Below, one piece after another: positions 1 to 64,000 of a DNA stretch of 64,000 nt. The stretch covers positions 1 to 64,000 of the forward strand of contig NZ_VSRN01000001.1 in the NCBI RefSeq assembly GCF_008369915.1, written 5' to 3'. The number at the start of each line of letters is the position of its first letter. Position 1 is the stretch's first letter. The position numbers and the translations under genes are program-made. Below the pieces are notes generated by a model. It was given only the letters and a program-made list of their open reading frames with translations, ran no database searches and was not told where the DNA came from. Source of the stretch: Dyadobacter sp. UC 10. Its GTDB lineage: Bacteria > Bacteroidota > Bacteroidia > Cytophagales > Spirosomataceae.

Positions 1-1
1 A

Positions 2-28
2 ATGAGCCCGGCACAATACCGGGCTCAT
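2..28. terminator. Perfect 10-bp inverted repeat, probable terminator
   Basis: Bases 2-11 (ATGAGCCCGG) pair perfectly with 19-28, with a 7-base loop. It lies about 85 bases past the stop of the minus-strand gene ending at 115. Any T-run on the minus strand would fall outside the window, so direction is not certain. It could also serve a plus-strand gene before the window, but the plus-strand sequence after it is not T-rich. Confidence 0.55.
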
Positions 29-114
29 CACACTAATCGTTAAATTATAAAACGTCCAACTTTTGGGGTTCAGTCCAGTTTGCGAGAAGGGTTTTTAGTT
101 TTCCAGCAGGGAGG

Positions 115-507
115 TTAAGCAACAGATACCTTGCGCACAGTCTCTGTTTCCTGTGTGTTCAGTTCGATTGTTTTTACCTGTTTGGTCTTACCATCGATCA
201 GAATAACCTGGTATTCACCGTCAGGCAATGCATTAAGGTCGAAACGTGTGCGGGTAGCGGCGCTGTCGGCAGAAATATCGCTGGTAGCCAGCGTATGGCC
301 CGACTTGTCTGTCAGTGTGATCGAAAGGTTCCTGATCTCCGATTTAATTACATTCACGTCTATCTTTCCATTCTCGCCGGTAACAACCCAGAACCTGATT
401 TCCGGATTTTCCACAGACGTGGCACTGTGGTCAAATGTGTTGGCGGCAAAACTGGGTGAAGAAGTCAGAGCGAATGCAACGAGTACTGATGCGATGAGCG
501 TTTTCAT
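115..507 (-). CDS. Small secreted protein with a beta-strand, sorting-domain-like C-terminus
   Basis: Encodes 130 residues. I start at the ATG at 507 because it begins a clean Sec signal peptide (MKTLIASVLVAFALTSSPSFA, cleavage after SFA near residue 21). A longer frame reaching 627 adds 40 residues that do not look like a signal. The mature part is short beta strands, ending with a pattern of the type 'LTDKSGHTLAT ... FDLNALPDGEYQVIL'. This resembles the Ig-like C-terminal domains used by type IX secretion, but no other domain is attached. Function is not recognised. The segment 508-769 upstream holds no gene. A possible -7 box (TAACATTG, minus strand, 573-580) fits the TAnnTTTG consensus at seven of eight positions. 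Confidence 0.75.
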   Translation of the reverse strand: MKTLIASVLVAFALTSSPSFAANTFDHSATSVENPEIRFWVVTGENGKIDVNVIKSEIRNLSITLTDKSGHTLATSDISADSAATRTRFDLNALPDGEYQVILIDGKTKQVKTIELNTQETETVRKVSVA

Positions 508-769
508 GGTTTCTTTGTTTAAAATGTGATCGCTATTTGTAAAAGAAGCCCGGGTATGTCCGACTTCCGATACAATGTTAGAGCGCCGAATTTTAACAAA
601 AAACCAAACTCGACAGACAGACCGCAAACAAAGACAGACTGGCGAAAATCACATATAAAACACTGTATACAAGCATTTTATGTGTAAAAATCGACATTGA
701 TCGATTCAAATCAGGATCTCATAGAGCGTGACGCCGGATTGGTGGAATTTCGGATTGGTTTCTAATCAA

Positions 770-1642
770 TTAAACCACCATCCTGTCAAAAACTGCCCGC
801 TGCTCGTGCATTGCCTTTACTTTATCCTCCGGGTTGGTGTGGCATTCGAGCAGCACCCAGCCTTTGTAGTTCATCTTGATCAGATTAGCGATCAGTTCTT
901 TGTAAGGATAATCCGTCCTGTCCAGCTCACGGACATGGAGTGTATCTCCAAAATACTGTTTGACCAAATCAAAATTCGACTGAAACCCTGCGCCGTTCAG
1001 ATCCTGCGGGTTACAGTTCCAACATATTTTTGCATTCGGGTGGCTGGCATATTTCATGATCTTTTTAATGTTCGGCAGTTCCTGCGTCTCGGCGCCGTGG
1101 ACTTCCAGCCTGAGCTGCTGGCCCATATCCGCCGCATATTTCGCCAGTTCCCTGAGCGACTTTCCGATTTGCTCAAGCGTTTCCTCCGTGGGCACATCCT
1201 TATGGAGCGCGTTTGGCTTCACTTTCACGCCGGAAGCACCGATATCTGCGCTGAGCTTGATGAACTCTTTTGTGCGGTCAATCGACGCTTTCAGTTTGGC
1301 CTGGTCGGGATAGTCGTATTGCTGATTGGTCCCCAGGCCTACAATCTGCACCGGGCTGTCGGCAAATTGCTTTTTCACTTCCACGCGGGCAGCCGCGCTG
1401 AGCTCGGGCATGACCTGGTGCGCATGCTCGACCCGAAGCTCGACGCCGTGGATTTTAGTATCCGTGCAGTTTTTGATAATCGTAGGTACATCCCAATCTT
1501 TGCCCCACAAGTAAGTGACAAGCCCCAGCTGCATTTCAGGCCTGGCAGCCAGCAGGCCCGCCGCCGACAAATTCTTTGAAAGCAGCGAAGCGCCGGTCAA
1601 AAAGGAAAGTTCTTTCAGGAATGTTTTTCTGTCGATATGCAT
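770..1642 (-). CDS. Sugar phosphate isomerase/epimerase-like TIM-barrel protein, exported
   Basis: Encodes 290 residues of the xylose isomerase-like TIM-barrel family (AP endonuclease 2 fold; IolE/hydroxypyruvate isomerase relatives). The start at 1642 gives an N-terminus (MHIDRKTFLKELSFLTGASLL) resembling an export signal, although a full twin-arginine pair is absent. Metal-site-like acidic and histidine positions are visible in 'LRLEVHGAET', 'CWNCNPQDL', 'LHVRELDRTDY' and 'WVLLECHT'. These proteins usually epimerise or isomerise sugars or inositol derivatives; the substrate cannot be read here. It lies 93 bp past the stop of the DeoR gene and on the same strand, so it may be co-transcribed with it and share substrates with the divergent polyol-type operon. 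That link is inference. Confidence 0.8.
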   Translation of the reverse strand: MHIDRKTFLKELSFLTGASLLSKNLSAAGLLAARPEMQLGLVTYLWGKDWDVPTIIKNCTDTKIHGVELRVEHAHQVMPELSAAARVEVKKQFADSPVQIVGLGTNQQYDYPDQAKLKASIDRTKEFIKLSADIGASGVKVKPNALHKDVPTEETLEQIGKSLRELAKYAADMGQQLRLEVHGAETQELPNIKKIMKYASHPNAKICWNCNPQDLNGAGFQSNFDLVKQYFGDTLHVRELDRTDYPYKELIANLIKMNYKGWVLLECHTNPEDKVKAMHEQRAVFDRMVV

Positions 1643-1735
1643 AGCTTGGGCGGAAATGTGGATGATTTCAACTAGAAGACACTGCGATGCCAAATTTCAC
1701 TACCCCGCCTGCGATATTACGGCTTGACCTGCAAA

Positions 1736-2503
1736 TTAATTGCCGGTCAATACTTTAATGCCGCGTTCTTCCAGGCTTTTGATCGTGTCTGCACTCGTAT
1801 GCTGGTCGGTGACAATATAGTGGATCTGATCGAGCTCACATATTTTGGCGATTCCCCGCTTCCCGAATTTCGTGTGATCGGCCAGCACTGCCACAGTTTG
1901 CGCGGTACTGATCATTTTCTGGTTCAGCCCGGCTTCGGTGAGGTTACTGATCGACAGGCCGAAATCCAGGTCGATGCCGTCGACGCCGATGAAAAGAATG
2001 CCGCAGGAAATATTGGCCAGGATATATTCGGCATAAGAACCGGCTACCGAAGAAGAATTTTGACGGATCAGCCCGCCGAGCTGCAGCACCTCCACATTTG
2101 GCCGGTTACTAAGTTCCAGCGCAACTTTTACGGCGGGAGTGATGACTGTGATCTGTTTGGCAGGATAAAGGAAGCGCGCCAGCTCAAAAACGGTCGTTCC
2201 CGAACCGATCATAATGGAATCGTTCTGCTGGATCAGTTCCGCAGCGGTTTTGGCAATGTGCTGTTTTTCCTCGGCATTGATAAATTGCTTTTCGTTAATG
2301 GGCCTTTCCATTGCGTATGGATTATGGAGCGAGCCGCCGCCATGCGTCCGAAAAAGCAATCCTTTATCTTCCAATATCTTTAAGTCCTTCCGGATCGTAA
2401 CGCCTGAAACCTGCATCAGATCCGATAGTTCGACAATATTGACCGTACCTGTTTTTTTCAGTTCCTGTAAAATGAGCTGGTGCCGCTCGGTGATGGTTGT
2501 CAT
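1736..2503 (-). CDS. DeoR-family transcriptional regulator of carbohydrate metabolism
   Basis: Encodes 255 residues, the normal length for DeoR/GlpR regulators. The N-terminal winged helix-turn-helix is clear (ERHQLILQELKKTG, then VSGVTIRKDLKILEDKGLLFRTHGG). The C-terminal sugar-phosphate sensing domain (DeoRC, ribose-5-phosphate isomerase-like fold) follows, with the typical 'IMIGSGTTVFELARFL', 'VITPAVKVALEL' and 'VLADHTKFGKRG' blocks. Members usually repress a neighbouring sugar operon and release DNA on binding a phosphorylated intermediate. The gene is divergent from the MFS transporter at 2684, with a 180-bp shared control region, so that operon is the probable target. Confidence 0.92.
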   Translation of the reverse strand: MTTITERHQLILQELKKTGTVNIVELSDLMQVSGVTIRKDLKILEDKGLLFRTHGGGSLHNPYAMERPINEKQFINAEEKQHIAKTAAELIQQNDSIMIGSGTTVFELARFLYPAKQITVITPAVKVALELSNRPNVEVLQLGGLIRQNSSSVAGSYAEYILANISCGILFIGVDGIDLDFGLSISNLTEAGLNQKMISTAQTVAVLADHTKFGKRGIAKICELDQIHYIVTDQHTSADTIKSLEERGIKVLTGN

Positions 2504-2683
2504 AAGTTTTTCGATTGCTTAAAAATACTTTAATTTTATTTCAATTTGTTTCAAAATATTTATTTTACTTTGTCTATCAGAAATTTCACATCGATAGTTC
2601 CTACCAAAACCTGCTATATTACAAAACTCTATATTCCGCATATTCCTAAATATCATTCTTCTAAACCCTTTAAATCTCGTACA
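2504..2683. promoter_or_regulatory. Divergent control region between deoR-type regulator and polyol operon
   Basis: This 180-bp spacer is very AT-rich. It contains a direct repeat TTTCAA at 2539-2544 and 2549-2554, spaced one helical turn apart. TTTC-containing repeats of this kind are common in DeoR-family operators. A TTTG at 2545-2548 lies 17 bp before an imperfect -7 box (TACTTTG, 2566-2572, one base shorter than TAnnTTTG). The operator and promoter assignment is inference. Confidence 0.4.
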
Positions 2684-3946
2684 ATGACTTCACTGGTAGA
2701 CAAAGCCGGTATGCCGAAACACCTTGCCTGGGGCTATCTCGGTATCCTCATCTTTATGATGGGCGACGGTGTGGAGCAAGGCTGGCTCAGTCCGTACTTG
2801 CTCGAACACGGCATGAGCATTCAGCAATCCGCCTCGCTATTTACTGTTTATGGCGTTACGATCGCTATTTCCTCCTGGTTTTCGGGTGTGCTCGCCGAAG
2901 GTTACGGCCCCCGGAAAGCGATGCTGATGGGCATTTTACTATACGTAATCGGTACGGTTGGATTTGTCGGTCTGGGGATGCAGCAGCTCAACTTCCCGGT
3001 CATGCTGCTCACGTATGCGATCCGCGGTTTCGGCTATCCGCTTTTTGCGTACTCATTCCTCGTCTGGATCACTTACCGTACACCGCAACAGCAGCTCGGC
3101 AGGGCGGTGGGTTGGTTCTGGTTTGTGTTTACAGGCGGACTGAACGTGCTCGGGGCGTACTATTCCAGCTGGGCAATCGACCATTTGGGTTATCAAAATA
3201 CGCTTTGGACCTCTATTTTCTGGGTTTCGATCGGGGCTTTTTTTGCTTTGGTTTTAAATAAAGACCAGTTCAGATCGGCCTCCGCAGCAGCTGGCAACAC
3301 TTCTACCAAAGCGAAGGAACTGCTGAAAGGACTCACGATCGTTCAGGAAGAGCCGAAGGTATTGCTCGGCGGCATTGTCCGTATCATCAATACCACGGCA
3401 CAATTTGCATTCCCCGTTTTTCTGCCGATCTATCTGGCCGGCCACGGTTTTTCCACCAAAGAATGGTTGCAGATCTGGGGTACCATTTTCACCAGCAACA
3501 TCATTTTCAATCTCCTGTTCGGCTTCGTCGGCGACCGGCTGGGCTGGCGCAATACGATCATGTGGTTTGGCGGCGTCGGCTGCGGGGTCACTACATTGCT
3601 GTTTTACTACTCCCCGGTCTGGTTCGACGGCAGTTTCTGGCTGGTTATGTTTTGCGGTGTGCTCTGGGGAGGTCTGCTGGCCGGCTATGTGCCGCTTTCG
3701 GCATTGGTACCTTCATTGGTCAAAGAAGAAAAAGGCGCGGCGATGGCCATTCTCAATCTGGGTGCGGGCTTACCTGTATTTATCGGGCCTGCGATTGTGG
3801 GCCTCTTTATCGGCTCGATCGGCAGCGAGGGTGTGGTGTGGATATTGGCGGTACTTTACTTTATCAGTGCGATTCTTACCAGGTTCATCACTCTCCCCCA
3901 GCCTGCGGAGCAGTCCGTTCCAACAGCCGGACAGCCTCTTATTTAA
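2684..3946 (+). CDS. MFS transporter of the polyol permease (RbtT/DalT/CsbX) family
   Basis: Encodes 420 residues, an inner-membrane major facilitator with about 12 transmembrane segments. The start at 2684 was chosen because the upstream extension in the same frame is unlike any MFS N-terminus. The block 'GYLGILIFMMGDGVEQGWLSPYL' and the later 'YAIRGFGYPLFAYSF' and 'AVGWFWFVFTGGLNVLGAY' match the polyol permease subfamily that carries ribitol and D-arabinitol in enterobacteria. The substrate here is therefore probably a polyol or similar compound, but is not proven. It is the first gene of the plus-strand operon opposite the DeoR regulator. Confidence 0.88.
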   Translation: MTSLVDKAGMPKHLAWGYLGILIFMMGDGVEQGWLSPYLLEHGMSIQQSASLFTVYGVTIAISSWFSGVLAEGYGPRKAMLMGILLYVIGTVGFVGLGMQQLNFPVMLLTYAIRGFGYPLFAYSFLVWITYRTPQQQLGRAVGWFWFVFTGGLNVLGAYYSSWAIDHLGYQNTLWTSIFWVSIGAFFALVLNKDQFRSASAAAGNTSTKAKELLKGLTIVQEEPKVLLGGIVRIINTTAQFAFPVFLPIYLAGHGFSTKEWLQIWGTIFTSNIIFNLLFGFVGDRLGWRNTIMWFGGVGCGVTTLLFYYSPVWFDGSFWLVMFCGVLWGGLLAGYVPLSALVPSLVKEEKGAAMAILNLGAGLPVFIGPAIVGLFIGSIGSEGVVWILAVLYFISAILTRFITLPQPAEQSVPTAGQPLI

Positions 3947-4000
3947 GCCTGCCGGGTTACAGTTTGTATTTACTCAAAATTGCGTTTGAATAACAACGAT

Positions 4001-5005
4001 ATGAAAGTACTAGTCACCGCTCCCTACCACGAAAAAGCGCTGAATACCCTGAACAGCCAGTTTGGCGAGGTCATTTACAAACCCTGGAAAACACAGGGAC
4101 GAGCCTACAATGCCCAGGAACTGATCGCCTTGCTAAAAGAAACCAATGCAGAAGCGCTCATTACCGAACACGACGAAGTAACCGAAGCGGTGATCGACGC
4201 CTGTGCCGGCTTTCATTTTATAGGTGTTTGCCGGGGTACGCCTTCCAATGTGGCCGTAGGTGCCGCTACCCGAAATGGAATTCCGGTTTTTAACACACCT
4301 GCCCGCAATGCCCAGGCCGTGGCCGAAATGTTTATTGCCAACCTGGTTAACCTTATGCGGAACACTTTGCCCGCAGTTGCATGGCTGGAAGGTGAAAACT
4401 GGGAAGCAGGTGCGCATACTTCCTACCTCCAATTTAAAGGCAATGAGATCGCAGGCAAGACAATCGGAATGGTAGGATTCGGGGCGGTAGGACAAACAAT
4501 AGCGAACCTGCTTCGCCATTTCCCCGCTGATATTCAATACTATGATCCTTTTTATACGTCCGAAGACGAAGGTTACCGAAAGGTGGATTTGCCCGAACTG
4601 TTCCGTACCAGCGACGTGGTCTCTATTCATTTGCCGGTCACCCGGGAAACTGAGGGTATGATCGGCGAAGACCTGATCGGCCTGATGAAGAAGGATGCGA
4701 TATTCGTTAATACGGCCCGTGCGGTGGTCGTCAAAAGAGAAGCACTGCTGCACGCTATTAAAAACGACCTGATCCGCGGGGCTATCCTGGATGTTTTTGA
4801 CCACGAGCCACCTGATGAGCTGGATTATCAGCTGATCCATCACCCGCACGTACTCGCTACCCCGCATATTGCCGGCGCTACATTCGAAGTCGAAGACCAT
4901 CATGCCGATATTATGAACAAAAGCCTGCATCAGTTTTTTACCGAAAAAAATCACGCGATCAGGCAGCTGGTGAATAGAGAGGTACTTTCAGCCAAAGTAT
5001 TTTAA
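4001..5005 (+). CDS. D-2-hydroxyacid dehydrogenase (phosphoglycerate dehydrogenase-like)
   Basis: Encodes 334 residues, the usual length for the NAD-dependent D-isomer 2-hydroxyacid dehydrogenase family. The start ATG at 4001 gives MKVLVTAPYHEKAL. The Rossmann motif GMVGFGAVGQ (about residues 156-165) and the catalytic triad are intact: Arg in 'VNTARAVVV', Glu in 'DVFDHEPP' and His in 'TPHIAGA'. The enzyme should interconvert a 2-hydroxy acid and a 2-oxo acid. There is no C-terminal ACT domain, so it is not a full-length feedback-controlled SerA. It sits 54 bp after the transporter and 12 bp before the first FGGY kinase, implying a catabolic role. Confidence 0.9.
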   Translation: MKVLVTAPYHEKALNTLNSQFGEVIYKPWKTQGRAYNAQELIALLKETNAEALITEHDEVTEAVIDACAGFHFIGVCRGTPSNVAVGAATRNGIPVFNTPARNAQAVAEMFIANLVNLMRNTLPAVAWLEGENWEAGAHTSYLQFKGNEIAGKTIGMVGFGAVGQTIANLLRHFPADIQYYDPFYTSEDEGYRKVDLPELFRTSDVVSIHLPVTRETEGMIGEDLIGLMKKDAIFVNTARAVVVKREALLHAIKNDLIRGAILDVFDHEPPDELDYQLIHHPHVLATPHIAGATFEVEDHHADIMNKSLHQFFTEKNHAIRQLVNREVLSAKVF

Positions 5006-5017
5006 TACGCTCCTGAT

Positions 5018-6466
5018 ATGATACCAACCAAATATTACCTGATTGTAGACGTCGGCACCGGCAATGTCCGCGTGGCGATAGCGGAGAGCAACGGCGCTGT
5101 GCTTGGGGTCGAAAGTGAAGACGCGCGCTACGAAAAAGACGATCATTATCCTGAATCCATATTTTTTTCGCCCGCTGCATTGTGGCAGCAGGTGATCAGT
5201 CTCACGCGAAAGCTTCTGGCAAAAACAGGCCCGGTAGCAATCAGCGCAATTACGGCGACCAGTCAGCGGGAAGGCATAGTGACGATCGACAACACCGGAA
5301 AGTCGGTCATCGGCATGCCGAACATTGATCATCGCGGGCGCGAATGGGAGAACGAGATAGCAGATAAGGATGTAATTTACAGGCTCACCGGCCGCTACCC
5401 TACCTCGCTATTTTCGGCTATGAAACTGATTGGCCTGAAAAACAGGCTGCCGGAATACTGGAACAATCTAAAAACTTTCACCAGCATCAGCGACTGGATC
5501 CTGTACAAATTCAGCGGAACGGTCGGATACGAGCATTCCCAGGCTTGCGAGACGCTTTTGTACGATGTGGCAAAGGGAAGCTGGTCGGCTGAACTATGCG
5601 ACCTGTTCGCACTTGACCAAAAGCTGCTTCCTCCCCTGCATGAATGCAGCAAGACGCTGGGGCTGATCCTACCGGAAGTAGCCGACACTTTTGGCATTTC
5701 CCGGCACGCGATTGTGATTGTCGGCGGCTCGGATACCCAGCTGGCTATCATGAGCACCTACCCCTCTGTGCAGGATATGGTGGTAGTGTCCGGAACGACC
5801 ACGCCGGTGATCAAAATTGAAGGTCAATACATATTGGACGACGCGCAACGAACTTGGACAAGCCGCCATACCGATCAGCAAAGTTTTTTGGTAGAAGCAA
5901 ATGCGGGCGTAACCGGCCTGAACTACCAGCGGTTGAAAGAGATTTTTTACCCGAACGAATCTTACGAAACCATAGAAAAAGAAGTTGCGTCCATTACTGA
6001 AAATCAATGTATTGCAGCACTCGGATCACTGATTGCAGATGAAAAATCGCCCCTCATCAGAGGCGGGTTTCTTTTCGACACGCCAGTCTCGCACCAGCTG
6101 AAAAGAGGCCATTTTGTGCTGGCTACGCTATGGGACATTGCGTGCAGCATATTCGAAAACTACAAAAGCCTTAGCGCCGTGACTTCCCACGACCAGGACC
6201 ATATCTGGGTTTGCGGCGGTGGAATGCAAAGCAGGGTATTGCGGCAGTTTCTGGCGAATCTGCTGCATAAAAAAGTAGTGCTGCGCGATAATTACCGCCA
6301 GGCTTCCGTGAACGGCGGCGTGTTGGTCTGCAACGCTGCCCTGGGTGTCACCCATGAAGCTTCCCCTATCCTGGAAACAATTCATCCGCAGATTTCCAAA
6401 ACCCAGCAGCAGTGGTATTTACAATGGAAACAGGCGCGGGAAACATTTAAAACAGGCCTGGCATGA
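5018..6466 (+). CDS. FGGY-family carbohydrate kinase (first of a pair)
   Basis: Encodes 482 residues, full length for FGGY kinases. The N-terminal ATP-binding phosphate loop is visible (YLIVDVGTGNVRVAI), followed by 'TATSQREGIVTID', 'SDWILYKFSG', the domain-2 signature region 'IVGGSDTQLAIM' with 'VSGTTTPVIK', and 'VCGGGMQSRVLRQFLANLL'. Overall it is closest in style to the LsrK/xylulokinase-like branch. Its substrate is not evident. The stop overlaps the next kinase start by four bases (ATGA), which implies translational coupling and possibly a paired function. Confidence 0.88.
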   Translation: MIPTKYYLIVDVGTGNVRVAIAESNGAVLGVESEDARYEKDDHYPESIFFSPAALWQQVISLTRKLLAKTGPVAISAITATSQREGIVTIDNTGKSVIGMPNIDHRGREWENEIADKDVIYRLTGRYPTSLFSAMKLIGLKNRLPEYWNNLKTFTSISDWILYKFSGTVGYEHSQACETLLYDVAKGSWSAELCDLFALDQKLLPPLHECSKTLGLILPEVADTFGISRHAIVIVGGSDTQLAIMSTYPSVQDMVVVSGTTTPVIKIEGQYILDDAQRTWTSRHTDQQSFLVEANAGVTGLNYQRLKEIFYPNESYETIEKEVASITENQCIAALGSLIADEKSPLIRGGFLFDTPVSHQLKRGHFVLATLWDIACSIFENYKSLSAVTSHDQDHIWVCGGGMQSRVLRQFLANLLHKKVVLRDNYRQASVNGGVLVCNAALGVTHEASPILETIHPQISKTQQQWYLQWKQARETFKTGLA

Positions 6467-7899
6467 ATTCGTATTTTTTGGGGATAGATGTTGGCACACA
6501 GGGAGTGCGCGTTGTGCTGCTGGACCAAACCGGCAAAGCCCGGTCCCATGCGGAAAAGGTCTTTCCGCTGACTTCCGAATCCAGACAGGAGCAATCGCCG
6601 CTGGTATGGTGGGATTGCTGCCTGCATTGCCTGCACGAGCTGGCGGATTTTATCAAGGGAAATATTGAAATCAGCGACATCAGGGCCGTGTCGGTTACTT
6701 CCACTTCGGGTACCGTCATCCCGCTGGATGAAAACAATATACCCGTTCACGACGCTTTGATGTACAGCGATCCGCGGTCGGCGGAGGAAGGAAAAATGTG
6801 CCGGCAGGTAGCAGAGACTTTTCATCCTGAGGGTTATACAGGTTTTAATGCGTCAAGCGGTTTGTCAAAAATCGTATGGTTTGTCAATCATTTTCCTGAA
6901 AAAATAGATCGGATCAAAACCTGGGTGCATGCGACTGATTTTCTGATCGGGAAACTTTCGGGCAACTACCGCACTACTGATTTTACCAATGCACTGAAAA
7001 CAGGATTTGACGTAGGAACGGCGACCTGGCCAGCCTATATTTTTCAGCACCTGCCTCTTAAAAAGGAATGGCTGCAAGAGGTCGTTCCCTCAGGTACGGT
7101 AATCGGTTCACTGTTGCCTGAAATTTCTGCTTTGCTTCAAATACCTGAAATAAAAGTAGTTGCCGGAATGACAGACGGTTGCGCTTCCCAGGTTGCCTCA
7201 GGCGCGGTCTCTCCCGGAGACTGGAATACGACGATCGGCACGACGCTGGTCGTCAAAGGTGTCACGACCCGTGAAATCAGGGACCCGCTCGGCCGGCTGT
7301 ACTGCCACCGGCACCCTGAGGGTTACTGGATGCCCGGCGGTGCCAGCAATACGGGCGCGGACTGGATCAGCAATGGTTTTCAGGAAGAATTAACAGTGTT
7401 AAATGAGGCCGCGCGGCAGCTCATACCCACATCATTACTGGCATATCCACTCATGCAGGCCGGAGAGCGATTCCCCTTTATTTCGCCTGAGGCACGCGGT
7501 TTTGCGCCAGAGGATATTGATAAAAATCAACTTTTCGCTGCGAATATGGAAGGTGTTGCCTACATGGAGCGCCTTTCCTACGAGCTCATCGAGCAGCTTT
7601 CGGGAGAGCAGGTCAACGCGGTATATACCGCAGGGGGCGCCAGCAACAGCGAAACCTGGCTGACGATCCGGGCAAGTGTATTGAATAAGCCGGTCTATAA
7701 ATGCAGACAGGTTACCGGGGCTGCGGGTGCTGCAATTGTGGCGGCTTCGGGCAGCTATTTCAAAACACTCACCGAAGCAGCAAAAGCGATGACATCAGTG
7801 GAAAAAGTGGTGCAGCCTGTCCCAGAACTCGTGGCGCCATACCAAGCTGGATATGAATTATTTATAGAAGCATTACGGGATAGAAAATATCTGAATTAA
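6463..7899 (+). CDS. FGGY-family carbohydrate kinase (second of a pair)
   Basis: Encodes 478 residues. Motifs are complete: 'LGIDVGTQGVRVVLLD' at the N-terminus, 'ATDFLIGKLSG', 'AGMTDGCASQVASGAV' with 'NTTIGTTLVVKG', and the C-terminal 'VYTAGGASNSETWLTIRA ... TGAAGAAIVAA'. It is clearly diverged from the kinase just upstream, so this is not a recent duplication. The D-ribulokinase/xylulokinase branch is the nearest style, but the substrate is unassigned. Two different FGGY kinases in consecutive genes suggest two phosphorylation steps, or two substrates released from one precursor. Confidence 0.88.
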   Translation: MNSYFLGIDVGTQGVRVVLLDQTGKARSHAEKVFPLTSESRQEQSPLVWWDCCLHCLHELADFIKGNIEISDIRAVSVTSTSGTVIPLDENNIPVHDALMYSDPRSAEEGKMCRQVAETFHPEGYTGFNASSGLSKIVWFVNHFPEKIDRIKTWVHATDFLIGKLSGNYRTTDFTNALKTGFDVGTATWPAYIFQHLPLKKEWLQEVVPSGTVIGSLLPEISALLQIPEIKVVAGMTDGCASQVASGAVSPGDWNTTIGTTLVVKGVTTREIRDPLGRLYCHRHPEGYWMPGGASNTGADWISNGFQEELTVLNEAARQLIPTSLLAYPLMQAGERFPFISPEARGFAPEDIDKNQLFAANMEGVAYMERLSYELIEQLSGEQVNAVYTAGGASNSETWLTIRASVLNKPVYKCRQVTGAAGAAIVAASGSYFKTLTEAAKAMTSVEKVVQPVPELVAPYQAGYELFIEALRDRKYLN

Positions 7900-7927
7900 T
7901 GATTCTCAACGCAATATTGAACACATC

Positions 7928-8524
7928 ATGCTGACTGTATATCTGCTCCGTCACGGAGAAACATTTTACAACGCCGACGGTAACCGTTACTGCGGCACAA
8001 CTGACATCGGTCTTACCGACAAAGGCAAGCAGCAGGCACACGCAGCAGCTGAGTTACTGAAAGACATCCGCTTTGATGCGGTTTACTCCTCTCCGCTGCA
8101 GCGTGCTTTCGTAACCGCTCAAATTGCATCGGGTAACCGCGAAGTGATTGCCGATCCGCGTTTGCTTGAAGCCAATTTCGGGAAGTGGGAAGGCAAGACG
8201 AGGGCTGAATTTATTGCGGAAGATCCGGAATCGTGGCAAGCCTGGGCTGAAAACCCCGATGTAACCCGGGCCGGCCAGACGGGCAATACTGCGCTGGAGA
8301 TCGTCGAACGCGTGGACGATTTTTTTACCGAAAAACAAAAGGAGCATATCGACGGAAAAATCATGGTTGTGGCACATAACGGGTTGAACCGCTTTTACAT
8401 GGCCTGGAAACTCGGAATGCCGTTGAAAAACTACCGCCGGCTCGTCCAGGACAACTCCACTATTACTATTTTTCAACTCAGCGACGAAGGCGAATTCAGC
8501 CTGCTTAAACTCAATGCGCGATGA
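7928..8524 (+). CDS. Histidine phosphatase family protein
   Basis: Encodes 198 residues of the phosphoglycerate mutase/phosphatase (branch 1) superfamily. The phosphohistidine motif is near the N-terminus (YLLRHGETFYNADG, His 9), followed by 'YSSPLQRAFVTAQIA', the acid 'LLEANFGKWEGKT', and the second catalytic histidine in 'VVAHNGLNRFY'. The short length and motif spacing fit cytosolic phosphatases (CobC/GpmB-like) rather than glycolytic mutase. It is in the kinase operon, 28 bp after the second FGGY gene, and its stop overlaps the next start (ATGA). It may dephosphorylate a sugar or acid phosphate made in the pathway. Confidence 0.88.
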   Translation: MLTVYLLRHGETFYNADGNRYCGTTDIGLTDKGKQQAHAAAELLKDIRFDAVYSSPLQRAFVTAQIASGNREVIADPRLLEANFGKWEGKTRAEFIAEDPESWQAWAENPDVTRAGQTGNTALEIVERVDDFFTEKQKEHIDGKIMVVAHNGLNRFYMAWKLGMPLKNYRRLVQDNSTITIFQLSDEGEFSLLKLNAR

Positions 8525-9483
8525 AATTCAGACTAAAAAACCTTGGACTCCACTCACTGGTTTTATCTTTAACACTGTTAGCTATTAGCCTGAGTGCCGT
8601 GAAAGGGCAAAATCAGATTCATGTGCTCAAACTGAAATCAGCCAAAGATCTGCACGCTTTTTTTCGATATACCGGAAATGACGTGCTGCTGATCGCCGGT
8701 CACCGGGGCGGTATGGTGAAAGGATTTCCGGAAAATTCCATCGCGACTTTTGAGAACACCTTAAAACATACCCCCGCATTTTTCGAGATCGATCCGCGAC
8801 TGACCAAAGACAGTGTACTTGTACTATTGCACGATGCGACGCTGGACCGCACCACCACCGGAAAAGGCAAGCTTTCGGACTATACCTATGCGCAGCTGAA
8901 AGATATCAGACTGAAAGATGCCGAAGGGAATGTGACCGATTTTCTGATCCCTACGCTTTCGGAAGCAATTGAATGGGCGCGTGGAAAGACCATCCTGAAC
9001 CTGGACCACAAAGATGTACCTCTGCAAATGACCGCTGACCTCATCCGTAAACACAAAGCAGATCATTTTGTAATGATGACCGTCCACCACCCCGACGAGG
9101 CGCTATTTTATTTAAAGAAAAACAAAAACAGCACGTTCTCTGCTTTTATAAAAACAAAAAAAGAGTTTGAGGACTATCAGAAAGCGGGTGTTCCCTTCAC
9201 CCAACTGATCGCCTACATTGGTCCGCTGGTAAAGCCCGACAATAAGGAGCTGTATGCGCTGCTGAACAATGCCGGCGCCATGTGTATGATATCGGCGGCT
9301 TCCTCCTATGACAAGTTAAAAAGCGCGGAAGAGCGGAAAGAGGCGTATCAGTCGATCGCGCGGGACGGCGCGTCGATCATCGAATCCGACTACCCGATCG
9401 AGCTTGCCGATGCAGTTAAAGCCCTGGTGAAAGACAATTCGCCAAAGCAGAAGTTTTTTGGTAAACAGGTTTTGAAAAAATAA
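8521..9483 (+). CDS. Glycerophosphodiester phosphodiesterase family protein, periplasmic
   Basis: Encodes 320 residues. An N-terminal signal (residues 1-30, ending near SAVKGQ) predicts export to the periplasm. The GDPD TIM-barrel motifs are intact: 'IAGHRGG' (catalytic His), 'PENSIATFENTL', 'FEIDPRLTKDSVLVLLHD' (metal-binding Glu and Asp and the second catalytic His) and 'LDRTTTGKG'. The reaction would split a glycerophosphodiester into glycerol 3-phosphate and an alcohol. It is the last gene of the polyol-type operon and is translationally coupled to the phosphatase, which suggests the released alcohol is what the operon transports and phosphorylates. Confidence 0.9.
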   Translation: MKFRLKNLGLHSLVLSLTLLAISLSAVKGQNQIHVLKLKSAKDLHAFFRYTGNDVLLIAGHRGGMVKGFPENSIATFENTLKHTPAFFEIDPRLTKDSVLVLLHDATLDRTTTGKGKLSDYTYAQLKDIRLKDAEGNVTDFLIPTLSEAIEWARGKTILNLDHKDVPLQMTADLIRKHKADHFVMMTVHHPDEALFYLKKNKNSTFSAFIKTKKEFEDYQKAGVPFTQLIAYIGPLVKPDNKELYALLNNAGAMCMISAASSYDKLKSAEERKEAYQSIARDGASIIESDYPIELADAVKALVKDNSPKQKFFGKQVLKK

Positions 9484-9556
9484 ATATATGTGAAGCAGCA
9501 TTGTATTTCCCCGCCTGAGAACGCCGGGAGCCGATGTTTGAGCGAAAAATATCAAC

Positions 9557-9606
9557 TGCAACATTGTTGCATGAAAGGATACTTCTATATTTGCAATGTT
9601 GTTGCA
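9557..9606 (+). promoter_or_regulatory. Promoter flanked by two 15-bp palindromic operators
   Basis: Operator 1 (9557-9571) is TGCAACA-T-TGTTGCA, a perfect palindrome around one base. Operator 2 (9592-9606) is TGCAATGTTGTTGCA, matching operator 1 at 13 of 15 bases. They start 35 bp apart. Between and across them lies a Bacteroidota promoter: TTG at 9564-9566, a 19-bp spacer, and a perfect TAnnTTTG box TATATTTG at 9586-9593. A protein bound to either copy would block RNA polymerase, so a repressor is likely. The palindrome resembles sites of Fur-family metal regulators, but the regulator is not identified here. Confidence 0.7.
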
Positions 9607-9656
9607 TTTAAAATGCAGCAGTTTATTGCAATTCTTAGAAGAAATCCGAATCATCC

Positions 9657-10352
9657 ATGCTGGAAGCCAAAAGCCTCACAAAAAAATATGGTGCACACCT
9701 TGCGCTTGACAATCTGAACCTGACGATCCGGCCGGGTGAAATATTTGCGCTCCTCGGCCAAAACGGGGCGGGAAAAACGACTACGATCAACTTGTTTCTC
9801 GGCTTTATCCAGCCAACCGGCGGCAGCGCGCTTGTCAACGGAATTTCGGTGGATGAACACCCGCAGGAAATCAAAAAGCACCTGGCATATATCCCCGAAA
9901 CGGTCACACTGTATCCAAACCTGACCGGGCTCGAAAACCTGCAGTACTTTTCTTCACTGGCCGGCTTCAAGTATTCTAATCAGGAATTGAGTGACCTGCT
10001 GACCACCTCCGGCCTGCAAAGCCAGTCGTTCGAACATAAGCTGGCGGGTTACTCGAAAGGAATGCGCCAAAAGGTAGGTATTGCTATTGCGGTAGCTAAA
10101 AAGGCGAAGGTACTGCTGCTTGACGAGCCGACCAGCGGCCTTGACCCCAAGGCTTCCAATGAGTTTTCAGAAATCATCAGGTCACTTGCAGAAAACGGCA
10201 CGGCGATACTGATGGCTACCCACGACATTTTCAGGGCACGCGAAGTGGCTACCAACATCGGCATCATGCGTGAAGGTGAGCTCGTATCAACGCTAAATGC
10301 CTCTGAGATCTCAGCCAATGAGCTCGAAGCGCTTTATCTGCAAACCGTCTGA
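9657..10352 (+). CDS. ABC transporter ATP-binding protein (ABC-2 type)
   Basis: Encodes 231 residues, a single nucleotide-binding domain. Walker A is 'LLGQNGAGKTTTINL', the signature is 'YSKGMRQKVGIA' (the usual LSGGQ replaced by YSKGM, common in ABC-2 exporters), Walker B is 'VLLLDEPTSGLDPKA', and the switch histidine is in 'MATHDIFRARE'. The next two genes are its permeases. The start is the first ATG after the operator-controlled promoter, about 57 bases downstream of the predicted transcription start. Confidence 0.93.
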   Translation: MLEAKSLTKKYGAHLALDNLNLTIRPGEIFALLGQNGAGKTTTINLFLGFIQPTGGSALVNGISVDEHPQEIKKHLAYIPETVTLYPNLTGLENLQYFSSLAGFKYSNQELSDLLTTSGLQSQSFEHKLAGYSKGMRQKVGIAIAVAKKAKVLLLDEPTSGLDPKASNEFSEIIRSLAENGTAILMATHDIFRAREVATNIGIMREGELVSTLNASEISANELEALYLQTV

Positions 10353-10401
10353 CGAGCACCCGCTGCCCAGACGTTGACCTTTCCATTTCAGTAAATACCA
10401 C

Positions 10402-11844
10402 ATGAATCCCCACCTATTGATCGCCCGAAACTTCCGCAGTAATGCATTGAAGAACAGGGCTGTTTACATACTCATCCTGTTTATCGGCATCCTACTCGCG
10501 TATGCGGTGGTGACTAGCTGGGCTGGTTTTGTCAGACAAAATGAAAGCATTGCCCGGTACCAGGCCCAGGTGCGGCACGACTGGCTCGACAACCCCGACA
10601 AGCACCCGCACCGGATGGCGCATTACGGAAACTTCGCATTCCGCCCGAAAGCGCCTTTGAGCATTTTCGATTCCGGGATGGAAAGCTTCTTTGGAAATAC
10701 CGTTTTTCTGGAAGCCCACAAGCAAAATTCGGTGAATTTCTCAGAGGCAGGTTTTTCAACCGGCATGCTGCGCTTTGGCGAAATCAGTATGGCGATGGTG
10801 CTCCAAATCCTGTTGCCTCTTCTGATTTTCTTTATCGGTTTTGCAAGTATCGCAGCCGAGCGTGAAAACGGCACATTGAAGATCATTCTGACGCAGGGTA
10901 TCAGCTGGAAACAACTGCTGACCGGCAAAGTGATCGGGCTGGCGCAGATTGCGATGATCCTATTTGTGCCCGTAATGGCGACGACCTTCCTGTTATGGTT
11001 TTTTCTTCAAAACGGGCAGATTTCTGCTGACGAAACGGTCAGGCTTGTGCTTGTAACCCTGTCATACAGCATCTATCTGCTGTTTTTCTGCGTGATTGCC
11101 GTGCTGGTTTCGGCTATGAGTAAAACTTCCAAATCGGCGCTGGTATCCCTGATCGGTCTCTGGCTAATGCTGACGATTGTCCTTCCGAGGGCTTCACAGG
11201 CTCTGGGGACCTATCTCTATCCCGCACCCTTAAAAGTTACATTTCAGGCCAACATTGAAAAAGATGTCCTCAAAGAAGGCGACAGCCACAATCCCGATGA
11301 TATTCACTACAAAGCTTTAAAGGATTCACTGCTGGCTGCTCACCAGGTAGATTCAACCCACGAGCTGCCCTTCAATTACAGCGGCTTCGTCATGGCTGAG
11401 GGCGAAAAAATCAGCGCGCGCATTTACAATGCGCATTTCGATAATCTGATGAAGGTTTACGACAGTCAGAACAGCTTCTCGAAGGCAATGGCATTTCTTA
11501 ATCCATTTATGGCGATCAAAAATCTGTCCATGTCCCTGGCAGGAACCGATTACCGCACTTATACCGATTTCCAAAAACAGGCCGAAGCTTACCGCTATGC
11601 GATGGCCCAGAAGATGAACGAGCTTCAAATCAAATACATCAGCAACAAAAAACCGGGGCCGACAGACAAACCGGTGGTAATTGACCAGAAGCATTGGGAA
11701 GAAGTGCCTGAATTTGAATATAAATCCCCGAAGGTCGGCGCTGTGTTCCAGTATGAGGCGACCAGTTTCCTGGCGTTCATTTTCTGGATCGCCTTGCTGG
11801 TCTGCCTGATTCAATTACTATCTAACAAGCTGAAAGTCAATTAA
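10402..11844 (+). CDS. ABC-2 permease with DUF3526-type extracytoplasmic domain (1)
   Basis: Encodes 480 residues. There is an N-terminal transmembrane segment (about 20-45), a large hydrophilic loop (50-130), a membrane block from about 135 to 290, a second long hydrophilic segment, and a final membrane helix near the C-terminus. The block 'GFASIAAERENGTLKIILTQGISW' is the ABC-2 permease coupling region. The layout matches DUF3526 permeases related to NosY-type exporters, which usually come as two consecutive genes as here. The transported substrate is unknown. It starts 49 bp after the ATPase gene. Confidence 0.85.
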   Translation: MNPHLLIARNFRSNALKNRAVYILILFIGILLAYAVVTSWAGFVRQNESIARYQAQVRHDWLDNPDKHPHRMAHYGNFAFRPKAPLSIFDSGMESFFGNTVFLEAHKQNSVNFSEAGFSTGMLRFGEISMAMVLQILLPLLIFFIGFASIAAERENGTLKIILTQGISWKQLLTGKVIGLAQIAMILFVPVMATTFLLWFFLQNGQISADETVRLVLVTLSYSIYLLFFCVIAVLVSAMSKTSKSALVSLIGLWLMLTIVLPRASQALGTYLYPAPLKVTFQANIEKDVLKEGDSHNPDDIHYKALKDSLLAAHQVDSTHELPFNYSGFVMAEGEKISARIYNAHFDNLMKVYDSQNSFSKAMAFLNPFMAIKNLSMSLAGTDYRTYTDFQKQAEAYRYAMAQKMNELQIKYISNKKPGPTDKPVVIDQKHWEEVPEFEYKSPKVGAVFQYEATSFLAFIFWIALLVCLIQLLSNKLKVN

Positions 11845-11845
11845 T

Positions 11846-13192
11846 ATGTTTAAGCTGGCATTTAAAAATTTTTTATCATCCGCCGGAGTCAGGATCGGCA
11901 TTGCATTTCTGATCGTCACGGGGATAATCAGTCTGGTGATCGGAAACCAGTTTCTTGAAAAACAGTCTGAAAACGTAAAAGCTACTTCTGCCTATCAGAA
12001 GGAACATATCGGCAGGAACGTTCAGTATCATCCCGACGAAGTTGGCTTGTTGCTGTACTATGTGAAATTTTCCCTGGTCAACCAAACTGCGCCTATTAAC
12101 AGCCTTTCTATTGGTCAGCGCGACGTAAACCCTTCGATACAAAGTGTTACGATCAGGGGACTAGAGGGGCAGAAATACGACGCGGACCTTCAAAATCCGA
12201 GCAATCTGCTGCTGGGCAATATCGATTTCAGTTTCGTACTGATCTACCTTTTCCCCCTTTTCATCATTGCATTCACCTACAATATCATTTCCGAAGAACG
12301 TGAGAGCGGGACGTGGAAAATAGCTGCCGTACAAAGCAACAATCTGTTCGGACTAATATTAAATCTATTTGCAGTGAGGCTTATCGTGATCACCAGCACA
12401 CTTCTTTTAATACTTTTGCCAGCTGTAATTTGGCTTGAAATCCCTCTTGATGCCCGCTTCTGGCTGTTTGCCACACTCTCGATACTTTATATCCTGTTCT
12501 GGTTTGCCCTGAGTTTTTGGGTTGCCTCGATGCACAAATCTTCCAGCAACAATGCGGTTATGCTGCTTTCAGCCTGGATTCTTTTGATCATCGTCACGCC
12601 GGCGATGGTCAATAGCTATCTGGTGAGCGCTTATCCTGTGCCCGAAGCCATGGAAACGACCGTCAGTCAACGTAAAGGCTATCATGAAAAGTGGGATATG
12701 GACCAAAAACCTACAATTGACAAGTTTTACAGTCACTATCCGCAGTTCAAAAGTTTTGGTTACCCCGAAAAGGAATTCAACTGGCTTTGGTACTATGCAA
12801 TGCAGCTCATGGGCGACGACGAATCGGCAGACCAGTCGAACGCGCTGCGGCACAAACTGGAAATGCGGAATTTGGCCAGCAAGCGCATTGCCCGCTTTAT
12901 CCCTTCGGTACAGATGCAGGTACAGCTCAACGAAATCGCCGGTTCGGGACTCAGCAACCAGCTCCGTTTTATGGATGCCACGAGCCGCTTCCATGAAAAA
13001 CTGCGGCTCCATTTTTACCCGGCGATTTTCAGCGAAGCGCCAGTGAGCGGCCAGCAGTGGGAAAATTTCGGAATCCAAAATTTCTCCGACGATACCACTA
13101 CCAGCATACCGGAAGCCGCACTGCCCCTGCTTGTCGCGGCCCTGCTGTTTGTTATGCTCGGCGCAGTTCGTTTTCGGGCTGGGGTTTACTGA
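11846..13192 (+). CDS. ABC-2 permease with DUF3526-type extracytoplasmic domain (2)
   Basis: Encodes 448 residues, starting one base after the stop of the first permease. It has the same architecture: an N-terminal helix, a periplasmic stretch with 'IGRNVQYHPDEVGLLLYYVKF', the coupling motif 'NIISEERESGTWKIAAVQS', several central helices, a second hydrophilic domain and a C-terminal helix. The two permeases are distant paralogues and would form a heterodimer with the ATPase. No TonB receptor or periplasmic binding protein accompanies the set, which fits export rather than uptake. Confidence 0.85.
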   Translation: MFKLAFKNFLSSAGVRIGIAFLIVTGIISLVIGNQFLEKQSENVKATSAYQKEHIGRNVQYHPDEVGLLLYYVKFSLVNQTAPINSLSIGQRDVNPSIQSVTIRGLEGQKYDADLQNPSNLLLGNIDFSFVLIYLFPLFIIAFTYNIISEERESGTWKIAAVQSNNLFGLILNLFAVRLIVITSTLLLILLPAVIWLEIPLDARFWLFATLSILYILFWFALSFWVASMHKSSSNNAVMLLSAWILLIIVTPAMVNSYLVSAYPVPEAMETTVSQRKGYHEKWDMDQKPTIDKFYSHYPQFKSFGYPEKEFNWLWYYAMQLMGDDESADQSNALRHKLEMRNLASKRIARFIPSVQMQVQLNEIAGSGLSNQLRFMDATSRFHEKLRLHFYPAIFSEAPVSGQQWENFGIQNFSDDTTTSIPEAALPLLVAALLFVMLGAVRFRAGVY

Positions 13193-13316
13193 CGCACGAT
13201 AAAAATTGGATCGGAAATGCCGCATTTATTTTAGTCTGATTAGTTGTTCGAATAAAATAATTTCAACAACTTAAAGCACTGAAAATAAGCCCTTCCAATC
13301 CTGCCGAGCGTATTGA

Positions 13317-13324
13317 TATTTTTG
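13317..13324 (+). promoter_or_regulatory. Possible -7 promoter box (TATTTTTG)
   Basis: TATTTTTG fits TAnnTTTG exactly and lies 48 bp before the start of the large beta-helix gene at 13372. No convincing TTG element is found about 20 bp further upstream, so this is a weak call. Confidence 0.35.
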
Positions 13325-13371
13325 ACCGATAAATCAAAGATCGAAAGTACTTCGGCAAAAATCTGAATCAG

Positions 13372-16125
13372 ATGAACACTAATACGCTGGCGTACTTTTT
13401 AAAATTGTCGCGCATACCAGACGACGTCATATCTGATTCCTCGGAAAATTTGCTGGCATTTGAACTTACTTATGCTGAGCAGATTTTGATTTATGAAGGA
13501 TCTCTGCACGGTGAAGCAATTTGCCACAAACCATTTATTCCTACTTCGCTTGATCCCAGCTCAATTCCATATCTGGCCAGGTATGTTTCTGATAAAAACA
13601 CCACACTGATCAGGTCAGAAATATTAGAATGGCTATTGTATCCAACACGTGCGGAAAAGATTTTCCCAAAGGGAAAAATCAGAATTTTCGGAGCAACTAT
13701 CGATAAACACTTTGCACAAAACAGGTCTTCCAAATCCGCAGAAAATAATCAGACAAATCAATACACCTATTCTTTAAACCTTGCATATACCACCATCAAA
13801 TTGGACCTGGTATTCGACAACTGCATATTTCCCCGAGGTATTTCACTCTCCAATTCGACAACCAAAGACATCGTTTTCAGAGCCTGCCACATTGGATTTA
13901 CCGCTCATAAAAACATTTATCAAAACCTCATCAAGGCCAGTGTCCGGGCTGACAATATGACGACTGTCGGCGACTTCAAAATTTCCGACGTGCATGAAAT
14001 ACAGAAAGAGCGGGAAGACTCTTCCGATAACAGAAATATTGTTCTCAACTTCAAATCCTCAGATATTAACGAAGGACGAAAAGAAGACGATTACAATCGC
14101 AGTTTCGGAAATAAAAGCGCGCTTGCTACCAGAGTTTTAAATGACATTATACTGGAAAACTCCAAAGTATCCGAGCTGGTGTCACTATCATTTTCAGAGT
14201 TACACGGAAATGTGAACATGATTGAACTGCAAGCCAATCAGGTAGATCTGATCGGCGCGACGGTTCACGGTAGTGTCAACAGCAGCCGTGCTCAAATAAA
14301 GAGTACCTTTCAAATCGAAGCCAGTAACTTTTTCGGGGATAATGAAGAGGAAACTTACCTGGGCTACTCACTGGATTTGTCCGATTCAAACATCGGATGG
14401 GTATCCATCCGAAATGCTTTGGTTATCAATGGAATCAATATGAGTACAACGGAGAGTGACTACATTACTATTCACTACTCTGTTATTTTCAAAAATCTAA
14501 GATCTCTGAATGCGTTGGACATCAATCGCACAGATACAAGCCGCGACATCGCTATAAGCCGCGGTTCTGTATTACTGGGCAGGCTTGAATTATCGGACTC
14601 AAAGATTGGCCGAAACCTGCAACTTTCTCAGTCGAAATTTATTGGAGAGCTTGACAAACAAGAAAAAGCGCTCGGTTGTGATAATATTGATATTAAAGGA
14701 CGAATAACATTTTGTCCACCGAAATATAGTATCAGAACTTCGGAAGCAGATCTGTTGCGAGACAGTCAGTTGACCATTTCATATAGTCCCGGGCGCGCTC
14801 CCATTTTGACCAAGAAGCGGGAAATTATAGCGCATTTCACCACGCTCAGAAGAAAGCATAGAACCAATTTGTCGGAAGGTTATAAAAAACTGAACAGTGA
14901 CCCTGCGACGCTCGAAGAACTTTCGAAACAATTTATGGATGCTTGCCAGGATATTTACAATCACGAAAACCTGATTTATTCAATTCCAATGCAGCAATTG
15001 GCAACCGGCTATGAACTTTTGCATACCATTATGCAAAACGAAACCGAAGGCCGGATAGACGATGATGAATGCCAGCAAAAAATGTTTGATACTTCAATTA
15101 TCGTTGGTGAATCATCCTTTTCAGGCATAAAATGTCATGGTCAGTTTGATTGTTCCAATGCGTTTTTTGTAGGAATGAACACCTTGTCCAACCAATTTAA
15201 ACCGAAAAAAGACGAAATCAGCAGAAGAGAACGGATCAGCAGAAAGATGGGGATGGTAATCCCACGAATACATCATGAACCACACTTAAACAATTACCCC
15301 AATGCCCTGACTATTAAATATTCCAAAATATCCGGAGATCTGTTTTTCAATGAAGGGCCTGACGAAAGCCCGATTCCTTTTCGTGCATTGGGGGAAGTAA
15401 ACTTACACTCCTCAAAGGTCGATCAGTTTTTTGTATCAACAAGACGAGGAGAATTCGAATATACTAAGTGGAAATTGATAGGATTAAAATACGATTACAT
15501 TTACAGCAAGAATCTGGACAAAGACGTCTCCCGAAAAAGCAGGTCTCTCGAGCAATGCAACTGGTTTTATGATTACCATGAGGAAAACAACAGACAACCT
15601 TACGAACAACTGGCAAGTGTATTTTTGAAAACCGGTGAAGACGGAAAAGCCCGTAGCATCTTATTAAGTTCTTACCCAAGAAATATTGCTGAGGGGATAA
15701 TGCTTTGGATATTGAAAGTCATTTCAAGAATAGGCGTTCCGCATTACCGGGCACTCACTATCTTGGTGACACTAATAATCTGCAGCAGCCTTGTATTCAG
15801 AGAGGCTGCCAGAAACGGAGGAATGATAGCCAGATCCGATGTTGGAATAATTGAGAACGGAGCGCTGCGTAACACCGACAAGATTCCGTTCTCTCCGGTG
15901 CAATATTCTTTGCAAACCGCATTGCCCTTTATGAATTCGGATCAAAAGACTTTGTTTTCGCCGAGGAGTCCAAGCGGCAAGTCAATAGTCCCGGACATCA
16001 GATATACCGGCCTTCTCGACTCGGGATTGTGGGCTTCCGCATTTGTGATACTCAACAATGTACTGGGCGTAATTTTAATTTCAATGTTTATAATAGGTAT
16101 CACCAGGATTATCAGACGTTCTTAA
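13372..16125 (+). CDS. Large beta-helix protein with C-terminal membrane anchor, function unknown
   Basis: Encodes 917 residues. Roughly residues 120-480 and 560-720 consist of short repeating strands of the type 'LELSDSKIGRNLQLSQSKF' and 'VDLIGATVHGSVNSSRAQI', which predict a right-handed beta-helix like pentapeptide-repeat proteins. The C-terminal 200 residues contain 'YEQLASVFLKTGEDGKARSI', a transmembrane helix (ALTILVTLIICSSLVF), 'FSPVQYSLQTALPFM' and a final helix (GVILISMFIIGITRII). This order matches a scattered bacterial family of beta-helix proteins with two C-terminal helices, sometimes labelled membrane-associated oxidoreductase without evidence; no oxidoreductase motif is visible. 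By eye the gene is more AT-rich than the DNA on both sides, which may indicate transfer. Its 3' end overlaps the convergent gene by 14 bp. Confidence 0.8.
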   Translation: MNTNTLAYFLKLSRIPDDVISDSSENLLAFELTYAEQILIYEGSLHGEAICHKPFIPTSLDPSSIPYLARYVSDKNTTLIRSEILEWLLYPTRAEKIFPKGKIRIFGATIDKHFAQNRSSKSAENNQTNQYTYSLNLAYTTIKLDLVFDNCIFPRGISLSNSTTKDIVFRACHIGFTAHKNIYQNLIKASVRADNMTTVGDFKISDVHEIQKEREDSSDNRNIVLNFKSSDINEGRKEDDYNRSFGNKSALATRVLNDIILENSKVSELVSLSFSELHGNVNMIELQANQVDLIGATVHGSVNSSRAQIKSTFQIEASNFFGDNEEETYLGYSLDLSDSNIGWVSIRNALVINGINMSTTESDYITIHYSVIFKNLRSLNALDINRTDTSRDIAISRGSVLLGRLELSDSKIGRNLQLSQSKFIGELDKQEKALGCDNIDIKGRITFCPPKYSIRTSEADLLRDSQLTISYSPGRAPILTKKREIIAHFTTLRRKHRTNLSEGYKKLNSDPATLEELSKQFMDACQDIYNHENLIYSIPMQQLATGYELLHTIMQNETEGRIDDDECQQKMFDTSIIVGESSFSGIKCHGQFDCSNAFFVGMNTLSNQFKPKKDEISRRERISRKMGMVIPRIHHEPHLNNYPNALTIKYSKISGDLFFNEGPDESPIPFRALGEVNLHSSKVDQFFVSTRRGEFEYTKWKLIGLKYDYIYSKNLDKDVSRKSRSLEQCNWFYDYHEENNRQPYEQLASVFLKTGEDGKARSILLSSYPRNIAEGIMLWILKVISRIGVPHYRALTILVTLIICSSLVFREAARNGGMIARSDVGIIENGALRNTDKIPFSPVQYSLQTALPFMNSDQKTLFSPRSPSGKSIVPDIRYTGLLDSGLWASAFVILNNVLGVILISMFIIGITRIIRRS

Positions 16126-16972
16126 AAACATCAGAATCATATATTGGTGGGATAAAATTAACAAAATCAAACTGATCTAATTTCCCGTTTGGATATACAT
16201 ACTCTTCATTTTCCAACACAATATGCGCAATATTACCAGATGGGCTACCAAGGTTATTGCTATAAACTCTAACGTTTGCGTTGAAAAGCGCTCCTTTAAA
16301 AACCATATATGCGTTGAGCCGGAAGCTGGCTTCATTTTCTTCATAAGAAATCCACTCCGTGTCCTCAGTGTCATTTCTGAATCCTCTTTTAATTTTGTAA
16401 AAATCGCTCTTAGCCGGTTTGTATATTGTTGATTTAATTAAACTTCGCAGTTCACCGATTTTCCCGGGATCCAGGTTGCGTATTAACTGGGTGTCGTCTT
16501 TTGTAGCCTCAGTTTCGTAAAAAACCTGCACGTATTTCTTGATTTCTTCAAAAGTTTCCACAATATGGAAGCTTCCATGCCTGCCCTCCACGTTATTGAA
16601 AAAGAATCGGACATATTTTGTCAATACGGCGTAAAGCTCGTCATCGGTCAGCTCAGTCTTCGAAATCATTTTGGTAAATGAAGTCGAATTTAAAGTATAG
16701 ATCGGGGCATTCGTACCTGTGAGTTCGGACATTAATCCAGCCTCCCTATTATATAAAATTCTGACCGGAAAGTCCCTGATCGGCGATGTGTCATAAAATT
16801 CATAAAGCGTGTAATCTTTATAAAGATCCATTTTGGTTGCCTTCAAAATCTTGGTGACTTGAATCGGATTAAAACGTATCATATCAAGGTTTCGATTCAT
16901 CTTGATATAATCTTCGACCGAGAAGCTTTCCAGGGGTATTTCAGTCCATCCGTAAATATCTATTAATTCCAT
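16112..16972 (-). CDS. Uncharacterised 286-residue protein
   Basis: I do not recognise this family. The protein is soluble-looking and acidic, with no signal peptide or membrane helix. The N-terminal half has mixed alpha/beta character ('MELIDIYGWTEIPLESF', 'VEDYIKMNRNLDMIRF') and the C-terminal half has beta-rich stretches ('AYMVFKGALFNANVRVYS', 'IAHIVLENEEYVYPNG'). It converges on the beta-helix gene and overlaps it by 14 bp; both are AT-richer than their surroundings, suggesting they arrived together. The overlap of real codons at both ends supports both being expressed genes. A partner role (for example regulator or inhibitor) is only a guess from position. Confidence 0.65.
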   Translation of the reverse strand: MELIDIYGWTEIPLESFSVEDYIKMNRNLDMIRFNPIQVTKILKATKMDLYKDYTLYEFYDTSPIRDFPVRILYNREAGLMSELTGTNAPIYTLNSTSFTKMISKTELTDDELYAVLTKYVRFFFNNVEGRHGSFHIVETFEEIKKYVQVFYETEATKDDTQLIRNLDPGKIGELRSLIKSTIYKPAKSDFYKIKRGFRNDTEDTEWISYEENEASFRLNAYMVFKGALFNANVRVYSNNLGSPSGNIAHIVLENEEYVYPNGKLDQFDFVNFIPPIYDSDVFKNV

Positions 16973-17119
16973 TTCACTGTGATGTTAGAGATTGAGAGGT
17001 TTCGTAATCGCAAAGGATGAGCAAATAATCAGAATGAAACTTAGCTGGGTTAAGATACTAAAAGTGGAAGATAATTAATCTTTGAATTCTCAACGAATTA
17101 TAAATCGCTGTTTAAATCC

Positions 17120-18115
17120 TCAAAACAATACCCCTTTAAACGGCGCCAGCTTTTCCGGGACTTCCTCGCTGCCCAGCATTTCTTTCAGGTCTATTTCGAT
17201 GTTACGGACGATCGTGCCAAGCGGGGTGTCGTTCAACAAGCCTTCGAATGGGTTCTCGCTGATGTCGCCAACGTATTCCATAAACATGAAGACCCAGGAG
17301 ACGATCAGATTGAACGGGATCAGCAAAAACATATACCGCTCACCAAGCTCGACAAACTGGGCCAGCAGGCCAAACGGAAGCAAGGTCATAAATACCAGAA
17401 TGAACAAGTTGGACGTAGTAGCGTACTGACGCGGAAAGGGTGTGTTTTTGATCCGTTCGCTTTTACCTTGTTCATCGTACAGCTTGGAGACAAGATCCTG
17501 CAATGCCACATGCTGATACGCGTCAATACAGCCCATGTTACGAAGCCTTCTCAGGTGCTGTGATTGGTGTTCGAGAAGCTGGGTAGGCATATTTTTCTTT
17601 CCCTTCAGCGTATCCAGCTCTTCAGCGGGCAAATGCCTGATAATCTCCGCATCGCAGATGACTTTGGCCATATTCAATGCTTCGCGCTGCCTGTTGCTCG
17701 CACGGTCCTTGTGCTCCCAGGTAGTGCGCTGCGCCATTGCGTTCCGTAACGCATATAACCACGCAATATGGCGGTAAATAATTACCCTCACTTCGGTTTC
17801 CGTTTCCGGCTGCCCGGCATTAATATCGGCGAAGCCACGGATCGCCGCGCCGAAGGAACGGCTGTGGTTCGTGATACTGCCCCAGATTTTGCGCGCCTCC
17901 CAGCTCCGGTCGTACGATTGGTTGTTTTTAAAACCAACAAAAAAAGCGGTGGCCGTACCTACCAGTGAGACAGGCAGCCAGGGTACCGCAACCCATCTCC
18001 AATCCAGGTAAACGTAGACAAAAATGGCCATTGAACCGGTAAACAAGGAGAAGAGAACCATTCTCCATGAGTAAAAATAAACGATCTGGGGCGACAGGTA
18101 GCGATTTACATACAT
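17120..18115 (-). CDS. Bestrophin-family (YneE/DUF2254-independent) anion channel protein
   Basis: Encodes 331 residues of the bacterial bestrophin family, which form pentameric inner-membrane ion channels. Characteristic blocks are 'SLVGTATAFFVGFKNNQSYDRSWEARKIWGSI' near the N-terminus (the conserved F-x-x-N-x-S-Y-x-R-W segment, here split over two stretches), the RNAM helix region, and the C-terminal 'FGLLAQFVELGERYMFLLIPFN' with 'GDISENPFEG', where the acidic/Pro-Phe motif is conserved. Four hydrophobic segments are visible. It stands alone; the segment 16973-17119 downstream contains nothing I can name. Confidence 0.88.
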   Translation of the reverse strand: MYVNRYLSPQIVYFYSWRMVLFSLFTGSMAIFVYVYLDWRWVAVPWLPVSLVGTATAFFVGFKNNQSYDRSWEARKIWGSITNHSRSFGAAIRGFADINAGQPETETEVRVIIYRHIAWLYALRNAMAQRTTWEHKDRASNRQREALNMAKVICDAEIIRHLPAEELDTLKGKKNMPTQLLEHQSQHLRRLRNMGCIDAYQHVALQDLVSKLYDEQGKSERIKNTPFPRQYATTSNLFILVFMTLLPFGLLAQFVELGERYMFLLIPFNLIVSWVFMFMEYVGDISENPFEGLLNDTPLGTIVRNIEIDLKEMLGSEEVPEKLAPFKGVLF

Positions 18116-18254
18116 AGCAATAGTGAATAGGAGAATGTGCAGGATTTAAATGCAAGATCCCGACAATTTATTCAAAGAATGCCGCAATTTTAACCCTACG
18201 CCTGCTTTTTCTCCAAAATAGCTTAGCAGATAAAGCACTGACACTTTTTACTAT

Positions 18255-19571
18255 TCATGAAAAACGCGGCATTTTGTAGCCGTTTTGGTATTCTTTGGCG
18301 ATGAGCTTATTGGCTTCCCTGTCATCAAATACACCTTTCTCCTTATCCCAGAAAATCTTCCTGCCCGTTCGGAATGCAATGTTACCCATTTGAGAAAGGA
18401 TGGCAATGTTGGCGCCAGCCTGTATCGGCGCGTTGATATCCTCCATTTTCCTGGAACGGATTACGTCAATGAAGTTTTTCGCGTGCAGGTCCAGTCCGTT
18501 GTCCATCGCTTTACGAAGTGGCACAGCCTCCATTTTCTTGCCGTCCGGAATCACCTCCCATCCTCCCCGGTCGACCACCAAAGTACCGTTATTACCCAAA
18601 AAAGCGATACCGTGCTCCCGGTTGTAAAGACCAACACCTATCCCAATCGCATGCTCCCACTGGATATTGAAATCTCCGAACTCGTAAACAGCCGTCAGCG
18701 TATCCGGCGTTTCCACTCCTGACTCCTGGTAAACAAACTGGCCGCCGGCTGCGATGATACTTTTCGGCGCATCGGCCTTCATGCCGAGCAATGCGTAATC
18801 CAGTAGATGAACGCCCCAGTCGGTCATTACGCCGCCCGCATAGTCCCAGTACCACCTAAAATTGCCGTGAAAACGGTTAGGATTAAACGGTCTTTTTGGT
18901 GCGGGGCCGAGCCAGGCATTGTAATCTACGCCCACGGGAGGATTACCGTCCGGCTTTTTGGTAAGCGGCTCGCCCCAGTTGAAATAGCCCCAGACCTTCA
19001 CCAGACGGATCTTGCCCAGTTCGCCTGAATGCACAAAATCGATAGCTTCCCTGAAATGCTGCTGACTCCTCTGCCACTGCCCCACCTGCACCACCCTGTT
19101 GTAACGCTGCTGGGCGGCTACCATCGCCCGGCATTCGGCGATCGAATTACCGATTGGCTTTTCCACATACACGTCCTTACCGGCTTCGCAGGCTTCGGCC
19201 ATCATCAGGCAATGCCAGTGGTCGGGCGAGCCGATTACGACCGCATCAATGTCCTTGTCATCCAGCAGCTTCCGGTAGTCGCTGTAAGTTTTGACTTTCA
19301 CGCCCTTTGCGGCTAGCTCGGCGGCGCGCTTGTCGAGCACATTTTTGTCCACATCACAGAGCGCCGTACAGGTCACACCCGGATTTTTCAAAACGGCATT
19401 CAGATCGTGCCAACCCATTCCATTGATACCGATTGCGCCGACGCGGATGTGATCTGCCAGAGAATAATGCCGCGGAAAGGCCGAAAGAGCCCCCGGAAAA
19501 ACCGAAGAAATACCTGCACCAGCCACCAGCGCAGATGCGTTACCAATGAATTTTCTCCTGGAATTGGCCAT
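18255..19571 (-). CDS. Gfo/Idh/MocA-family oxidoreductase with Tat signal
   Basis: Encodes 438 residues. The N-terminus carries a twin-arginine signal (SRRKFIGNASALVAGAG), so a folded, cofactor-loaded enzyme is exported to the periplasm. The Rossmann fold follows ('RVGAIGINGMGWHD'), then 'ALCDVDKNVL', 'VVIGSPDHWHCLMMAEAC' and the hallmark 'YVEKPIG' (catalytic Lys-Pro). The C-terminal domain includes 'DYAGGVMTDWGVHLLDYAL'. Proteins of this subgroup oxidise or epimerise sugars with bound NAD(P); the substrate cannot be told. It is monocistronic by spacing. Confidence 0.9.
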   Translation of the reverse strand: MANSRRKFIGNASALVAGAGISSVFPGALSAFPRHYSLADHIRVGAIGINGMGWHDLNAVLKNPGVTCTALCDVDKNVLDKRAAELAAKGVKVKTYSDYRKLLDDKDIDAVVIGSPDHWHCLMMAEACEAGKDVYVEKPIGNSIAECRAMVAAQQRYNRVVQVGQWQRSQQHFREAIDFVHSGELGKIRLVKVWGYFNWGEPLTKKPDGNPPVGVDYNAWLGPAPKRPFNPNRFHGNFRWYWDYAGGVMTDWGVHLLDYALLGMKADAPKSIIAAGGQFVYQESGVETPDTLTAVYEFGDFNIQWEHAIGIGVGLYNREHGIAFLGNNGTLVVDRGGWEVIPDGKKMEAVPLRKAMDNGLDLHAKNFIDVIRSRKMEDINAPIQAGANIAILSQMGNIAFRTGRKIFWDKEKGVFDDREANKLIAKEYQNGYKMPRFS

Positions 19572-19676
19572 AACAAACTAGGGTTTAAGGTAAACAGCTA
19601 CCTTCAAAAGAACCGTCCAGTCGATTCATACCTGTTTGTTTAAAATCGCCGGCTTCGTCCTTTAACAGTTTAGCTC

Positions 19677-20393
19677 CTACCCTTTTACAATCGTCAGCGC
19701 ATGCAGCTTCACCTCTGCTTCCCCGAGCGCTTTCCGGAATTCGGCGGCGTCGCGGAAGGAAAGCTGTTGAACTTGTCTCGTTTCGTAGTTAACCGTAATG
19801 GAATCGTGCTCGAATGGCCAGGGCGATACGACCAGCTGCTGGTTTTCTGCTTCCCACATTGTATAGCGCATCCCGTCCGGACCGTTACTGATTTCGATCC
19901 TGCGGTGCTCGGGCTGCTGCATTCCCTGGCAAATCAGTAACGACATGGCGTCGCAAAATTCAAGCAATTCGTAGCTTTCCGAAATCTCTCCCGATGTAGC
20001 CCCCGCCTGTCTGATCCACTCCTTTTCCATTTCCTTTAACCTCTTGCAGTAAGCCTTTGCCTTCGGGTCCGATGCATACAGAAAGCTGATATGCCGGCAG
20101 ATCAGCAGCGCAACATAGCGTCCCTTTTCGACGGCGCGGGCGAGCAGTCGGTTGCAGTCTTCTGCATTGAATTTATCAGATTTGAAATTTTTAGGGCCGC
20201 CATGCTCATTCAGCAAATCTTCCGATTCCAGTTCGTTGTGCACATCGTCATGCTCGGTTGTGGCTACCAGCGTTTCTACCCATCTGGCCGGTTGTTTGTC
20301 TTTCTTCCAATGCGCACAAAGTTGTCCGGCAAGCAGTCCGTGCGAGCGCTGCAGTACGATCGACCAACCTTCCTCAGTATACGTGACTATCAT
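19677..20393 (-). CDS. DUF3891 family protein
   Basis: Encodes 238 residues recognisable as DUF3891. Conserved-looking histidines and acids occur in 'VLQRSHGLLAGQLCAHW', 'TTEHDDVHNE' and 'ICRHISFLY', suggesting a helical HD-like metal site; that is inference. 'LEFCDAMSLLICQG' is a further typical block. There is no signal peptide or membrane segment. Function is unknown. It is separated from the MocA-type gene by 105 bp with no recognisable site and is not clearly part of an operon. Confidence 0.8.
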   Translation of the reverse strand: MIVTYTEEGWSIVLQRSHGLLAGQLCAHWKKDKQPARWVETLVATTEHDDVHNELESEDLLNEHGGPKNFKSDKFNAEDCNRLLARAVEKGRYVALLICRHISFLYASDPKAKAYCKRLKEMEKEWIRQAGATSGEISESYELLEFCDAMSLLICQGMQQPEHRRIEISNGPDGMRYTMWEAENQQLVVSPWPFEHDSITVNYETRQVQQLSFRDAAEFRKALGEAEVKLHALTIVKG

Positions 20394-20589
20394 TTGTTCA
20401 TCTGATTAAATGGTCTTTCAATCAATAAAATTAATGTGCCTGCCACCATCATGATCTGCTTTGAAATATCCTGCAAATAATCGAACATATAGCACGGTTT
20501 GTCCGCATGCAATGCTCACCTTTACAGTGGGTACTCCAATCCCGCTCATCACCCGGTTCTTAATTATTCATTCAAACTTCTTCAACACC

Positions 20590-20769
20590 ATGAGAGAGAT
20601 CAGTTCAGAGACTAAATTCACCGACGGGCAGACCGTTTTTGTTAAATCAAATCCTGGCCGCAAAGTGACCATCAGAAGGTACTATAAAAGGATATACTAT
20701 TGCCGGCCGGCAGAAGGCGGTGACGAGGAGTTTGCTTTTTTTGCAGATGAGATTTCCGCTGTGCTTTAA
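20590..20769 (+). CDS. 59-residue SH3-like small protein
   Basis: The frame is open from 20461, but I take ATG 20590 because the part before it looks non-coding. The protein (MREISSETKFTDGQTVFVKS ... FFADEISAVL) is short beta strands with 'DGQTVFVKSNPGRKVTIRRYY', resembling small SH3-like DUF2158-type proteins. It is basic in the middle and acidic at the end. Function is unknown. Segment 20394-20589 before it holds nothing else I can support. Confidence 0.5.
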   Translation: MREISSETKFTDGQTVFVKSNPGRKVTIRRYYKRIYYCRPAEGGDEEFAFFADEISAVL

Positions 20770-20804
20770 GCGAACAATGCGCTTGTGTGTCCCTGTCAAA
20801 ATAA

Positions 20805-20833
20805 AAGCCATCAATGGAATTCATTGATGGCTT
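20805..20833 (-). terminator. Intrinsic terminator, 12-bp perfect stem
   Basis: AAGCCATCAATG (20805-20816) pairs perfectly with 20822-20833 across a 5-base loop. On the minus strand the stem is followed by TTTATTTTGA, a U-rich tail, so it ends transcription of the 37-residue minus-strand gene at 20864-20977. As it also lies 35 bp past the plus-strand gene at 20590-20769, it may act on both. Confidence 0.75.
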
Positions 20834-20863
20834 CTCACGAAAAGAATATTTAAAATTTCCACC

Positions 20864-20977
20864 TCATTCACCTGCGGATTTAGTGTCCCTTTTTTCTTTT
20901 TTGTCGGCTCTTTTCTCTTTGAGATTTTTCCCGGCCTTTTTCTTGTCACCTTTCTGCGCACCCTTTTCTTTTGACAT
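20864..20977 (-). CDS. 37-residue lysine-rich small protein
   Basis: A short frame encoding MSKEKGAQKGDKKKAGKNLK and continuing to a stop after '...DTKSAGE', 37 residues in all, with about 14 lysines and no hydrophobic core. It has an ATG start, a stop, and a strong terminator 30 bp downstream in the right direction, which is why I call it despite its size. It is probably disordered and could bind nucleic acid or be a stress-type peptide; that is a guess. Confidence 0.55.
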   Translation of the reverse strand: MSKEKGAQKGDKKKAGKNLKEKRADKKEKRDTKSAGE

Positions 20978-21145
20978 ATATTTTCGATTTATTGTAAGAT
21001 AGGCCTTTTACACAGACATTCAAGCAATTAAATCACCGGTATGAATTAAAGTTAATTTAAACACTTTCCATTCGCCGCCCCAGGGTCCCGGGACTATAAG
21101 TGTCAAATAATAAGGGTACCTTAGAAGAAATCAATCCGTGAGGTT

Positions 21146-23389
21146 ATGAAGATTTCGTTTATAGGGACATTCCCGCCAAGGGAATGCGGAATTGGGACTT
21201 TTACAAAAAACCTGTTCGATTCGATGCTTGCCTCGCCAGGCACAGATGTTTCGAACCAGGGTATTGTGGTAGCGATCGATGATAACGCCCAACGCTATGA
21301 TTACCCAAAGGAAGTGAAACTGACGATCCGGCAGGAAGAACAGGCCGATTATCTGGAAGCAGCCAATTTTATCAATATCAGTGGCGCCGACGTGTGTATC
21401 CTCGAACACGAGTTCGGGATTTTTGGCGGGCAAAATGGCATTTACATTTTGCCTTTGCTGTACAGGCTCAAAATCCCTTTGATTGTTACACTGCATACTG
21501 TCCTCAAAAACCCTTCCTACAATGAGCGCGCTGTATTGACAGAGATTTGCAAGATCGCGCAGTCTGTTGTGGTCATGAGCCAGACAGCTGTCGATATGCT
21601 TATCGCCGAATACAGTGTGCCCGAACAAAAGATCGCACAAATCGCCCACGGTGTTCCGGATATTCAGTTCGATCAGCTTCTGGCGAAAAAAGAATTCAAG
21701 CTTTCTTCCAAACACGTACTGCTCACATTTGGCTTTATCGGCAGAAATAAAGGCATAGAAACCGTTTTGAAAGCGCTTCCTTCCGTTGTTTCAAAATATC
21801 CGAACCTGGTGTACATCGTGCTGGGCAAGACGCACCCGAACGTGATCCGGCATTCGGGCGAGGAATACCGGATCTATTTAATGGGGCTGGTAAAAAAGCT
21901 GGGCATCGAAAAACATGTCATTTTTTTGAATGAATTTATAGATCAGTCCGAGCTCTTCAAATATTTGTCGGCTTCGGATATCTATATTACCCCCTACACA
22001 AATGAGGCGCAGATCACCAGCGGGACACTATCTTATGCGATTGGCGCGGGTTCGGCAGTCATATCGACACCTTACTGGCACGCCGCAGAACTGCTTTCAG
22101 AAGGCAGGGGCAGGCTCTTTGGCTTCAACGACGCAGAAGCATTGAGTGAAGTTTTCCTTGATTTGCTGGACCATCCGCAGGTCATGCAGGATATGCGCAA
22201 GAAAGCCTATGATTACGGACGTGAAATTACCTGGCCCAAGATAGGTGAAAAATATACACAACTGGCCGCCAGGATCGTAGCTGAGCAGCCTGATGAGCTG
22301 GTCGGAAAGGAAATGATCCTGGACCTGCTGGCCCTGCCGCCATTTCTGCTCGACCATGTGCAGCGGCTCACCGACGATACCGGTATTATCCAGCATGCCA
22401 AATATGGTATTCCCAATTTAAAGGAAGGTTACTGCCTGGACGATAATGCGCGGGCGCTCCTGATGGTACTGATGACCTACAAACGGAACAAGCACCCGCT
22501 GGCCCTGAAACTTTCGCCAACTTACCTGAGCTACATTAACTATATGCAGAATCCGGACGGATCGTTCCGGAACTTCCTCAGTTTCAACAGGAACTTTCTT
22601 GACGAAGTGGGCTCCGAAGATTCTTTCGGAAGGGCGATCTGGTCGCTGGGATATTTGCTGGGCAATGCACCCAACGATGCCTATTACCAGACGGCCCGCG
22701 AAATCTTCTCCGACGCCTCGCCTAATTTCACAAAGCTCAAATCGATCAGAAGTATTGCCAATACGATCGTGGGAGTCTGCCATTACCTGAAAAGTAATCC
22801 TTCCGATGAGGGCATGAAAGAAGTATTAAAGCAATTGACGAACCGGCTTGTCGGAGACTATGAGCTCAACCGTACCGACGACTGGCATTGGTTTGAGTCG
22901 CTGCTGGCTTATGACAATGCTTTTCTGCCACTTGCACTGCTGCATGCGGCCGAGTTCCTGAATGATGAAAACGTAGAGCGGATTGGATTTGAAAGCATGA
23001 AATTTCTGTCGGATATCACTTTGCGAGATGGTTATCTTTCTATTGTAGGTAATGAAAAATGGTACAAAAAAGATGGAGAAAACTCGATGTTCGCTCAGCA
23101 GCCGCTGGACGCGCTCGCGATGGTACTGATGTTTCACCAGGCATTTCAGCTTACAAAAGACCAGGCTTATATCCGGCAGCTCTACACTTGTTTCATGTGG
23201 TTTTTGGGTGAAAACGATCTACGGATCAGTTTATATGATTTCGAAACAAAAGGCTGCTGCGACGGGCTGGAAAGTTATGGGGTCAACCGCAACCAGGGCG
23301 CGGAGAGTACGCTGGCATACCTGATTTCCCACCTCAGCGTGCTGGAAGCATTCGAGGAAGTATCCAATCTGGAAGCCAGCCTGGTATGA
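21146..23389 (+). CDS. GT4 glycosyltransferase fused to an alpha/alpha-barrel-like domain
   Basis: Encodes 747 residues. Residues 1-375 are a GT-B glycosyltransferase of family 4: 'FIGTFPPRECGIGTFTKNL' (acceptor-side glycine loop), 'TFGFIGRNKGIETVLKAL' and 'SDIYITPYTNEAQITSGTLSYAIGAGSAVI' (nucleotide-sugar site). Residues about 400-740 are helical hairpins with 'YCLDDNARALLMVLMTY', 'FGRAIWSLGYLLG', 'WHWFESLLAYDNAFLPLALL' and 'GAESTLAYLISHL', as in six-hairpin glycosidase-like domains. No signal or membrane segment, so it is cytosolic. The next gene is a second GT4, overlapped by four bases, and a GH130 gene converges on the pair. Confidence 0.88.
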   Translation: MKISFIGTFPPRECGIGTFTKNLFDSMLASPGTDVSNQGIVVAIDDNAQRYDYPKEVKLTIRQEEQADYLEAANFINISGADVCILEHEFGIFGGQNGIYILPLLYRLKIPLIVTLHTVLKNPSYNERAVLTEICKIAQSVVVMSQTAVDMLIAEYSVPEQKIAQIAHGVPDIQFDQLLAKKEFKLSSKHVLLTFGFIGRNKGIETVLKALPSVVSKYPNLVYIVLGKTHPNVIRHSGEEYRIYLMGLVKKLGIEKHVIFLNEFIDQSELFKYLSASDIYITPYTNEAQITSGTLSYAIGAGSAVISTPYWHAAELLSEGRGRLFGFNDAEALSEVFLDLLDHPQVMQDMRKKAYDYGREITWPKIGEKYTQLAARIVAEQPDELVGKEMILDLLALPPFLLDHVQRLTDDTGIIQHAKYGIPNLKEGYCLDDNARALLMVLMTYKRNKHPLALKLSPTYLSYINYMQNPDGSFRNFLSFNRNFLDEVGSEDSFGRAIWSLGYLLGNAPNDAYYQTAREIFSDASPNFTKLKSIRSIANTIVGVCHYLKSNPSDEGMKEVLKQLTNRLVGDYELNRTDDWHWFESLLAYDNAFLPLALLHAAEFLNDENVERIGFESMKFLSDITLRDGYLSIVGNEKWYKKDGENSMFAQQPLDALAMVLMFHQAFQLTKDQAYIRQLYTCFMWFLGENDLRISLYDFETKGCCDGLESYGVNRNQGAESTLAYLISHLSVLEAFEEVSNLEASLV

Positions 23390-24396
23390 AAGTGGCCATA
23401 CTGGCGTCGGTTGCCTGGCGCACACCACCCCGAAAATACGGCCCCTGGGAGCAGGTAGCGTACGACCTGACGGAGGGTTTGCATGCCCGTGGCATTGAAG
23501 TAACCCTTTTCGCAACCTCGGATTCGTTGACAAATGCGAAACTGGAGTCAGCCTGTGCAACTCCCTACGCGGAGGATGAAACGGTGGACGCCAAAGTAGC
23601 GGAATGCCTGCATATCAGCCATTTAATGGAAAATGCGGGACAGTTTGACCTGATACACAATCATTTCGACTTCCTGCCCCTCACCTATTCAAGGCTGATC
23701 CAAACGCCGCTATTGACAACCATTCACGGTTTTTCCTCGCAAAAGATCAAAGAAGTTTACCGAAAATATAACGGGCATACGGGCTACGTCTCCATCAGTG
23801 ATTCCGATCGGGATCCGGAGCTGGATTACCTGGCTACGGTATACAATGGTATTGACGCAGATGCATTTCCTTTTGTAGAAGAACCCGGCGACTACCTGCT
23901 GTTTTTCGGGAGGATACACCCTGATAAGGGAACCCGGGAGGCCATTCAGATCGCTTTGAACTGCGGCCGGAAGCTTATGATTGCAGGATTGATACAGGAC
24001 AATGCTTACTTTGAAAACGAGGTAAAACCGTACATCGACGACAAACAGATATGCTATTGCGGCAACGTCGGCCCCGGGGAGAAGCAGGTATTGCTGGGAA
24101 AAGCATTTGCCCTGCTGCATCCGGTGAAATTTGAAGAGCCTTTCGGATTGAGCGTGGCCGAATCGATGTTTTGCGGCACGCCCGTGATCGCATTCCGACG
24201 CGGCTCCATGCCCGAACTGCTGCTTGACGGGAAAAGCGGATTTCTGGTTAGCAACGTAGAGGAGGCCGTCGACGCAGTTGCACATATTCCCCGGATCAGC
24301 AGAGCCTTCTGCCGGCAATGGGCTGCCTCCAAATTCTCCAGAGAAAAGATGGTTGAAGGATACGAAGCTGTCTACAACAAGATGCTAAACCGCTGA
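23386..24396 (+). CDS. GT4 family glycosyltransferase
   Basis: Encodes 336 residues. It has the GT4 N-terminal region 'WRTPPRKYGPWEQVAYDLTEGL', the central 'LLFFGRIHPDKGTREAIQIA' and the E-x7-E nucleotide-sugar motif 'EEPFGLSVAESMFCGTPVIAF'. It is cytosolic and translationally coupled to the upstream two-domain glycosyltransferase (ATGA overlap). The donor is probably a nucleotide sugar such as GDP-mannose, inferred only from the neighbouring GH130 gene. Its last 12 bases overlap the convergent gene. Confidence 0.9.
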   Translation: MKVAILASVAWRTPPRKYGPWEQVAYDLTEGLHARGIEVTLFATSDSLTNAKLESACATPYAEDETVDAKVAECLHISHLMENAGQFDLIHNHFDFLPLTYSRLIQTPLLTTIHGFSSQKIKEVYRKYNGHTGYVSISDSDRDPELDYLATVYNGIDADAFPFVEEPGDYLLFFGRIHPDKGTREAIQIALNCGRKLMIAGLIQDNAYFENEVKPYIDDKQICYCGNVGPGEKQVLLGKAFALLHPVKFEEPFGLSVAESMFCGTPVIAFRRGSMPELLLDGKSGFLVSNVEEAVDAVAHIPRISRAFCRQWAASKFSREKMVEGYEAVYNKMLNR

Positions 24397-25866
24397 AACG
24401 CGGCTGTTGGTAAGCTCTTTCAGCAACTCGGCCAGATCAACTACCGCATAGGTGGAGGCATAATCGGACATGGCGTAAGGAATGATCAGGCTTCCGTTGT
24501 GAATAAGTGCCCCGCAGGAGTACACGACGTTGGGTACATAACCTTCCCGTTCCTTACGGTTTGGCATCAGCAGCGGCTGCGAGAGCCGGCCGATTTCATT
24601 CCGGGGGTTGTTGAGTTCAAAAAGCGACGCGCCCAGGACATATTCCCGCATAGGGCCAACCCCGTGCGTCAGCACCAGCCAGCCCGCTTCTGTTTCAAGC
24701 GGCGAGCCACAATTTCCGATCTGGACAAATTCCCAGGGATATTTGGGCGACTGGATCATCTCAGCGTCCCGCCATATGTTGATATTATCGGAAAAAGCAA
24801 TGTAATTATTCACCCCGTCGATCCGGCAGAGCATCGCATATTTGCCATTGATCTTTCTGGGAAAAAGCGCCATTCCTTTATTTTGCGCTATTTCTCCGTG
24901 GATCGGCAGCACCTTAAAGTGATAAAAATCCCTGGTCATCAATAATTTAGGCAAGATCGACATGCCGTCATACGCAGTGTAAGTTGCGTAGTAGATCGCT
25001 TCATCTTTTTCTGATGTGAATTGGACGAATCTGGCATCCTCAATCCCGCGCTTTTCTGTATCCGCTATCGGAAAGATCACGCGCTCGGAAATATCCGTAT
25101 CCAGGGAAAAGTCCATTTCATAGTGAGAAGAGGCCAGCCACATGATTTCGCGCAGCAAAACCTGACCAGGCTGGTCCATTTCGACTTCCTTACGGGTTTC
25201 ATCCACATAACGTTTCAGTTCTTCGTAGGTAAATGTCTCCGTCAGTTTCCCTGCAATGACTGGATACGCAGCATTTTCCATGTTATGCATTTCACCTAAT
25301 TTGGCCAGAAAGGTCTTTTTCTTATAAACGTGGTTTCTGACATGCTCCGGTGCGTCCAGCATTCGTCCGGGAGGTTCTACAATAATCGCACTGTTCTGGT
25401 CGATGATGGCCGACCTGAATACGATGGATGAAATATGTCCCTCACCAGTCGCGCGGAAGCTGAGGATAACCCTTTTTTCACCAAAACCAAGACGGGACTG
25501 ATCAGGATCTGCGACAATAGAAGGATTGAAAAATGCCGCTGCCTCAATCGAATATTCCATCGTAAAATAGGACCCGATCAACATTTTCTGAGTGGTGTTC
25601 AGCGAATGCGGCTCTATCTCCATTTCATGCAGCACGTGCGCCAGTTTCTGGAAGTGCTTTTCAAATATGCGCAGGATATTCCGGTGGCGTTTGGCATATT
25701 TCCGGAACACATTACTAAGCTCCTGGTGCTGTTCCTGCCCGGAAAGTGCCAGGATTCTGGTGATCAGCAGGCGGGCGCGCTCTTCGCTGCTAAATAAAAA
25801 CCGGGCAATGACCCGACTCGAATCGGGCTGAAAGACAATGTCCTTCCGTATGATGTGTATTGACAT
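24385..25866 (-). CDS. GH130 family phosphorylase/hydrolase (mannoside-active family)
   Basis: Encodes 493 residues. I start at ATG 25866 (MSIHIIRKDIVFQPDSSRVI); an ATG 18 bases earlier is possible. About 120 N-terminal residues are helical ('SEERARLLITRILALSG', 'YAKRHRNILRIFEKHF'), and a five-bladed propeller follows. The GH130 signature is 'RGIEDARFVQF ... YYATYTAYDG' (catalytic Asp in EDAR; the usual EDPR has Ala for Pro here), with 'KGMALFPRKINGKYAMLCRID' and 'GVGPMREYVLGASLF'. GH130 enzymes phosphorolyse or hydrolyse beta-mannosides. There is no signal peptide, so it acts inside the cell, facing the two convergent GT4 genes. Confidence 0.88.
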   Translation of the reverse strand: MSIHIIRKDIVFQPDSSRVIARFLFSSEERARLLITRILALSGQEQHQELSNVFRKYAKRHRNILRIFEKHFQKLAHVLHEMEIEPHSLNTTQKMLIGSYFTMEYSIEAAAFFNPSIVADPDQSRLGFGEKRVILSFRATGEGHISSIVFRSAIIDQNSAIIVEPPGRMLDAPEHVRNHVYKKKTFLAKLGEMHNMENAAYPVIAGKLTETFTYEELKRYVDETRKEVEMDQPGQVLLREIMWLASSHYEMDFSLDTDISERVIFPIADTEKRGIEDARFVQFTSEKDEAIYYATYTAYDGMSILPKLLMTRDFYHFKVLPIHGEIAQNKGMALFPRKINGKYAMLCRIDGVNNYIAFSDNINIWRDAEMIQSPKYPWEFVQIGNCGSPLETEAGWLVLTHGVGPMREYVLGASLFELNNPRNEIGRLSQPLLMPNRKEREGYVPNVVYSCGALIHNGSLIIPYAMSDYASTYAVVDLAELLKELTNSRVSAV

Positions 25867-26061
25867 TTTCGCAATTTCCGACAAGATGAACTATTAATCC
25901 CGGATTTGAGCCATAACCACCGTAATGATCTGCTTTAAAATAATTCAGTCATTAAATAGGACAAAGCAAGAGGGTAACGCGATCTTGATAATTTGATAAT
26001 ATTCCCCTCACGCCCTGGTAACATTAGTCAGTGATTTTTGCGGATTACTAAAATCAGGCCG

Positions 26062-28890
26062 ATGAAAAGAACTTTACTACTACCGATCTTACTACTACCC
26101 CTCCTGTTTGCCTCCCCGCTTTGTTTCGGACAAAAGGCCCTGGTTTCAGGAAAGATCATGGATGCCCAAAAACTATCACTGCCCGGCGCGACCGTCAAAA
26201 TCACTCCCGGCAACCAATACACAATTTCGGACGTGTACGGCAAGTTTGAATTTCTAAACGTAAATCCCGGCACCTATCAGCTGGAAGCGACTTATATGGG
26301 TTACCGCAATTATGCGCAAAGCATTGTGGTAGAAGCTGGCGGAAAAGAATCATTCGAGCTTATCCTGGAAGAAGGCGGTCTGGATATCAATGAGGTACTG
26401 GTGTTGGGCGACCGGCTCAAAGGCCAGGCGAAGGCGCTTAACCAGCAGCGAAACAACGACAATATTACCAATATCATTTCCTCCGATCAGGTAGGACGCT
26501 TCCCCGATTCCAACATCGGCGACGCATTGAAGCGGGTACCAGGCATTACCATGCAGAATGACCAGGGTGAAGCAAGAAATATCATTGTACGCGGCCTTGC
26601 CCCTGAGCTTAACTCAGTTACCTTGAACGGCGACCGGATACCTTCCGCCGAGGGCGACAACAGGCGGGTGCAAATGGACCTGATCCCTTCCGATATGATC
26701 TCGACTATTGAGGTCAATAAAACCCTTACGCCGGATATGGACGCGGACGCGATCGGCGGTTCCGTGAACTTGGTAACCCGCGCGGCACCGAACAGCCAGC
26801 GGATTTCGGCTACGCTCTCGTCGGGCTTCAACCCGATCCGCGGCAAGGCGCTTTATACGGGCGGTTTTGTTTACGCCAACCGGTTTGCCAAAAATGCGAT
26901 CGGAATGGTACTGAGCGGTTCTTACAACAATAACAATTATGGTTCCGACGATGTAGAGGCTGTTTGGGCGAAGGACGATTTTGGCAATGTATTTATCAAT
27001 GAGACGGATATCAGAAAATACGATGTGCAGCGTATCCGGAGAAGTCTTTCCGCTGCATTCGATTTCAAATTGGGCCAGAACCATACCATAACCGCCAATG
27101 CGATGTACAACTGGCGCGACGATATCGAGAACCGCTACCGCCTCCGAATCGATGACATTGAACCGCTTTACAACGATAGCGACCAGATTACAGGGTTCGA
27201 GGGCCGCATAGCCAGGCAGACCAAGGGAGGTATTGATAACAATAAAAACAAAGGCGGCCGCCTCGAAAGGCAAACGGTGCAGAATTATTCGCTGCGGGGC
27301 GACCATTTACTAAGCCCCAAAGTAGATCTGGACTGGTCCGTCAGCTATTCAACGGCAAGTGAAGACAGGCCGAACGAACGGTATATCGACTTCCGCGAAG
27401 GCGGTAACAAGTTGAGCTACAATGGTGATTCACGTTCCCCGCTCCTGTCATCCGCCGGGCTGGACGACAGAACACTGGGACTAAACGAGATTACGGAGAA
27501 CCACGATTTTACCGAAGAAACCGAACTGGGTGCCAAGGTCAACCTGCGTTTCCCGCTTTCCATTATTGCGGACCAGAAAGGCAGAATGCGTGTAGGCGCA
27601 CGATTGCGGTTAAAAACGAAGGACAGGAACAACGTTTTTTACGAATACTCCCCTGTCAATGAAGATGCAATTGCTACCCTGGGCGATGCAGCTACGGTCA
27701 ACTGGCCGGGCGACAAATTTCAGGCTGGCTCGCACCTGGTACCGGGTTTGTTTGCTTCCAAAACCTTTCTGGGTAACCTCAACCTGACCAATACAGCCGA
27801 ATTCGAAGCAGAGCCGGTTCCCGGTGAGTTCCTTGGGGCAAATTACAATGCGAAAGAAAATATCGTGGCAGGATATGTCCGCTTTGACCAGGATTTCAGT
27901 GAGAAACTGTCCATGATCCTGGGTGTCAGGTTTGAAAATACTTCCATTGACTATACCGGCAACATCATTGAAGATGAGGAAGAACTGGCAGGCGCGCGTT
28001 CGGTTGAAAACAATTATTTAAATGTACTGCCGAGCGTATCTTTCCGTTACAACGCGACCGAAAACTTCATCCTCAGGTTAGCAGCAACTACCGCGCTGGC
28101 CAGGCCAAATTATTACGCACTCGCTCCCTACATCAGCATTATTCCGGGTGATCAGGAAATTTCAGCCGGTAATCCCGACCTGAAAGCAACCTACTCATGG
28201 AATTTCGACCTGATGGCGGAAAATTACTTCGAATCCGTTGGACTGATCTCTGGTGGTGTTTTTTACAAAAACCTCAAAAATTTCATTTACACCTATCGCA
28301 ACCAGCAATATTCGGAAGCTGCTTTTGCGGCCGACTTCCCCAGCGTAACCAATCCGATCTCAGACGGGCAGCAGTGGGATTTTCTGCAATCCAGAAACGG
28401 GGATAATGTGAATGTTTTCGGGTTTGAGCTAGCCTTCCAGCGCCAGCTCGATTTCCTTCCGGGCTTTTTGAAGAACTTTGGAATTTACACCAACTACACT
28501 TTCACCAAGTCCTTTGCGGAGGGTGTGTATAATGAAGACGGGGACGCCAGAACAGACGTTTCCCTGCCTGGTACTGCACCGCATATGTTCAATGCATCGC
28601 TGTCGTGGGAAAACAAACGCTTCTCGGCCAGACTATCCGCGAACTATACCGCTGCGTACCTGGATGCATTAGGCGGTGAAGATTTTGATGATATTTACTA
28701 CGACAAACAGTTTTTCCTTGATGCCAATGCAGCTTATAAGGTGACCAAAAACCTGAGACTATTTGCAGAAGCCAACAACCTGACCAATCAACCTCTCCGC
28801 TACTACCAAAGTATCTCTGCCAGGACTACGCAGGCAGAGTATTACAGGCCGAGGTTTAATTTTGGTTTGAAATTTGACATGACCAAATAG
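26062..28890 (+). CDS. TonB-dependent receptor, probably for phytate or its products
   Basis: Encodes 942 residues. The start ATG at 26062 gives a signal peptide (MKRTLLLPILLLPLLFA ... CFGQ). A carboxypeptidase-like domain follows ('SGKIMDAQKLSLPGATVKI', residues 25-110), then the plug ('NNDNITNIISSDQVGRFPDS ... RVPGITMQND', 'IIVRGLAPELNSVTLNGDRI') and the 22-strand barrel ending in an aromatic-rich C-terminus ('YYRPRFNFGLKFDMTK'). It is not a SusC, as no SusD follows. The beta-propeller phytase gene lies 68 bp downstream, suggesting a phytate-phosphate scavenging pair. The 177-bp segment before the start has no convincing promoter. Confidence 0.9.
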   Translation: MKRTLLLPILLLPLLFASPLCFGQKALVSGKIMDAQKLSLPGATVKITPGNQYTISDVYGKFEFLNVNPGTYQLEATYMGYRNYAQSIVVEAGGKESFELILEEGGLDINEVLVLGDRLKGQAKALNQQRNNDNITNIISSDQVGRFPDSNIGDALKRVPGITMQNDQGEARNIIVRGLAPELNSVTLNGDRIPSAEGDNRRVQMDLIPSDMISTIEVNKTLTPDMDADAIGGSVNLVTRAAPNSQRISATLSSGFNPIRGKALYTGGFVYANRFAKNAIGMVLSGSYNNNNYGSDDVEAVWAKDDFGNVFINETDIRKYDVQRIRRSLSAAFDFKLGQNHTITANAMYNWRDDIENRYRLRIDDIEPLYNDSDQITGFEGRIARQTKGGIDNNKNKGGRLERQTVQNYSLRGDHLLSPKVDLDWSVSYSTASEDRPNERYIDFREGGNKLSYNGDSRSPLLSSAGLDDRTLGLNEITENHDFTEETELGAKVNLRFPLSIIADQKGRMRVGARLRLKTKDRNNVFYEYSPVNEDAIATLGDAATVNWPGDKFQAGSHLVPGLFASKTFLGNLNLTNTAEFEAEPVPGEFLGANYNAKENIVAGYVRFDQDFSEKLSMILGVRFENTSIDYTGNIIEDEEELAGARSVENNYLNVLPSVSFRYNATENFILRLAATTALARPNYYALAPYISIIPGDQEISAGNPDLKATYSWNFDLMAENYFESVGLISGGVFYKNLKNFIYTYRNQQYSEAAFAADFPSVTNPISDGQQWDFLQSRNGDNVNVFGFELAFQRQLDFLPGFLKNFGIYTNYTFTKSFAEGVYNEDGDARTDVSLPGTAPHMFNASLSWENKRFSARLSANYTAAYLDALGGEDFDDIYYDKQFFLDANAAYKVTKNLRLFAEANNLTNQPLRYYQSISARTTQAEYYRPRFNFGLKFDMTK

Positions 28891-28910
28891 CTATAAAAAC
28901 CCTCTTATCT

Positions 28911-28940
28911 GGGCGGTGCGCACAGTACCGCCCGTTTTTT
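28911..28940 (+). terminator. Intrinsic terminator between TonB receptor and phytase
   Basis: GGGCGGT (28911-28917) pairs with ACCGCCC (28927-28933) and is followed by GTTTTTTATT. It is a good Rho-independent terminator 20 bp past the receptor stop and 18 bp before the phytase start. It may attenuate rather than separate the two genes, since no obvious promoter fits in the gap. Confidence 0.8.
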
Positions 28941-28958
28941 ATTCAAACACCAATATCA

Positions 28959-30017
28959 ATGCATTTCTATTCTATTGTTGCCCTTTTTGCCATTTTAACC
29001 CTTACTGCTTGCAACCGCCAGTCTTCCGAGCAATCAGCGGCTACGGATTCCACTATTGTTCAGCCGGTTGTGATCACAGATTCTGTCGTGCATGATACCG
29101 ACGATCCGGCGATCTGGATCAATCCGCAGGACGCATCCAAAAGTCTGATCATCGGCACGGACAAGGATGAAGACGGCGGGTTATATGTGTTTGACCTGGC
29201 CGGGAAGATCCAGCAAGAGAAAGTAGTTAAAAACCTCAAACGCCCCAATAACGTCGATATCGCTTACGGACTGATGCTTTCGGGTAAGCCGACCGATATC
29301 GCTGTGGCAACCGAAAGGGCCGCAAACAAGATCCGCATATTCAGCCTTCCCGATATGAAAGCGATCGATCTCGGTGGAATCGAGGTTTTCAAAGGCGATT
29401 CGATGCAGGCTCCAATGGGAATTTCACTCTATACACGCCCATCAGATAAAGCGATATTTGCGATCGTAGGCAGGAAAAACGGGCCAAAGGAAGGTTACCT
29501 CTGGCAATACCGGCTGCAAGACGATGGAAAGGGAAATGTAAAGGCTGATCTGGTGCGGAAATTCGGCAAATACAGCGGCAAGAAGGAAATAGAATCCATC
29601 GCAGTCGATAATGAAATGGGGTACGTTTACTACTCCGACGAACAAGTAGGCGTGCGTAAATACCACGCAGATCCCGACAGCAGCAGTAAAGAGCTGACAT
29701 TGATCACAAATACCGGGTTTACGGAAGACAATGAAGGAATTTCCATCTACAAGACCGGCCCGAAAACGGGTTACCTGCTCGTTTCAGATCAGGGCGCTGA
29801 TCAATTTTATATATTTAAAAGAGAAGGAACAGCGGCAGATCCGCACGCGCATACGCTGGTAAAAACAGTAAAGGTAGCCGCCCACAAGAGCGATGGCTCA
29901 GACGTTACCAGCCTGGCACTGTCTCCTGAATTTCCCAAAGGACTTTTTGTAGTGATGTCGGAAGGTAAGGTGTTTCATTATTATAAATGGGAAGATATCA
30001 TCGGCGACAGCATGTGA
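28959..30017 (+). CDS. Beta-propeller phytase (3-phytase), lipoprotein
   Basis: Encodes 352 residues. The N-terminus is a lipoprotein signal (ALFAILTLTAC, Cys about residue 18). The mature protein has the six-bladed propeller and calcium-binding acidic motifs of Bacillus-type phytases: 'VHDTDDPAIWINP', 'IIGTDKDEDGGLYVFDLAG', 'RPNNVDIAYG', 'EIESIAVDNEMGYVYYSDEQVGVRKY' and 'TEDNEGISIYK'. It would remove phosphate from calcium-phytate at the cell surface or in the periplasm. It follows the TonB receptor, and its stop is only 10 bp from the convergent thioredoxin-like gene. Confidence 0.92.
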   Translation: MHFYSIVALFAILTLTACNRQSSEQSAATDSTIVQPVVITDSVVHDTDDPAIWINPQDASKSLIIGTDKDEDGGLYVFDLAGKIQQEKVVKNLKRPNNVDIAYGLMLSGKPTDIAVATERAANKIRIFSLPDMKAIDLGGIEVFKGDSMQAPMGISLYTRPSDKAIFAIVGRKNGPKEGYLWQYRLQDDGKGNVKADLVRKFGKYSGKKEIESIAVDNEMGYVYYSDEQVGVRKYHADPDSSSKELTLITNTGFTEDNEGISIYKTGPKTGYLLVSDQGADQFYIFKREGTAADPHAHTLVKTVKVAAHKSDGSDVTSLALSPEFPKGLFVVMSEGKVFHYYKWEDIIGDSM

Positions 30018-30027
30018 TTTTTTACAA

Positions 30028-31437
30028 TTATCTGCTGGTTTGGTATTGTTTTAGCAATTGATGCCAGCGGAACGTATCAGCCAGTCTGGGAGCATCCAGG
30101 GCAAGCACTTCCTTATTCGGGCCGACTATAATGGTCCGGGGTATATTTGTTAGGTTGATCATTCTCGCCAGTGCGGTAAGCCGGAAGCTTTCGAGTAAGA
30201 ATTCGTTGTGATTGAAACTGAACCTTTGAAGGGCTTTCAGCCAAATTTCATCGGACTCATCTATGGATATGCTCATTACAGACACATTGTTTTCTTTAAA
30301 CAAAGCATAAGTAGCTGCTCCATCCTTCCTGTCCTGTATACACGGCCCGCACCAACTGGCCCAAAAATCGAGGACCACAATTTGGCCCGCTTCCAGCAAT
30401 TCGTCTAAAATGACCGTATGGCGACCAGGAGTTCTCAGTGGCGCCTGCAATACACTATCGGCGAGCACTAATCTGTGCGCATTGATTTTCTTCTTAAAAG
30501 CCAGCAGCTTTGATCTAAAAGCTTGCGACTGACCAAGCTTAATGTCTGCAATATTGGTAAGGCTATCTACTAGCGTAGACTCGAATCCGTTTACGGCCTC
30601 CCGGTAATATCTTTCCAATGCATATACAATGTAAATGCCCTGATGCTGATCGTCCAGGTACTTATTCGCTACGGCGACCATGTCCCTGAGCTTATTTGCA
30701 CTGGTCGCGTGTCTGCCGGTTTCAAATAATATGGCAGCATCAACCATTTCTTGCCACGCTCTATTTTGCGTGATCGGTGCACTTTTTTGTCCGGATTTCA
30801 GGTTTCGGGCGATCTGGTCCCTGTCCAATGAAGCGAGATAAGACTGGCGAACCGATCTGTTTGCGATACGCGCATTCCCTGTACCGAGCAATATACCCAA
30901 GTATTGGCAGGTCAGCTGTTGCTGCGAATAGCTCGCAAGCTCATCCGTCGGTACCAGGGCGGAAGCCAGGCTGTCTCGCAGCGACTCGTTCCGAATATAA
31001 TTTCGGTACAGATCCTCTCTGTAAAGCTTCCAGTCGTTGCTGTATTTTTCTTCGAGCTGCGGATAAGTCTGCTTAATGGCTTTTAATGCGGAAAAGAACA
31101 AATAGTTGCTTTTATTCCTGCCAGTTGCAAGCAGGACTTTGAAGCCGTCTGTCAACAGTTCGATAGTATCTCCTGGTGTTACAAACACAGGTGCATTCAG
31201 AATCATCAGCTCGCGTGGCTCGTCAATCGCAAAGTTCAGGATGAACGAACTATCCTTTTCGCTTACGGCGGACTCGCTGAAAATGATATCCTCCTGCAAA
31301 AAATAGTTGAAATCGCGGAGCACGACTTTCGAGAAGTCTGAGGTAACTTTCCCCGAGATGATGACATTGGTTTTTCCGTCCGAAGTAGCCGCAACGCACA
31401 GACAGAAAAGCAGCATTGATAGTGTTTTCATATTCAT
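30028..31437 (-). CDS. TlpA-like thiol-disulfide oxidoreductase, periplasmic
   Basis: Encodes 469 residues. A signal peptide (LSMLLFCLCVAATSDG) is followed by a beta-rich N-terminal domain (residues 25-120, DUF4369-like), a helical middle and a C-terminal thioredoxin fold with the active site 'DFWASWCGPCIQDRK' (about residue 365) and the cis-proline 'TNIPRTIIVG'. This is the common large Bacteroidota TlpA architecture. ATG codons at 31437 and 31431 are both possible starts. The gene is AT-richer than the phytase region and stands alone. Confidence 0.88.
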   Translation of the reverse strand: MNMKTLSMLLFCLCVAATSDGKTNVIISGKVTSDFSKVVLRDFNYFLQEDIIFSESAVSEKDSSFILNFAIDEPRELMILNAPVFVTPGDTIELLTDGFKVLLATGRNKSNYLFFSALKAIKQTYPQLEEKYSNDWKLYREDLYRNYIRNESLRDSLASALVPTDELASYSQQQLTCQYLGILLGTGNARIANRSVRQSYLASLDRDQIARNLKSGQKSAPITQNRAWQEMVDAAILFETGRHATSANKLRDMVAVANKYLDDQHQGIYIVYALERYYREAVNGFESTLVDSLTNIADIKLGQSQAFRSKLLAFKKKINAHRLVLADSVLQAPLRTPGRHTVILDELLEAGQIVVLDFWASWCGPCIQDRKDGAATYALFKENNVSVMSISIDESDEIWLKALQRFSFNHNEFLLESFRLTALARMINLTNIPRTIIVGPNKEVLALDAPRLADTFRWHQLLKQYQTSR

Positions 31438-31624
31438 CTACAAAACATGTCACAGACAAATGCAAGATAATAATATATGCATATTATCGATATATAAATC
31501 ATTTCAACTTCATTAACTAAGCGCAGAAAGCAACCCGACCTGCTACCGTAAAGTAGGTAAAAACTGGTATCACGCGACAAACAGGATATTTTGCGGAAAT
31601 TAGAACCGAGCGAATACGCAACCC

Positions 31625-33205
31625 TTGAATTTGAAAAAACCTTTTACATTCCTGATTTCCAAAGATGCGGGTCGATTGTTGACACTGATGCTAACAGCAG
31701 CGGCATTGCTATGCTTTCTTTCATTCTGGCTATTCCGGCTGGAAGAATTGCCCGGGCTGCACGGAGATGAAGCATGGTTTGGGCTGACAGCAAATTCATA
31801 TTCAGAAAAAGGTATTAAAAGCCCCGTCGGTATGACATTTTATACCGGTATCCTGCAAAGTCTGGTTTCCTTTATTACATTCAAATATTTTGGGATAGGC
31901 GTTTTTCAGTTGCGCCTACCAGGTGTGATACTGAACTTTTCAGCACTATTTATTGCAGTAATGATTTTCTTAAAATATCAAAAATACCGGATGCTGACCG
32001 TATTCAAATTACTGATTATGCAGTCAAGTATTTTTGTTCTTTACCCTAAACTCGCCTGGGAAGTCACTACATTCAGTTATCTTTTTTTGCTATTACAGCT
32101 CGGCCTGTTTTATATCATTTTTTCGCAAAACCGACCACGGACTATTACGGTTTTCGCATTTCTGCTGATCAACCTCTTAGGCTCGTATAACCATATCCTG
32201 TTCGCTTCGTTGCCCCTTGCGCTTTTGATCGGAATCGGTATCTGGGTTTACCTGAATAATCAGGTTGACAAACACCATGTGACGGCGATACTGGCAGTAA
32301 ATTTTTTAAATATATGTGTGCAAGTCCTTTACCTGAAATTTCTGGTGAATGACATTTGGGCAAGTTATGGAAACGGAATATTTGTGATCGTCCCGGTACT
32401 GCTATTTTTCGAGAGTATTTTTATCAAACAAATTACAATAACTGTGACTCCGATTCTGGTTTGGATCCAGAGAATAAAGATAAAACCGCATTTTTTTAAC
32501 GCATTCCTGCTATTGTCGATCTTAGCGTTCTGCATATTTCATGGCCTCAGTATCTCACAGGTATTTTCTAACACAGCTTTAATAACAAACTTATTTTCCT
32601 ATCAACCTTCCAAACCCATGCATTTGCTGGCGACTGCATGTGGATTCTTCCTGTTCGGATCCTTTTTGTTTCTTCTGATAAAAAATATTGTTGCCGGGGA
32701 TAAAAACCTGATTGCTATACTGATCGCCACCTACCTGGGTGTTTTTTCTCTCTTCACTACCGGTACTTCGATCAGATATTACATTATTCCTTCTATTGCT
32801 ATTTATCTGTTTTTATCGTTCGAGCTGGACAAGAAAATCCTGCCCCGTTTTATTCCGGTCTGCATACTGGTTTCCGCTTCGATATCACTGGTAATTTTGA
32901 CCACGCAGCTAAGCGACGTTTACCTGCAATCTGACAGAAAGGTAAAAGCGATAGAAATAGTGATGGGTAACAAAACGAGGGAAACGTCAGCGCATTTTCT
33001 TTCAACCCTGGAACTACGAAGATTTATCAGAGATCACCAAATTGGAAATGTGGAATATGACCCGACCGAACGATATTTCATTGAGAAGCCCATTTCATTT
33101 TATAAACTATATCAAAACCAAAAAAGGGCTGCCGGTAAAAGCATTTTTGTGAAATATAATTATCAAACATTAGGGAATGGATTTAAAATCGAACAGAAAA
33201 ATTAA
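31625..33205 (+). CDS. Multi-pass membrane glycosyltransferase-like protein (GT39/ArnT type)
   Basis: Encodes 526 residues if it starts at the TTG at 31625. The first in-frame ATG is 31688 and would remove most of the first membrane helix, so TTG is preferred. The protein has about 11 hydrophobic segments. The first extracytoplasmic loop holds 'LPGLHGDEAWFGLTANSY', whose Asp-Glu pair matches the catalytic acidic motif of GT-C polyprenyl-sugar transferases (GT39/GT83). The C-terminal 100 residues are a periplasmic tail. Such enzymes transfer sugars from lipid carriers to protein, lipid or glycan; the target is unknown. Confidence 0.75.
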   Translation: MNLKKPFTFLISKDAGRLLTLMLTAAALLCFLSFWLFRLEELPGLHGDEAWFGLTANSYSEKGIKSPVGMTFYTGILQSLVSFITFKYFGIGVFQLRLPGVILNFSALFIAVMIFLKYQKYRMLTVFKLLIMQSSIFVLYPKLAWEVTTFSYLFLLLQLGLFYIIFSQNRPRTITVFAFLLINLLGSYNHILFASLPLALLIGIGIWVYLNNQVDKHHVTAILAVNFLNICVQVLYLKFLVNDIWASYGNGIFVIVPVLLFFESIFIKQITITVTPILVWIQRIKIKPHFFNAFLLLSILAFCIFHGLSISQVFSNTALITNLFSYQPSKPMHLLATACGFFLFGSFLFLLIKNIVAGDKNLIAILIATYLGVFSLFTTGTSIRYYIIPSIAIYLFLSFELDKKILPRFIPVCILVSASISLVILTTQLSDVYLQSDRKVKAIEIVMGNKTRETSAHFLSTLELRRFIRDHQIGNVEYDPTERYFIEKPISFYKLYQNQKRAAGKSIFVKYNYQTLGNGFKIEQKN

Positions 33206-33260
33206 ACCGAAACCGACAAATTATGTACTGCCCGATGCCGCCCGAGCTGTCATGATCATG

Positions 33261-33689
33261 TCAGTCAAGCCGAACTTCTTTCAGTGGCTTCCCGCCGTCT
33301 ATATACAACCTGCCGGTTGGCTTTAATGCTTTTTTGATCTGCGTCTTTGCCAATTTTTCTATTTCGGGATGGCGGCCGTCTAGCGCACCTACGCGCACAG
33401 CAAAAGCAATGTCGAAAAGTGGCTCGCTCCTTTCCAGCTCAAAATCCTCAATTTTTGAAACCCTGAATGACAATGTGCCGGCTGATATTTCGCTCCCGCT
33501 GCTTTCAACTGCCTGACTAATAGCCTTTTCGGAACGATCAATGCCCATTATATGCCCATTTCCAATGCGGGCAGCTATTTCACGTGCGGCGGCACCCGGG
33601 CCGCAGCCTATTTCCAGAATTCGGATGCCATCGGTAAGCGGTAACGCGTTTACAATTTCCCGAAGCCGGGAAGAAATTTTAGCTGCCAT
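33261..33689 (-). CDS. Small class I SAM-dependent methyltransferase
   Basis: Encodes 142 residues, short for the family but with a complete core: motif I 'IRILEIGCGPGAAAREIAARI' (split here as GCGPG and its flanks), the acidic end of strand 2 'IMGIDRSEKAISQA', and strand 4 'LFDIAFAVRVGALDGRHP'. There is no separate substrate domain, so the substrate cannot be guessed. It converges on the membrane glycosyltransferase gene with a 55-bp gap. Confidence 0.82.
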   Translation of the reverse strand: MAAKISSRLREIVNALPLTDGIRILEIGCGPGAAAREIAARIGNGHIMGIDRSEKAISQAVESSGSEISAGTLSFRVSKIEDFELERSEPLFDIAFAVRVGALDGRHPEIEKLAKTQIKKALKPTGRLYIDGGKPLKEVRLD

Positions 33690-33840
33690 TTTCTATCCTG
33701 ATTTTCTTGGAACAGATCGTTCAGCTGGCATGCTAAGTACATTATCGTTTACTACCTTCGCACATCGATACCAGACCTGGAACAGTTTTAGCTATTAAAA
33801 CTGAACTGAATTAAATGATAACCCACAAGTAAAACCAAAA

Positions 33841-34713
33841 ATGGCGTCAGGATTTTTTGCAATTTTAGATGATATAGCTTTTTTAATGGATGATGTTGCG
33901 CTAGCAACAAAAGTCGCAACGCGAAAGACTGCGGGTATACTTGGAGACGATCTGGCCGTGAATGCAGAGAAAGCCACAGGCTTTTTATCCGACCGTGAAT
34001 TGCCGGTGTTGTGGGCCATCACCAAAGGCTCGCTTATCAACAAGCTGATTATCGTTCCGGTGGCGTTGCTGCTAAGTGCTTTTTTGCCGACTGCCATCAA
34101 TTATATCCTGATTCTTGGAGGGCTTTACCTGGCTTATGAAGGTGTTGAAAAAATCATTGAGTTCTTTTTTCACCGTCCCAAAACGGAGCACACGGTTATC
34201 AAGGAGACGCCGCATGGGAGTGCCGTTGATCTCGAAAATGAGAAGGAAAAAATAAAATCCGCGGTAACAACCGACTTTATACTTTCAGTAGAAATCGTCA
34301 TCATCGCATTAGGGAGTGTAGCGGGAGAGAATCTGACTATTCAGATATTGACTGTGTCTGCGGTGGCATTGCTGGCAACGGTGGGCGTTTACGGTATCGT
34401 TGCGCTGATCGTAAGATCGGATGATGCCGGTTACAGGTTGATTAAAAAATCAAACGATAAAGGTTTCTTCGCAAAATTGGGGCACCTGCTTGTCAAGGCG
34501 TTACCACTGATGATCAAGTTTCTGTCAGTAGTGGGCACAATAGCTTTGATTTTAGTTGCCGGAGGGATTTTTGCCCATAACATTGATTACTTCCACCACC
34601 TGTTTCCACAACTCCCTGATATTGCCAGGGAATTCGGGTTTGGTCTGGTAATGGGACTGGTCGTTTTCCTGTTGGTGACTGGCTTCAAAAAGCTGTTTTT
34701 GAAAGGAAAATAG
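33841..34713 (+). CDS. DUF808 family inner-membrane protein (YedI-like)
   Basis: Encodes 290 residues. The family hallmark is at the N-terminus: 'FFAILDDIAFLMDDVALATKVATRKTAGILGDDLAVNA'-type sequence (the D-D-I-A, D-D-V-A and G-D-D-L-A-V blocks are all present), followed by at least six hydrophobic helices, including 'IIVPVALLLSAFLPTAINYI' and 'FGLVMGLVVFLLVTG'. Family function is unknown, although it is widespread. It is monocistronic, ending 18 bp from a convergent gene. Confidence 0.9.
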   Translation: MASGFFAILDDIAFLMDDVALATKVATRKTAGILGDDLAVNAEKATGFLSDRELPVLWAITKGSLINKLIIVPVALLLSAFLPTAINYILILGGLYLAYEGVEKIIEFFFHRPKTEHTVIKETPHGSAVDLENEKEKIKSAVTTDFILSVEIVIIALGSVAGENLTIQILTVSAVALLATVGVYGIVALIVRSDDAGYRLIKKSNDKGFFAKLGHLLVKALPLMIKFLSVVGTIALILVAGGIFAHNIDYFHHLFPQLPDIAREFGFGLVMGLVVFLLVTGFKKLFLKGK

Positions 34714-34731
34714 GCCTCCGGGCGGCTTCTT

Positions 34732-35277
34732 TTATATTGCCATGATGTCGCGTGCAACTGCTGTAAGATCGTCGCCGAATTGATGGCCGCCGGTTGCGAA
34801 TTCCCGGTAATGGGCCCAGGAAAGCTGCTTTTTATAACTCGAAAGCTGCGCAAACGGGACCTCTTCATCGTCCTGGCAATGATAAAAGAACAAAGCAATT
34901 TTCTTGTCAATTTTCTTTGCAAAGCCTGATTTTAACCTGAACGGCTCGACCCAGTCCTCCTTCCCTTCCCAGAAGGGTGTCGCCAGCAAAAAAATGCCTG
35001 CGATTTTTTTGGTGATCTCCGTTTCGGAGAGGTAAGCGAGTAACATCGAAGCTCCGAGTGAGTGAGCAACCACAATAAGCCCATCCGGACCTGCCGAAAT
35101 CTCCTCGCTGATCTGCCTGCGGCGCCCCAGATCCGGCGTTCCGTCGTCGGGCAGAAATGGATATTGAACGGAATAACCCGATCCCAGTTGTGATCTCAGC
35201 GAAGCGACAAGCTTTTCATCTGCCTCATAATCCTCCGCAGAACCGCCACCGTGAAAAAAAGTTACTTGCTGTTCCAT
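34732..35277 (-). CDS. Alpha/beta hydrolase (RBBP9/YdeN-like serine hydrolase)
   Basis: Encodes 181 residues of the small alpha/beta hydrolase group. The oxyanion segment is 'VTFFHGGGSAEDYEAD', the nucleophile elbow is 'VVAHSLGASML' (Ser within H-S-L-G), the acid is probably Asp in 'YHCQDDEEVPF', and the histidine is in 'TGGHQFGDD'. There is no signal peptide. The natural ester or amide substrate is unknown. Segment 35278-35443 between this gene and the histidine kinase stop contains no feature I can support. Confidence 0.85.
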   Translation of the reverse strand: MEQQVTFFHGGGSAEDYEADEKLVASLRSQLGSGYSVQYPFLPDDGTPDLGRRRQISEEISAGPDGLIVVAHSLGASMLLAYLSETEITKKIAGIFLLATPFWEGKEDWVEPFRLKSGFAKKIDKKIALFFYHCQDDEEVPFAQLSSYKKQLSWAHYREFATGGHQFGDDLTAVARDIMAI

Positions 35278-35443
35278 AGTCTTAACAGAATTTGAATACC
35301 GGACAATGGTTTAAAATTACTTGTTTCTGCTGCCAGTGAAGCAGTGTATTCGAGCCAATTGCAGGGGGAGGCTGTGACAATATCCGGCTGCCTCGAGAGC
35401 TAGTTGGGCGGGATTCTGGCCGTCAAGGTGCCAGCGCAGTCAG

Positions 35444-38400
35444 TTAGCTTTTACCAGTGAAGGTAAGCACGATCATTGTTTTCTTTTCCCCAGGCAAGCT
35501 AACTTCAATGTCGATGCCGAGCAGCACGCACAAATCTTTCACGATGACCAGGCCGATCCCTTTTTGGGCTGGGTTGCGGGAGGCGTAAAGCCATTCTTCA
35601 TAAGATTTGTAGTTCTTATTTAACCACATCATCTGGTCTGCCGGTATTCCCCCTCCATCATCTTCAATCACAATCCGGGTTTGTCCTGCCTCGGCGACCG
35701 CTGATATGTTGATTTGATACCGACTGACTTTCAACGCATTGTCGATTAAATTATGAACAATAATCGAAAGTAAGCTAGCGTCACTTTGTACCGTGACAGC
35801 CGGGTCAATCATCGTTTTGATACGAACTTCTCTTTGTGCTGCAATCGCAGTAAACAGTTCCGTAACCGAGGAAACCAATTCCGCTACGTTAACAGGCCCT
35901 ATTTGTCGGCGAGCTGACGGAGATTTGCTTTGCAGCTTGATGTAATCGAGCAGGTTCCTGGTAAGTGTATTTAATCTTTGCGACGTATTAAGCGTTTCAT
36001 CGCTCATAACCACAATCAGCGGATCAACGTCAGTCTGTCTGTGCACGTATGTGTTAAATTGTTTCAGCGAGAAACTGATGTAATGCAGCGGAGTCTGAAT
36101 GTCGTGGTTAACCGCAGCTATAATCTGGCTGATCACCCGGTAATGACGTATGAGATTAGCCTCGCGTTCTTTTCTGATGTGATATGCTGATCTGAACCGG
36201 ACTGATACCATAAACAGGCCCGCTATCAAAGCGATTGCCAATGCCCGGAACCACCATGTTTCATACCAGGCGCGATGAACATGCAGATACAATGATTTAT
36301 AGGTATAATCACCTGGATTAAAACCATTTACTTTCCGGATTTTCAGCACGTAGTCACCATAAGGCACGTTGGTGATTGCAATAATAAGATCCGGATTCAC
36401 GGGAATCCAGTTTTCCTCGCGGCCCGTTCCAGACAACTTATAATGCATGCGGACATTCTTTTCATTCCCCAGATAAGGCGTTGTAACGGTCAATCTTAGC
36501 TGCTCGAAATCCCGCGAAATTTGCAGCGAATCTTTTACTTGCAACCCAATTGTGTCTTCCTGAATTGCGCTAACAAATATACTATTGTCCGGAAGTTCCG
36601 GCTCGATTCTTTCAGGTTTAAACCAAACCAAACCGTCCATGGAAGGAAAGGATACCGTCCCATCCGAAAGCCTCACAGCGCATGGCTGACATCCACCATT
36701 GAATTCATTGGACAAAAAACCGTGTCGCTTATCATAATACTGGTAATAAACAAAGTCGATTTTACCATCTGCAAAATTCAGAAGTTCTCTTTTGGCGACC
36801 TGAAAAAGTCCATGGTTTGTATTGATCCAGAAAAAGCCGTTTCTATCTTCCACAATACAATGCGCAGTCGCTAAAAACCGATCGCTGTCCAGCGGGAAAT
36901 GAATAGCCCTGTCCTGTCTCAACAGGTAAATTCCATTCCCGTAAGTAGTCACCCAGGCGCCTTCACGGGTCATGTGAAAGCTTCGCACGGTCATTTTCTC
37001 AAAAGGCTTTACAGTGCGGAATGCTCCGGTCCTGGTATTGAGCCTGTAAAGACCACCCTCAGTTCCTACAAACATGGTTTCAGCGTCTTCCCGCTGCATA
37101 ATCAATATCCCTTTGGCGTTCAGGGTAACCATTTTCCGGGGCAGGTATTTACCCTCAGATTTTTCGAGGGTATAAATCGAATGATCCTCACATCCAATCC
37201 AGAGCCTGCCCCCAGGCTCTATATATAAAGATTTTGCCTTCTCAGGTAATTTTACAGACGCCAGAATTTTCTGACCAAACCGGTCCAGCTTATACAAATC
37301 GAAGCCAACGCCTGACCAGAATGTGCTGTCCCGCTCCTGCGCCATTATAAATTTGTTGCCCAAACGCTCCATAAACGGGGAAATCCTTTTTGCGACAGCC
37401 CCCATACCATCATTCCCGGAAGTAATCCAGTACCCCTGTGAAGTAAACACCGATCGGCCGGACACGGGTAACTGTGCATAATAAACGTTATCAGCATCCT
37501 CGCTTGCAAGTTTGTGCGTTTCGAAATTCTCTTTTTTGAAAACAAATAACCCTTTCGTAATACTTCCCAGGAACAAAAAACCATGTGGTTCATCAAAAAA
37601 TGCCGTTACGAAATTGAGGTTCTCAAAATCGAAACCCTTTAAGATTAACCGGGTGGTCAGGTTTCCGTTTGCCGTCGGCGTAAGGCTGTAAAAGCATTTG
37701 TTCAGATAAAGAAAAGCCTGGCGGGATATATTGTTCCAAAACAGGCGGGGACTCGTTTTTCGGGAAGAATAATGGCTGTTCGCTACAATATCGCCTCCGA
37801 TCAGAGCGCTTTGCGTAACTTCGCCTATCTTTTTGAAATTTCCCCCGCTATCTACCCCGTAAGGTTTGGCGTTAAGCAACATGACGTTTTTGAAAGGGCC
37901 TTTTGAGCTGTAAAGTTGTTTACCGTCGCGAAAACAGGTAACCTGGTCGTTTTGCCAGATGTAGGATGTCCGGCCATCGGCGGTGAAAAAATAGTGCTCA
38001 TAAAATGGATCTATATGGTACTGCGCAGGCAAGCCGGCCAGTATACTGTTGTGCCTGATCGTACTGCTGACAAATGGATTACGCTTCCGGTAACGGTCAT
38101 AGAAAGTAGTGTCGACAGAAACCAATCCGTTCGGAAGGACACCCATATATTCATTTTTTTCCGTGATGGCATAAAACAGGTATTGCTGATGCTTTGCACC
38201 GTCCGCAACAGCTGGGACGAACCCTCTGAGACGATTCGTTGACATTGGCAACACCGATCTTTCAAAAGTTACGAATCTGCGCCCATCGAAGCGGACGAGA
38301 CCGGCCTCGGTTGTAAGCCAGATAAACCCGTTTCGGTCCCCGCTCAGCGCTTTCACGCTGTTTTGAGGAAGCCCGTTTTCGTCGTTGAAATGCTGCATCC

Positions 38401-38497
38401 AGTACCCTTGCGGCGGCTGCTGGCCCGGCGCAGGCAACCCTGTCAGCACAAAAATTGACCCCAATAGTAGCATGGGTAGAAAACCTGCTTTCATCAT
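35444..38497 (-). CDS. Sensor histidine kinase with periplasmic propeller domain
   Basis: Encodes 1017 residues. The signal (MMKAGFLPMLLLGSIFV) is followed by two-component regulator propeller repeats (about 30-640), with blade motifs such as 'GLPQNSVKALSGDRNGFIWLTTEAGLVRFDGRRF' cut over successive strands, then a Y_Y_Y domain (about 650-740) and one transmembrane helix. The kinase core has an unusual H-box 'NHDIQTPLHYI' (usually HEIRTPL), the N-box 'NLIDNALK', G1 'EDDGGGIP' and G2 'GIGLVIV'. Unlike the HTCS at 48893, there is no attached receiver or DNA-binding domain. The LuxR-type regulator 45 bp upstream is its obvious partner. Confidence 0.9.
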   Translation of the reverse strand: MMKAGFLPMLLLGSIFVLTGLPAPGQQPPQGYWMQHFNDENGLPQNSVKALSGDRNGFIWLTTEAGLVRFDGRRFVTFERSVLPMSTNRLRGFVPAVADGAKHQQYLFYAITEKNEYMGVLPNGLVSVDTTFYDRYRKRNPFVSSTIRHNSILAGLPAQYHIDPFYEHYFFTADGRTSYIWQNDQVTCFRDGKQLYSSKGPFKNVMLLNAKPYGVDSGGNFKKIGEVTQSALIGGDIVANSHYSSRKTSPRLFWNNISRQAFLYLNKCFYSLTPTANGNLTTRLILKGFDFENLNFVTAFFDEPHGFLFLGSITKGLFVFKKENFETHKLASEDADNVYYAQLPVSGRSVFTSQGYWITSGNDGMGAVAKRISPFMERLGNKFIMAQERDSTFWSGVGFDLYKLDRFGQKILASVKLPEKAKSLYIEPGGRLWIGCEDHSIYTLEKSEGKYLPRKMVTLNAKGILIMQREDAETMFVGTEGGLYRLNTRTGAFRTVKPFEKMTVRSFHMTREGAWVTTYGNGIYLLRQDRAIHFPLDSDRFLATAHCIVEDRNGFFWINTNHGLFQVAKRELLNFADGKIDFVYYQYYDKRHGFLSNEFNGGCQPCAVRLSDGTVSFPSMDGLVWFKPERIEPELPDNSIFVSAIQEDTIGLQVKDSLQISRDFEQLRLTVTTPYLGNEKNVRMHYKLSGTGREENWIPVNPDLIIAITNVPYGDYVLKIRKVNGFNPGDYTYKSLYLHVHRAWYETWWFRALAIALIAGLFMVSVRFRSAYHIRKEREANLIRHYRVISQIIAAVNHDIQTPLHYISFSLKQFNTYVHRQTDVDPLIVVMSDETLNTSQRLNTLTRNLLDYIKLQSKSPSARRQIGPVNVAELVSSVTELFTAIAAQREVRIKTMIDPAVTVQSDASLLSIIVHNLIDNALKVSRYQINISAVAEAGQTRIVIEDDGGGIPADQMMWLNKNYKSYEEWLYASRNPAQKGIGLVIVKDLCVLLGIDIEVSLPGEKKTMIVLTFTGKS

Positions 38498-38542
38498 GCC
38501 GCTTACAAAAGATTAGAGTTCAAGACGTCCCTGACAACTACA

Positions 38543-39175
38543 TTATTCGTTTACCTTAAAATATTTTGTCAGTTCCAGTAGGTTGGTTATCCCGAGCTTT
38601 TCAAAAATTTTAGATTTATAAATGCTGATCGACGAGGCTGAAAGGTGTAGTGTTTCGCCGATCGCCTTGGTGGAATGCCCTTTGACCAAAAGCTGAGCCA
38701 CATCCAGTTCTTTTCCTGAAAGCTTGTCGATCACCGTATCCTGCGTGTCCCTGGAATTCAGTAACTGGTGAAAAACGTGCTGCATCACCTCGGGACTTGC
38801 ATAAACGCGCCCGCCAAGGACCTGATCCACCGCCCTGGTAAAATCCTCATTGATAGATGTTTTGGAAATGTACCCATTGGCGCCAGCTTTCAGGAAAGGT
38901 AATGCATACAAATGCTCATCATAGCTCGAACACACCAGAATTGGCAGCTCCGGCTGCCGCAGCCTGGCCGAGCTGACCATACTCACCTTATCGCCTCCGG
39001 GCAGGTTAATGTCCATGATCAGCAAGTCGAACCTGCGTTTTTCCAGGATCGCGATGGTCTTGGAAAAATCAGCCGTGCACGTGACCACCATATCCGGATT
39101 GTGGGTAGTCAACAAAAACTGCATTCCTGCCGATACGAGCGGGTGGTCCTCTGCGATAATGATCTGAATGCTCAT
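38543..39175 (-). CDS. NarL/FixJ-type response regulator
   Basis: Encodes 210 residues. The receiver domain (1-120) has its acidic pair 'IIAEDHPLV', phosphoacceptor Asp in 'LLIMDINLPGG', 'ILVCSSYDE' and the conserved Lys in 'GYISKTS'. The C-terminal LuxR helix-turn-helix is 'LSGKELDVAQLLVKGHSTKAIGETLHLSASSI' in two helices. It lies directly upstream of the propeller histidine kinase on the same strand and should be phosphorylated by it. Its target genes are not evident. Confidence 0.93.
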   Translation of the reverse strand: MSIQIIIAEDHPLVSAGMQFLLTTHNPDMVVTCTADFSKTIAILEKRRFDLLIMDINLPGGDKVSMVSSARLRQPELPILVCSSYDEHLYALPFLKAGANGYISKTSINEDFTRAVDQVLGGRVYASPEVMQHVFHQLLNSRDTQDTVIDKLSGKELDVAQLLVKGHSTKAIGETLHLSASSISIYKSKIFEKLGITNLLELTKYFKVNE

Positions 39176-39711
39176 TCTAAATGGACTAAAAATTGATTTC
39201 CGACTGTGCCCGGCAATAATATAAAAAATTCGTTCATCGTAGTACTTCTATAAATTATTAAATTTATTTAATAAAAAACAGCACAGATTTTAGCTAACCA
39301 TCCAATCTTTCGCAATGCCGTCCCCGGTTATACGCATTACCTTTACGCACGACGGGCTTATGAAATATACCCCTGACAAGGTATAACAGACCATCGCAAT
39401 CATAAGTAAATGGATTGATTTTGTAACATAGAGTACCTGATCATCTCCCGGTCCTGCCGGGAGATATGATTTGCAGCCCGGTTCCCACGCCAACCCACTG
39501 CCTTTCTTTTTGAAGGCCGGAGATTTTTTTTCAGGAATGAAACTGTAATAGCGTCATGCCCGCACCACTATTGTCCGTCAGATAAAGTTTGCAGCGTAGC
39601 CGGAAACCGATGGGGGGTGAGGGCTTATAAGGTAGCACCGGCATAGGTTATGAGCCGGTAACTAACTACTGGGTAAAGACGGCAATCGCCGGGGGAAATG
39701 AGCTTGTCCGT
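39176..39711. other. 536-bp segment without a convincing gene; hairpins and a 37-codon frame
   Basis: Nothing here is a firm gene. It holds a perfect 9-bp stem with a 5-base loop (ATCTCCCGG 39443-39451 with 39457-39465) and a second, weaker hairpin (ACCGGC 39637-39642 with GCCGGT 39654-39659). A 37-codon minus-strand frame runs 39644-39531 (MPVLPYKPSPPIGFRLR ... MTLLQFHS); its end faintly resembles the last strand of a kinase ATPase domain, so it could be a remnant. A 67-codon minus-strand frame (39290-39493) has no recognisable features. Confidence 0.4.
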
Positions 39712-40116
39712 CTAAGCCAGCGCCCGGACGTGATGGCAAACGTAAGGTTCACCGGAGAGAATCGAGTTGACGCACACAGCAAGATCGCTGGCTCCGCCAC
39801 TTTTAATAAGAAACCCTTTGACGCCGCTGCGGATTAGCGAACTGGCAAACTTAAAGCCCGGATTGTGCGCATAATACAGGATCACCGCGGCCATGGGGTT
39901 ATTCTTAATGGCTTTTTTCAATGCACTGCGGTCAATTTCAGGTTGTTCTTCCGACAGGCCGATGATAATGATGTCGACAGCCTCCTGCTGTATCCCGCCC
40001 GAGAAAGATTGAATACTCCCTGTTTCCAACATGACTACATTTTCAAACTGACTTGTTAGTATGGTCCTGATACCCGTACGAAATACCGGATGGTTATCAA
40101 TGAGTGCAATCGTCAT
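39712..40116 (-). CDS. Degenerate stand-alone receiver-domain protein
   Basis: Encodes 134 residues that align along their length with a NarL-type receiver domain: 'IALIDNHPVFRTGIRTIL' at the start and 'SGVKGFLIKSGGASDLAVCV' near the end, keeping the conserved Lys. However, the strand-3 phosphoacceptor Asp is replaced (DIIIIGLSEEQ instead of a D at the G position), and the strand-4 Ser/Thr position reads Tyr (AVILYYAH). There is no DNA-binding domain before the stop. It is therefore a pseudo-receiver that probably acts by protein contact, or a decaying regulator. No frameshifted helix-turn-helix is visible downstream. Confidence 0.7.
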   Translation of the reverse strand: MTIALIDNHPVFRTGIRTILTSQFENVVMLETGSIQSFSGGIQQEAVDIIIIGLSEEQPEIDRSALKKAIKNNPMAAVILYYAHNPGFKFASSLIRSGVKGFLIKSGGASDLAVCVNSILSGEPYVCHHVRALA

Positions 40117-40453
40117 GCCTGGAATATTTTTGTTTTGAACGTTGATCTCAATTATTTCCGGGCTCTTGCAGGTAGCATACAGCTGCTATTTCTATTAATT
40201 AAGCCAGATCAGCATGCCTGTAAACCAGCAGATGCGAGTGTAAGCTAATCCCGGATCAAATCTCAGGACAAATGTATCTGACGGGCTTTGATTCAGCATT
40301 GCAAAAAATTGAAATGTCAATTAAAAACCATGCATTCGTGATTTAAAAAAATTAAGTGCAAAAATCAACTAGTTCTACGATAAAGCTCGATAACCTTCAA
40401 CAGCTTCGACTCATGACCTGATCCTGCTCCTTTCAATGCGTGTTAGTGTACGA

Positions 40454-40484
40454 TTGATGAGAACGATGACAATTTTTATGTTTA
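40454..40484 (+). promoter_or_regulatory. Candidate promoter of the repeat-protein gene
   Basis: TTG at 40454-40456 and TATGTTTA at 40477-40484 are 20 bp apart. This matches the Bacteroidota -33/-7 arrangement, with one mismatch in TAnnTTTG. The predicted transcription start is about 27 bases before the ATG at 40517. The rest of the intergenic segment 40117-40516 shows no other feature. Confidence 0.5.
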
Positions 40485-40516
40485 AATTGGTTACATAAAA
40501 TCATCGCCACTTGCAC

Positions 40517-41014
40517 ATGAAACTAAGACTGACATTGGCAATGCTGACCTTTACGCTCGTTTCCCATGCTCAAGGCGTTGCGGTCAATTCGGATGGGACG
40601 CACTCTCATATTATCAATAACGGTGCCACTTCTGTCATCGTAAATTCTAACGGAACGCACGCTACTGCTTTTCACAATGGCAATACCTCGATCATCGTAA
40701 ACCCGAACGGAACGCACGCTACTGCTTTTCACAATGGTAATACATCGGTTATCGTGAACCCTGACGGGACACATTCCACCGCTTTTCGCAACGGAAATAC
40801 GTCGGTCGTGTTCAATCCGAACGGAACCACTTCCAGCGTCTTTCACAATGACGCTCCCCGGGATAAAGTGGGAACTGAGTCTTTGGACAGGCCCTTTTAT
40901 GGCTATGCCCGCCCGTGGCCGAGAGGCCCCGTAGTGCCCGACGCCGCGTATGTGGACCTGTCCCAATGGAAATCGGGACCTGTTATTCGGGTCCGCGTTA
41001 AAAAATACAGGTAG
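40517..41014 (+). CDS. Secreted protein with five 19-residue tandem repeats
   Basis: Encodes 165 residues from ATG 40517; an in-frame TTG six bases earlier is unlikely. A signal peptide (MKLRLTLAMLTFTLVSHAQ) is followed by five 19-residue repeats of the type 'SVIVNPNGTHATAFHNGNT' (residues 20-112), then a non-repeated basic C-terminus with 'ARPWPRGPVVPDAAYVDLSQ'. The repeats alternate beta-prone (VIVNPNGT) and polar segments, suggesting a beta-solenoid or beta-roll. Function is not recognised; an adhesive, matrix or surface role is conceivable. It stands alone on the plus strand. Confidence 0.75.
   Translation: MKLRLTLAMLTFTLVSHAQGVAVNSDGTHSHIINNGATSVIVNSNGTHATAFHNGNTSIIVNPNGTHATAFHNGNTSVIVNPDGTHSTAFRNGNTSVVFNPNGTTSSVFHNDAPRDKVGTESLDRPFYGYARPWPRGPVVPDAAYVDLSQWKSGPVIRVRVKKYR
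40574..40852 (+). repeat. 57-bp in-frame tandem repeat, five units (last one shorter)
   Basis: Five consecutive in-frame units of 57 bp encode 19-residue repeats inside the secreted protein at 40517-41014. The central units are nearly identical in DNA (for example AACGCACGCTACTGCTTTTC occurs twice). The outer units have diverged. The array could change length by slippage or recombination. Confidence 0.85.
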
Positions 41015-41192
41015 TCCGCTGCCGCGGGGAAGTTGCCTGCTCATTTACCGGCTTCATCTTAAAATAGGTGTAGATACATGATGGACAAATGATTAATAAG
41101 AATCTCCGGAATATCAGCCACAGTAGTGAACAGCCAGGTGACGCAACCATTTTCAAAATGGAAACAGTTGAAAATGATTTTCGGAACAAATC

Positions 41193-43139
<1,947 letters not shown>

Positions 43140-43180
43140 TTAATGGTTTTCGGGTTGATTGAAAAATAGCCGTAAGGCAG

Positions 43181-44101
43181 CTATGGGGATTTAAATGTAT
43201 CCTCAGCCCGGAGGCTTTGCTTTTTTGCGGTTGGAAATTGCGCGGGTACGGGATAGCTTACTTTGCCTGTGGCCAGCCATTCCGTAGCCCTGATCACCGT
43301 CGTCTGATAGCCCACACAACGATACGCCGGCGGATAAAACTCTCCCTTCCATAAATGTCCCAGACTTGAATTGTAGACCCGCCCCGCACCATAACTAACT
43401 ACCCATTCAACCGGCCAGGTCCGCTTTGTACTGGTACTATCATAGGCAAACGACAGCACCGTCAGGTTCTCGGCCGGCCCGCGAGGGAAATAGTATACCT
43501 CCGTATTTGCTGTCTGCCATTGGCTGGGATAGCCCTTATTGATAGGATGAGGATTCAATATTTGAATAAGCGCATTAAACCTGTCGCCATGGCCAGTCCC
43601 CTGTCCCTCGCCAGGCGGTATCCTGATCACGCTACTGGACGGACCAATTTCAAGCGCGTAGCCTTCTGAACTTTTACGCCATCCCAGGCCGATCATTTTG
43701 TCATATTCTTTCCAATGCGGGAATGCATTGTTACCTGAATGCAGAATATACAGCCCACCACCTCCCTTCACATACTCTTCCAGCTGCCGCTCCGCTCCGG
43801 CCGGCCATTTAAGCCGGGTGTTCTGAATATTATTGGTATTCTGGATCACAACAGCATACTTAGCAAATACGGGATTCCAGCCTGCACGTTCCACGGAATC
43901 GGCGGGAATGGTACTAACATCCACTTGGAAGCGTCCGCTTTCTTCCAGTATCCACTTCGTTACAGCGGTAGTCTGTTTCCAGTCATGGTTACTGAAACCG
44001 TCCACGATCAGGACCGGGATCGGCCCGGATTTCTGTGCCCGGGCAGAACAAAGACCGAGGCAGATCAGCGTGAAGAAAAAATGTGATTTGAGCATGAGCA
44101 T
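43181..44101 (-). CDS. ThuA domain-containing protein, secreted
   Basis: Encodes 306 residues. The signal (HFFFTLICLGLCSARAQ) is followed by a ThuA-like, class I glutamine amidotransferase-like fold: 'PVLIVDGFSNHDWKQTTAV', 'LEEYVKGGGGLYILHSGNNAF' and 'PVEWVVSYGAGRVYNSSLGH'. ThuA proteins accompany sugar catabolic genes; trehalose or other disaccharide use is known for some, but the chemistry is poorly defined. It sits 18 bp after the VOC gene and 53 bp before the esterase in the same operon. Confidence 0.87.
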   Translation of the reverse strand: MLMLKSHFFFTLICLGLCSARAQKSGPIPVLIVDGFSNHDWKQTTAVTKWILEESGRFQVDVSTIPADSVERAGWNPVFAKYAVVIQNTNNIQNTRLKWPAGAERQLEEYVKGGGGLYILHSGNNAFPHWKEYDKMIGLGWRKSSEGYALEIGPSSSVIRIPPGEGQGTGHGDRFNALIQILNPHPINKGYPSQWQTANTEVYYFPRGPAENLTVLSFAYDSTSTKRTWPVEWVVSYGAGRVYNSSLGHLWKGEFYPPAYRCVGYQTTVIRATEWLATGKVSYPVPAQFPTAKKQSLRAEDTFKSP

Positions 44102-44119
44102 TTTACAGTTAGTACCATT

Positions 44120-44641
44120 TTATTCCATTGGGCCGATCAGCTCCACAAAGTTGCCGTCGGGATCTTGTACCAGAACGAAGTGTAGTTTCTGGTTCAATGC
44201 GGTTGGCGTATTACCCAGAAAATCCACTTTTTGCTGTTTCAACCGCTCAATGACCGGTTTGAGCGCTTTGACCTGGATCGTAATGTATTGCATTCCCGTA
44301 TCGTCCTGAATGTATTTAGGCCGGGGATGCGCTGCCTTTTTGCCGAAACTCATCAGCTTCCATTCGTTGGCTTCCGGGCTGTTTTCGAGTTTAAGAATGT
44401 TGACATCCACAGCCACACCATTGGTCAGGCCCGAGCGTTTTCCAAAATCTTCATTGATCGTAAAATTTCCCGTTTTAACCATGCCAATCCCTTCGACATA
44501 AAAATCAAGCGAACGCTCCATGTCGGAGACCACGACGCCAACGCCGATGAGCCTGCTGGAAAAATTGGATTGCGCGTAAGTAGCACTGCCGAACAGCAGC
44601 ATAAAAAAGAACAGGCAGAATGCGGATATTGACTTTTGCAT
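44120..44641 (-). CDS. VOC-family (glyoxalase-like) protein, secreted
   Basis: Encodes 173 residues. The signal peptide (SAFCLFFFMLLFGSATYAQ) is followed by two beta-alpha-beta-beta-beta modules of the vicinal oxygen chelate fold: 'IGVGVVVSDMERSLDFYVEGIGM' and 'MQYITIQVKALKPVIERLKQ', ending 'FVLVQDPDGNFVELIGP', where Glu is a usual metal ligand. The typical first-module His is replaced by Val (GVGVVVS), so metal binding may be altered. It is in the utilisation operon; its role there is unknown. Confidence 0.85.
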   Translation of the reverse strand: MQKSISAFCLFFFMLLFGSATYAQSNFSSRLIGVGVVVSDMERSLDFYVEGIGMVKTGNFTINEDFGKRSGLTNGVAVDVNILKLENSPEANEWKLMSFGKKAAHPRPKYIQDDTGMQYITIQVKALKPVIERLKQQKVDFLGNTPTALNQKLHFVLVQDPDGNFVELIGPME

Positions 44642-44694
44642 ATTTAAAAATTGATTGTTGAACGCACGGGAGATACCAGTTTGACAGCTGGATA

Positions 44695-46380
44695 TTATTT
44701 CGAAACCTTTTCGAACATGGGATCATTGCCGCTGTATTTCAGGTATTTAAAAGAGGCAGAGTTGGTCGTTTTTTCGCCGGATGAAGTCGCATACATGCCA
44801 AACAAACAACCAATAAAACCGCCTGCTTCTTTGGTACTCAGGAATTTGGCATCGAGCTTGTCTTTCAGCAGTTGCCAGGAAGTACCATTGGAAAAATAAA
44901 AGCTGCAAGTCCCTCCGTCGGCCACGATACGCAGTTTAATTGGCGATGCGTCGGCAAGCGGCATTTGAGTAAGCAATTCCATTTCCTTGTCCTTCGGATT
45001 GCTTTTGTAAAGCTGGATCACAGGTTTGCCCTGATCCACTGATTTACTGATAAAATAAAAATGGCGCTCGTCCTGAAAAATGGTCAGACCTGCCTTTTCT
45101 TTTTCTGATTGAGCTGAAAAGTCAAGCTCGGTTTCAGTGGTGCAGTATAAATGTTGCTGGCGTTTACCGATAAAGGAGGGGTTACCCAGATCCATAATGG
45201 TCTCCGGCTTCAATTTCAGGGTCAGGCCGTTTTTTTTGGAAAGTGAAAATGAGCTGCTGTCGATGGTACGCATGAAAAGCAATGCCGGGTCCAGCGATTT
45301 CTCAAAAGTGAGTGTATAGGCAAAGTTCCCTGCCTGCGGAAGCGCTCCTTTCTGCTTCACTTCACTGAATGGCACCTTGTATTGATATTGAATTTCTTTG
45401 GTATCCGGATTAATAATCGGCCACTCGTCTTTCCAGGTGACGGGTGCTATGAAAGTTTCCCGTCCGGTATTGTAATAATCTCCTTCATAAGGCCTTACAG
45501 CGAGAAAAATAGCATACGTTTTACCATCCGGCCCATCTACAAACTGCGCATGGCCTGCGGAAGTGACCGGATCTTTCCGGTCTTCGGGAAGTCCCATTTG
45601 CGTCAAAATAGGATTGTTTTCATACGGCACGTACGGTCCCCAAACGGATTTGCTGCGAAATACCACTTCAGTATGATTGACGGACGTGCCGCCTTCGGCC
45701 GCGTACAGGTAATACCAGCCAAAACGCTTCATAATGTGTGGCGCTTCGATCCAGACAGGCTTTTTGCTAAGGTCCACCCCGCCATTGACCAACTGTTTTT
45801 CCTCCCCGATCACTTTCAACGTTACGGGGTCAATTTCATAAATGCGGATTGTCCTGTGGCCCGGATACAAGGATTTGCTCCCCGGCGCATCGCTGTTATA
45901 AACGATGTAAGCTTTATTATCGTCATCAAAAAAGAGCGACGGATCGATCCCCCGAACCTGCGGGACACGGACCGGGTTGCTCCACGGGCCTGCCGGATTT
46001 TTGGACGTGACCACAAAATTACCGTCATGATCAATATCGGTGCAGGTGACATAAAAAGTGCCGTTATGGTAACTGATCGCTGGTGCAAAAAGACCGCGGG
46101 TCAGTTTTTCACCTATGAAATCCATTTGCGACGGACGATCGATCACATTCCCGATCTGCTTCCAGTTTTTTAAATCCTTGCTGTGAAATACAGGGATACC
46201 CGGAAAGTAGGAGAAAGTCGAATTGACCAGATAATAGTCCTTCCCGACCTGCACCACGCTCGGGTCGGGATAGAAGCCCGTCAGGATTGGGTTTACAATC
46301 GTGGTTGTCTGCGCCGTAGCAGCATAACTTATCACAAGAAAAAATACTGTAAAAACAGCCTGAGCAAATCGCTTGTTCAT
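44695..46380 (-). CDS. GH43 family glycoside hydrolase (beta-xylosidase/arabinofuranosidase type)
   Basis: Encodes 561 residues with a signal peptide (FAQAVFTVFFLVISYAATAQ). The five-bladed propeller (about 25-330) has all three catalytic acids: Asp in 'TGFYPDPSVVQVG', the pKa-modulating Asp in 'VRGIDPSLFFDD', and Glu in 'VWIEAPHIMKRFGWYYLY'. A C-terminal concanavalin-like domain (about 350-550, 'TETELDFSAQSEKEKAGLTIFQD') is typical of the GH43 beta-xylosidase group. It would release xylose or arabinose from oligosaccharides in the periplasm. It lies 32 bp after the GH95 gene in the same operon. Confidence 0.92.
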   Translation of the reverse strand: MNKRFAQAVFTVFFLVISYAATAQTTTIVNPILTGFYPDPSVVQVGKDYYLVNSTFSYFPGIPVFHSKDLKNWKQIGNVIDRPSQMDFIGEKLTRGLFAPAISYHNGTFYVTCTDIDHDGNFVVTSKNPAGPWSNPVRVPQVRGIDPSLFFDDDNKAYIVYNSDAPGSKSLYPGHRTIRIYEIDPVTLKVIGEEKQLVNGGVDLSKKPVWIEAPHIMKRFGWYYLYAAEGGTSVNHTEVVFRSKSVWGPYVPYENNPILTQMGLPEDRKDPVTSAGHAQFVDGPDGKTYAIFLAVRPYEGDYYNTGRETFIAPVTWKDEWPIINPDTKEIQYQYKVPFSEVKQKGALPQAGNFAYTLTFEKSLDPALLFMRTIDSSSFSLSKKNGLTLKLKPETIMDLGNPSFIGKRQQHLYCTTETELDFSAQSEKEKAGLTIFQDERHFYFISKSVDQGKPVIQLYKSNPKDKEMELLTQMPLADASPIKLRIVADGGTCSFYFSNGTSWQLLKDKLDAKFLSTKEAGGFIGCLFGMYATSSGEKTTNSASFKYLKYSGNDPMFEKVSK

Positions 46381-46412
46381 GTTTTTGTGGCTTAATCAGC
46401 AGGTAAAAAAGG

Positions 46413-48872
46413 TTATTGGGCTAGAAAGGAATACACTTTCCCAGCCTGTGTAGGGACATCGTAAATCAATGTTTCCTTCAAAGGTTGAGTTGCCTTTGCG
46501 GCTTTGGGTGAAACGACGGCCGCAGGCGTATCCTCGGTGATATAAAATGCATTTGGGTTCTGCCCGGTGGCTTTGTTCAGTGTTGCACCGCCAGCCAGCT
46601 TCACTGCATTGGGCACCCGTAACCGAAGGTTCCCACCCAGTTTGGACCGAATTTCTACCTTAGTGAGCTTACCGCCGGCCCATTGCATATCGACGATCTC
46701 AAACCCGCCTAATGCAAGGATGCCGCCAATGCTGCCCTCTTTCCAAACGTCCGGCAGCGCTGGTAACAAATGAATTGCCCCATCGGCACTTTGCATCAGC
46801 ATTTCGGTAATGCCGGAAGTACACCCAAAGTTGCCGTCGATCTGGAATGGCGGGTGTGCGTCGAAAAGATTATTGTAAGTTCCCCCGCCTTCCTTGTTCG
46901 TGCCGAGCGGGGAAAGCTGGTTTTGGATCAATGTAAATGCGTGATTTCCGTCTTGCAGCCTGGCCCACCAGTTTACCTTCCAGCCCATGCTCCATCCTGT
47001 GGAAACATCACCTCGCTGCATTAAAGTAGTCCGTGCCGCGGCGAAAAGCTCGGGGGTTCGATACGGGGAAATTTGCACCGACGGAAACAAACCGTACAAA
47101 TGCGAGACGTGGCGGTGGTGGTCGTTGGGATCGTCGACGTCGTCGAGCCACTCCTGCAATTGTCCGTACTGGCCGACATGCATTGGCGGCAGTTGTTTGC
47201 GTTTTTGTCTGAGCGTATCAACGAAAGCTGCATCTTTTTTCAATATTTCCGCTGCGCGAATGGTCGTACTGAAAATGTCAAAAGCGATCTGATTATCCAT
47301 CGTCGTGCCGGCATCCAGTGAAGAGCCTTCGTGCGCGGCGGGAGCGTTTTCGGGAGAGCTGCCGGGGTTTGCAACCAGCCAGTGATATTTGGGATGATTT
47401 ATGAGAAAATCTACATAAAAAGTAGCTGCTCCTTTTAGTACCGGATATATTCTTGCCAGATAAGCCTTGTCGCCGGTGTACAGATAATGTTCCCAAAGAT
47501 GCTGACTCGTCCAGGCACCGCCAGCGATCCACATACCCCAGAATGCGCCGTCAATTGCGCCGGTTGCCCGCCAGATATCGGTATTATGGTGCGCCATCCA
47601 GCCTCTTGCGCCGTACATATCCTTTGCGGTCTGCTGCCCGGTTTGCGAAAGCTCCTGTACCATTTTCAGGAAAGGCTCGTGCAGTTCAGAAAGATTGGTC
47701 TTCTCTGCCGGCCAGTAATTCATCTGCGCATTAATGTTGATCGTGTACTTACTATCCCACGGCGGCCTCATCTTATTGTTCCAGATCCCCTGCAAATTGG
47801 CAGGCTGTCCGCCCGGCTGCGAGCTGGAAATCAGCAGGTAACGGCCATATTGATAATACAGAGTGACCAGCCCCGGATCATTCACATTCCGGAAGCTTTT
47901 CAAGCGTTCGTCAGTTGGAAGATTGGCTGCTTCTGATGTTCCCAGGTCGAATTTTACACGATTGAAGTATTTCTGAAAGGCTGCAATGTGCGGTTTCAAG
48001 ATCGCGTCGTATGATTTGGAATACGCCCTGTTCAAATAGGAAGCCGCCAATGCGTTTTCATCACCGCTTACATCCCGGTAATCCTTGAAGTTGGTCGCGA
48101 TCGAAATGAATATTGTTGCTGCATCGGCTCCGTTGATAACCAGTGAAGTATCAGTTGCAGACACGTTACCACCATCGTTTTTAACTTTCGTGATCACTTT
48201 GAACTTCACCGCTCCGGTCACGCCTTCATGATCGGAACCTCTGCCGGCAAGGACCAACTCCCTGCCCGGCGTGGTTCTGATTTCCGGCTGAGCATGTAAT
48301 GTAGAATAGGATGCCGCAAAGGACAACTTACCAGGTTTATCGGCCGTCAAATGCACTACCATCACCTGGTCCGGAAATGATGCGAGGACTTCCCGCGTGA
48401 ATATTACGCCATTGACTTTATAAATCGTTTTCGCCACGGCCCGCTCCATGTCCAGCTCGCGATAGTATGCCTCATATTGCTCATGTCCCGGAAAGTTTAG
48501 ATGCAGCTCGCCAGCAGGCTGAAACATTTGCCCGTGCGATTTTTTAGTAATAATTGCCTTATTGGCCAGTTTTTCGGCTTCTTTTTGTTTTCCTTCAAAA
48601 ATCAATCTGCGGATCTCTGGCAGCGCGGCCAGTGCGTCGGGGTTGTCATTCCGGTTCGGGCCACCCGACCATAATGTGCCTTCATTAAGCTGTATCCGCT
48701 CATCGGCCACGTTGCCATATACCATCCCTCCCAGTCTGCCATTACCAATCGGCAATGCATTCTCCCAGGTTTTGCCCGAAGGCTGGTTATACCAAAGTTT
48801 TAGTGCCCGGTTTGTCTGGCCGAATCCAACGGTTGTAATCAGTAATAAAAGGCAGAAAAATAATCGCATCAT
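46413..48872 (-). CDS. GH95 family alpha-L-fucosidase/alpha-L-galactosidase
   Basis: Encodes 819 residues with signal MMRLFFCLLLLITTVGFGQ. The N-terminal beta domain has the family opening 'LKLWYNQPSGKTWENALPIGNGRLGGMVYG', here across two strands. The (alpha/alpha)6 catalytic barrel has 'NINAQMNYWPAEKTNL', 'GSSLDAGTTMDNQIAFDIF' and 'HRHVSHLYGLFPSVQISPY', which are standard GH95 blocks carrying the active-site Asn, Glu/Asp and His residues. GH95 removes terminal alpha-1,2-L-fucose or alpha-L-galactose from plant glycans. It starts 20 bp after the HTCS gene and is followed by GH43 and an esterase, which fits a decorated xylan or xyloglucan. Confidence 0.93.
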   Translation of the reverse strand: MMRLFFCLLLLITTVGFGQTNRALKLWYNQPSGKTWENALPIGNGRLGGMVYGNVADERIQLNEGTLWSGGPNRNDNPDALAALPEIRRLIFEGKQKEAEKLANKAIITKKSHGQMFQPAGELHLNFPGHEQYEAYYRELDMERAVAKTIYKVNGVIFTREVLASFPDQVMVVHLTADKPGKLSFAASYSTLHAQPEIRTTPGRELVLAGRGSDHEGVTGAVKFKVITKVKNDGGNVSATDTSLVINGADAATIFISIATNFKDYRDVSGDENALAASYLNRAYSKSYDAILKPHIAAFQKYFNRVKFDLGTSEAANLPTDERLKSFRNVNDPGLVTLYYQYGRYLLISSSQPGGQPANLQGIWNNKMRPPWDSKYTININAQMNYWPAEKTNLSELHEPFLKMVQELSQTGQQTAKDMYGARGWMAHHNTDIWRATGAIDGAFWGMWIAGGAWTSQHLWEHYLYTGDKAYLARIYPVLKGAATFYVDFLINHPKYHWLVANPGSSPENAPAAHEGSSLDAGTTMDNQIAFDIFSTTIRAAEILKKDAAFVDTLRQKRKQLPPMHVGQYGQLQEWLDDVDDPNDHHRHVSHLYGLFPSVQISPYRTPELFAAARTTLMQRGDVSTGWSMGWKVNWWARLQDGNHAFTLIQNQLSPLGTNKEGGGTYNNLFDAHPPFQIDGNFGCTSGITEMLMQSADGAIHLLPALPDVWKEGSIGGILALGGFEIVDMQWAGGKLTKVEIRSKLGGNLRLRVPNAVKLAGGATLNKATGQNPNAFYITEDTPAAVVSPKAAKATQPLKETLIYDVPTQAGKVYSFLAQ

Positions 48873-48892
48873 ATCAATACTATCAAATTGGT

Positions 48893-51800
48893 TTATGCTT
48901 TTTCAAGGTAATTCTCCGCAAACACTGTTGGCGACACCCCATAGAACTCTTTGAAAGCTACCGAAAAGCTGTTTACATTGGCAAACCCAACGGCAAATGC
49001 AACCTCAGAAACCATCAAACCCTTCACCGTCAGCAAATCCGCTGCCTGCCTGAGTCGGATGTTGCGGATTAAATCCCGGGTTGTCAGATTGGTCAGTTCT
49101 TTGAGCTTGCGATGTAAATGCACCCTGCTGATCCCGACTTCATTACAGATCATTTCCACGCTCAGGTCGGGGTTTGCCAGGTTTTTGTCAATAAACAGAT
49201 GTACCTTTTCCAGCAGCTTTTCTTCCGAAGCCTTCATATTTATCCGGGAAATGAATTCCTCCTGGTAATGCTGCTCATTATCGTTGTTTCGAAGTATCTG
49301 TCTGTTTCTGATCAGCCCATTGATTGTCTTCATTAATATCTGCATGTTAAAGGGCTTGGTAATGTAAGCGTCCGCTCCCATTTCGAGCCCCTCCACATTG
49401 GTCGATTCTGCTGTTTTGGCGGTGAGCAGGATAACCGGGATGTGGTTTACCAACGGGTTCGCCTTTAACTTTTTGCAAAGGGTCATACCATCCATAACCG
49501 GCATCATCACGTCGCTGACCACCAGATCGGGCATTTCTTTTAAAATAGCTCTATATGCTTCCTCGCCATTCGCATAAGCGAATACGGTGAATTCGCCCGA
49601 CATTTCGTCTGTCAGATAGTTGCAGATCTCGCTGTCGTCATCGACGATCACCAGGCGTTTGGCTTTTTTCCTCGGCTTGTTTCTATGCCCGTCGTCCGCT
49701 GCGGTTTCCGGTGACAATTGATCTGCCGCCAACATTTTACCGATCGGATCGATTTCTACTGTTTCCACCTTTTCAACCGGCATGGAGATCACAAACCGGC
49801 AGCCGGCTTCTACCATATTTTCTGCGTGGATCTTTCCGCCGTGCAGTTCTACCAATTGTTTCACAAGATGAAGGCCGATTCCCGTTCCGTACCTGTTATA
49901 GTCACGGTGTTGTTCGGATTGGTAAAAGCAGTCGAAGATGCGCTCCGTTTCATTTTCATCAATAAATGCGCCCGAATCTTCCATCGCGATGATCAGTTCA
50001 GGTCTTCCACTGATAGTACGGGCGTTTGTGATTGAAATTGAAACACGGATTTTCCCTCCTTTGGGCGTGAATTTGAAAGCATTGGAAAGGACATTGATCA
50101 AAACCTTATCAAAATTGAGCGGATCAATGTGAGCGAAGATCTTCTCCGAAGGCATATCCATCAAAAAATCGATATTCTTTGTCTCGATCTGTTCTTCAAA
50201 CAGCAAACATATTTCCTTAGTAAAATCGACCATTTCCACGCTCGAAAACTGCAAAGACATTTGGCCTTTCTCAATTTTACGAATGTCCATCAGCTGATTG
50301 ACCAGGTCCAATATACGTTTGGTATTACGACCCATAATTTCGTACAAATGCATCCTTTCCGCATTGTAATCCTGCGCCAGCAATTTTTGGAGCGGGCTGA
50401 CCACCAATGTAAGCGGTGTACGTATTTCGTGTGCGATATTGATAAAGAATTCAAGCTTTGCTTCATTAACCTCTTCCCGGCGCAGATGTGCCAGCATTTC
50501 CTTTTTTACCAGCCGCCTGTTTTTATATGTTTTGAAAATATAAATGGCTGCCAATAGCGTAAACAGGGAATATGCGATCCACGCCCAAACCGAGAAGTAC
50601 CATGCAGGATGTATGATGATGGCCACCTGCGTTTGCTCGGAATCTGTCTGGCTGTATTTTGCTTTTAGCCGGAATTGATACTTCCCGGGCGTTAAATTAT
50701 CGAATGTCAGCCTGTTGGTACCGGCCCGCAGCGCTGTCCATTCGTTATCGTTAATGGCATACATGTAAGAAACGCGTTCCGCGTCGATAAAATCCATCGT
50801 CGAAAATTCAAGGCTGAACGAGTTATCATGATGGGCAAGATTAAATTCCTTCGCGCTGCTTACGGTCGTATCGACGATCATATAGCCCCCGGATTTCATA
50901 CCCTTTTTCACCGCCTTATCATGAATAAACAGGTCCACAATTCGAACCGCAGGCCGCTTGGTGGACATTCGTATTTCCTCGGGCTTGAAAAAGGTAATGC
51001 CATTGATCCCGCCAAAGTAGAATTCCCCATTTTTGGTTACCATTAAGGCCCCCTGGCTGAATTCGTTTCCCTGCAATCCATCGGCTGAGTAAAAGTTGAC
51101 AAACGTATTGGTTTTCAAGTCCATTTTTGACAGGCCGCGGTTTGTACTCAGCCAAAGATTTCCGGCCTTATCGCCTCTTACAGCACCGATCAGGTTGCTG
51201 GGCAGGCCATCGCCCATATCAAATGTGGTGATCACTTTGGTAGCACGGGCGATCCTTTTCAGTCCCTGCGAAGTGCCGGCCCACAAATTTCCCTTATCGT
51301 CATCAAAGAGCGAATAAATCACCACTCCTTTCAGAAGGCTGTTTACGGAGAATGTGGATACGAAGTTCTTGGTTTCCAGATCAAGGCAAGCAAGCCCGTT
51401 GAAGGTGCCGATAAAAAGTTTGTTGTCCTTGGAAATCAGTAAGCAATTGACCCAGCTATTGGGAAGGAAATTTTCGTTCGGAAGGCTGATCCTGCCTGGT
51501 AAAGCATCCAGATTTTCAACTGCCCCCGTGCGGAGGTCCATGCAAAAAATCCCGGAGCCCATCGTGGCGACCCAAAGCCGTTTATTTGAATCCTCCCTGA
51601 TGTCGAAAACCCGCTGCACATTGTCTCCATTCTTGTCTGTCAACTTATCAGAATGGCTAAACTTCCCGGTTTTGCGGTCCAGTTTGGATAGCCCGCTGAG
51701 ATAGGAACCTGTCCAGAGGTTTCTTTCGGAATCTTCAAAAACAACCATCACATTCTCCGGTGCAGCAGGGTTATCCTTGCTTTTGACGTAATGAACACCT

Positions 51801-52978
51801 GATTTAACTGCGTGAGGCAATCCATACAGGCCATCACTGTCTGTTCCTACCCAAATTGTATTGCTGCTATCTTCAAATAACGCTTTCACGGCACTCGAAC
51901 CGATAGCGTTGTCACTGGCCGACTTATAACCCATATAGCCAAAACGGTTGGTATTGACGCCCAGCAGCAGTAAGCCCTTCTGATAAATTCCTACCCACGT
52001 ATTACCCGAGCTGTCTTCACAAATTGAAAACACTTTCGACTTTGTAAAATCAAATGTGTCCACATTGTGGTTCATATCGAGGATCTTACCGGACACAGAA
52101 TCGAAGTATTTCATTCCTTTCCCCCTCGTCCCGATGAGTACCTGCCCGTTGTCGTTGACCGTCAGATCAGCAATGGGCAGATTATCGGCTTCGTCATACG
52201 GGACTGGTTGAAAGATATCATTCGTAGTGCTGTACTGGTACAGACCGCTCACCATATTTCCGGCAAACACCCGGCCATATTTGTCCTGGCAGAGGCTTGT
52301 TATGATGTTGTTTTGGCTTCTTTTGGAAACAAAGTAAGCTTTGCTGGATTTTAAAGAAGTGTCCTCAAACCGCAGCAGCCCTCTGTCTTCTGTCGACACC
52401 CAGAGATTACGATCGCTGTCTTCAAACAATTGAATAATCAGATTGCTGGGAACCTGCAAGGGTATCGGCTTCGCGCAGAGTTGCCTGCCGTCATGCCCGA
52501 CCTTAAATATGCCATGCCCGGAAGTACCTACCAGAATATCACCGTTCCTTCGCTGGCAGATCGCCAGTACCCGCACGCTGGCCATTTTACTTTGCCCATT
52601 CATAAGGGGTATGGTGCGGAAGGAGTCCGTGGCAGGGTCATAATATTGCAGGCCGTGGAGCGAGCCGGTGTACATTCTTCCCGCCCGGTCTTCGAAAAGG
52701 ACCTGGATGAAATTACTGGACACGCCTTCGCCATTTGCCTTATCCTGCCGGTACACGGTGAATTTTATCCCGTCGAAACGGTTCAGCCCGTCTTCGGTAG
52801 CTACCCATATGAAGCCACTACGATCCTGATGAACCGCAGTGACCATGCTGCTCGACAGTCCATTTTCAACACTGAAAAGTTTGGCGGACTGCCCGGATAC
52901 ATCTGACAGGAAACATAACCAGGCGACCAGTATTCGCATCAACAGCATTAAATGGTATGATGCGCGCTTCTCTGTCAT
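48893..52978 (-). CDS. Hybrid two-component system regulator (HTCS) of the utilisation locus
   Basis: Encodes about 1361 residues. The frame is open to 53083, but the predicted promoter (-7 box 53081-53088) lies there, so a start at 52978 or a later Met (52948, 52939) is needed. Order: signal, propeller repeats (about 30-720), Y_Y_Y domain, one membrane helix, histidine kinase ('IAHEIRTPLTLV', N-box 'NVLSNAFKFTPKG', G2 'GTGIGLHLV'), receiver from about residue 1106 (Asp in 'DLVVSDVMMPVMDG') and a C-terminal AraC helix-turn-helix. The G1 box reads 'EDSGAFID' where DxGxGI is usual. It senses a periplasmic oligosaccharide and activates the locus; an identical operator precedes its own gene and susC. 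Confidence 0.93.
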   Translation of the reverse strand: MTEKRASYHLMLLMRILVAWLCFLSDVSGQSAKLFSVENGLSSSMVTAVHQDRSGFIWVATEDGLNRFDGIKFTVYRQDKANGEGVSSNFIQVLFEDRAGRMYTGSLHGLQYYDPATDSFRTIPLMNGQSKMASVRVLAICQRRNGDILVGTSGHGIFKVGHDGRQLCAKPIPLQVPSNLIIQLFEDSDRNLWVSTEDRGLLRFEDTSLKSSKAYFVSKRSQNNIITSLCQDKYGRVFAGNMVSGLYQYSTTNDIFQPVPYDEADNLPIADLTVNDNGQVLIGTRGKGMKYFDSVSGKILDMNHNVDTFDFTKSKVFSICEDSSGNTWVGIYQKGLLLLGVNTNRFGYMGYKSASDNAIGSSAVKALFEDSSNTIWVGTDSDGLYGLPHAVKSGVHYVKSKDNPAAPENVMVVFEDSERNLWTGSYLSGLSKLDRKTGKFSHSDKLTDKNGDNVQRVFDIREDSNKRLWVATMGSGIFCMDLRTGAVENLDALPGRISLPNENFLPNSWVNCLLISKDNKLFIGTFNGLACLDLETKNFVSTFSVNSLLKGVVIYSLFDDDKGNLWAGTSQGLKRIARATKVITTFDMGDGLPSNLIGAVRGDKAGNLWLSTNRGLSKMDLKTNTFVNFYSADGLQGNEFSQGALMVTKNGEFYFGGINGITFFKPEEIRMSTKRPAVRIVDLFIHDKAVKKGMKSGGYMIVDTTVSSAKEFNLAHHDNSFSLEFSTMDFIDAERVSYMYAINDNEWTALRAGTNRLTFDNLTPGKYQFRLKAKYSQTDSEQTQVAIIIHPAWYFSVWAWIAYSLFTLLAAIYIFKTYKNRRLVKKEMLAHLRREEVNEAKLEFFINIAHEIRTPLTLVVSPLQKLLAQDYNAERMHLYEIMGRNTKRILDLVNQLMDIRKIEKGQMSLQFSSVEMVDFTKEICLLFEEQIETKNIDFLMDMPSEKIFAHIDPLNFDKVLINVLSNAFKFTPKGGKIRVSISITNARTISGRPELIIAMEDSGAFIDENETERIFDCFYQSEQHRDYNRYGTGIGLHLVKQLVELHGGKIHAENMVEAGCRFVISMPVEKVETVEIDPIGKMLAADQLSPETAADDGHRNKPRKKAKRLVIVDDDSEICNYLTDEMSGEFTVFAYANGEEAYRAILKEMPDLVVSDVMMPVMDGMTLCKKLKANPLVNHIPVILLTAKTAESTNVEGLEMGADAYITKPFNMQILMKTINGLIRNRQILRNNDNEQHYQEEFISRINMKASEEKLLEKVHLFIDKNLANPDLSVEMICNEVGISRVHLHRKLKELTNLTTRDLIRNIRLRQAADLLTVKGLMVSEVAFAVGFANVNSFSVAFKEFYGVSPTVFAENYLEKA

Positions 52979-53080
52979 TATTGCCTTGTAGTTGTCTTCC
53001 CCGATATGCCGATCGACTGCGGTCATGTTACATGCTGTTGTTACTGTTAACTGCTTTTCGTCCTGATTTACAACAGAAAA

Positions 53081-53146
53081 CAAATATATGTGGGCATAAT
53101 ACTATAAGTACCGGCACAATGTTACATAAGTCATGGCGTATGTTAC
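53081..53146 (-). promoter_or_regulatory. HTCS gene promoter with 28-bp operator
   Basis: The operator at 53119-53146, read on the plus strand, consists of two direct ATGTTAC half-sites (53119-53125 and 53140-53146), 21 bp from start to start, with a conserved centre. Thirty bp from its lower edge is a perfect -7 box on the minus strand, TATATTTG (53088-53081). The same operator, spacing and box precede susC. No good -33 element is present, as expected for activator-dependent transcription. Two extra half-site-like ATGTTAC/TTGTTAC copies at 53025-53044 lie downstream in the leader. Confidence 0.8.
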
Positions 53147-53193
53147 CGATCGGAAGCCTGCCGATGTTCAGGCAGGCTTCCGGCGGGCATTCA

Positions 53194-55011
53194 TCAATAT
53201 CCGGGATTTTGTCTGATACCGGGATTCTGATCGAGCACATTTTGCGGAATAGGGCTCATATACTGTTTGAGCTCAAATTTCACTTTGTATTTTTTCTCCT
53301 CTTCTACGGTGTAAACCCAAACACCCGAATTGTTCGCAGGCACCGAATTCCGGATCACCATATTGTGACGTGGCTTGTTCATGACAGTAGCTGCCATAGC
53401 CAGGCGTTTGTTGTCCAGAAAGCGCTTGTCCTCAAAGCAGAGTTCAACCCTCCGCTCGCGCGCAATGGCAGCACGCATTGCTTCCTTGGACAGGCCGCCG
53501 GGAAGTGCAGGCAGCTCCGACCGGGCGCGTAGCTTGTTGATCGCGTCATATACGGAAGCATCCGGGCCGCTCGCTTCGTTTTGCGCTTCCGCGAAGTTCA
53601 GGAGGATTTCGCCATAGCGGAAGAAAATATAGTTTTGTCCGCTGGCATCGCTACCCGGCGCCGCGTCAGGGTTCAATCGTTTTTTCTGGTAATATCCCGA
53701 ATCGCCCACGTCGGTTTTCCCTGCAAGGTCGATCTGGTTTGTCCGGTCAGGATTTGGATAGGTTGCGTCAATTCGCGTGTAGATCGTGTCGGCGCGGGGC
53801 ATCCATTCCTGCTTGTATATCGCTCCGTCGTGAACGATGGCATCGTAGAAGCGCTTTTCGCGATTTACATAAGGTTTCTGAGGATTATAGCCCGAAGTCG
53901 GATCGGTGATCGGCTTTCCGTTGGCCATCGCAAACTGGTCTACCAGCTCCTGTGTCGGATTGTAATTTCCCCACGACCGGTATTCGCCCAGCACGTAAGT
54001 CGGACCGCCGCGCTGCTCGTAGCTGGAACCCATTCCGCCGACGTTGGCTACCACCTGCCGGTCCCAGATTACCTCCGAATTGTACTCATTGCTGGCCCTG
54101 AACAGGTTTTTTAGATCGGCAAACAGGTTATAATTCTTCCCGTTACCATATTTTTCAATAAACTCTTTGTTAGTAGCAGCAGCCTTCGCCCAGCGCGCAG
54201 GATCATAATTACCAAAATGAACGAACTTCTCTGCATCGGTTAGATAAGGTGTAGAAGTATTGAACAACGGGCTTGCACCGAAAAGCTCGATCCAGCCTTT
54301 CACGGCTAACGCAGCTCCCAATGTAGCCCGGCCGGCCTCCTTGTCCGACAAATTGTATTTGACGGCCAGGTATTCATTTTTCGAAATCTGATCCAGCTCA
54401 GTTACAATGAAATCAAACGTTTCCTGGAATGTATTCCGCGGTCTCAACAGCTCTTCCGGGCTCATTGTATTTCTGTCCAAAGGCTCCTTAATGATCGGCA
54501 AGCCTCCTATCTGAACAAAAAATTCGCTGTAAAAGAATGCTCTCAGGAACCGGGCTTCGTCAATGCGTTTGTTGAAATACGCTTCTGAAAAGTTGGCTTT
54601 GTTCTCAGTTAATTTCTGCATAAACGTGTTGCACTTCCTGATCTTGACGAAAAAATTCTGCCAGGTATAACCGTAAGTCGGCCCCTGCGTTCCGCCCCAG
54701 GGATTGTCCGTGCTGCTGGACGGGATCTGGGTCACACCCTGCCGCCAGTTGGAAGCCGTGTAATAATGGCTGATGTTGTAATCGTCGCTAAAATAGTCCA
54801 GTGTCTCCGTCTGGTTCAGCTTGTTGGGAATTTCACTGTACACATCATTCAGGAAAACATCGGCATTGGTTTCGGATTCCCATTGTGTTTGATCCGTGAG
54901 ATTGGCTTTGTTGGCGTTTTCCAAGAACTCATCTGTATCGCACGATACGGGTAGCACAAGCATCAAAATGCCCATACCTATGATTTTAAAGTAGTTTATA
55001 GCTGCTTTCAT
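53194..55011 (-). CDS. SusD/RagB-family outer-membrane glycan-binding lipoprotein
   Basis: Encodes 605 residues from ATG 55011. An in-frame ATG at 55026 overlaps the susC stop (TAATG), so coupled initiation there is possible. The lipoprotein signal ends 'LMLVLPVSC'. TPR-rich helices typical of SusD follow: 'RIDEARFLRAFFYSEFFVQIGGLPII', 'YGEILLNFAEAQNEASGP', 'AINKLRARSELPALPGG' and 'RERRVELCFEDKRFLDNKRL'. It captures oligosaccharides at the surface for the SusC partner encoded immediately upstream. Confidence 0.93.
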   Translation of the reverse strand: MKAAINYFKIIGMGILMLVLPVSCDTDEFLENANKANLTDQTQWESETNADVFLNDVYSEIPNKLNQTETLDYFSDDYNISHYYTASNWRQGVTQIPSSSTDNPWGGTQGPTYGYTWQNFFVKIRKCNTFMQKLTENKANFSEAYFNKRIDEARFLRAFFYSEFFVQIGGLPIIKEPLDRNTMSPEELLRPRNTFQETFDFIVTELDQISKNEYLAVKYNLSDKEAGRATLGAALAVKGWIELFGASPLFNTSTPYLTDAEKFVHFGNYDPARWAKAAATNKEFIEKYGNGKNYNLFADLKNLFRASNEYNSEVIWDRQVVANVGGMGSSYEQRGGPTYVLGEYRSWGNYNPTQELVDQFAMANGKPITDPTSGYNPQKPYVNREKRFYDAIVHDGAIYKQEWMPRADTIYTRIDATYPNPDRTNQIDLAGKTDVGDSGYYQKKRLNPDAAPGSDASGQNYIFFRYGEILLNFAEAQNEASGPDASVYDAINKLRARSELPALPGGLSKEAMRAAIARERRVELCFEDKRFLDNKRLAMAATVMNKPRHNMVIRNSVPANNSGVWVYTVEEEKKYKVKFELKQYMSPIPQNVLDQNPGIRQNPGY

Positions 55012-55025
55012 TGTATTGGTTATCA

Positions 55026-58000
55026 TTAAAATGTCAGATCAATTCCAAATGTGCTTGCTTTCATCACAGGATATGCGGTCTCACGGTCGGTATAGCCCAT
55101 TTCCGGATCAATGTGCTTGATCTTGCTGATCGTAAACAGGTTTTGCGTGAGAAAGTAAACCCTGGCTGAGCTCATTTTGAGTTTACCCAGCACGCTCTTC
55201 GGAATCGTATATCCAATGCTGGCCGTTTTCAGGCGCAGGTAGCTTGAATTAACCCACCAGAAATCCGAATCCTTTGTGTTGTTTGCATAAGGCGCGGGGG
55301 TCGATCTGGGATACTTCGCATGCTGGTTTTCAGGCGTCCAGCGGTTATCGTAGTATTCGTAGCCCGTGTTGCTGCCATTATTTTCAAACGGAACAGTCAT
55401 AAATTGTCTTACACTGATACTCGATTTTCCGGAGCCCTGGAAGAACAAGCTCACATCAAACCCCTTCCAGTTGACACTGGGCGTGAGGCCGAATGTTAAG
55501 GCCGGATAAACGGGATTGCCGATCACAGTCAGATCGAAATTATCGATCAGACCATCAGGTGTGCCGTCGGGGCCGCTCAAATCAGCGTATTTAATGTCGC
55601 CAGGGTGCAGTTCACCGAATTGGACAACATTGTAGCCGTCCGCCGCCCCTACAATTCCGTCCCCGTTTTTGTCTTCCGCAGACTGAAACAATCCAAGCGA
55701 CTTGAATCCGTATGGTGTTCCAAATTGTCTTCCAACCAGCGTACGGTTAGGGTTATTGGCCTCAGCGTCGGTCTGGAAAACTTCCTGCATCCGGTTGATA
55801 GCGTAACTGGCATTGGCATTCAAAGAAAAGTCCAGGTCCTTGGAAATCCGCTTGCGCGTTCCGATGTTCAATTCCACGCCATTGGCACTCATTCTTCCCT
55901 TATTTTCCTGCGAAAGCGAAAGTCCGTATTCGACGGGCAGTGTTACCTGCGGTGCCAGCAGCATTCCGGTCCGCTTTTCATGGAAGTAATCAAATTCTAC
56001 GGTCAGCAGCGAATTCAACATGCTCAGGTCAAATCCAATGTCTGTTTTTGTTGAAATTTCCCAGGTAATCTTCGAATTGGCTTCACGCGGCACTCTCGAT
56101 GCCTGAACCAGTGAACCGTTGCCGAATGCATAGGCAGCTCCTCTCAAATCGTATCCTGACTGGTATTGAAAAGGCCCGCCGGCCAGCATACCAGCCTTAC
56201 CCCAAGATCCTCTGATTTTCAATTCGTCGATAAAACGGAAGTTTTTCATGAAATTCTCTTCCGAAACCCGCCAGGCAGCCGAGAATGCGGGGAAATAACC
56301 CCATCTGCTGCCCGGTGCAAAGTAGTAGTGACCATCGTAACGTCCGGCCGCTTCGAGAATATATTTGTCTTTATATGTATACCCTATTCTATATACGTAA
56401 CCCAATTCCGATCCCGTGGACGATACACCGGCATTATCGTAATCCAGTTTATCGGAGCTACCGAAACTCAATTCATCGATTCCGATCGCGAAATTATTAC
56501 GACGGGTAGCCATTGAATCTGCTTTGGTCTTGCGGGCTTCCATCACCAGCAACCCGGTTATCGCATGCGGCCCGAATGTGCGGTTGTAGTTCAGGTAAGC
56601 CTGATAAGTGTAATTGGTCCGCTTTTGGTTTTGCAATCCCAGCCATCTGAACGGTCTGCCGTTTCCTTCCTGAAGAGAAATAGCTTCGGAGTACGTATAA
56701 GGTTTTTGCGAAAGGTCAATCTTGTGATAGACAAACGGCACGTGCCACAATTTCACGTTCTGCTGCCAGGGATCATAGCTGAACACCAACTTGGCACTCA
56801 AACCCTTCGCAATTTGCTGTTCGACAAACAAGCTACCGAGCAACGTGCTTCCATTGGTGCGTCTATACCCTTCAGACCGTAACACGCCGATCGGCGTGTT
56901 GGCCGACGATTCGCCCCATTTATCACCCTCGGGATATAACAGACTCTGAGTAGGTAAAAACTTGTAAAAGCTGCGGAAAAGGTGGCCAGAAGTGCTTTCG
57001 TCGGCATCTACATCTTTTGTGTTTTCAACGCTTCCAAACAGCGACATACCTACTTTCGTAGTCTTGGTTGCTGCCATTTCAAGGCTCAGGTTGTAGTTAT
57101 AACGCCTGTAACCTACCGGGTCGAAAATACCTTTTTGGTCGAAATAGCTTACACCCGCATGATATGTGACATTCTCCGTGCCGCCGCTCAGTTCCAATCC
57201 GTGGTTTTGTACCGGGACATTCTTATTAAATACATCGACAAAGCTGGAATTCGGATATTTCCACGGGTCCTCCGCATGCAGCTGATCGTAGTTTCTAACA
57301 AGTTCCGGATCGTTTGGAAGACTGGCCCCGCCAGGAGTCTGGTTCAGATAAGCCTCATTCTGCAACGCCATGTAATCCTTCGCCGACAGCATTTCGGGCA
57401 GGTAGGTCGGATTTTGGAAGCCGTAGGACGAGCTAATCCGCACCTGTGGTTTTCCGGTTTTGCCCTTTTTGGTGGTGATCATAATTACACCGTTCGCACC
57501 GCCGATACCATACGGCGCCACAGCCGCCGCATCCTTCAAAATCGTGATGGTCTCTATGCTGGCCGGGTCCACCTGCCTGATATTGTCCCTTCTGACACCA
57601 TCCACGACGACAAGCGGCCGGTTATTACCCGTTGTCACAATGCCGCGAATGTGAATATCCGGGTCATCCTTTCCGGGCTGCCCGCCATTGGGCCGCATAC
57701 TTACACCTACCACACGTCCAGCCAGAGACTGTGAAATATTCGGTGCCGGTACTTCCGCAATGGCATCACCTTTAATGCTGCTGATCGACCCGGTAACCGT
57801 GGCTTTTTTCTGGGTACCGTAACCCACCACCACAATTTCTTCCAATGCCTTTGTATCCTGAGCCAGAACGACATCCAGCTTGCTTACCGTACCTACCGCA
57901 AGTTCTTTGGCCAGATAGCCCACAAATGAGAAAACCAGCACATCCTGGTCATCCACTGATTCCAGGGAGTAAAGTCCGTTCGCGTCTGTGGATGTGCCGC

Positions 58001-58211
58001 GCGTAGTGCCTTTGACGGTCACATTAACCCCGGGAAGTCCCTGGCCTGCCTCATCAGAGACTTTGCCGCTCAATTTCCTGTCAACTGACTGCGCCCGAAC
58101 ACTTCCGTCAAATACAACAGAAGAAGCCGCGGCGAACGAGTCGGAAGCCGCAATCAGGCATGTTAATTGTAGAAATGACAATTGTAAAAAAAACCGTAAT
58201 TTTTCCTTCAT
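55026..58211 (-). CDS. SusC/RagA-family TonB-linked outer-membrane transporter
   Basis: Encodes 1061 residues from ATG 58211, which starts a signal peptide (MKEKLRFFLQLSFLQLTCL); a longer frame to 58256 is less likely. A carboxypeptidase-like domain comes first ('LSGKVSDEAGQGLPGVNVTV'), then the SusC signature 'LEEIVVVGYGTQKKATVTGS', the plug 'NISQSLAGRVVGVSM ... DIHIRGI' and 'ETITILKDAAAVAPYG', then the barrel to a terminal 'STFGIDLTF'. It imports oligosaccharides with SusD. The promoter is HTCS-controlled, with a leader of about 150 bases. Confidence 0.95.
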   Translation of the reverse strand: MKEKLRFFLQLSFLQLTCLIAASDSFAAASSVVFDGSVRAQSVDRKLSGKVSDEAGQGLPGVNVTVKGTTRGTSTDANGLYSLESVDDQDVLVFSFVGYLAKELAVGTVSKLDVVLAQDTKALEEIVVVGYGTQKKATVTGSISSIKGDAIAEVPAPNISQSLAGRVVGVSMRPNGGQPGKDDPDIHIRGIVTTGNNRPLVVVDGVRRDNIRQVDPASIETITILKDAAAVAPYGIGGANGVIMITTKKGKTGKPQVRISSSYGFQNPTYLPEMLSAKDYMALQNEAYLNQTPGGASLPNDPELVRNYDQLHAEDPWKYPNSSFVDVFNKNVPVQNHGLELSGGTENVTYHAGVSYFDQKGIFDPVGYRRYNYNLSLEMAATKTTKVGMSLFGSVENTKDVDADESTSGHLFRSFYKFLPTQSLLYPEGDKWGESSANTPIGVLRSEGYRRTNGSTLLGSLFVEQQIAKGLSAKLVFSYDPWQQNVKLWHVPFVYHKIDLSQKPYTYSEAISLQEGNGRPFRWLGLQNQKRTNYTYQAYLNYNRTFGPHAITGLLVMEARKTKADSMATRRNNFAIGIDELSFGSSDKLDYDNAGVSSTGSELGYVYRIGYTYKDKYILEAAGRYDGHYYFAPGSRWGYFPAFSAAWRVSEENFMKNFRFIDELKIRGSWGKAGMLAGGPFQYQSGYDLRGAAYAFGNGSLVQASRVPREANSKITWEISTKTDIGFDLSMLNSLLTVEFDYFHEKRTGMLLAPQVTLPVEYGLSLSQENKGRMSANGVELNIGTRKRISKDLDFSLNANASYAINRMQEVFQTDAEANNPNRTLVGRQFGTPYGFKSLGLFQSAEDKNGDGIVGAADGYNVVQFGELHPGDIKYADLSGPDGTPDGLIDNFDLTVIGNPVYPALTFGLTPSVNWKGFDVSLFFQGSGKSSISVRQFMTVPFENNGSNTGYEYYDNRWTPENQHAKYPRSTPAPYANNTKDSDFWWVNSSYLRLKTASIGYTIPKSVLGKLKMSSARVYFLTQNLFTISKIKHIDPEMGYTDRETAYPVMKASTFGIDLTF

Positions 58212-58368
58212 AGCAGAAATGAATTTAAGGTGATAGAAGCATTTTTTACGCGACAACCCATTGGTACGTTACGCACGTAGCAGCAGTCAGATGCTGGAAA
58301 AGCCAGCGTTTATTCATCGTTAAACTGATACACAAATGAATAAAGTCGCTTTTCAGCACAACCGAGCA

Positions 58369-58434
58369 CAAATATATATTTATATAATGCAATTAATCCG
58401 CGATAAATGTTACACAAATCATTGCTGATGTTAC
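58369..58434 (-). promoter_or_regulatory. susC promoter with 28-bp operator
   Basis: The operator at 58407-58434 has direct ATGTTAC half-sites at 58407-58413 and 58428-58434, 21 bp apart start to start. It matches the operator before the HTCS gene at 23 of 28 bases. A perfect -7 box, TATATTTG on the minus strand (58376-58369), lies exactly 30 bp away, as at the HTCS gene. This puts the operator at about -43 to -70, a usual activator position. The remaining leader 58212-58368 shows nothing else. Confidence 0.82.
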
Positions 58435-58461
58435 ATTTTGCCCTTTCCCATGTTAAATAAA

Positions 58462-58488
58462 TAAGCCGTAGCGATTAGCTACGGCTTA
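58462..58488 (-). terminator. Terminator, 11-bp perfect stem
   Basis: TAAGCCGTAGC (58462-58472) pairs with 58478-58488 around the loop GATTA. On the minus strand it is followed by TTTATTTAAC. It separates the VCBS/PVC transcript from the susC promoter that begins 28 bp further on. Confidence 0.75.
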
Positions 58489-58844
58489 CAAGCTTCTCCT
58501 TATTGCTTAATAAACTGAATCACCTGCTTTTCCGGACCAGCTGCCGGTCCGGCGGCTCTATGAATCCAGGCTTAAATACTTCGCTTTCAACTTCTTATGA
58601 TCCAGAAAAGGCATGAAATAGTTACCAATGGATTCGCTGATATAACAGCGATTTTTTACAGTAATATGCCACATCAATATCCTGTATTCTAAGATAGATG
58701 GCTTACCGCAAATTACTTCGAACCTCAGGGAGAAATGCTGTTGTCAGATTTGACAATACTGAAAGGATCGGTATGTGAAGGGATAACAATATTTACCAGG
58801 AGCTGAATTTATACCAAGGTTAAAATCCAGTTCCTGGCAATGCC
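58489..58844. other. 356-bp segment without a supported gene
   Basis: This lies between the VCBS gene stop and the terminator. It has a 7-bp inverted repeat (CCGGACC 58532-58538 with GGTCCGG 58546-58552). A 38-codon minus-strand frame (58674-58558) and a Met-less frame ending 'PEKQVIQFIKQ' are open, but too short to call. It may contain remnants of a lost gene. Confidence 0.4.
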
Positions 58845-60020
58845 TTACTCCGCAATCATATTCTCGAATAAATAAACACCGTTCTTATTTGCTGTTACTA
58901 TGTCTGGTTTTTGATCACCATTCATATCGATAACCACAATGTTCAATCCGGCACCCGAATCCTTATCGATTACGTGCTCCTTGAAGTAAGGTTGTTTTTT
59001 GGGATCAAGGTCAAAATACATAAGTATTGCAGGATCGCTGTCGCCGGGGTCGCGCCCGTGATGCGCGAGAAAGCGCTTTCCGGTGATGTACTCCCTCCTA
59101 CCATCAGCATTAAGATCCGCCATGATAGAGGAATGCGTTTGCGCAGTGGTTTCGCTCATCAAATGTGTCACAAAATTGATCTTGCCGCCTTCGTCGACCT
59201 GCTCGTGCCACCAGACGCCCAGCGCATGTGCCGAGGCGCTGATCACATCGTTTTTTCCATCTCCGTTTACATCCAGGATCTGCATGTGAGAACACGGCTC
59301 GCCCAGATTAGCCTGATGAAATTTCCAGTTTCCGGCTTTGATATCACCATTTCCTTCAAACCATCCCTCCCGGACGACTACATCGTTCCTGCCATCCATA
59401 TTGATGTCCCCGAAACCGATCCCGTGTGAAAAAGTTTCTGATCCTGGCACATTCTCCTCACTTAAAGCAAAGCGTTGCCATTTCGTGTCGCCCTTCTTTA
59501 CCGGCGCTTTGAGCCAGATGATCTGCTTTTTGTCTTTATCACCGCAAAGAATATCGAGCCTTCCATCCCCGTCGATATCGATAAATCCCGGCGACTCATT
59601 GGTAATTCCAACGGAATCGTCAATCATGTGTTTCTTCCATTCTCCCGCTTTATTTTTAGGATTTTCAAACCAAAACCCCGGTTTTCCAGGAAAATCAACG
59701 ATGACCACATCTTCCCAACCATCCAGATTGACATCCATTCCCAGGTTCAGAAATGAGTTGCTGTATTCTTTTCTTGGATCGAAAACCCGTGAAGGCGCCA
59801 TTTCATGCCTGGTCCAGGATGGCGCCTCAAACCAATAATAGCCGGCTATAATGTCTGGCTTGCCATCCTTATTCAGATCTGCCACGGCTGCTCCTTCCGA
59901 AATAAAGTCACCGGTGATCTTCGTTTTTTTAAAGTCACCTGTGCTTACGCCCGTCTGAGCACTTACATGAATGGCGGCGGCCAACAGACCTGACACGAAA
60001 ACAGTTTTTATATATATCAT
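58845..60020 (-). CDS. VCBS/FG-GAP repeat secreted protein
   Basis: Encodes 391 residues from ATG 60020, which gives the signal peptide MIYIKTVFVSGLLAAAIHVSA; the longer frame overlaps the upstream gene. At least seven propeller blades carry calcium-binding acidic loops of the type 'ADLNKDGKPDIIAGYYWFE', 'IDIDGDGRLDILCGDKD', 'GDINMDGRNDVVVREGW', 'LDVNGDGKNDVISASA' and 'IDMNGDQKPDIVTANKNGV'. It is a binding or scaffold protein with no visible catalytic residues. It starts 22 bp after the PVC-type gene and is probably co-transcribed with it. Confidence 0.9.
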   Translation of the reverse strand: MIYIKTVFVSGLLAAAIHVSAQTGVSTGDFKKTKITGDFISEGAAVADLNKDGKPDIIAGYYWFEAPSWTRHEMAPSRVFDPRKEYSNSFLNLGMDVNLDGWEDVVIVDFPGKPGFWFENPKNKAGEWKKHMIDDSVGITNESPGFIDIDGDGRLDILCGDKDKKQIIWLKAPVKKGDTKWQRFALSEENVPGSETFSHGIGFGDINMDGRNDVVVREGWFEGNGDIKAGNWKFHQANLGEPCSHMQILDVNGDGKNDVISASAHALGVWWHEQVDEGGKINFVTHLMSETTAQTHSSIMADLNADGRREYITGKRFLAHHGRDPGDSDPAILMYFDLDPKKQPYFKEHVIDKDSGAGLNIVVIDMNGDQKPDIVTANKNGVYLFENMIAE

Positions 60021-60042
60021 CCTGGTTATCAAATCGTTTATC

Positions 60043-62919
60043 CTACTTTCCATCAAGCACTTTACCAATCAGCATTTGGCTTTCGTGGTTCTCATGCGAG
60101 CCACTTTGTCCCAGTTTTTGATTCAGGTCCTTTAAAACCTTTTTCGAATCTTCCGTACCTATTGCAGCCACGCGCTGAATGGTGTAAGGCAGGATTTTCG
60201 GCAATTTCGCCTTCTCGGCCATTTGAAGTGCCCGCTTCATATCCAATGCTGCCAGTGGTTCGGCCGCATACCAGACCATTAATGGCAGGTTATGGTCATT
60301 CTTATCCTCTTCCTTCTGCATTAATGCATCCACCACATCCCAGCGCTGCGCCGGATCAAGCCGAAGCATTCCCGATGCCAGATAAAGCCTTACCATGGGG
60401 GAATTATCGTTCTGTGCCATTTCTGTAAATTTTTTCAAGGCTTCCGGCGTGACTTGCTTGTCTTCCGTCAGCAGTTGAATGGACCAGCTTCTGATGTATT
60501 CATTCTCATTAGCCAACAATGCCATCAGATCCTGGTCCGTGAATCCTTTCGTGACGTGAAGTGTCCACAATGCCCGGAGCTTACGGGTTACGTCAGGATT
60601 TTTAGCCAGGATTTCTTTCAATGCCTTGTGCACTTTCTTACTCGCCCCGCGCTCCTGCAAAATCGTCCGTGCTTGTCTGACGTAATAATCGTTATCATGC
60701 AGCTGATAATTAACCAGTTCCATATCCGACGCCTTGGTCAGGTCCACTTTTACCCACTTGTCGTTTTCATGCGTGATCTTGAAAATGCGGCCCATGGTTT
60801 TATCATGCACATCCGGATTAGGACTATGGCACTGGTTTTTATCGTACCAGTCAATCGCCCAGACTGACCCACTAGCATCATATTTGAAATTCAGCCATTG
60901 TGACCACGAATCGTTCATCGCCATGAAATCCGGCCGGTGCTGCGCCACGTAACCTGAACCTTTCTTCTCGAAATGGTCAATATTCATACGCGCACCATTG
61001 ATGTTGTTCATGAAAATCTCGTTGCGATACTCTTTTGGCCAGCTGTTGCCCAGATAGATCATCGCCCCTGCATGCGCGTGGCCCCCACCGGCGGCGGCAG
61101 AACGGAAGTTGCCCGCGTGCGGACCGCGTTCTCCCAGCCAGTGCACATGATCACCAATGGTCTTGATATCATCGTACGTGTACGGATTGAAATGTTTTCC
61201 GGCCTGGCGCTGGTAACGTGCACCCTGGATGACGTGATACATGTGCGGGATCACGCACACAGTGATAAACGGGTGCCCGTAATCATTGAAATCAATGCCC
61301 CAGGGATTACTCGATCCTTCTGCAAAAACCTCAAACTTGTGCAGGGTCGGGTGGTACCGCCACACGCCGCCATTGATTTTTGCCCGGTCTGCTTCAGGCG
61401 TCCCCGGTTTTCCTACTACCGAATGCGTGAAAACACCATGCGTTCCATACAGCCAGCCGTCGGGCCCCCATCTGAAACTGTTCAATACCTCATGCGTATC
61501 GTGCAAACCCCAGCCATCCAGCAAAATCTGTTCAGGGCCGGCAGGCTTATCTGTTTTCGGATCAATAGGGATGAACAATAGATTAGGTGCGGAACCAAGC
61601 CAAACACCGCCCATTCCTACTTCTATTCCGCTGATCAGGTTCAGGTTTTCTGTAAAAACCTTCTTGCTGTCTAATGTTCCGTCGCCATTTGTATCTTCCA
61701 ATATCAAAATCCTGTCCCTGCCCTGTCCTTCCGGAGCACGTACCGGATAAGTGCGTCCTTCTACCACCCAAAGTCTGCCTTTTGCGTCAATTGTAAATGC
61801 AATGGGTTTTACAAGTTCCGGTTCGGAAGCTGCCAGTGTTACTTTGAAACCCTTTGGGGGCGTCATGGCAGCAGCCGCTTTTTCACCCGAAAGCCCCGCG
61901 TTCAAAACTGGATCCAATGGAGGGAGAATGATGATATCCTCCTGTTTCAATTCATTACCAAACTCGGGACGGCTTGAATAGAAAAGAAATTCATCAAAAT
62001 TAATGTGTGCCCATTTATCATTGGGTATGTACGGGATTTGCGATATACCGGTCTCATTATCAATAATCCTGATGAAAATTTCCTGGTTGAGATATTTCTG
62101 TAAATCCACAACAGCTGGCTGCAATGTTGCCCGCCCCTGCCCTGTAATGTGATAAATGACGCTGTCTGTGCCAGCCAGAACCAGCTCAACGCGCGTATCC
62201 TGCAACGCGCCGCCGGATACTTTGAATGCGGCAAAAGGCTGCGTTACTTTAAATGGTGCGGAAGTTAATGTTCCGGTTAATTTGTAGTTGGTATTCCCGC
62301 CGCTGCTCAAAAAGTACTTCCCGTCGAAACCGATCTTCAGTTCTTTTTCATGCACAGGTGAAGGGTCTTGATTAAACAATGGGTTGGCAAAAGCGTCACC
62401 CGTCGCAGTCCAGTCTTTCAATGTCCCGGTTTCAAAATTCAGGTTCAGCGGCTGGCCGTCTTTCATGGGCAACTGCCCCGCAATCGTCTTCTCATCGACA
62501 TTCCCCTCCACCACCTCAAAACTGCCCACCATCCCAGCTGCGCGGTGCCCTGGCACGGAACAGAAATAGGTATCGCTTTGCTCCGCTATAAAATTAATGC
62601 TGGTACTCGACCCTTTTTCCAGGATTACCTTACTCTTGATTCCGAGTTTTTCCAGGGCAATATCATGCGTCATCAGCTCGCCGTTGGTGATTTTGATACG
62701 GACTTTGTCGCCTTTGTTGGCCTTCAATGTCGGGTTACGGGCGCCGTCCGGGCCGAAAAAGCCTAACATAGTTGCTTCCAGCGCATAGTCGCGGTCGAAT
62801 TTTGCTGTGTCGGCTTTGGCTGGGGCAGCTTTGGGCTTTTGCGCTAAAAGCGGTTTAGGAAGTCCCGTCAAACTGACGAAAAAAAGAAGCGTGAAAAAAT
62901 TTGTAATTACCTGACGCAT
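60043..62919 (-). CDS. Plastocyanin-like/PVC-type dehydrogenase/HEAT fusion, periplasmic
   Basis: Encodes 958 residues with signal MRQVITNFFTLLFFVSLTGL. Residues 45-138 form a cupredoxin with a full type 1 copper set: His 85 (MTHDIAL), Cys 120, His 125 and Met 130 (FCSVPGHRAAGM). Residues about 155-310 are a beta-sandwich ('LNFETGTLKDWTATGDAF'). Residues about 345-720 form the PVC-type dehydrogenase propeller ('MTPPKGFKVTLAASEPELVK', 'GRLWVVEGRTYPVRAPEGQG', 'GGGHAHAGAMIYLG'). HEAT-like helices run to the end. The C-terminal cytochrome c (CxxCH) often seen in this family is absent, so the copper centre may replace it in electron transfer (inference). Confidence 0.9.
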   Translation of the reverse strand: MRQVITNFFTLLFFVSLTGLPKPLLAQKPKAAPAKADTAKFDRDYALEATMLGFFGPDGARNPTLKANKGDKVRIKITNGELMTHDIALEKLGIKSKVILEKGSSTSINFIAEQSDTYFCSVPGHRAAGMVGSFEVVEGNVDEKTIAGQLPMKDGQPLNLNFETGTLKDWTATGDAFANPLFNQDPSPVHEKELKIGFDGKYFLSSGGNTNYKLTGTLTSAPFKVTQPFAAFKVSGGALQDTRVELVLAGTDSVIYHITGQGRATLQPAVVDLQKYLNQEIFIRIIDNETGISQIPYIPNDKWAHINFDEFLFYSSRPEFGNELKQEDIIILPPLDPVLNAGLSGEKAAAAMTPPKGFKVTLAASEPELVKPIAFTIDAKGRLWVVEGRTYPVRAPEGQGRDRILILEDTNGDGTLDSKKVFTENLNLISGIEVGMGGVWLGSAPNLLFIPIDPKTDKPAGPEQILLDGWGLHDTHEVLNSFRWGPDGWLYGTHGVFTHSVVGKPGTPEADRAKINGGVWRYHPTLHKFEVFAEGSSNPWGIDFNDYGHPFITVCVIPHMYHVIQGARYQRQAGKHFNPYTYDDIKTIGDHVHWLGERGPHAGNFRSAAAGGGHAHAGAMIYLGNSWPKEYRNEIFMNNINGARMNIDHFEKKGSGYVAQHRPDFMAMNDSWSQWLNFKYDASGSVWAIDWYDKNQCHSPNPDVHDKTMGRIFKITHENDKWVKVDLTKASDMELVNYQLHDNDYYVRQARTILQERGASKKVHKALKEILAKNPDVTRKLRALWTLHVTKGFTDQDLMALLANENEYIRSWSIQLLTEDKQVTPEALKKFTEMAQNDNSPMVRLYLASGMLRLDPAQRWDVVDALMQKEEDKNDHNLPLMVWYAAEPLAALDMKRALQMAEKAKLPKILPYTIQRVAAIGTEDSKKVLKDLNQKLGQSGSHENHESQMLIGKVLDGK

Positions 62920-62973
62920 AGCGGATTCATTTATAGAGCATTAAAAAGCATTTGTATTACTAATATAAGCGTT

Positions 62974-63004
62974 ATTACGCCTGCCTGAGACGGGCAGACG
63001 TAAT
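62974..63004 (-). terminator. Hairpin between SusD-like and PVC-type genes
   Basis: ATTACG (62974-62979) pairs with CGTAAT (62999-63004), and CTGCC (62981-62985) pairs with GGCAG (62993-62997), with one mismatch between the two stems and a 7-base loop. It begins four bases after the minus-strand SusD stop. There is no U-run after it, so it may be a processing or stability hairpin rather than a true terminator. Confidence 0.5.
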
Positions 63005-63007
63005 AAA

Positions 63008-64000
63008 TCAATAGCCCGGGTTCTGTTTGTAAACTCCTCTTGACCAGTTTATCTGAGCCTGCGGAATCGGCAGGTACTCGTCTCTGCCAGCCGTGAATTT
63101 CGCCACATTCAGCCAGGGGCGCCGTTTCTTTTCAACATCCAGATAAGCATTTAAGGTTTTGGCTGCAATACCCCATCTCACAAGGTCAAAAAACCGCCTG
63201 CCTTCCATGGCCATTTCCAGTCTTACTTCCCACATCAACGCATTCCAGGCAAATTCCTTATCCCATTTTACACCAGCACCTTCTACATAAGGCGCAACTT
63301 TATATTTTACCGGGAAAGTGCCATTCGGCATTTTCAGCCTGGCCGTACTGTTGGCCGCGCGTTGTCTGATCTGATTAATAATGGGCATCGCTTCTGCATG
63401 TCGTCCTAGCTGAATAAGGATCTCCGCCTTCCAAAGTAAGACCTCAGCATAGCGGATTTCGAGCTGATTTTTGGAATTGAACATCCAGAATTCATTGAAT
63501 AAGCCCGGGCTGTCGGTTGTAACATTTTCTTTCATGGAGTGGAAATAACCATAAACAGCAGGTTGCCTTGAAGCCGAACTGTCAAACATGATCTTCTGGT
63601 ATTTCCAGGGATGCCCCGGAATCGCTACCGTGTGACCCAGTCGTGGATCCCAGGTATTGTTTGCAAAGTACTCCTTTTTGTTAGTAATGTTTTCATCGTT
63701 AAACGTATTGAACATGGGGAAACCACCTGAGTTGACCTTAAATGCATTGACCATATTATAGGATGGCTTGTGAAAATCGCAGCAACTAAAATACGGGTTC
63801 CACCAGGGAGCGGTCAGGCCATTTCCTTCATTCAAATTACCGCGGACCGTACCGTCATTGATCGTAAACTGTAACTCCCATAACGATTCCGGCGATGCAT
63901 TGTCAAATTCAAGCATGAAATTCTCAGCTATATCCGTAGCCAGTTTGTATTTACCGCTATCAATAATTTCGTTCACCAGCGCTAATGCCTCGGTAAGCTT
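63008..64000 (-). CDS. SusD/RagB-family protein, C-terminal part (cut by window end)
   Basis: Only the last 330 residues are inside the window; the frame stays open to position 64000 ('KLTEALALVNEIIDSGKY...'), so the start lies beyond. Typical SusD C-terminal blocks are present: 'ASPESLWELQFTIND', 'LEIRYAEVLLWKAEILIQLG', 'AMPIINQIRQRAANS' and 'MWEVRLEMAMEGRRFFDLVRWG', ending 'SRGVYKQNPGY'. A SusC partner is expected further right. It belongs to a set different from the one at 53-58 kb and is followed by the PVC-type and VCBS genes. Confidence 0.92.
   Translation of the reverse strand, partial: KLTEALALVNEIIDSGKYKLATDIAENFMLEFDNASPESLWELQFTINDGTVRGNLNEGNGLTAPWWNPYFSCCDFHKPSYNMVNAFKVNSGGFPMFNTFNDENITNKKEYFANNTWDPRLGHTVAIPGHPWKYQKIMFDSSASRQPAVYGYFHSMKENVTTDSPGLFNEFWMFNSKNQLEIRYAEVLLWKAEILIQLGRHAEAMPIINQIRQRAANSTARLKMPNGTFPVKYKVAPYVEGAGVKWDKEFAWNALMWEVRLEMAMEGRRFFDLVRWGIAAKTLNAYLDVEKKRRPWLNVAKFTAGRDEYLPIPQAQINWSRGVYKQNPGY

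What the first reader, a model, noticed from the sequence alone, without database searches (positions are those of the whole stretch)
53081..58434. Same 28-bp operator and identical promoter spacing before the HTCS gene and susC
At 53119-53146 and 58407-58434 there are 28-bp elements with 23 identical bases, each made of two ATGTTAC direct half-sites 21 bp apart (two helical turns). In both, exactly 30 bp separate the operator from a perfect TATATTTG -7 box on the minus strand. Neither gene has a good -33 element. AraC-type output domains of HTCS proteins bind such sites, so this looks like the operator of the HTCS encoded here, which would activate susCD and its own operon (with GH95, GH43, VOC, ThuA, esterase). 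It also fixes the HTCS start downstream of 53081. The match, the spacing and the boxes are read directly; the binding protein is inferred.
Basis: partly seen in the sequence, partly recalled or inferred. Interest (0 to 1): 0.78.

Follow-up and report, generated by a model that had tools for sequence, protein, structure and literature searches.

The report
Sensor-regulator operator before susC and itself
Two near-identical 28-base DNA elements in a Dyadobacter genome, kept at the same distance from the promoter in all 18 examined genomes that carry the same sensor-regulator protein, are likely the sites through which that protein would switch on a glycan-uptake gene pair and its own operon: a well-supported new example of an arrangement already predicted in gut Bacteroides.

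Summary
Two 28-bp elements (23 of 28 identical) each hold two ATGTTAC half-sites 21 bp apart and lie exactly 30 bp before TATATTTG on the minus strand. The pair is unique in the 6.93-Mb genome: 2 exact matches, control 0. Orthologues of the adjacent HTCS (64-87% identity) occur in 18 of 222 family genomes. All 18 carry the element with its -7 box: 15 exactly, 3 with one mismatch. Of the 204 other genomes one has exact operator plus box. The gap is 30 bp in 26 of 27 sites, 29 bp in one. In Spirosoma and a third genus the element precedes an unrelated-looking susC (28-31% identity), so it follows the HTCS, not the transporter. A further conserved element sits 7 bp before the -7 box. The copy before the HTCS gene is optional (10 of 18 genomes). 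Best reading: the HTCS binds as a dimer and activates susCD and its own operon; binding and sign are inferred. Direct-repeat HTCS sites averaging 21 bp apart were predicted in 2013, so this is a new member of a known kind. A general spacing rule is suggested, not shown.

The parts
53119..53146 (-). HTCS-promoter operator: GTAACAT-N14-GTAACAT read on the minus strand
   Evidence: conserved at this place in 7 of 9 Dyadobacter orthologous loci
58407..58434 (-). susC-promoter operator: GTAACAT-N14-GTAACAT read on the minus strand
   Evidence: conserved in 9 of 9 Dyadobacter orthologous loci
53081..53088 (-). -7 box TATATTTG of the HTCS promoter, 30 bp from the operator
   Evidence: in 27 related promoters found by requiring TAnnTTTG 27-33 bp away, the gap is 30 in 26 and 29 in 1
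58369..58376 (-). -7 box TATATTTG of the susC promoter, 30 bp from the operator
53096..53105 (-). middle element ATAGTATTAT, 7 bp before the -7 box
   Evidence: five alternate positions invariant in 26 of 26 gap-30 sites; core plus -7 box 3 times in the genome, two of them these promoters, control 0
58384..58393 (-). middle element ATTGCATTAT, 7 bp before the -7 box
48893..53026 (-). hybrid two-component system regulator (Reg_prop sensor, Y_Y_Y, HisKA, HATPase_c, receiver, AraC-type HTH_18); start set at ATG 53026 rather than the listed TTG 53083
55026..58211 (-). susC-like TonB-dependent transporter (CarbopepD_reg_2, Plug); likely start ATG 58211
53194..55026 (-). susD-like glycan-binding lipoprotein gene
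46413..48872 (-). GH95 gene, second gene of the HTCS operon
44695..46380 (-). GH43 gene of the HTCS operon
44120..44641 (-). glyoxalase/VOC-fold gene of the HTCS operon
43181..44101 (-). ThuA-domain gene of the HTCS operon
41193..43127 (-). esterase gene, last of the HTCS operon
53151..53182 (-). strong hairpin between susD and the HTCS operator (12-bp stem), likely ends or stabilises the susCD message
   Evidence: z -5.65, 0 of 200 shuffles fold as well; a similar stem can be seen by eye after susD in G041, G004 and G033
58461..58489 (-). terminator-like hairpin directly upstream of the susC operator, after the preceding gene
   Evidence: terminator-like sites in this stretch are not above shuffles: 7 against a mean of 6.3

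Best explanation
The two 28-bp elements are conserved direct-repeat promoter elements whose presence follows the HTCS gene, and they are likely the operators that this HTCS would bind to activate susCD and its own operon. Proposed working: an oligosaccharide in the periplasm is sensed by the Reg_prop/Y_Y_Y domain; the kinase phosphorylates the fused receiver; the freed AraC-type domains of a dimer bind the two GTAACAT half-sites, which lie two helical turns apart on one face of the DNA. From there, with its proximal half-site ending 30 bp before the -7 box, the bound dimer recruits RNA polymerase to a promoter that lacks a -33 element, probably helped by the conserved AT(T/A)GnA(C/T)TAT element in between. 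The copy before the HTCS gene would give positive autoregulation and co-induce GH95, GH43, VOC, ThuA and the esterase. Shown: sequence, spacing, uniqueness, conservation, co-occurrence with the HTCS orthologue, domains. Inferred: the binding protein, dimer, activation, autoregulation, transcription starts, inducing glycan.
For: Unique to these two promoters in the genome. Exact element in 15 of 18 orthologue-bearing genomes against 24 of 204 others (Fisher p 2e-10); exact element plus -7 box in 15 of 18 against 1 of 204 (p 1.7e-19) (relatedness of the genomes is not corrected for). The other 3 orthologue genomes have it with GTAACAC in one half-site and the same 30 bp. Of 54 exact matches in 222 genomes, the 24 in the orthologous loci all have the box and 2 of the other 30 do. 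Unrequired positions are also fixed: the last T of the first half-site, the T before the second half-site and the middle element, in 26 of 26 gap-30 sites, while the 13 bases after the operator are barely conserved. In Spirosoma and a third genus the element precedes a susC only 28-31% identical, below the best paralogue in the own genome (43%), so the shared partner is the HTCS. The HTCS keeps its phospho-acceptor His and Asp motifs and the first HTH (SRVHLHRK) in 18 of 18 orthologues. Prior art gives the same repeat structure and distance for Bacteroides HTCSs.
Against: No binding, expression or start-site data. The HTCS-gene copy is missing in 8 of 18 loci, so autoregulation is not essential. 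The HTCS of Bacteroides reticulotermitis (48% identity in its best segment) has no such element in its 24-kb locus. A loosened pattern is at chance across the phylum (11 of 395 genomes; control columns 10 of 395 by my count). Co-occurrence also fits any other regulator inherited with the locus. TGTAACA is nearly its own reverse complement, so the orientation of the half-sites is not certain. The receiver loop reads NHIP in place of (S/C)HIP, a deviation that in Bacteroides can go with phosphorylation-independent binding or repression (PMC11253607), so the sign could differ.
Confidence: 0.85

Rival explanations
1. A different DNA-binding regulator, inherited with the locus or encoded elsewhere, binds the element; the HTCS acts on other DNA.
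For: Binding was not tested; the genome has 17 other Y_Y_Y matches, 11 of them in open frames of 1,195 residues or more, as other HTCSs would be.
Against: Of the locus genes compared, only the HTCS is found in each of the 18 loci: enzymes and even the susC family change. 18 of 18 orthologue genomes have element and box against 1 of 204. Outside the orthologues, 13 of 65 HTCS loci with a DBD hit carry a GTAAC-type repeat plus box, and all 13 have the SRVHFYRK helix; three more loci with that helix (L148, L150, L214) do not match that pattern (confounded by descent).
Confidence: 0.07
2. The HTCS binds the element but represses, or acts without phosphorylation, so the two promoters are shut off or set at a basal level rather than induced.
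For: All 17 orthologues in which the search expression matched read NHIP rather than (S/C)HIP; G003 gave no match. In Bacteroides BT2391, another deviant (FHIP), represses its locus (PMC11253607, passages seen).
Against: The operator ends 30 bp before the -7 box, where it would not cover the core promoter, and both promoters lack a -33 element, as expected for an activated promoter (inference).
Confidence: 0.08
3. The likeness is a relic of a duplicated promoter and the repeat has no function.
For: Within Dyadobacter the likeness extends beyond the operator to the middle element and the stretch after the -7 box.
Against: Operator positions stay fixed while neighbouring positions vary, across 18 genomes and three genera with HTCS identity down to 64%; the copy is lost at the HTCS gene in 2 of 9 Dyadobacter but kept at susC in 9 of 9.
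Confidence: 0.01

Closest known systems
Predicted HTCS operators of Bacteroides (Ravcheev et al. 2013, PMC3878776)
   Same: Direct repeat of two conserved sites, average distance 21 bp, in promoters of loci with susC/susD-type genes next to the HTCS gene; proposed dimer on one side of the DNA (passages seen).
   Different: Another family of the phylum; their motif logos and supplements were not seen, so the half-site cannot be compared. Here also an exact operator-to-(-7) distance and a conserved middle element, neither found in the passages read.
BT4124 and BT4663 HTCSs of B. thetaiotaomicron (PMC11253607)
   Same: Gel shifts of HTCS receiver-HTH fragments with promoter DNA of the susCD homologues of their loci (passages seen).
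   Different: Tested biochemically; here nothing is tested, and the receiver motif is NHIP instead of (S/C)HIP.
Housekeeping promoter of Bacteroidetes (-7 TAnnTTTG, -33 TTTG; PMC7366714, passages and one section seen)
   Same: Perfect -7 box in both promoters.
   Different: No TTTG 17-23 bp before the box in either; a TTG 13 bp before the box in 18 of 27 related promoters instead. The 17-23 bp window is recalled, not from a call.

Membership tests
HTCS operator as described for Bacteroides (direct repeat, about 21 bp) | two conserved sites as a direct repeat about 21 bp apart | tested here: met
   (both copies in the window); one search lists 27 related sites, but there 21 bp was required by the search
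HTCS operator as described for Bacteroides (direct repeat, about 21 bp) | lies in the promoter of susC/susD-type genes next to an HTCS gene | tested here: met
HTCS operator as described for Bacteroides (direct repeat, about 21 bp) | conserved before orthologous loci of related genomes | tested here: met
   18 of 18 orthologue genomes, 3 of them with one mismatch
HTCS operator as described for Bacteroides (direct repeat, about 21 bp) | bound by the cognate HTCS | not testable with these tools
   needs gel shift or footprint
hybrid two-component system protein | periplasmic sensor, histidine kinase, receiver and AraC-type HTH in one chain | tested here: met
   Reg_prop, Y_Y_Y, HisKA, HATPase_c, Response_reg and HTH_18, each above its Pfam cut-off; transmembrane segment not tested
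hybrid two-component system protein | (S/C)HIP receiver motif of most HTCSs (PMC11253607) | tested here: not met
   NHIP in 17 of 18 orthologues, no match of the search expression in G003; the paper reports exceptions, so this is not a defining feature and not disqualifying
Bacteroidetes housekeeping promoter | -7 box TAnnTTTG | tested here: met
Bacteroidetes housekeeping promoter | -33 TTTG | tested here: not met
   TTTG 17-23 bp before the box in 0 of 2 window promoters and 3 of 27 overall

The most novel reading that the evidence does not exclude
HTCS promoters follow a fixed geometry: a 21-bp direct-repeat operator locked about 30 bp (in another class about 20 bp, one helical turn closer) before the -7 box, standing in for the missing -33 element. 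In this clade the operator, a dedicated middle element and the -7 box form one portable promoter module that moves with its HTCS onto unrelated susC genes, so that operators of uncharacterised HTCSs could be read off from spacing alone.
Probability: 0.4. Interest if true: 0.6.

Novelty: new member of a known kind. Interest (0 to 1): 0.42.

Why it matters
In the papers seen, HTCS operators are predicted for 16 regulators of one Bacteroides species and tested by gel shift for two. Here a regulator, its sequence-defined operator and the promoter geometry are tied together by comparison of 222 genomes, giving a ready reporter and gel-shift target in Dyadobacter. If the spacing holds for other HTCSs, it would let operators be predicted from the -7 box and help explain how these promoters work without a -33 element.

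Tried and rejected
General spacing rule, first test: in 77 other HTCS loci (66, 11 from the own genome) 274 candidate -7 boxes were scanned over 533 gap-by-period cells; the top cells are period 21 with gaps 29-32 (20-29 boxes each, mean cell 1.5). In one search, 37 of 273 boxes had a period-21 repeat at gap 28-33 against 1-8 for other periods, and 24 at gap 18-24 against 1-10. After thinning to HTCSs under 50% identical, gap 28-33 had 6 of 118, with period 22 also at 6 and the others 0-3; under 40% identical, 6 of 86 against 0-2. Leaving out GTAAC-type repeats (50% set) it was 5 of 116 against 0-6. So the signal rests largely on one Bacteroidales clade with GTAAC half-sites. A second set (71 Dyadobacter loci, 69 HTCSs, 16 groups, 120 boxes) gave 22 boxes at gap 28-33 but in only 2 groups (period 22: 11 boxes in 4 groups), and 7 boxes in 6 groups at gap 18-24 (other periods at most 4 groups). 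I therefore call the rule suggested, not shown. A first version restricted to susC starts found almost nothing (1 of 45 promoters).

Further sites in the own genome: none convincing. The 1-mismatch site (553107) and the 17 two-mismatch sites held have no TAnnTTTG within the 72 bases after the repeat (which replaces a check that looked the wrong way for the minus-strand sites); 23 further two-mismatch sites were not looked at. Phylum-wide loosened pattern: at chance. Of the 30 exact sites outside the orthologous loci, 25 were read: 16 lie in open frames of more than 200 codons, 9 do not, and one has a box at 28-32 bp; 5 were not read (two in G112, one each in G182:C9, G206, G213), but one search tested all 54 for a box.

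Recognition-helix link: 13 of 65 non-orthologous HTCS loci with a DBD hit (some hits are spurious, under 22 bits; L209 had none) carry a GTAAC-type repeat plus box, and they have the higher DBD scores (Mann-Whitney p 1e-6), but close descent confounds it. A third ATGTTAC at 53025, over the likely HTCS start codon, has no 21-bp partner and was set aside. No paper describing a fixed operator-to-(-7) distance for HTCSs turned up in the listings of the searches or in the passages read from PMC3878776, PMC11253607, PMC7366714, PMC11501099, PMC10994844, PMC12596196 and PMC12125979 (passages only, plus one section of PMC7366714); supplements were not read and subscription papers are not in the library.
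Full report
Observation. The two elements, their 21-bp half-site period, their 23 of 28 identical bases, and the 30 bp to TATATTTG on the minus strand are all present as stated. In the window, 2 matches at up to 1 mismatch stand against a mean of 0.01 in 100 dinucleotide shuffles. In the 6,925,362-base genome the exact pattern occurs twice, both here, and its reversed control never. At up to 2 mismatches there are 43 matches against 110 for the control; the 18 inexact ones that were read have no -7 box within 72 bases. The regulon visible at this resolution is two promoters. No TTTG or TTG lies 17-23 bp before either box.

Surroundings. The gene at 48893 carries Reg_prop, Y_Y_Y, HisKA, HATPase_c, receiver and HTH_18 domains; 53194-55026 is susD-like and 55026-58211 susC-like. 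Behind the HTCS follow GH95, GH43, a glyoxalase-fold protein, ThuA and an esterase with gaps of 18-53 nt. A 12-bp stem lies between susD and the HTCS operator (z -5.65), and a terminator-like hairpin lies just before the susC operator (though such sites are no commoner here than in shuffles). Each operator thus likely opens its own transcription unit. The listed HTCS start (TTG 53083) falls inside the -7 box; ATG 53026 is the better start.

Conservation within the genus. The genus is Dyadobacter: same-genus genomes match named Dyadobacter contigs by length and coordinates. Nine of 48 genus genomes, own included, hold the HTCS orthologue (77% identity or more; next best 33%). All nine have the exact operator before susC, 30 bp (29 in one) from TATATTTG; seven have it before the HTCS gene too. 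In the other two (G004, G033) the stretch between susD and the HTCS no longer holds it. The other 12 of 28 exact matches in the genus lie outside these loci.

Conservation in the family. At E 1e-230 or better, 18 of 222 genomes have the orthologue, in three genera. The composite operator-N28-32-TAnnTTTG occurs in 16 of 222 genomes: 15 orthologue genomes and G112; one orthologue genome, G041, has a second match elsewhere, in a short open frame. The remaining three orthologue genomes have GTAACAC in one half-site and the same 30 bp. Fisher tests: exact operator 15 of 18 against 24 of 204, p 2e-10; operator plus box 15 of 18 against 1 of 204, p 1.7e-19. These genomes are related, so the p-values overstate independence. 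Outside Dyadobacter the operator precedes a susC with 28-31% identity to ours in 8 of 9 genomes and the HTCS gene in 3 of 9. That the element follows the HTCS while the transporter changes is the best evidence here for the cognate protein.

Anatomy. In 27 sites the gap is 30 bp in 26 and 29 bp in one. The first six bases of each half-site, the 21-bp period, a gap of 27-33 bp and the constant part of the box were required by the search. Not required, and so informative: the last base of the first half-site and the T before the second one (T in 26 of 26 gap-30 sites), an AT in the middle of the spacer (26 of 26; the one gap-29 site has AG there), and the element AT(T/A)GnA(C/T)TAT, whose five alternate positions are invariant in the 26, 7 bp before the box. 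The 13 bases just after the operator are poorly conserved. The middle element core plus box occurs three times in the own genome, two of them here, with no control match; it is therefore not a common feature of this genome's promoters. It might be a displaced -33-like contact (TTG 13 bp from the box in 18 of 27) or a contact of the activator. This is inference.

Mechanism. The anatomy fits an AraC-family activator dimer on one face of the DNA just upstream of a core promoter with a good -7 and no -33 box. Activation, autoregulation and the sign are inferred. Against a simple reading: the receiver motif is NHIP (17 of 18), while most HTCSs have (S/C)HIP and some deviants bind without phosphorylation or repress (PMC11253607, passages seen).

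Prior art. Ravcheev et al. 2013 (PMC3878776, passages seen) predicted motifs for 16 HTCSs of B. thetaiotaomicron, all direct repeats with average distance 21 bp, and proposed dimers two helical turns apart. The present case meets that description in another family of the phylum. It is a new member of a known kind.

Wider pattern. In other HTCS loci the period-21 repeat at 28-33 bp from a -7 box stands out (37 of 273 boxes against 1-8 at other periods), but thinning by HTCS identity at 50% leaves 6 of 118 with period 22 also at 6 (at 40%: 6 of 86 against 0-2). A Dyadobacter group with TTGAACAA half-sites at 30-32 bp and several groups at 18-24 bp suggest two classes one helical turn apart. GTAAC-type repeats with similar spacing appear beside HTCSs of Bacteroidales only 33-36% identical over the chain, yet not beside the closer relative in B. 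reticulotermitis (48% in its best segment). This is a lead.

Noticed in passing
window 48893-53026 (receiver domain): The receiver loop reads NHIP instead of the (S/C)HIP of most HTCSs, in 17 of 18 orthologues (G003 gave no match); in Bacteroides such deviations can go with phosphorylation-independent binding or repression (PMC11253607).
   Followed up: partly
window 53151-53182: Strong hairpin after susD (12-bp stem, z -5.65); a similar stem is visible by eye in G041, G004 and G033, the last two having lost the HTCS operator.
   Followed up: partly
L219, L236, L238, L239, L241, L244, L253, L256, L261, L267, L268, L276: Another Dyadobacter HTCS group has its own 21-bp direct repeat with half-site TTGAACAA, 30-32 bp before TACTTTTG or TACATTTG: a second candidate operator, upstream of an open frame.
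   Followed up: partly
L152-L161, L163, L173, L182, L214: HTCS loci of Bacteroidales (33-36% identity to this HTCS) carry GTAAC-type repeats 21 bp apart with 28-31 bp to TAnnTTTG; L154, L157 and L163 show several such or looser sites per locus.
   Followed up: partly
L110 around 9000 and L111 around 8973 (strand -): Two Spirosoma genomes share GTAACATCTTnTAGCACTCnTGTAACAT about 1.5 kb from another HTCS match (33-34% identity), without a -7 box at 25-35 bp; the L111 site lies in a long open frame. Perhaps the operator of a paralogue, perhaps chance.
   Followed up: no
window 40517-41014 (+): Convergent gene for a 165-aa protein with a likely signal peptide (by eye) and repeats of about 20 residues such as GTHATAFHNGNTSVIVNPN; the opposite-strand frame at 40523-41044 had no Pfam match.
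   Followed up: no
L122 (G188) and G000:C1:96535-100686: One HTCS orthologue (G188) and another HTCS of the own genome each have one in-frame stop, perhaps pseudogenes or assembly errors.
   Followed up: no
L077-L084: The enzyme content found behind the HTCS varies between the 8 other Dyadobacter loci held (GH95, GH43 and ThuA come and go within the 16-20 kb held) while HTCS and esterase are found in 8 of 8.
   Followed up: partly
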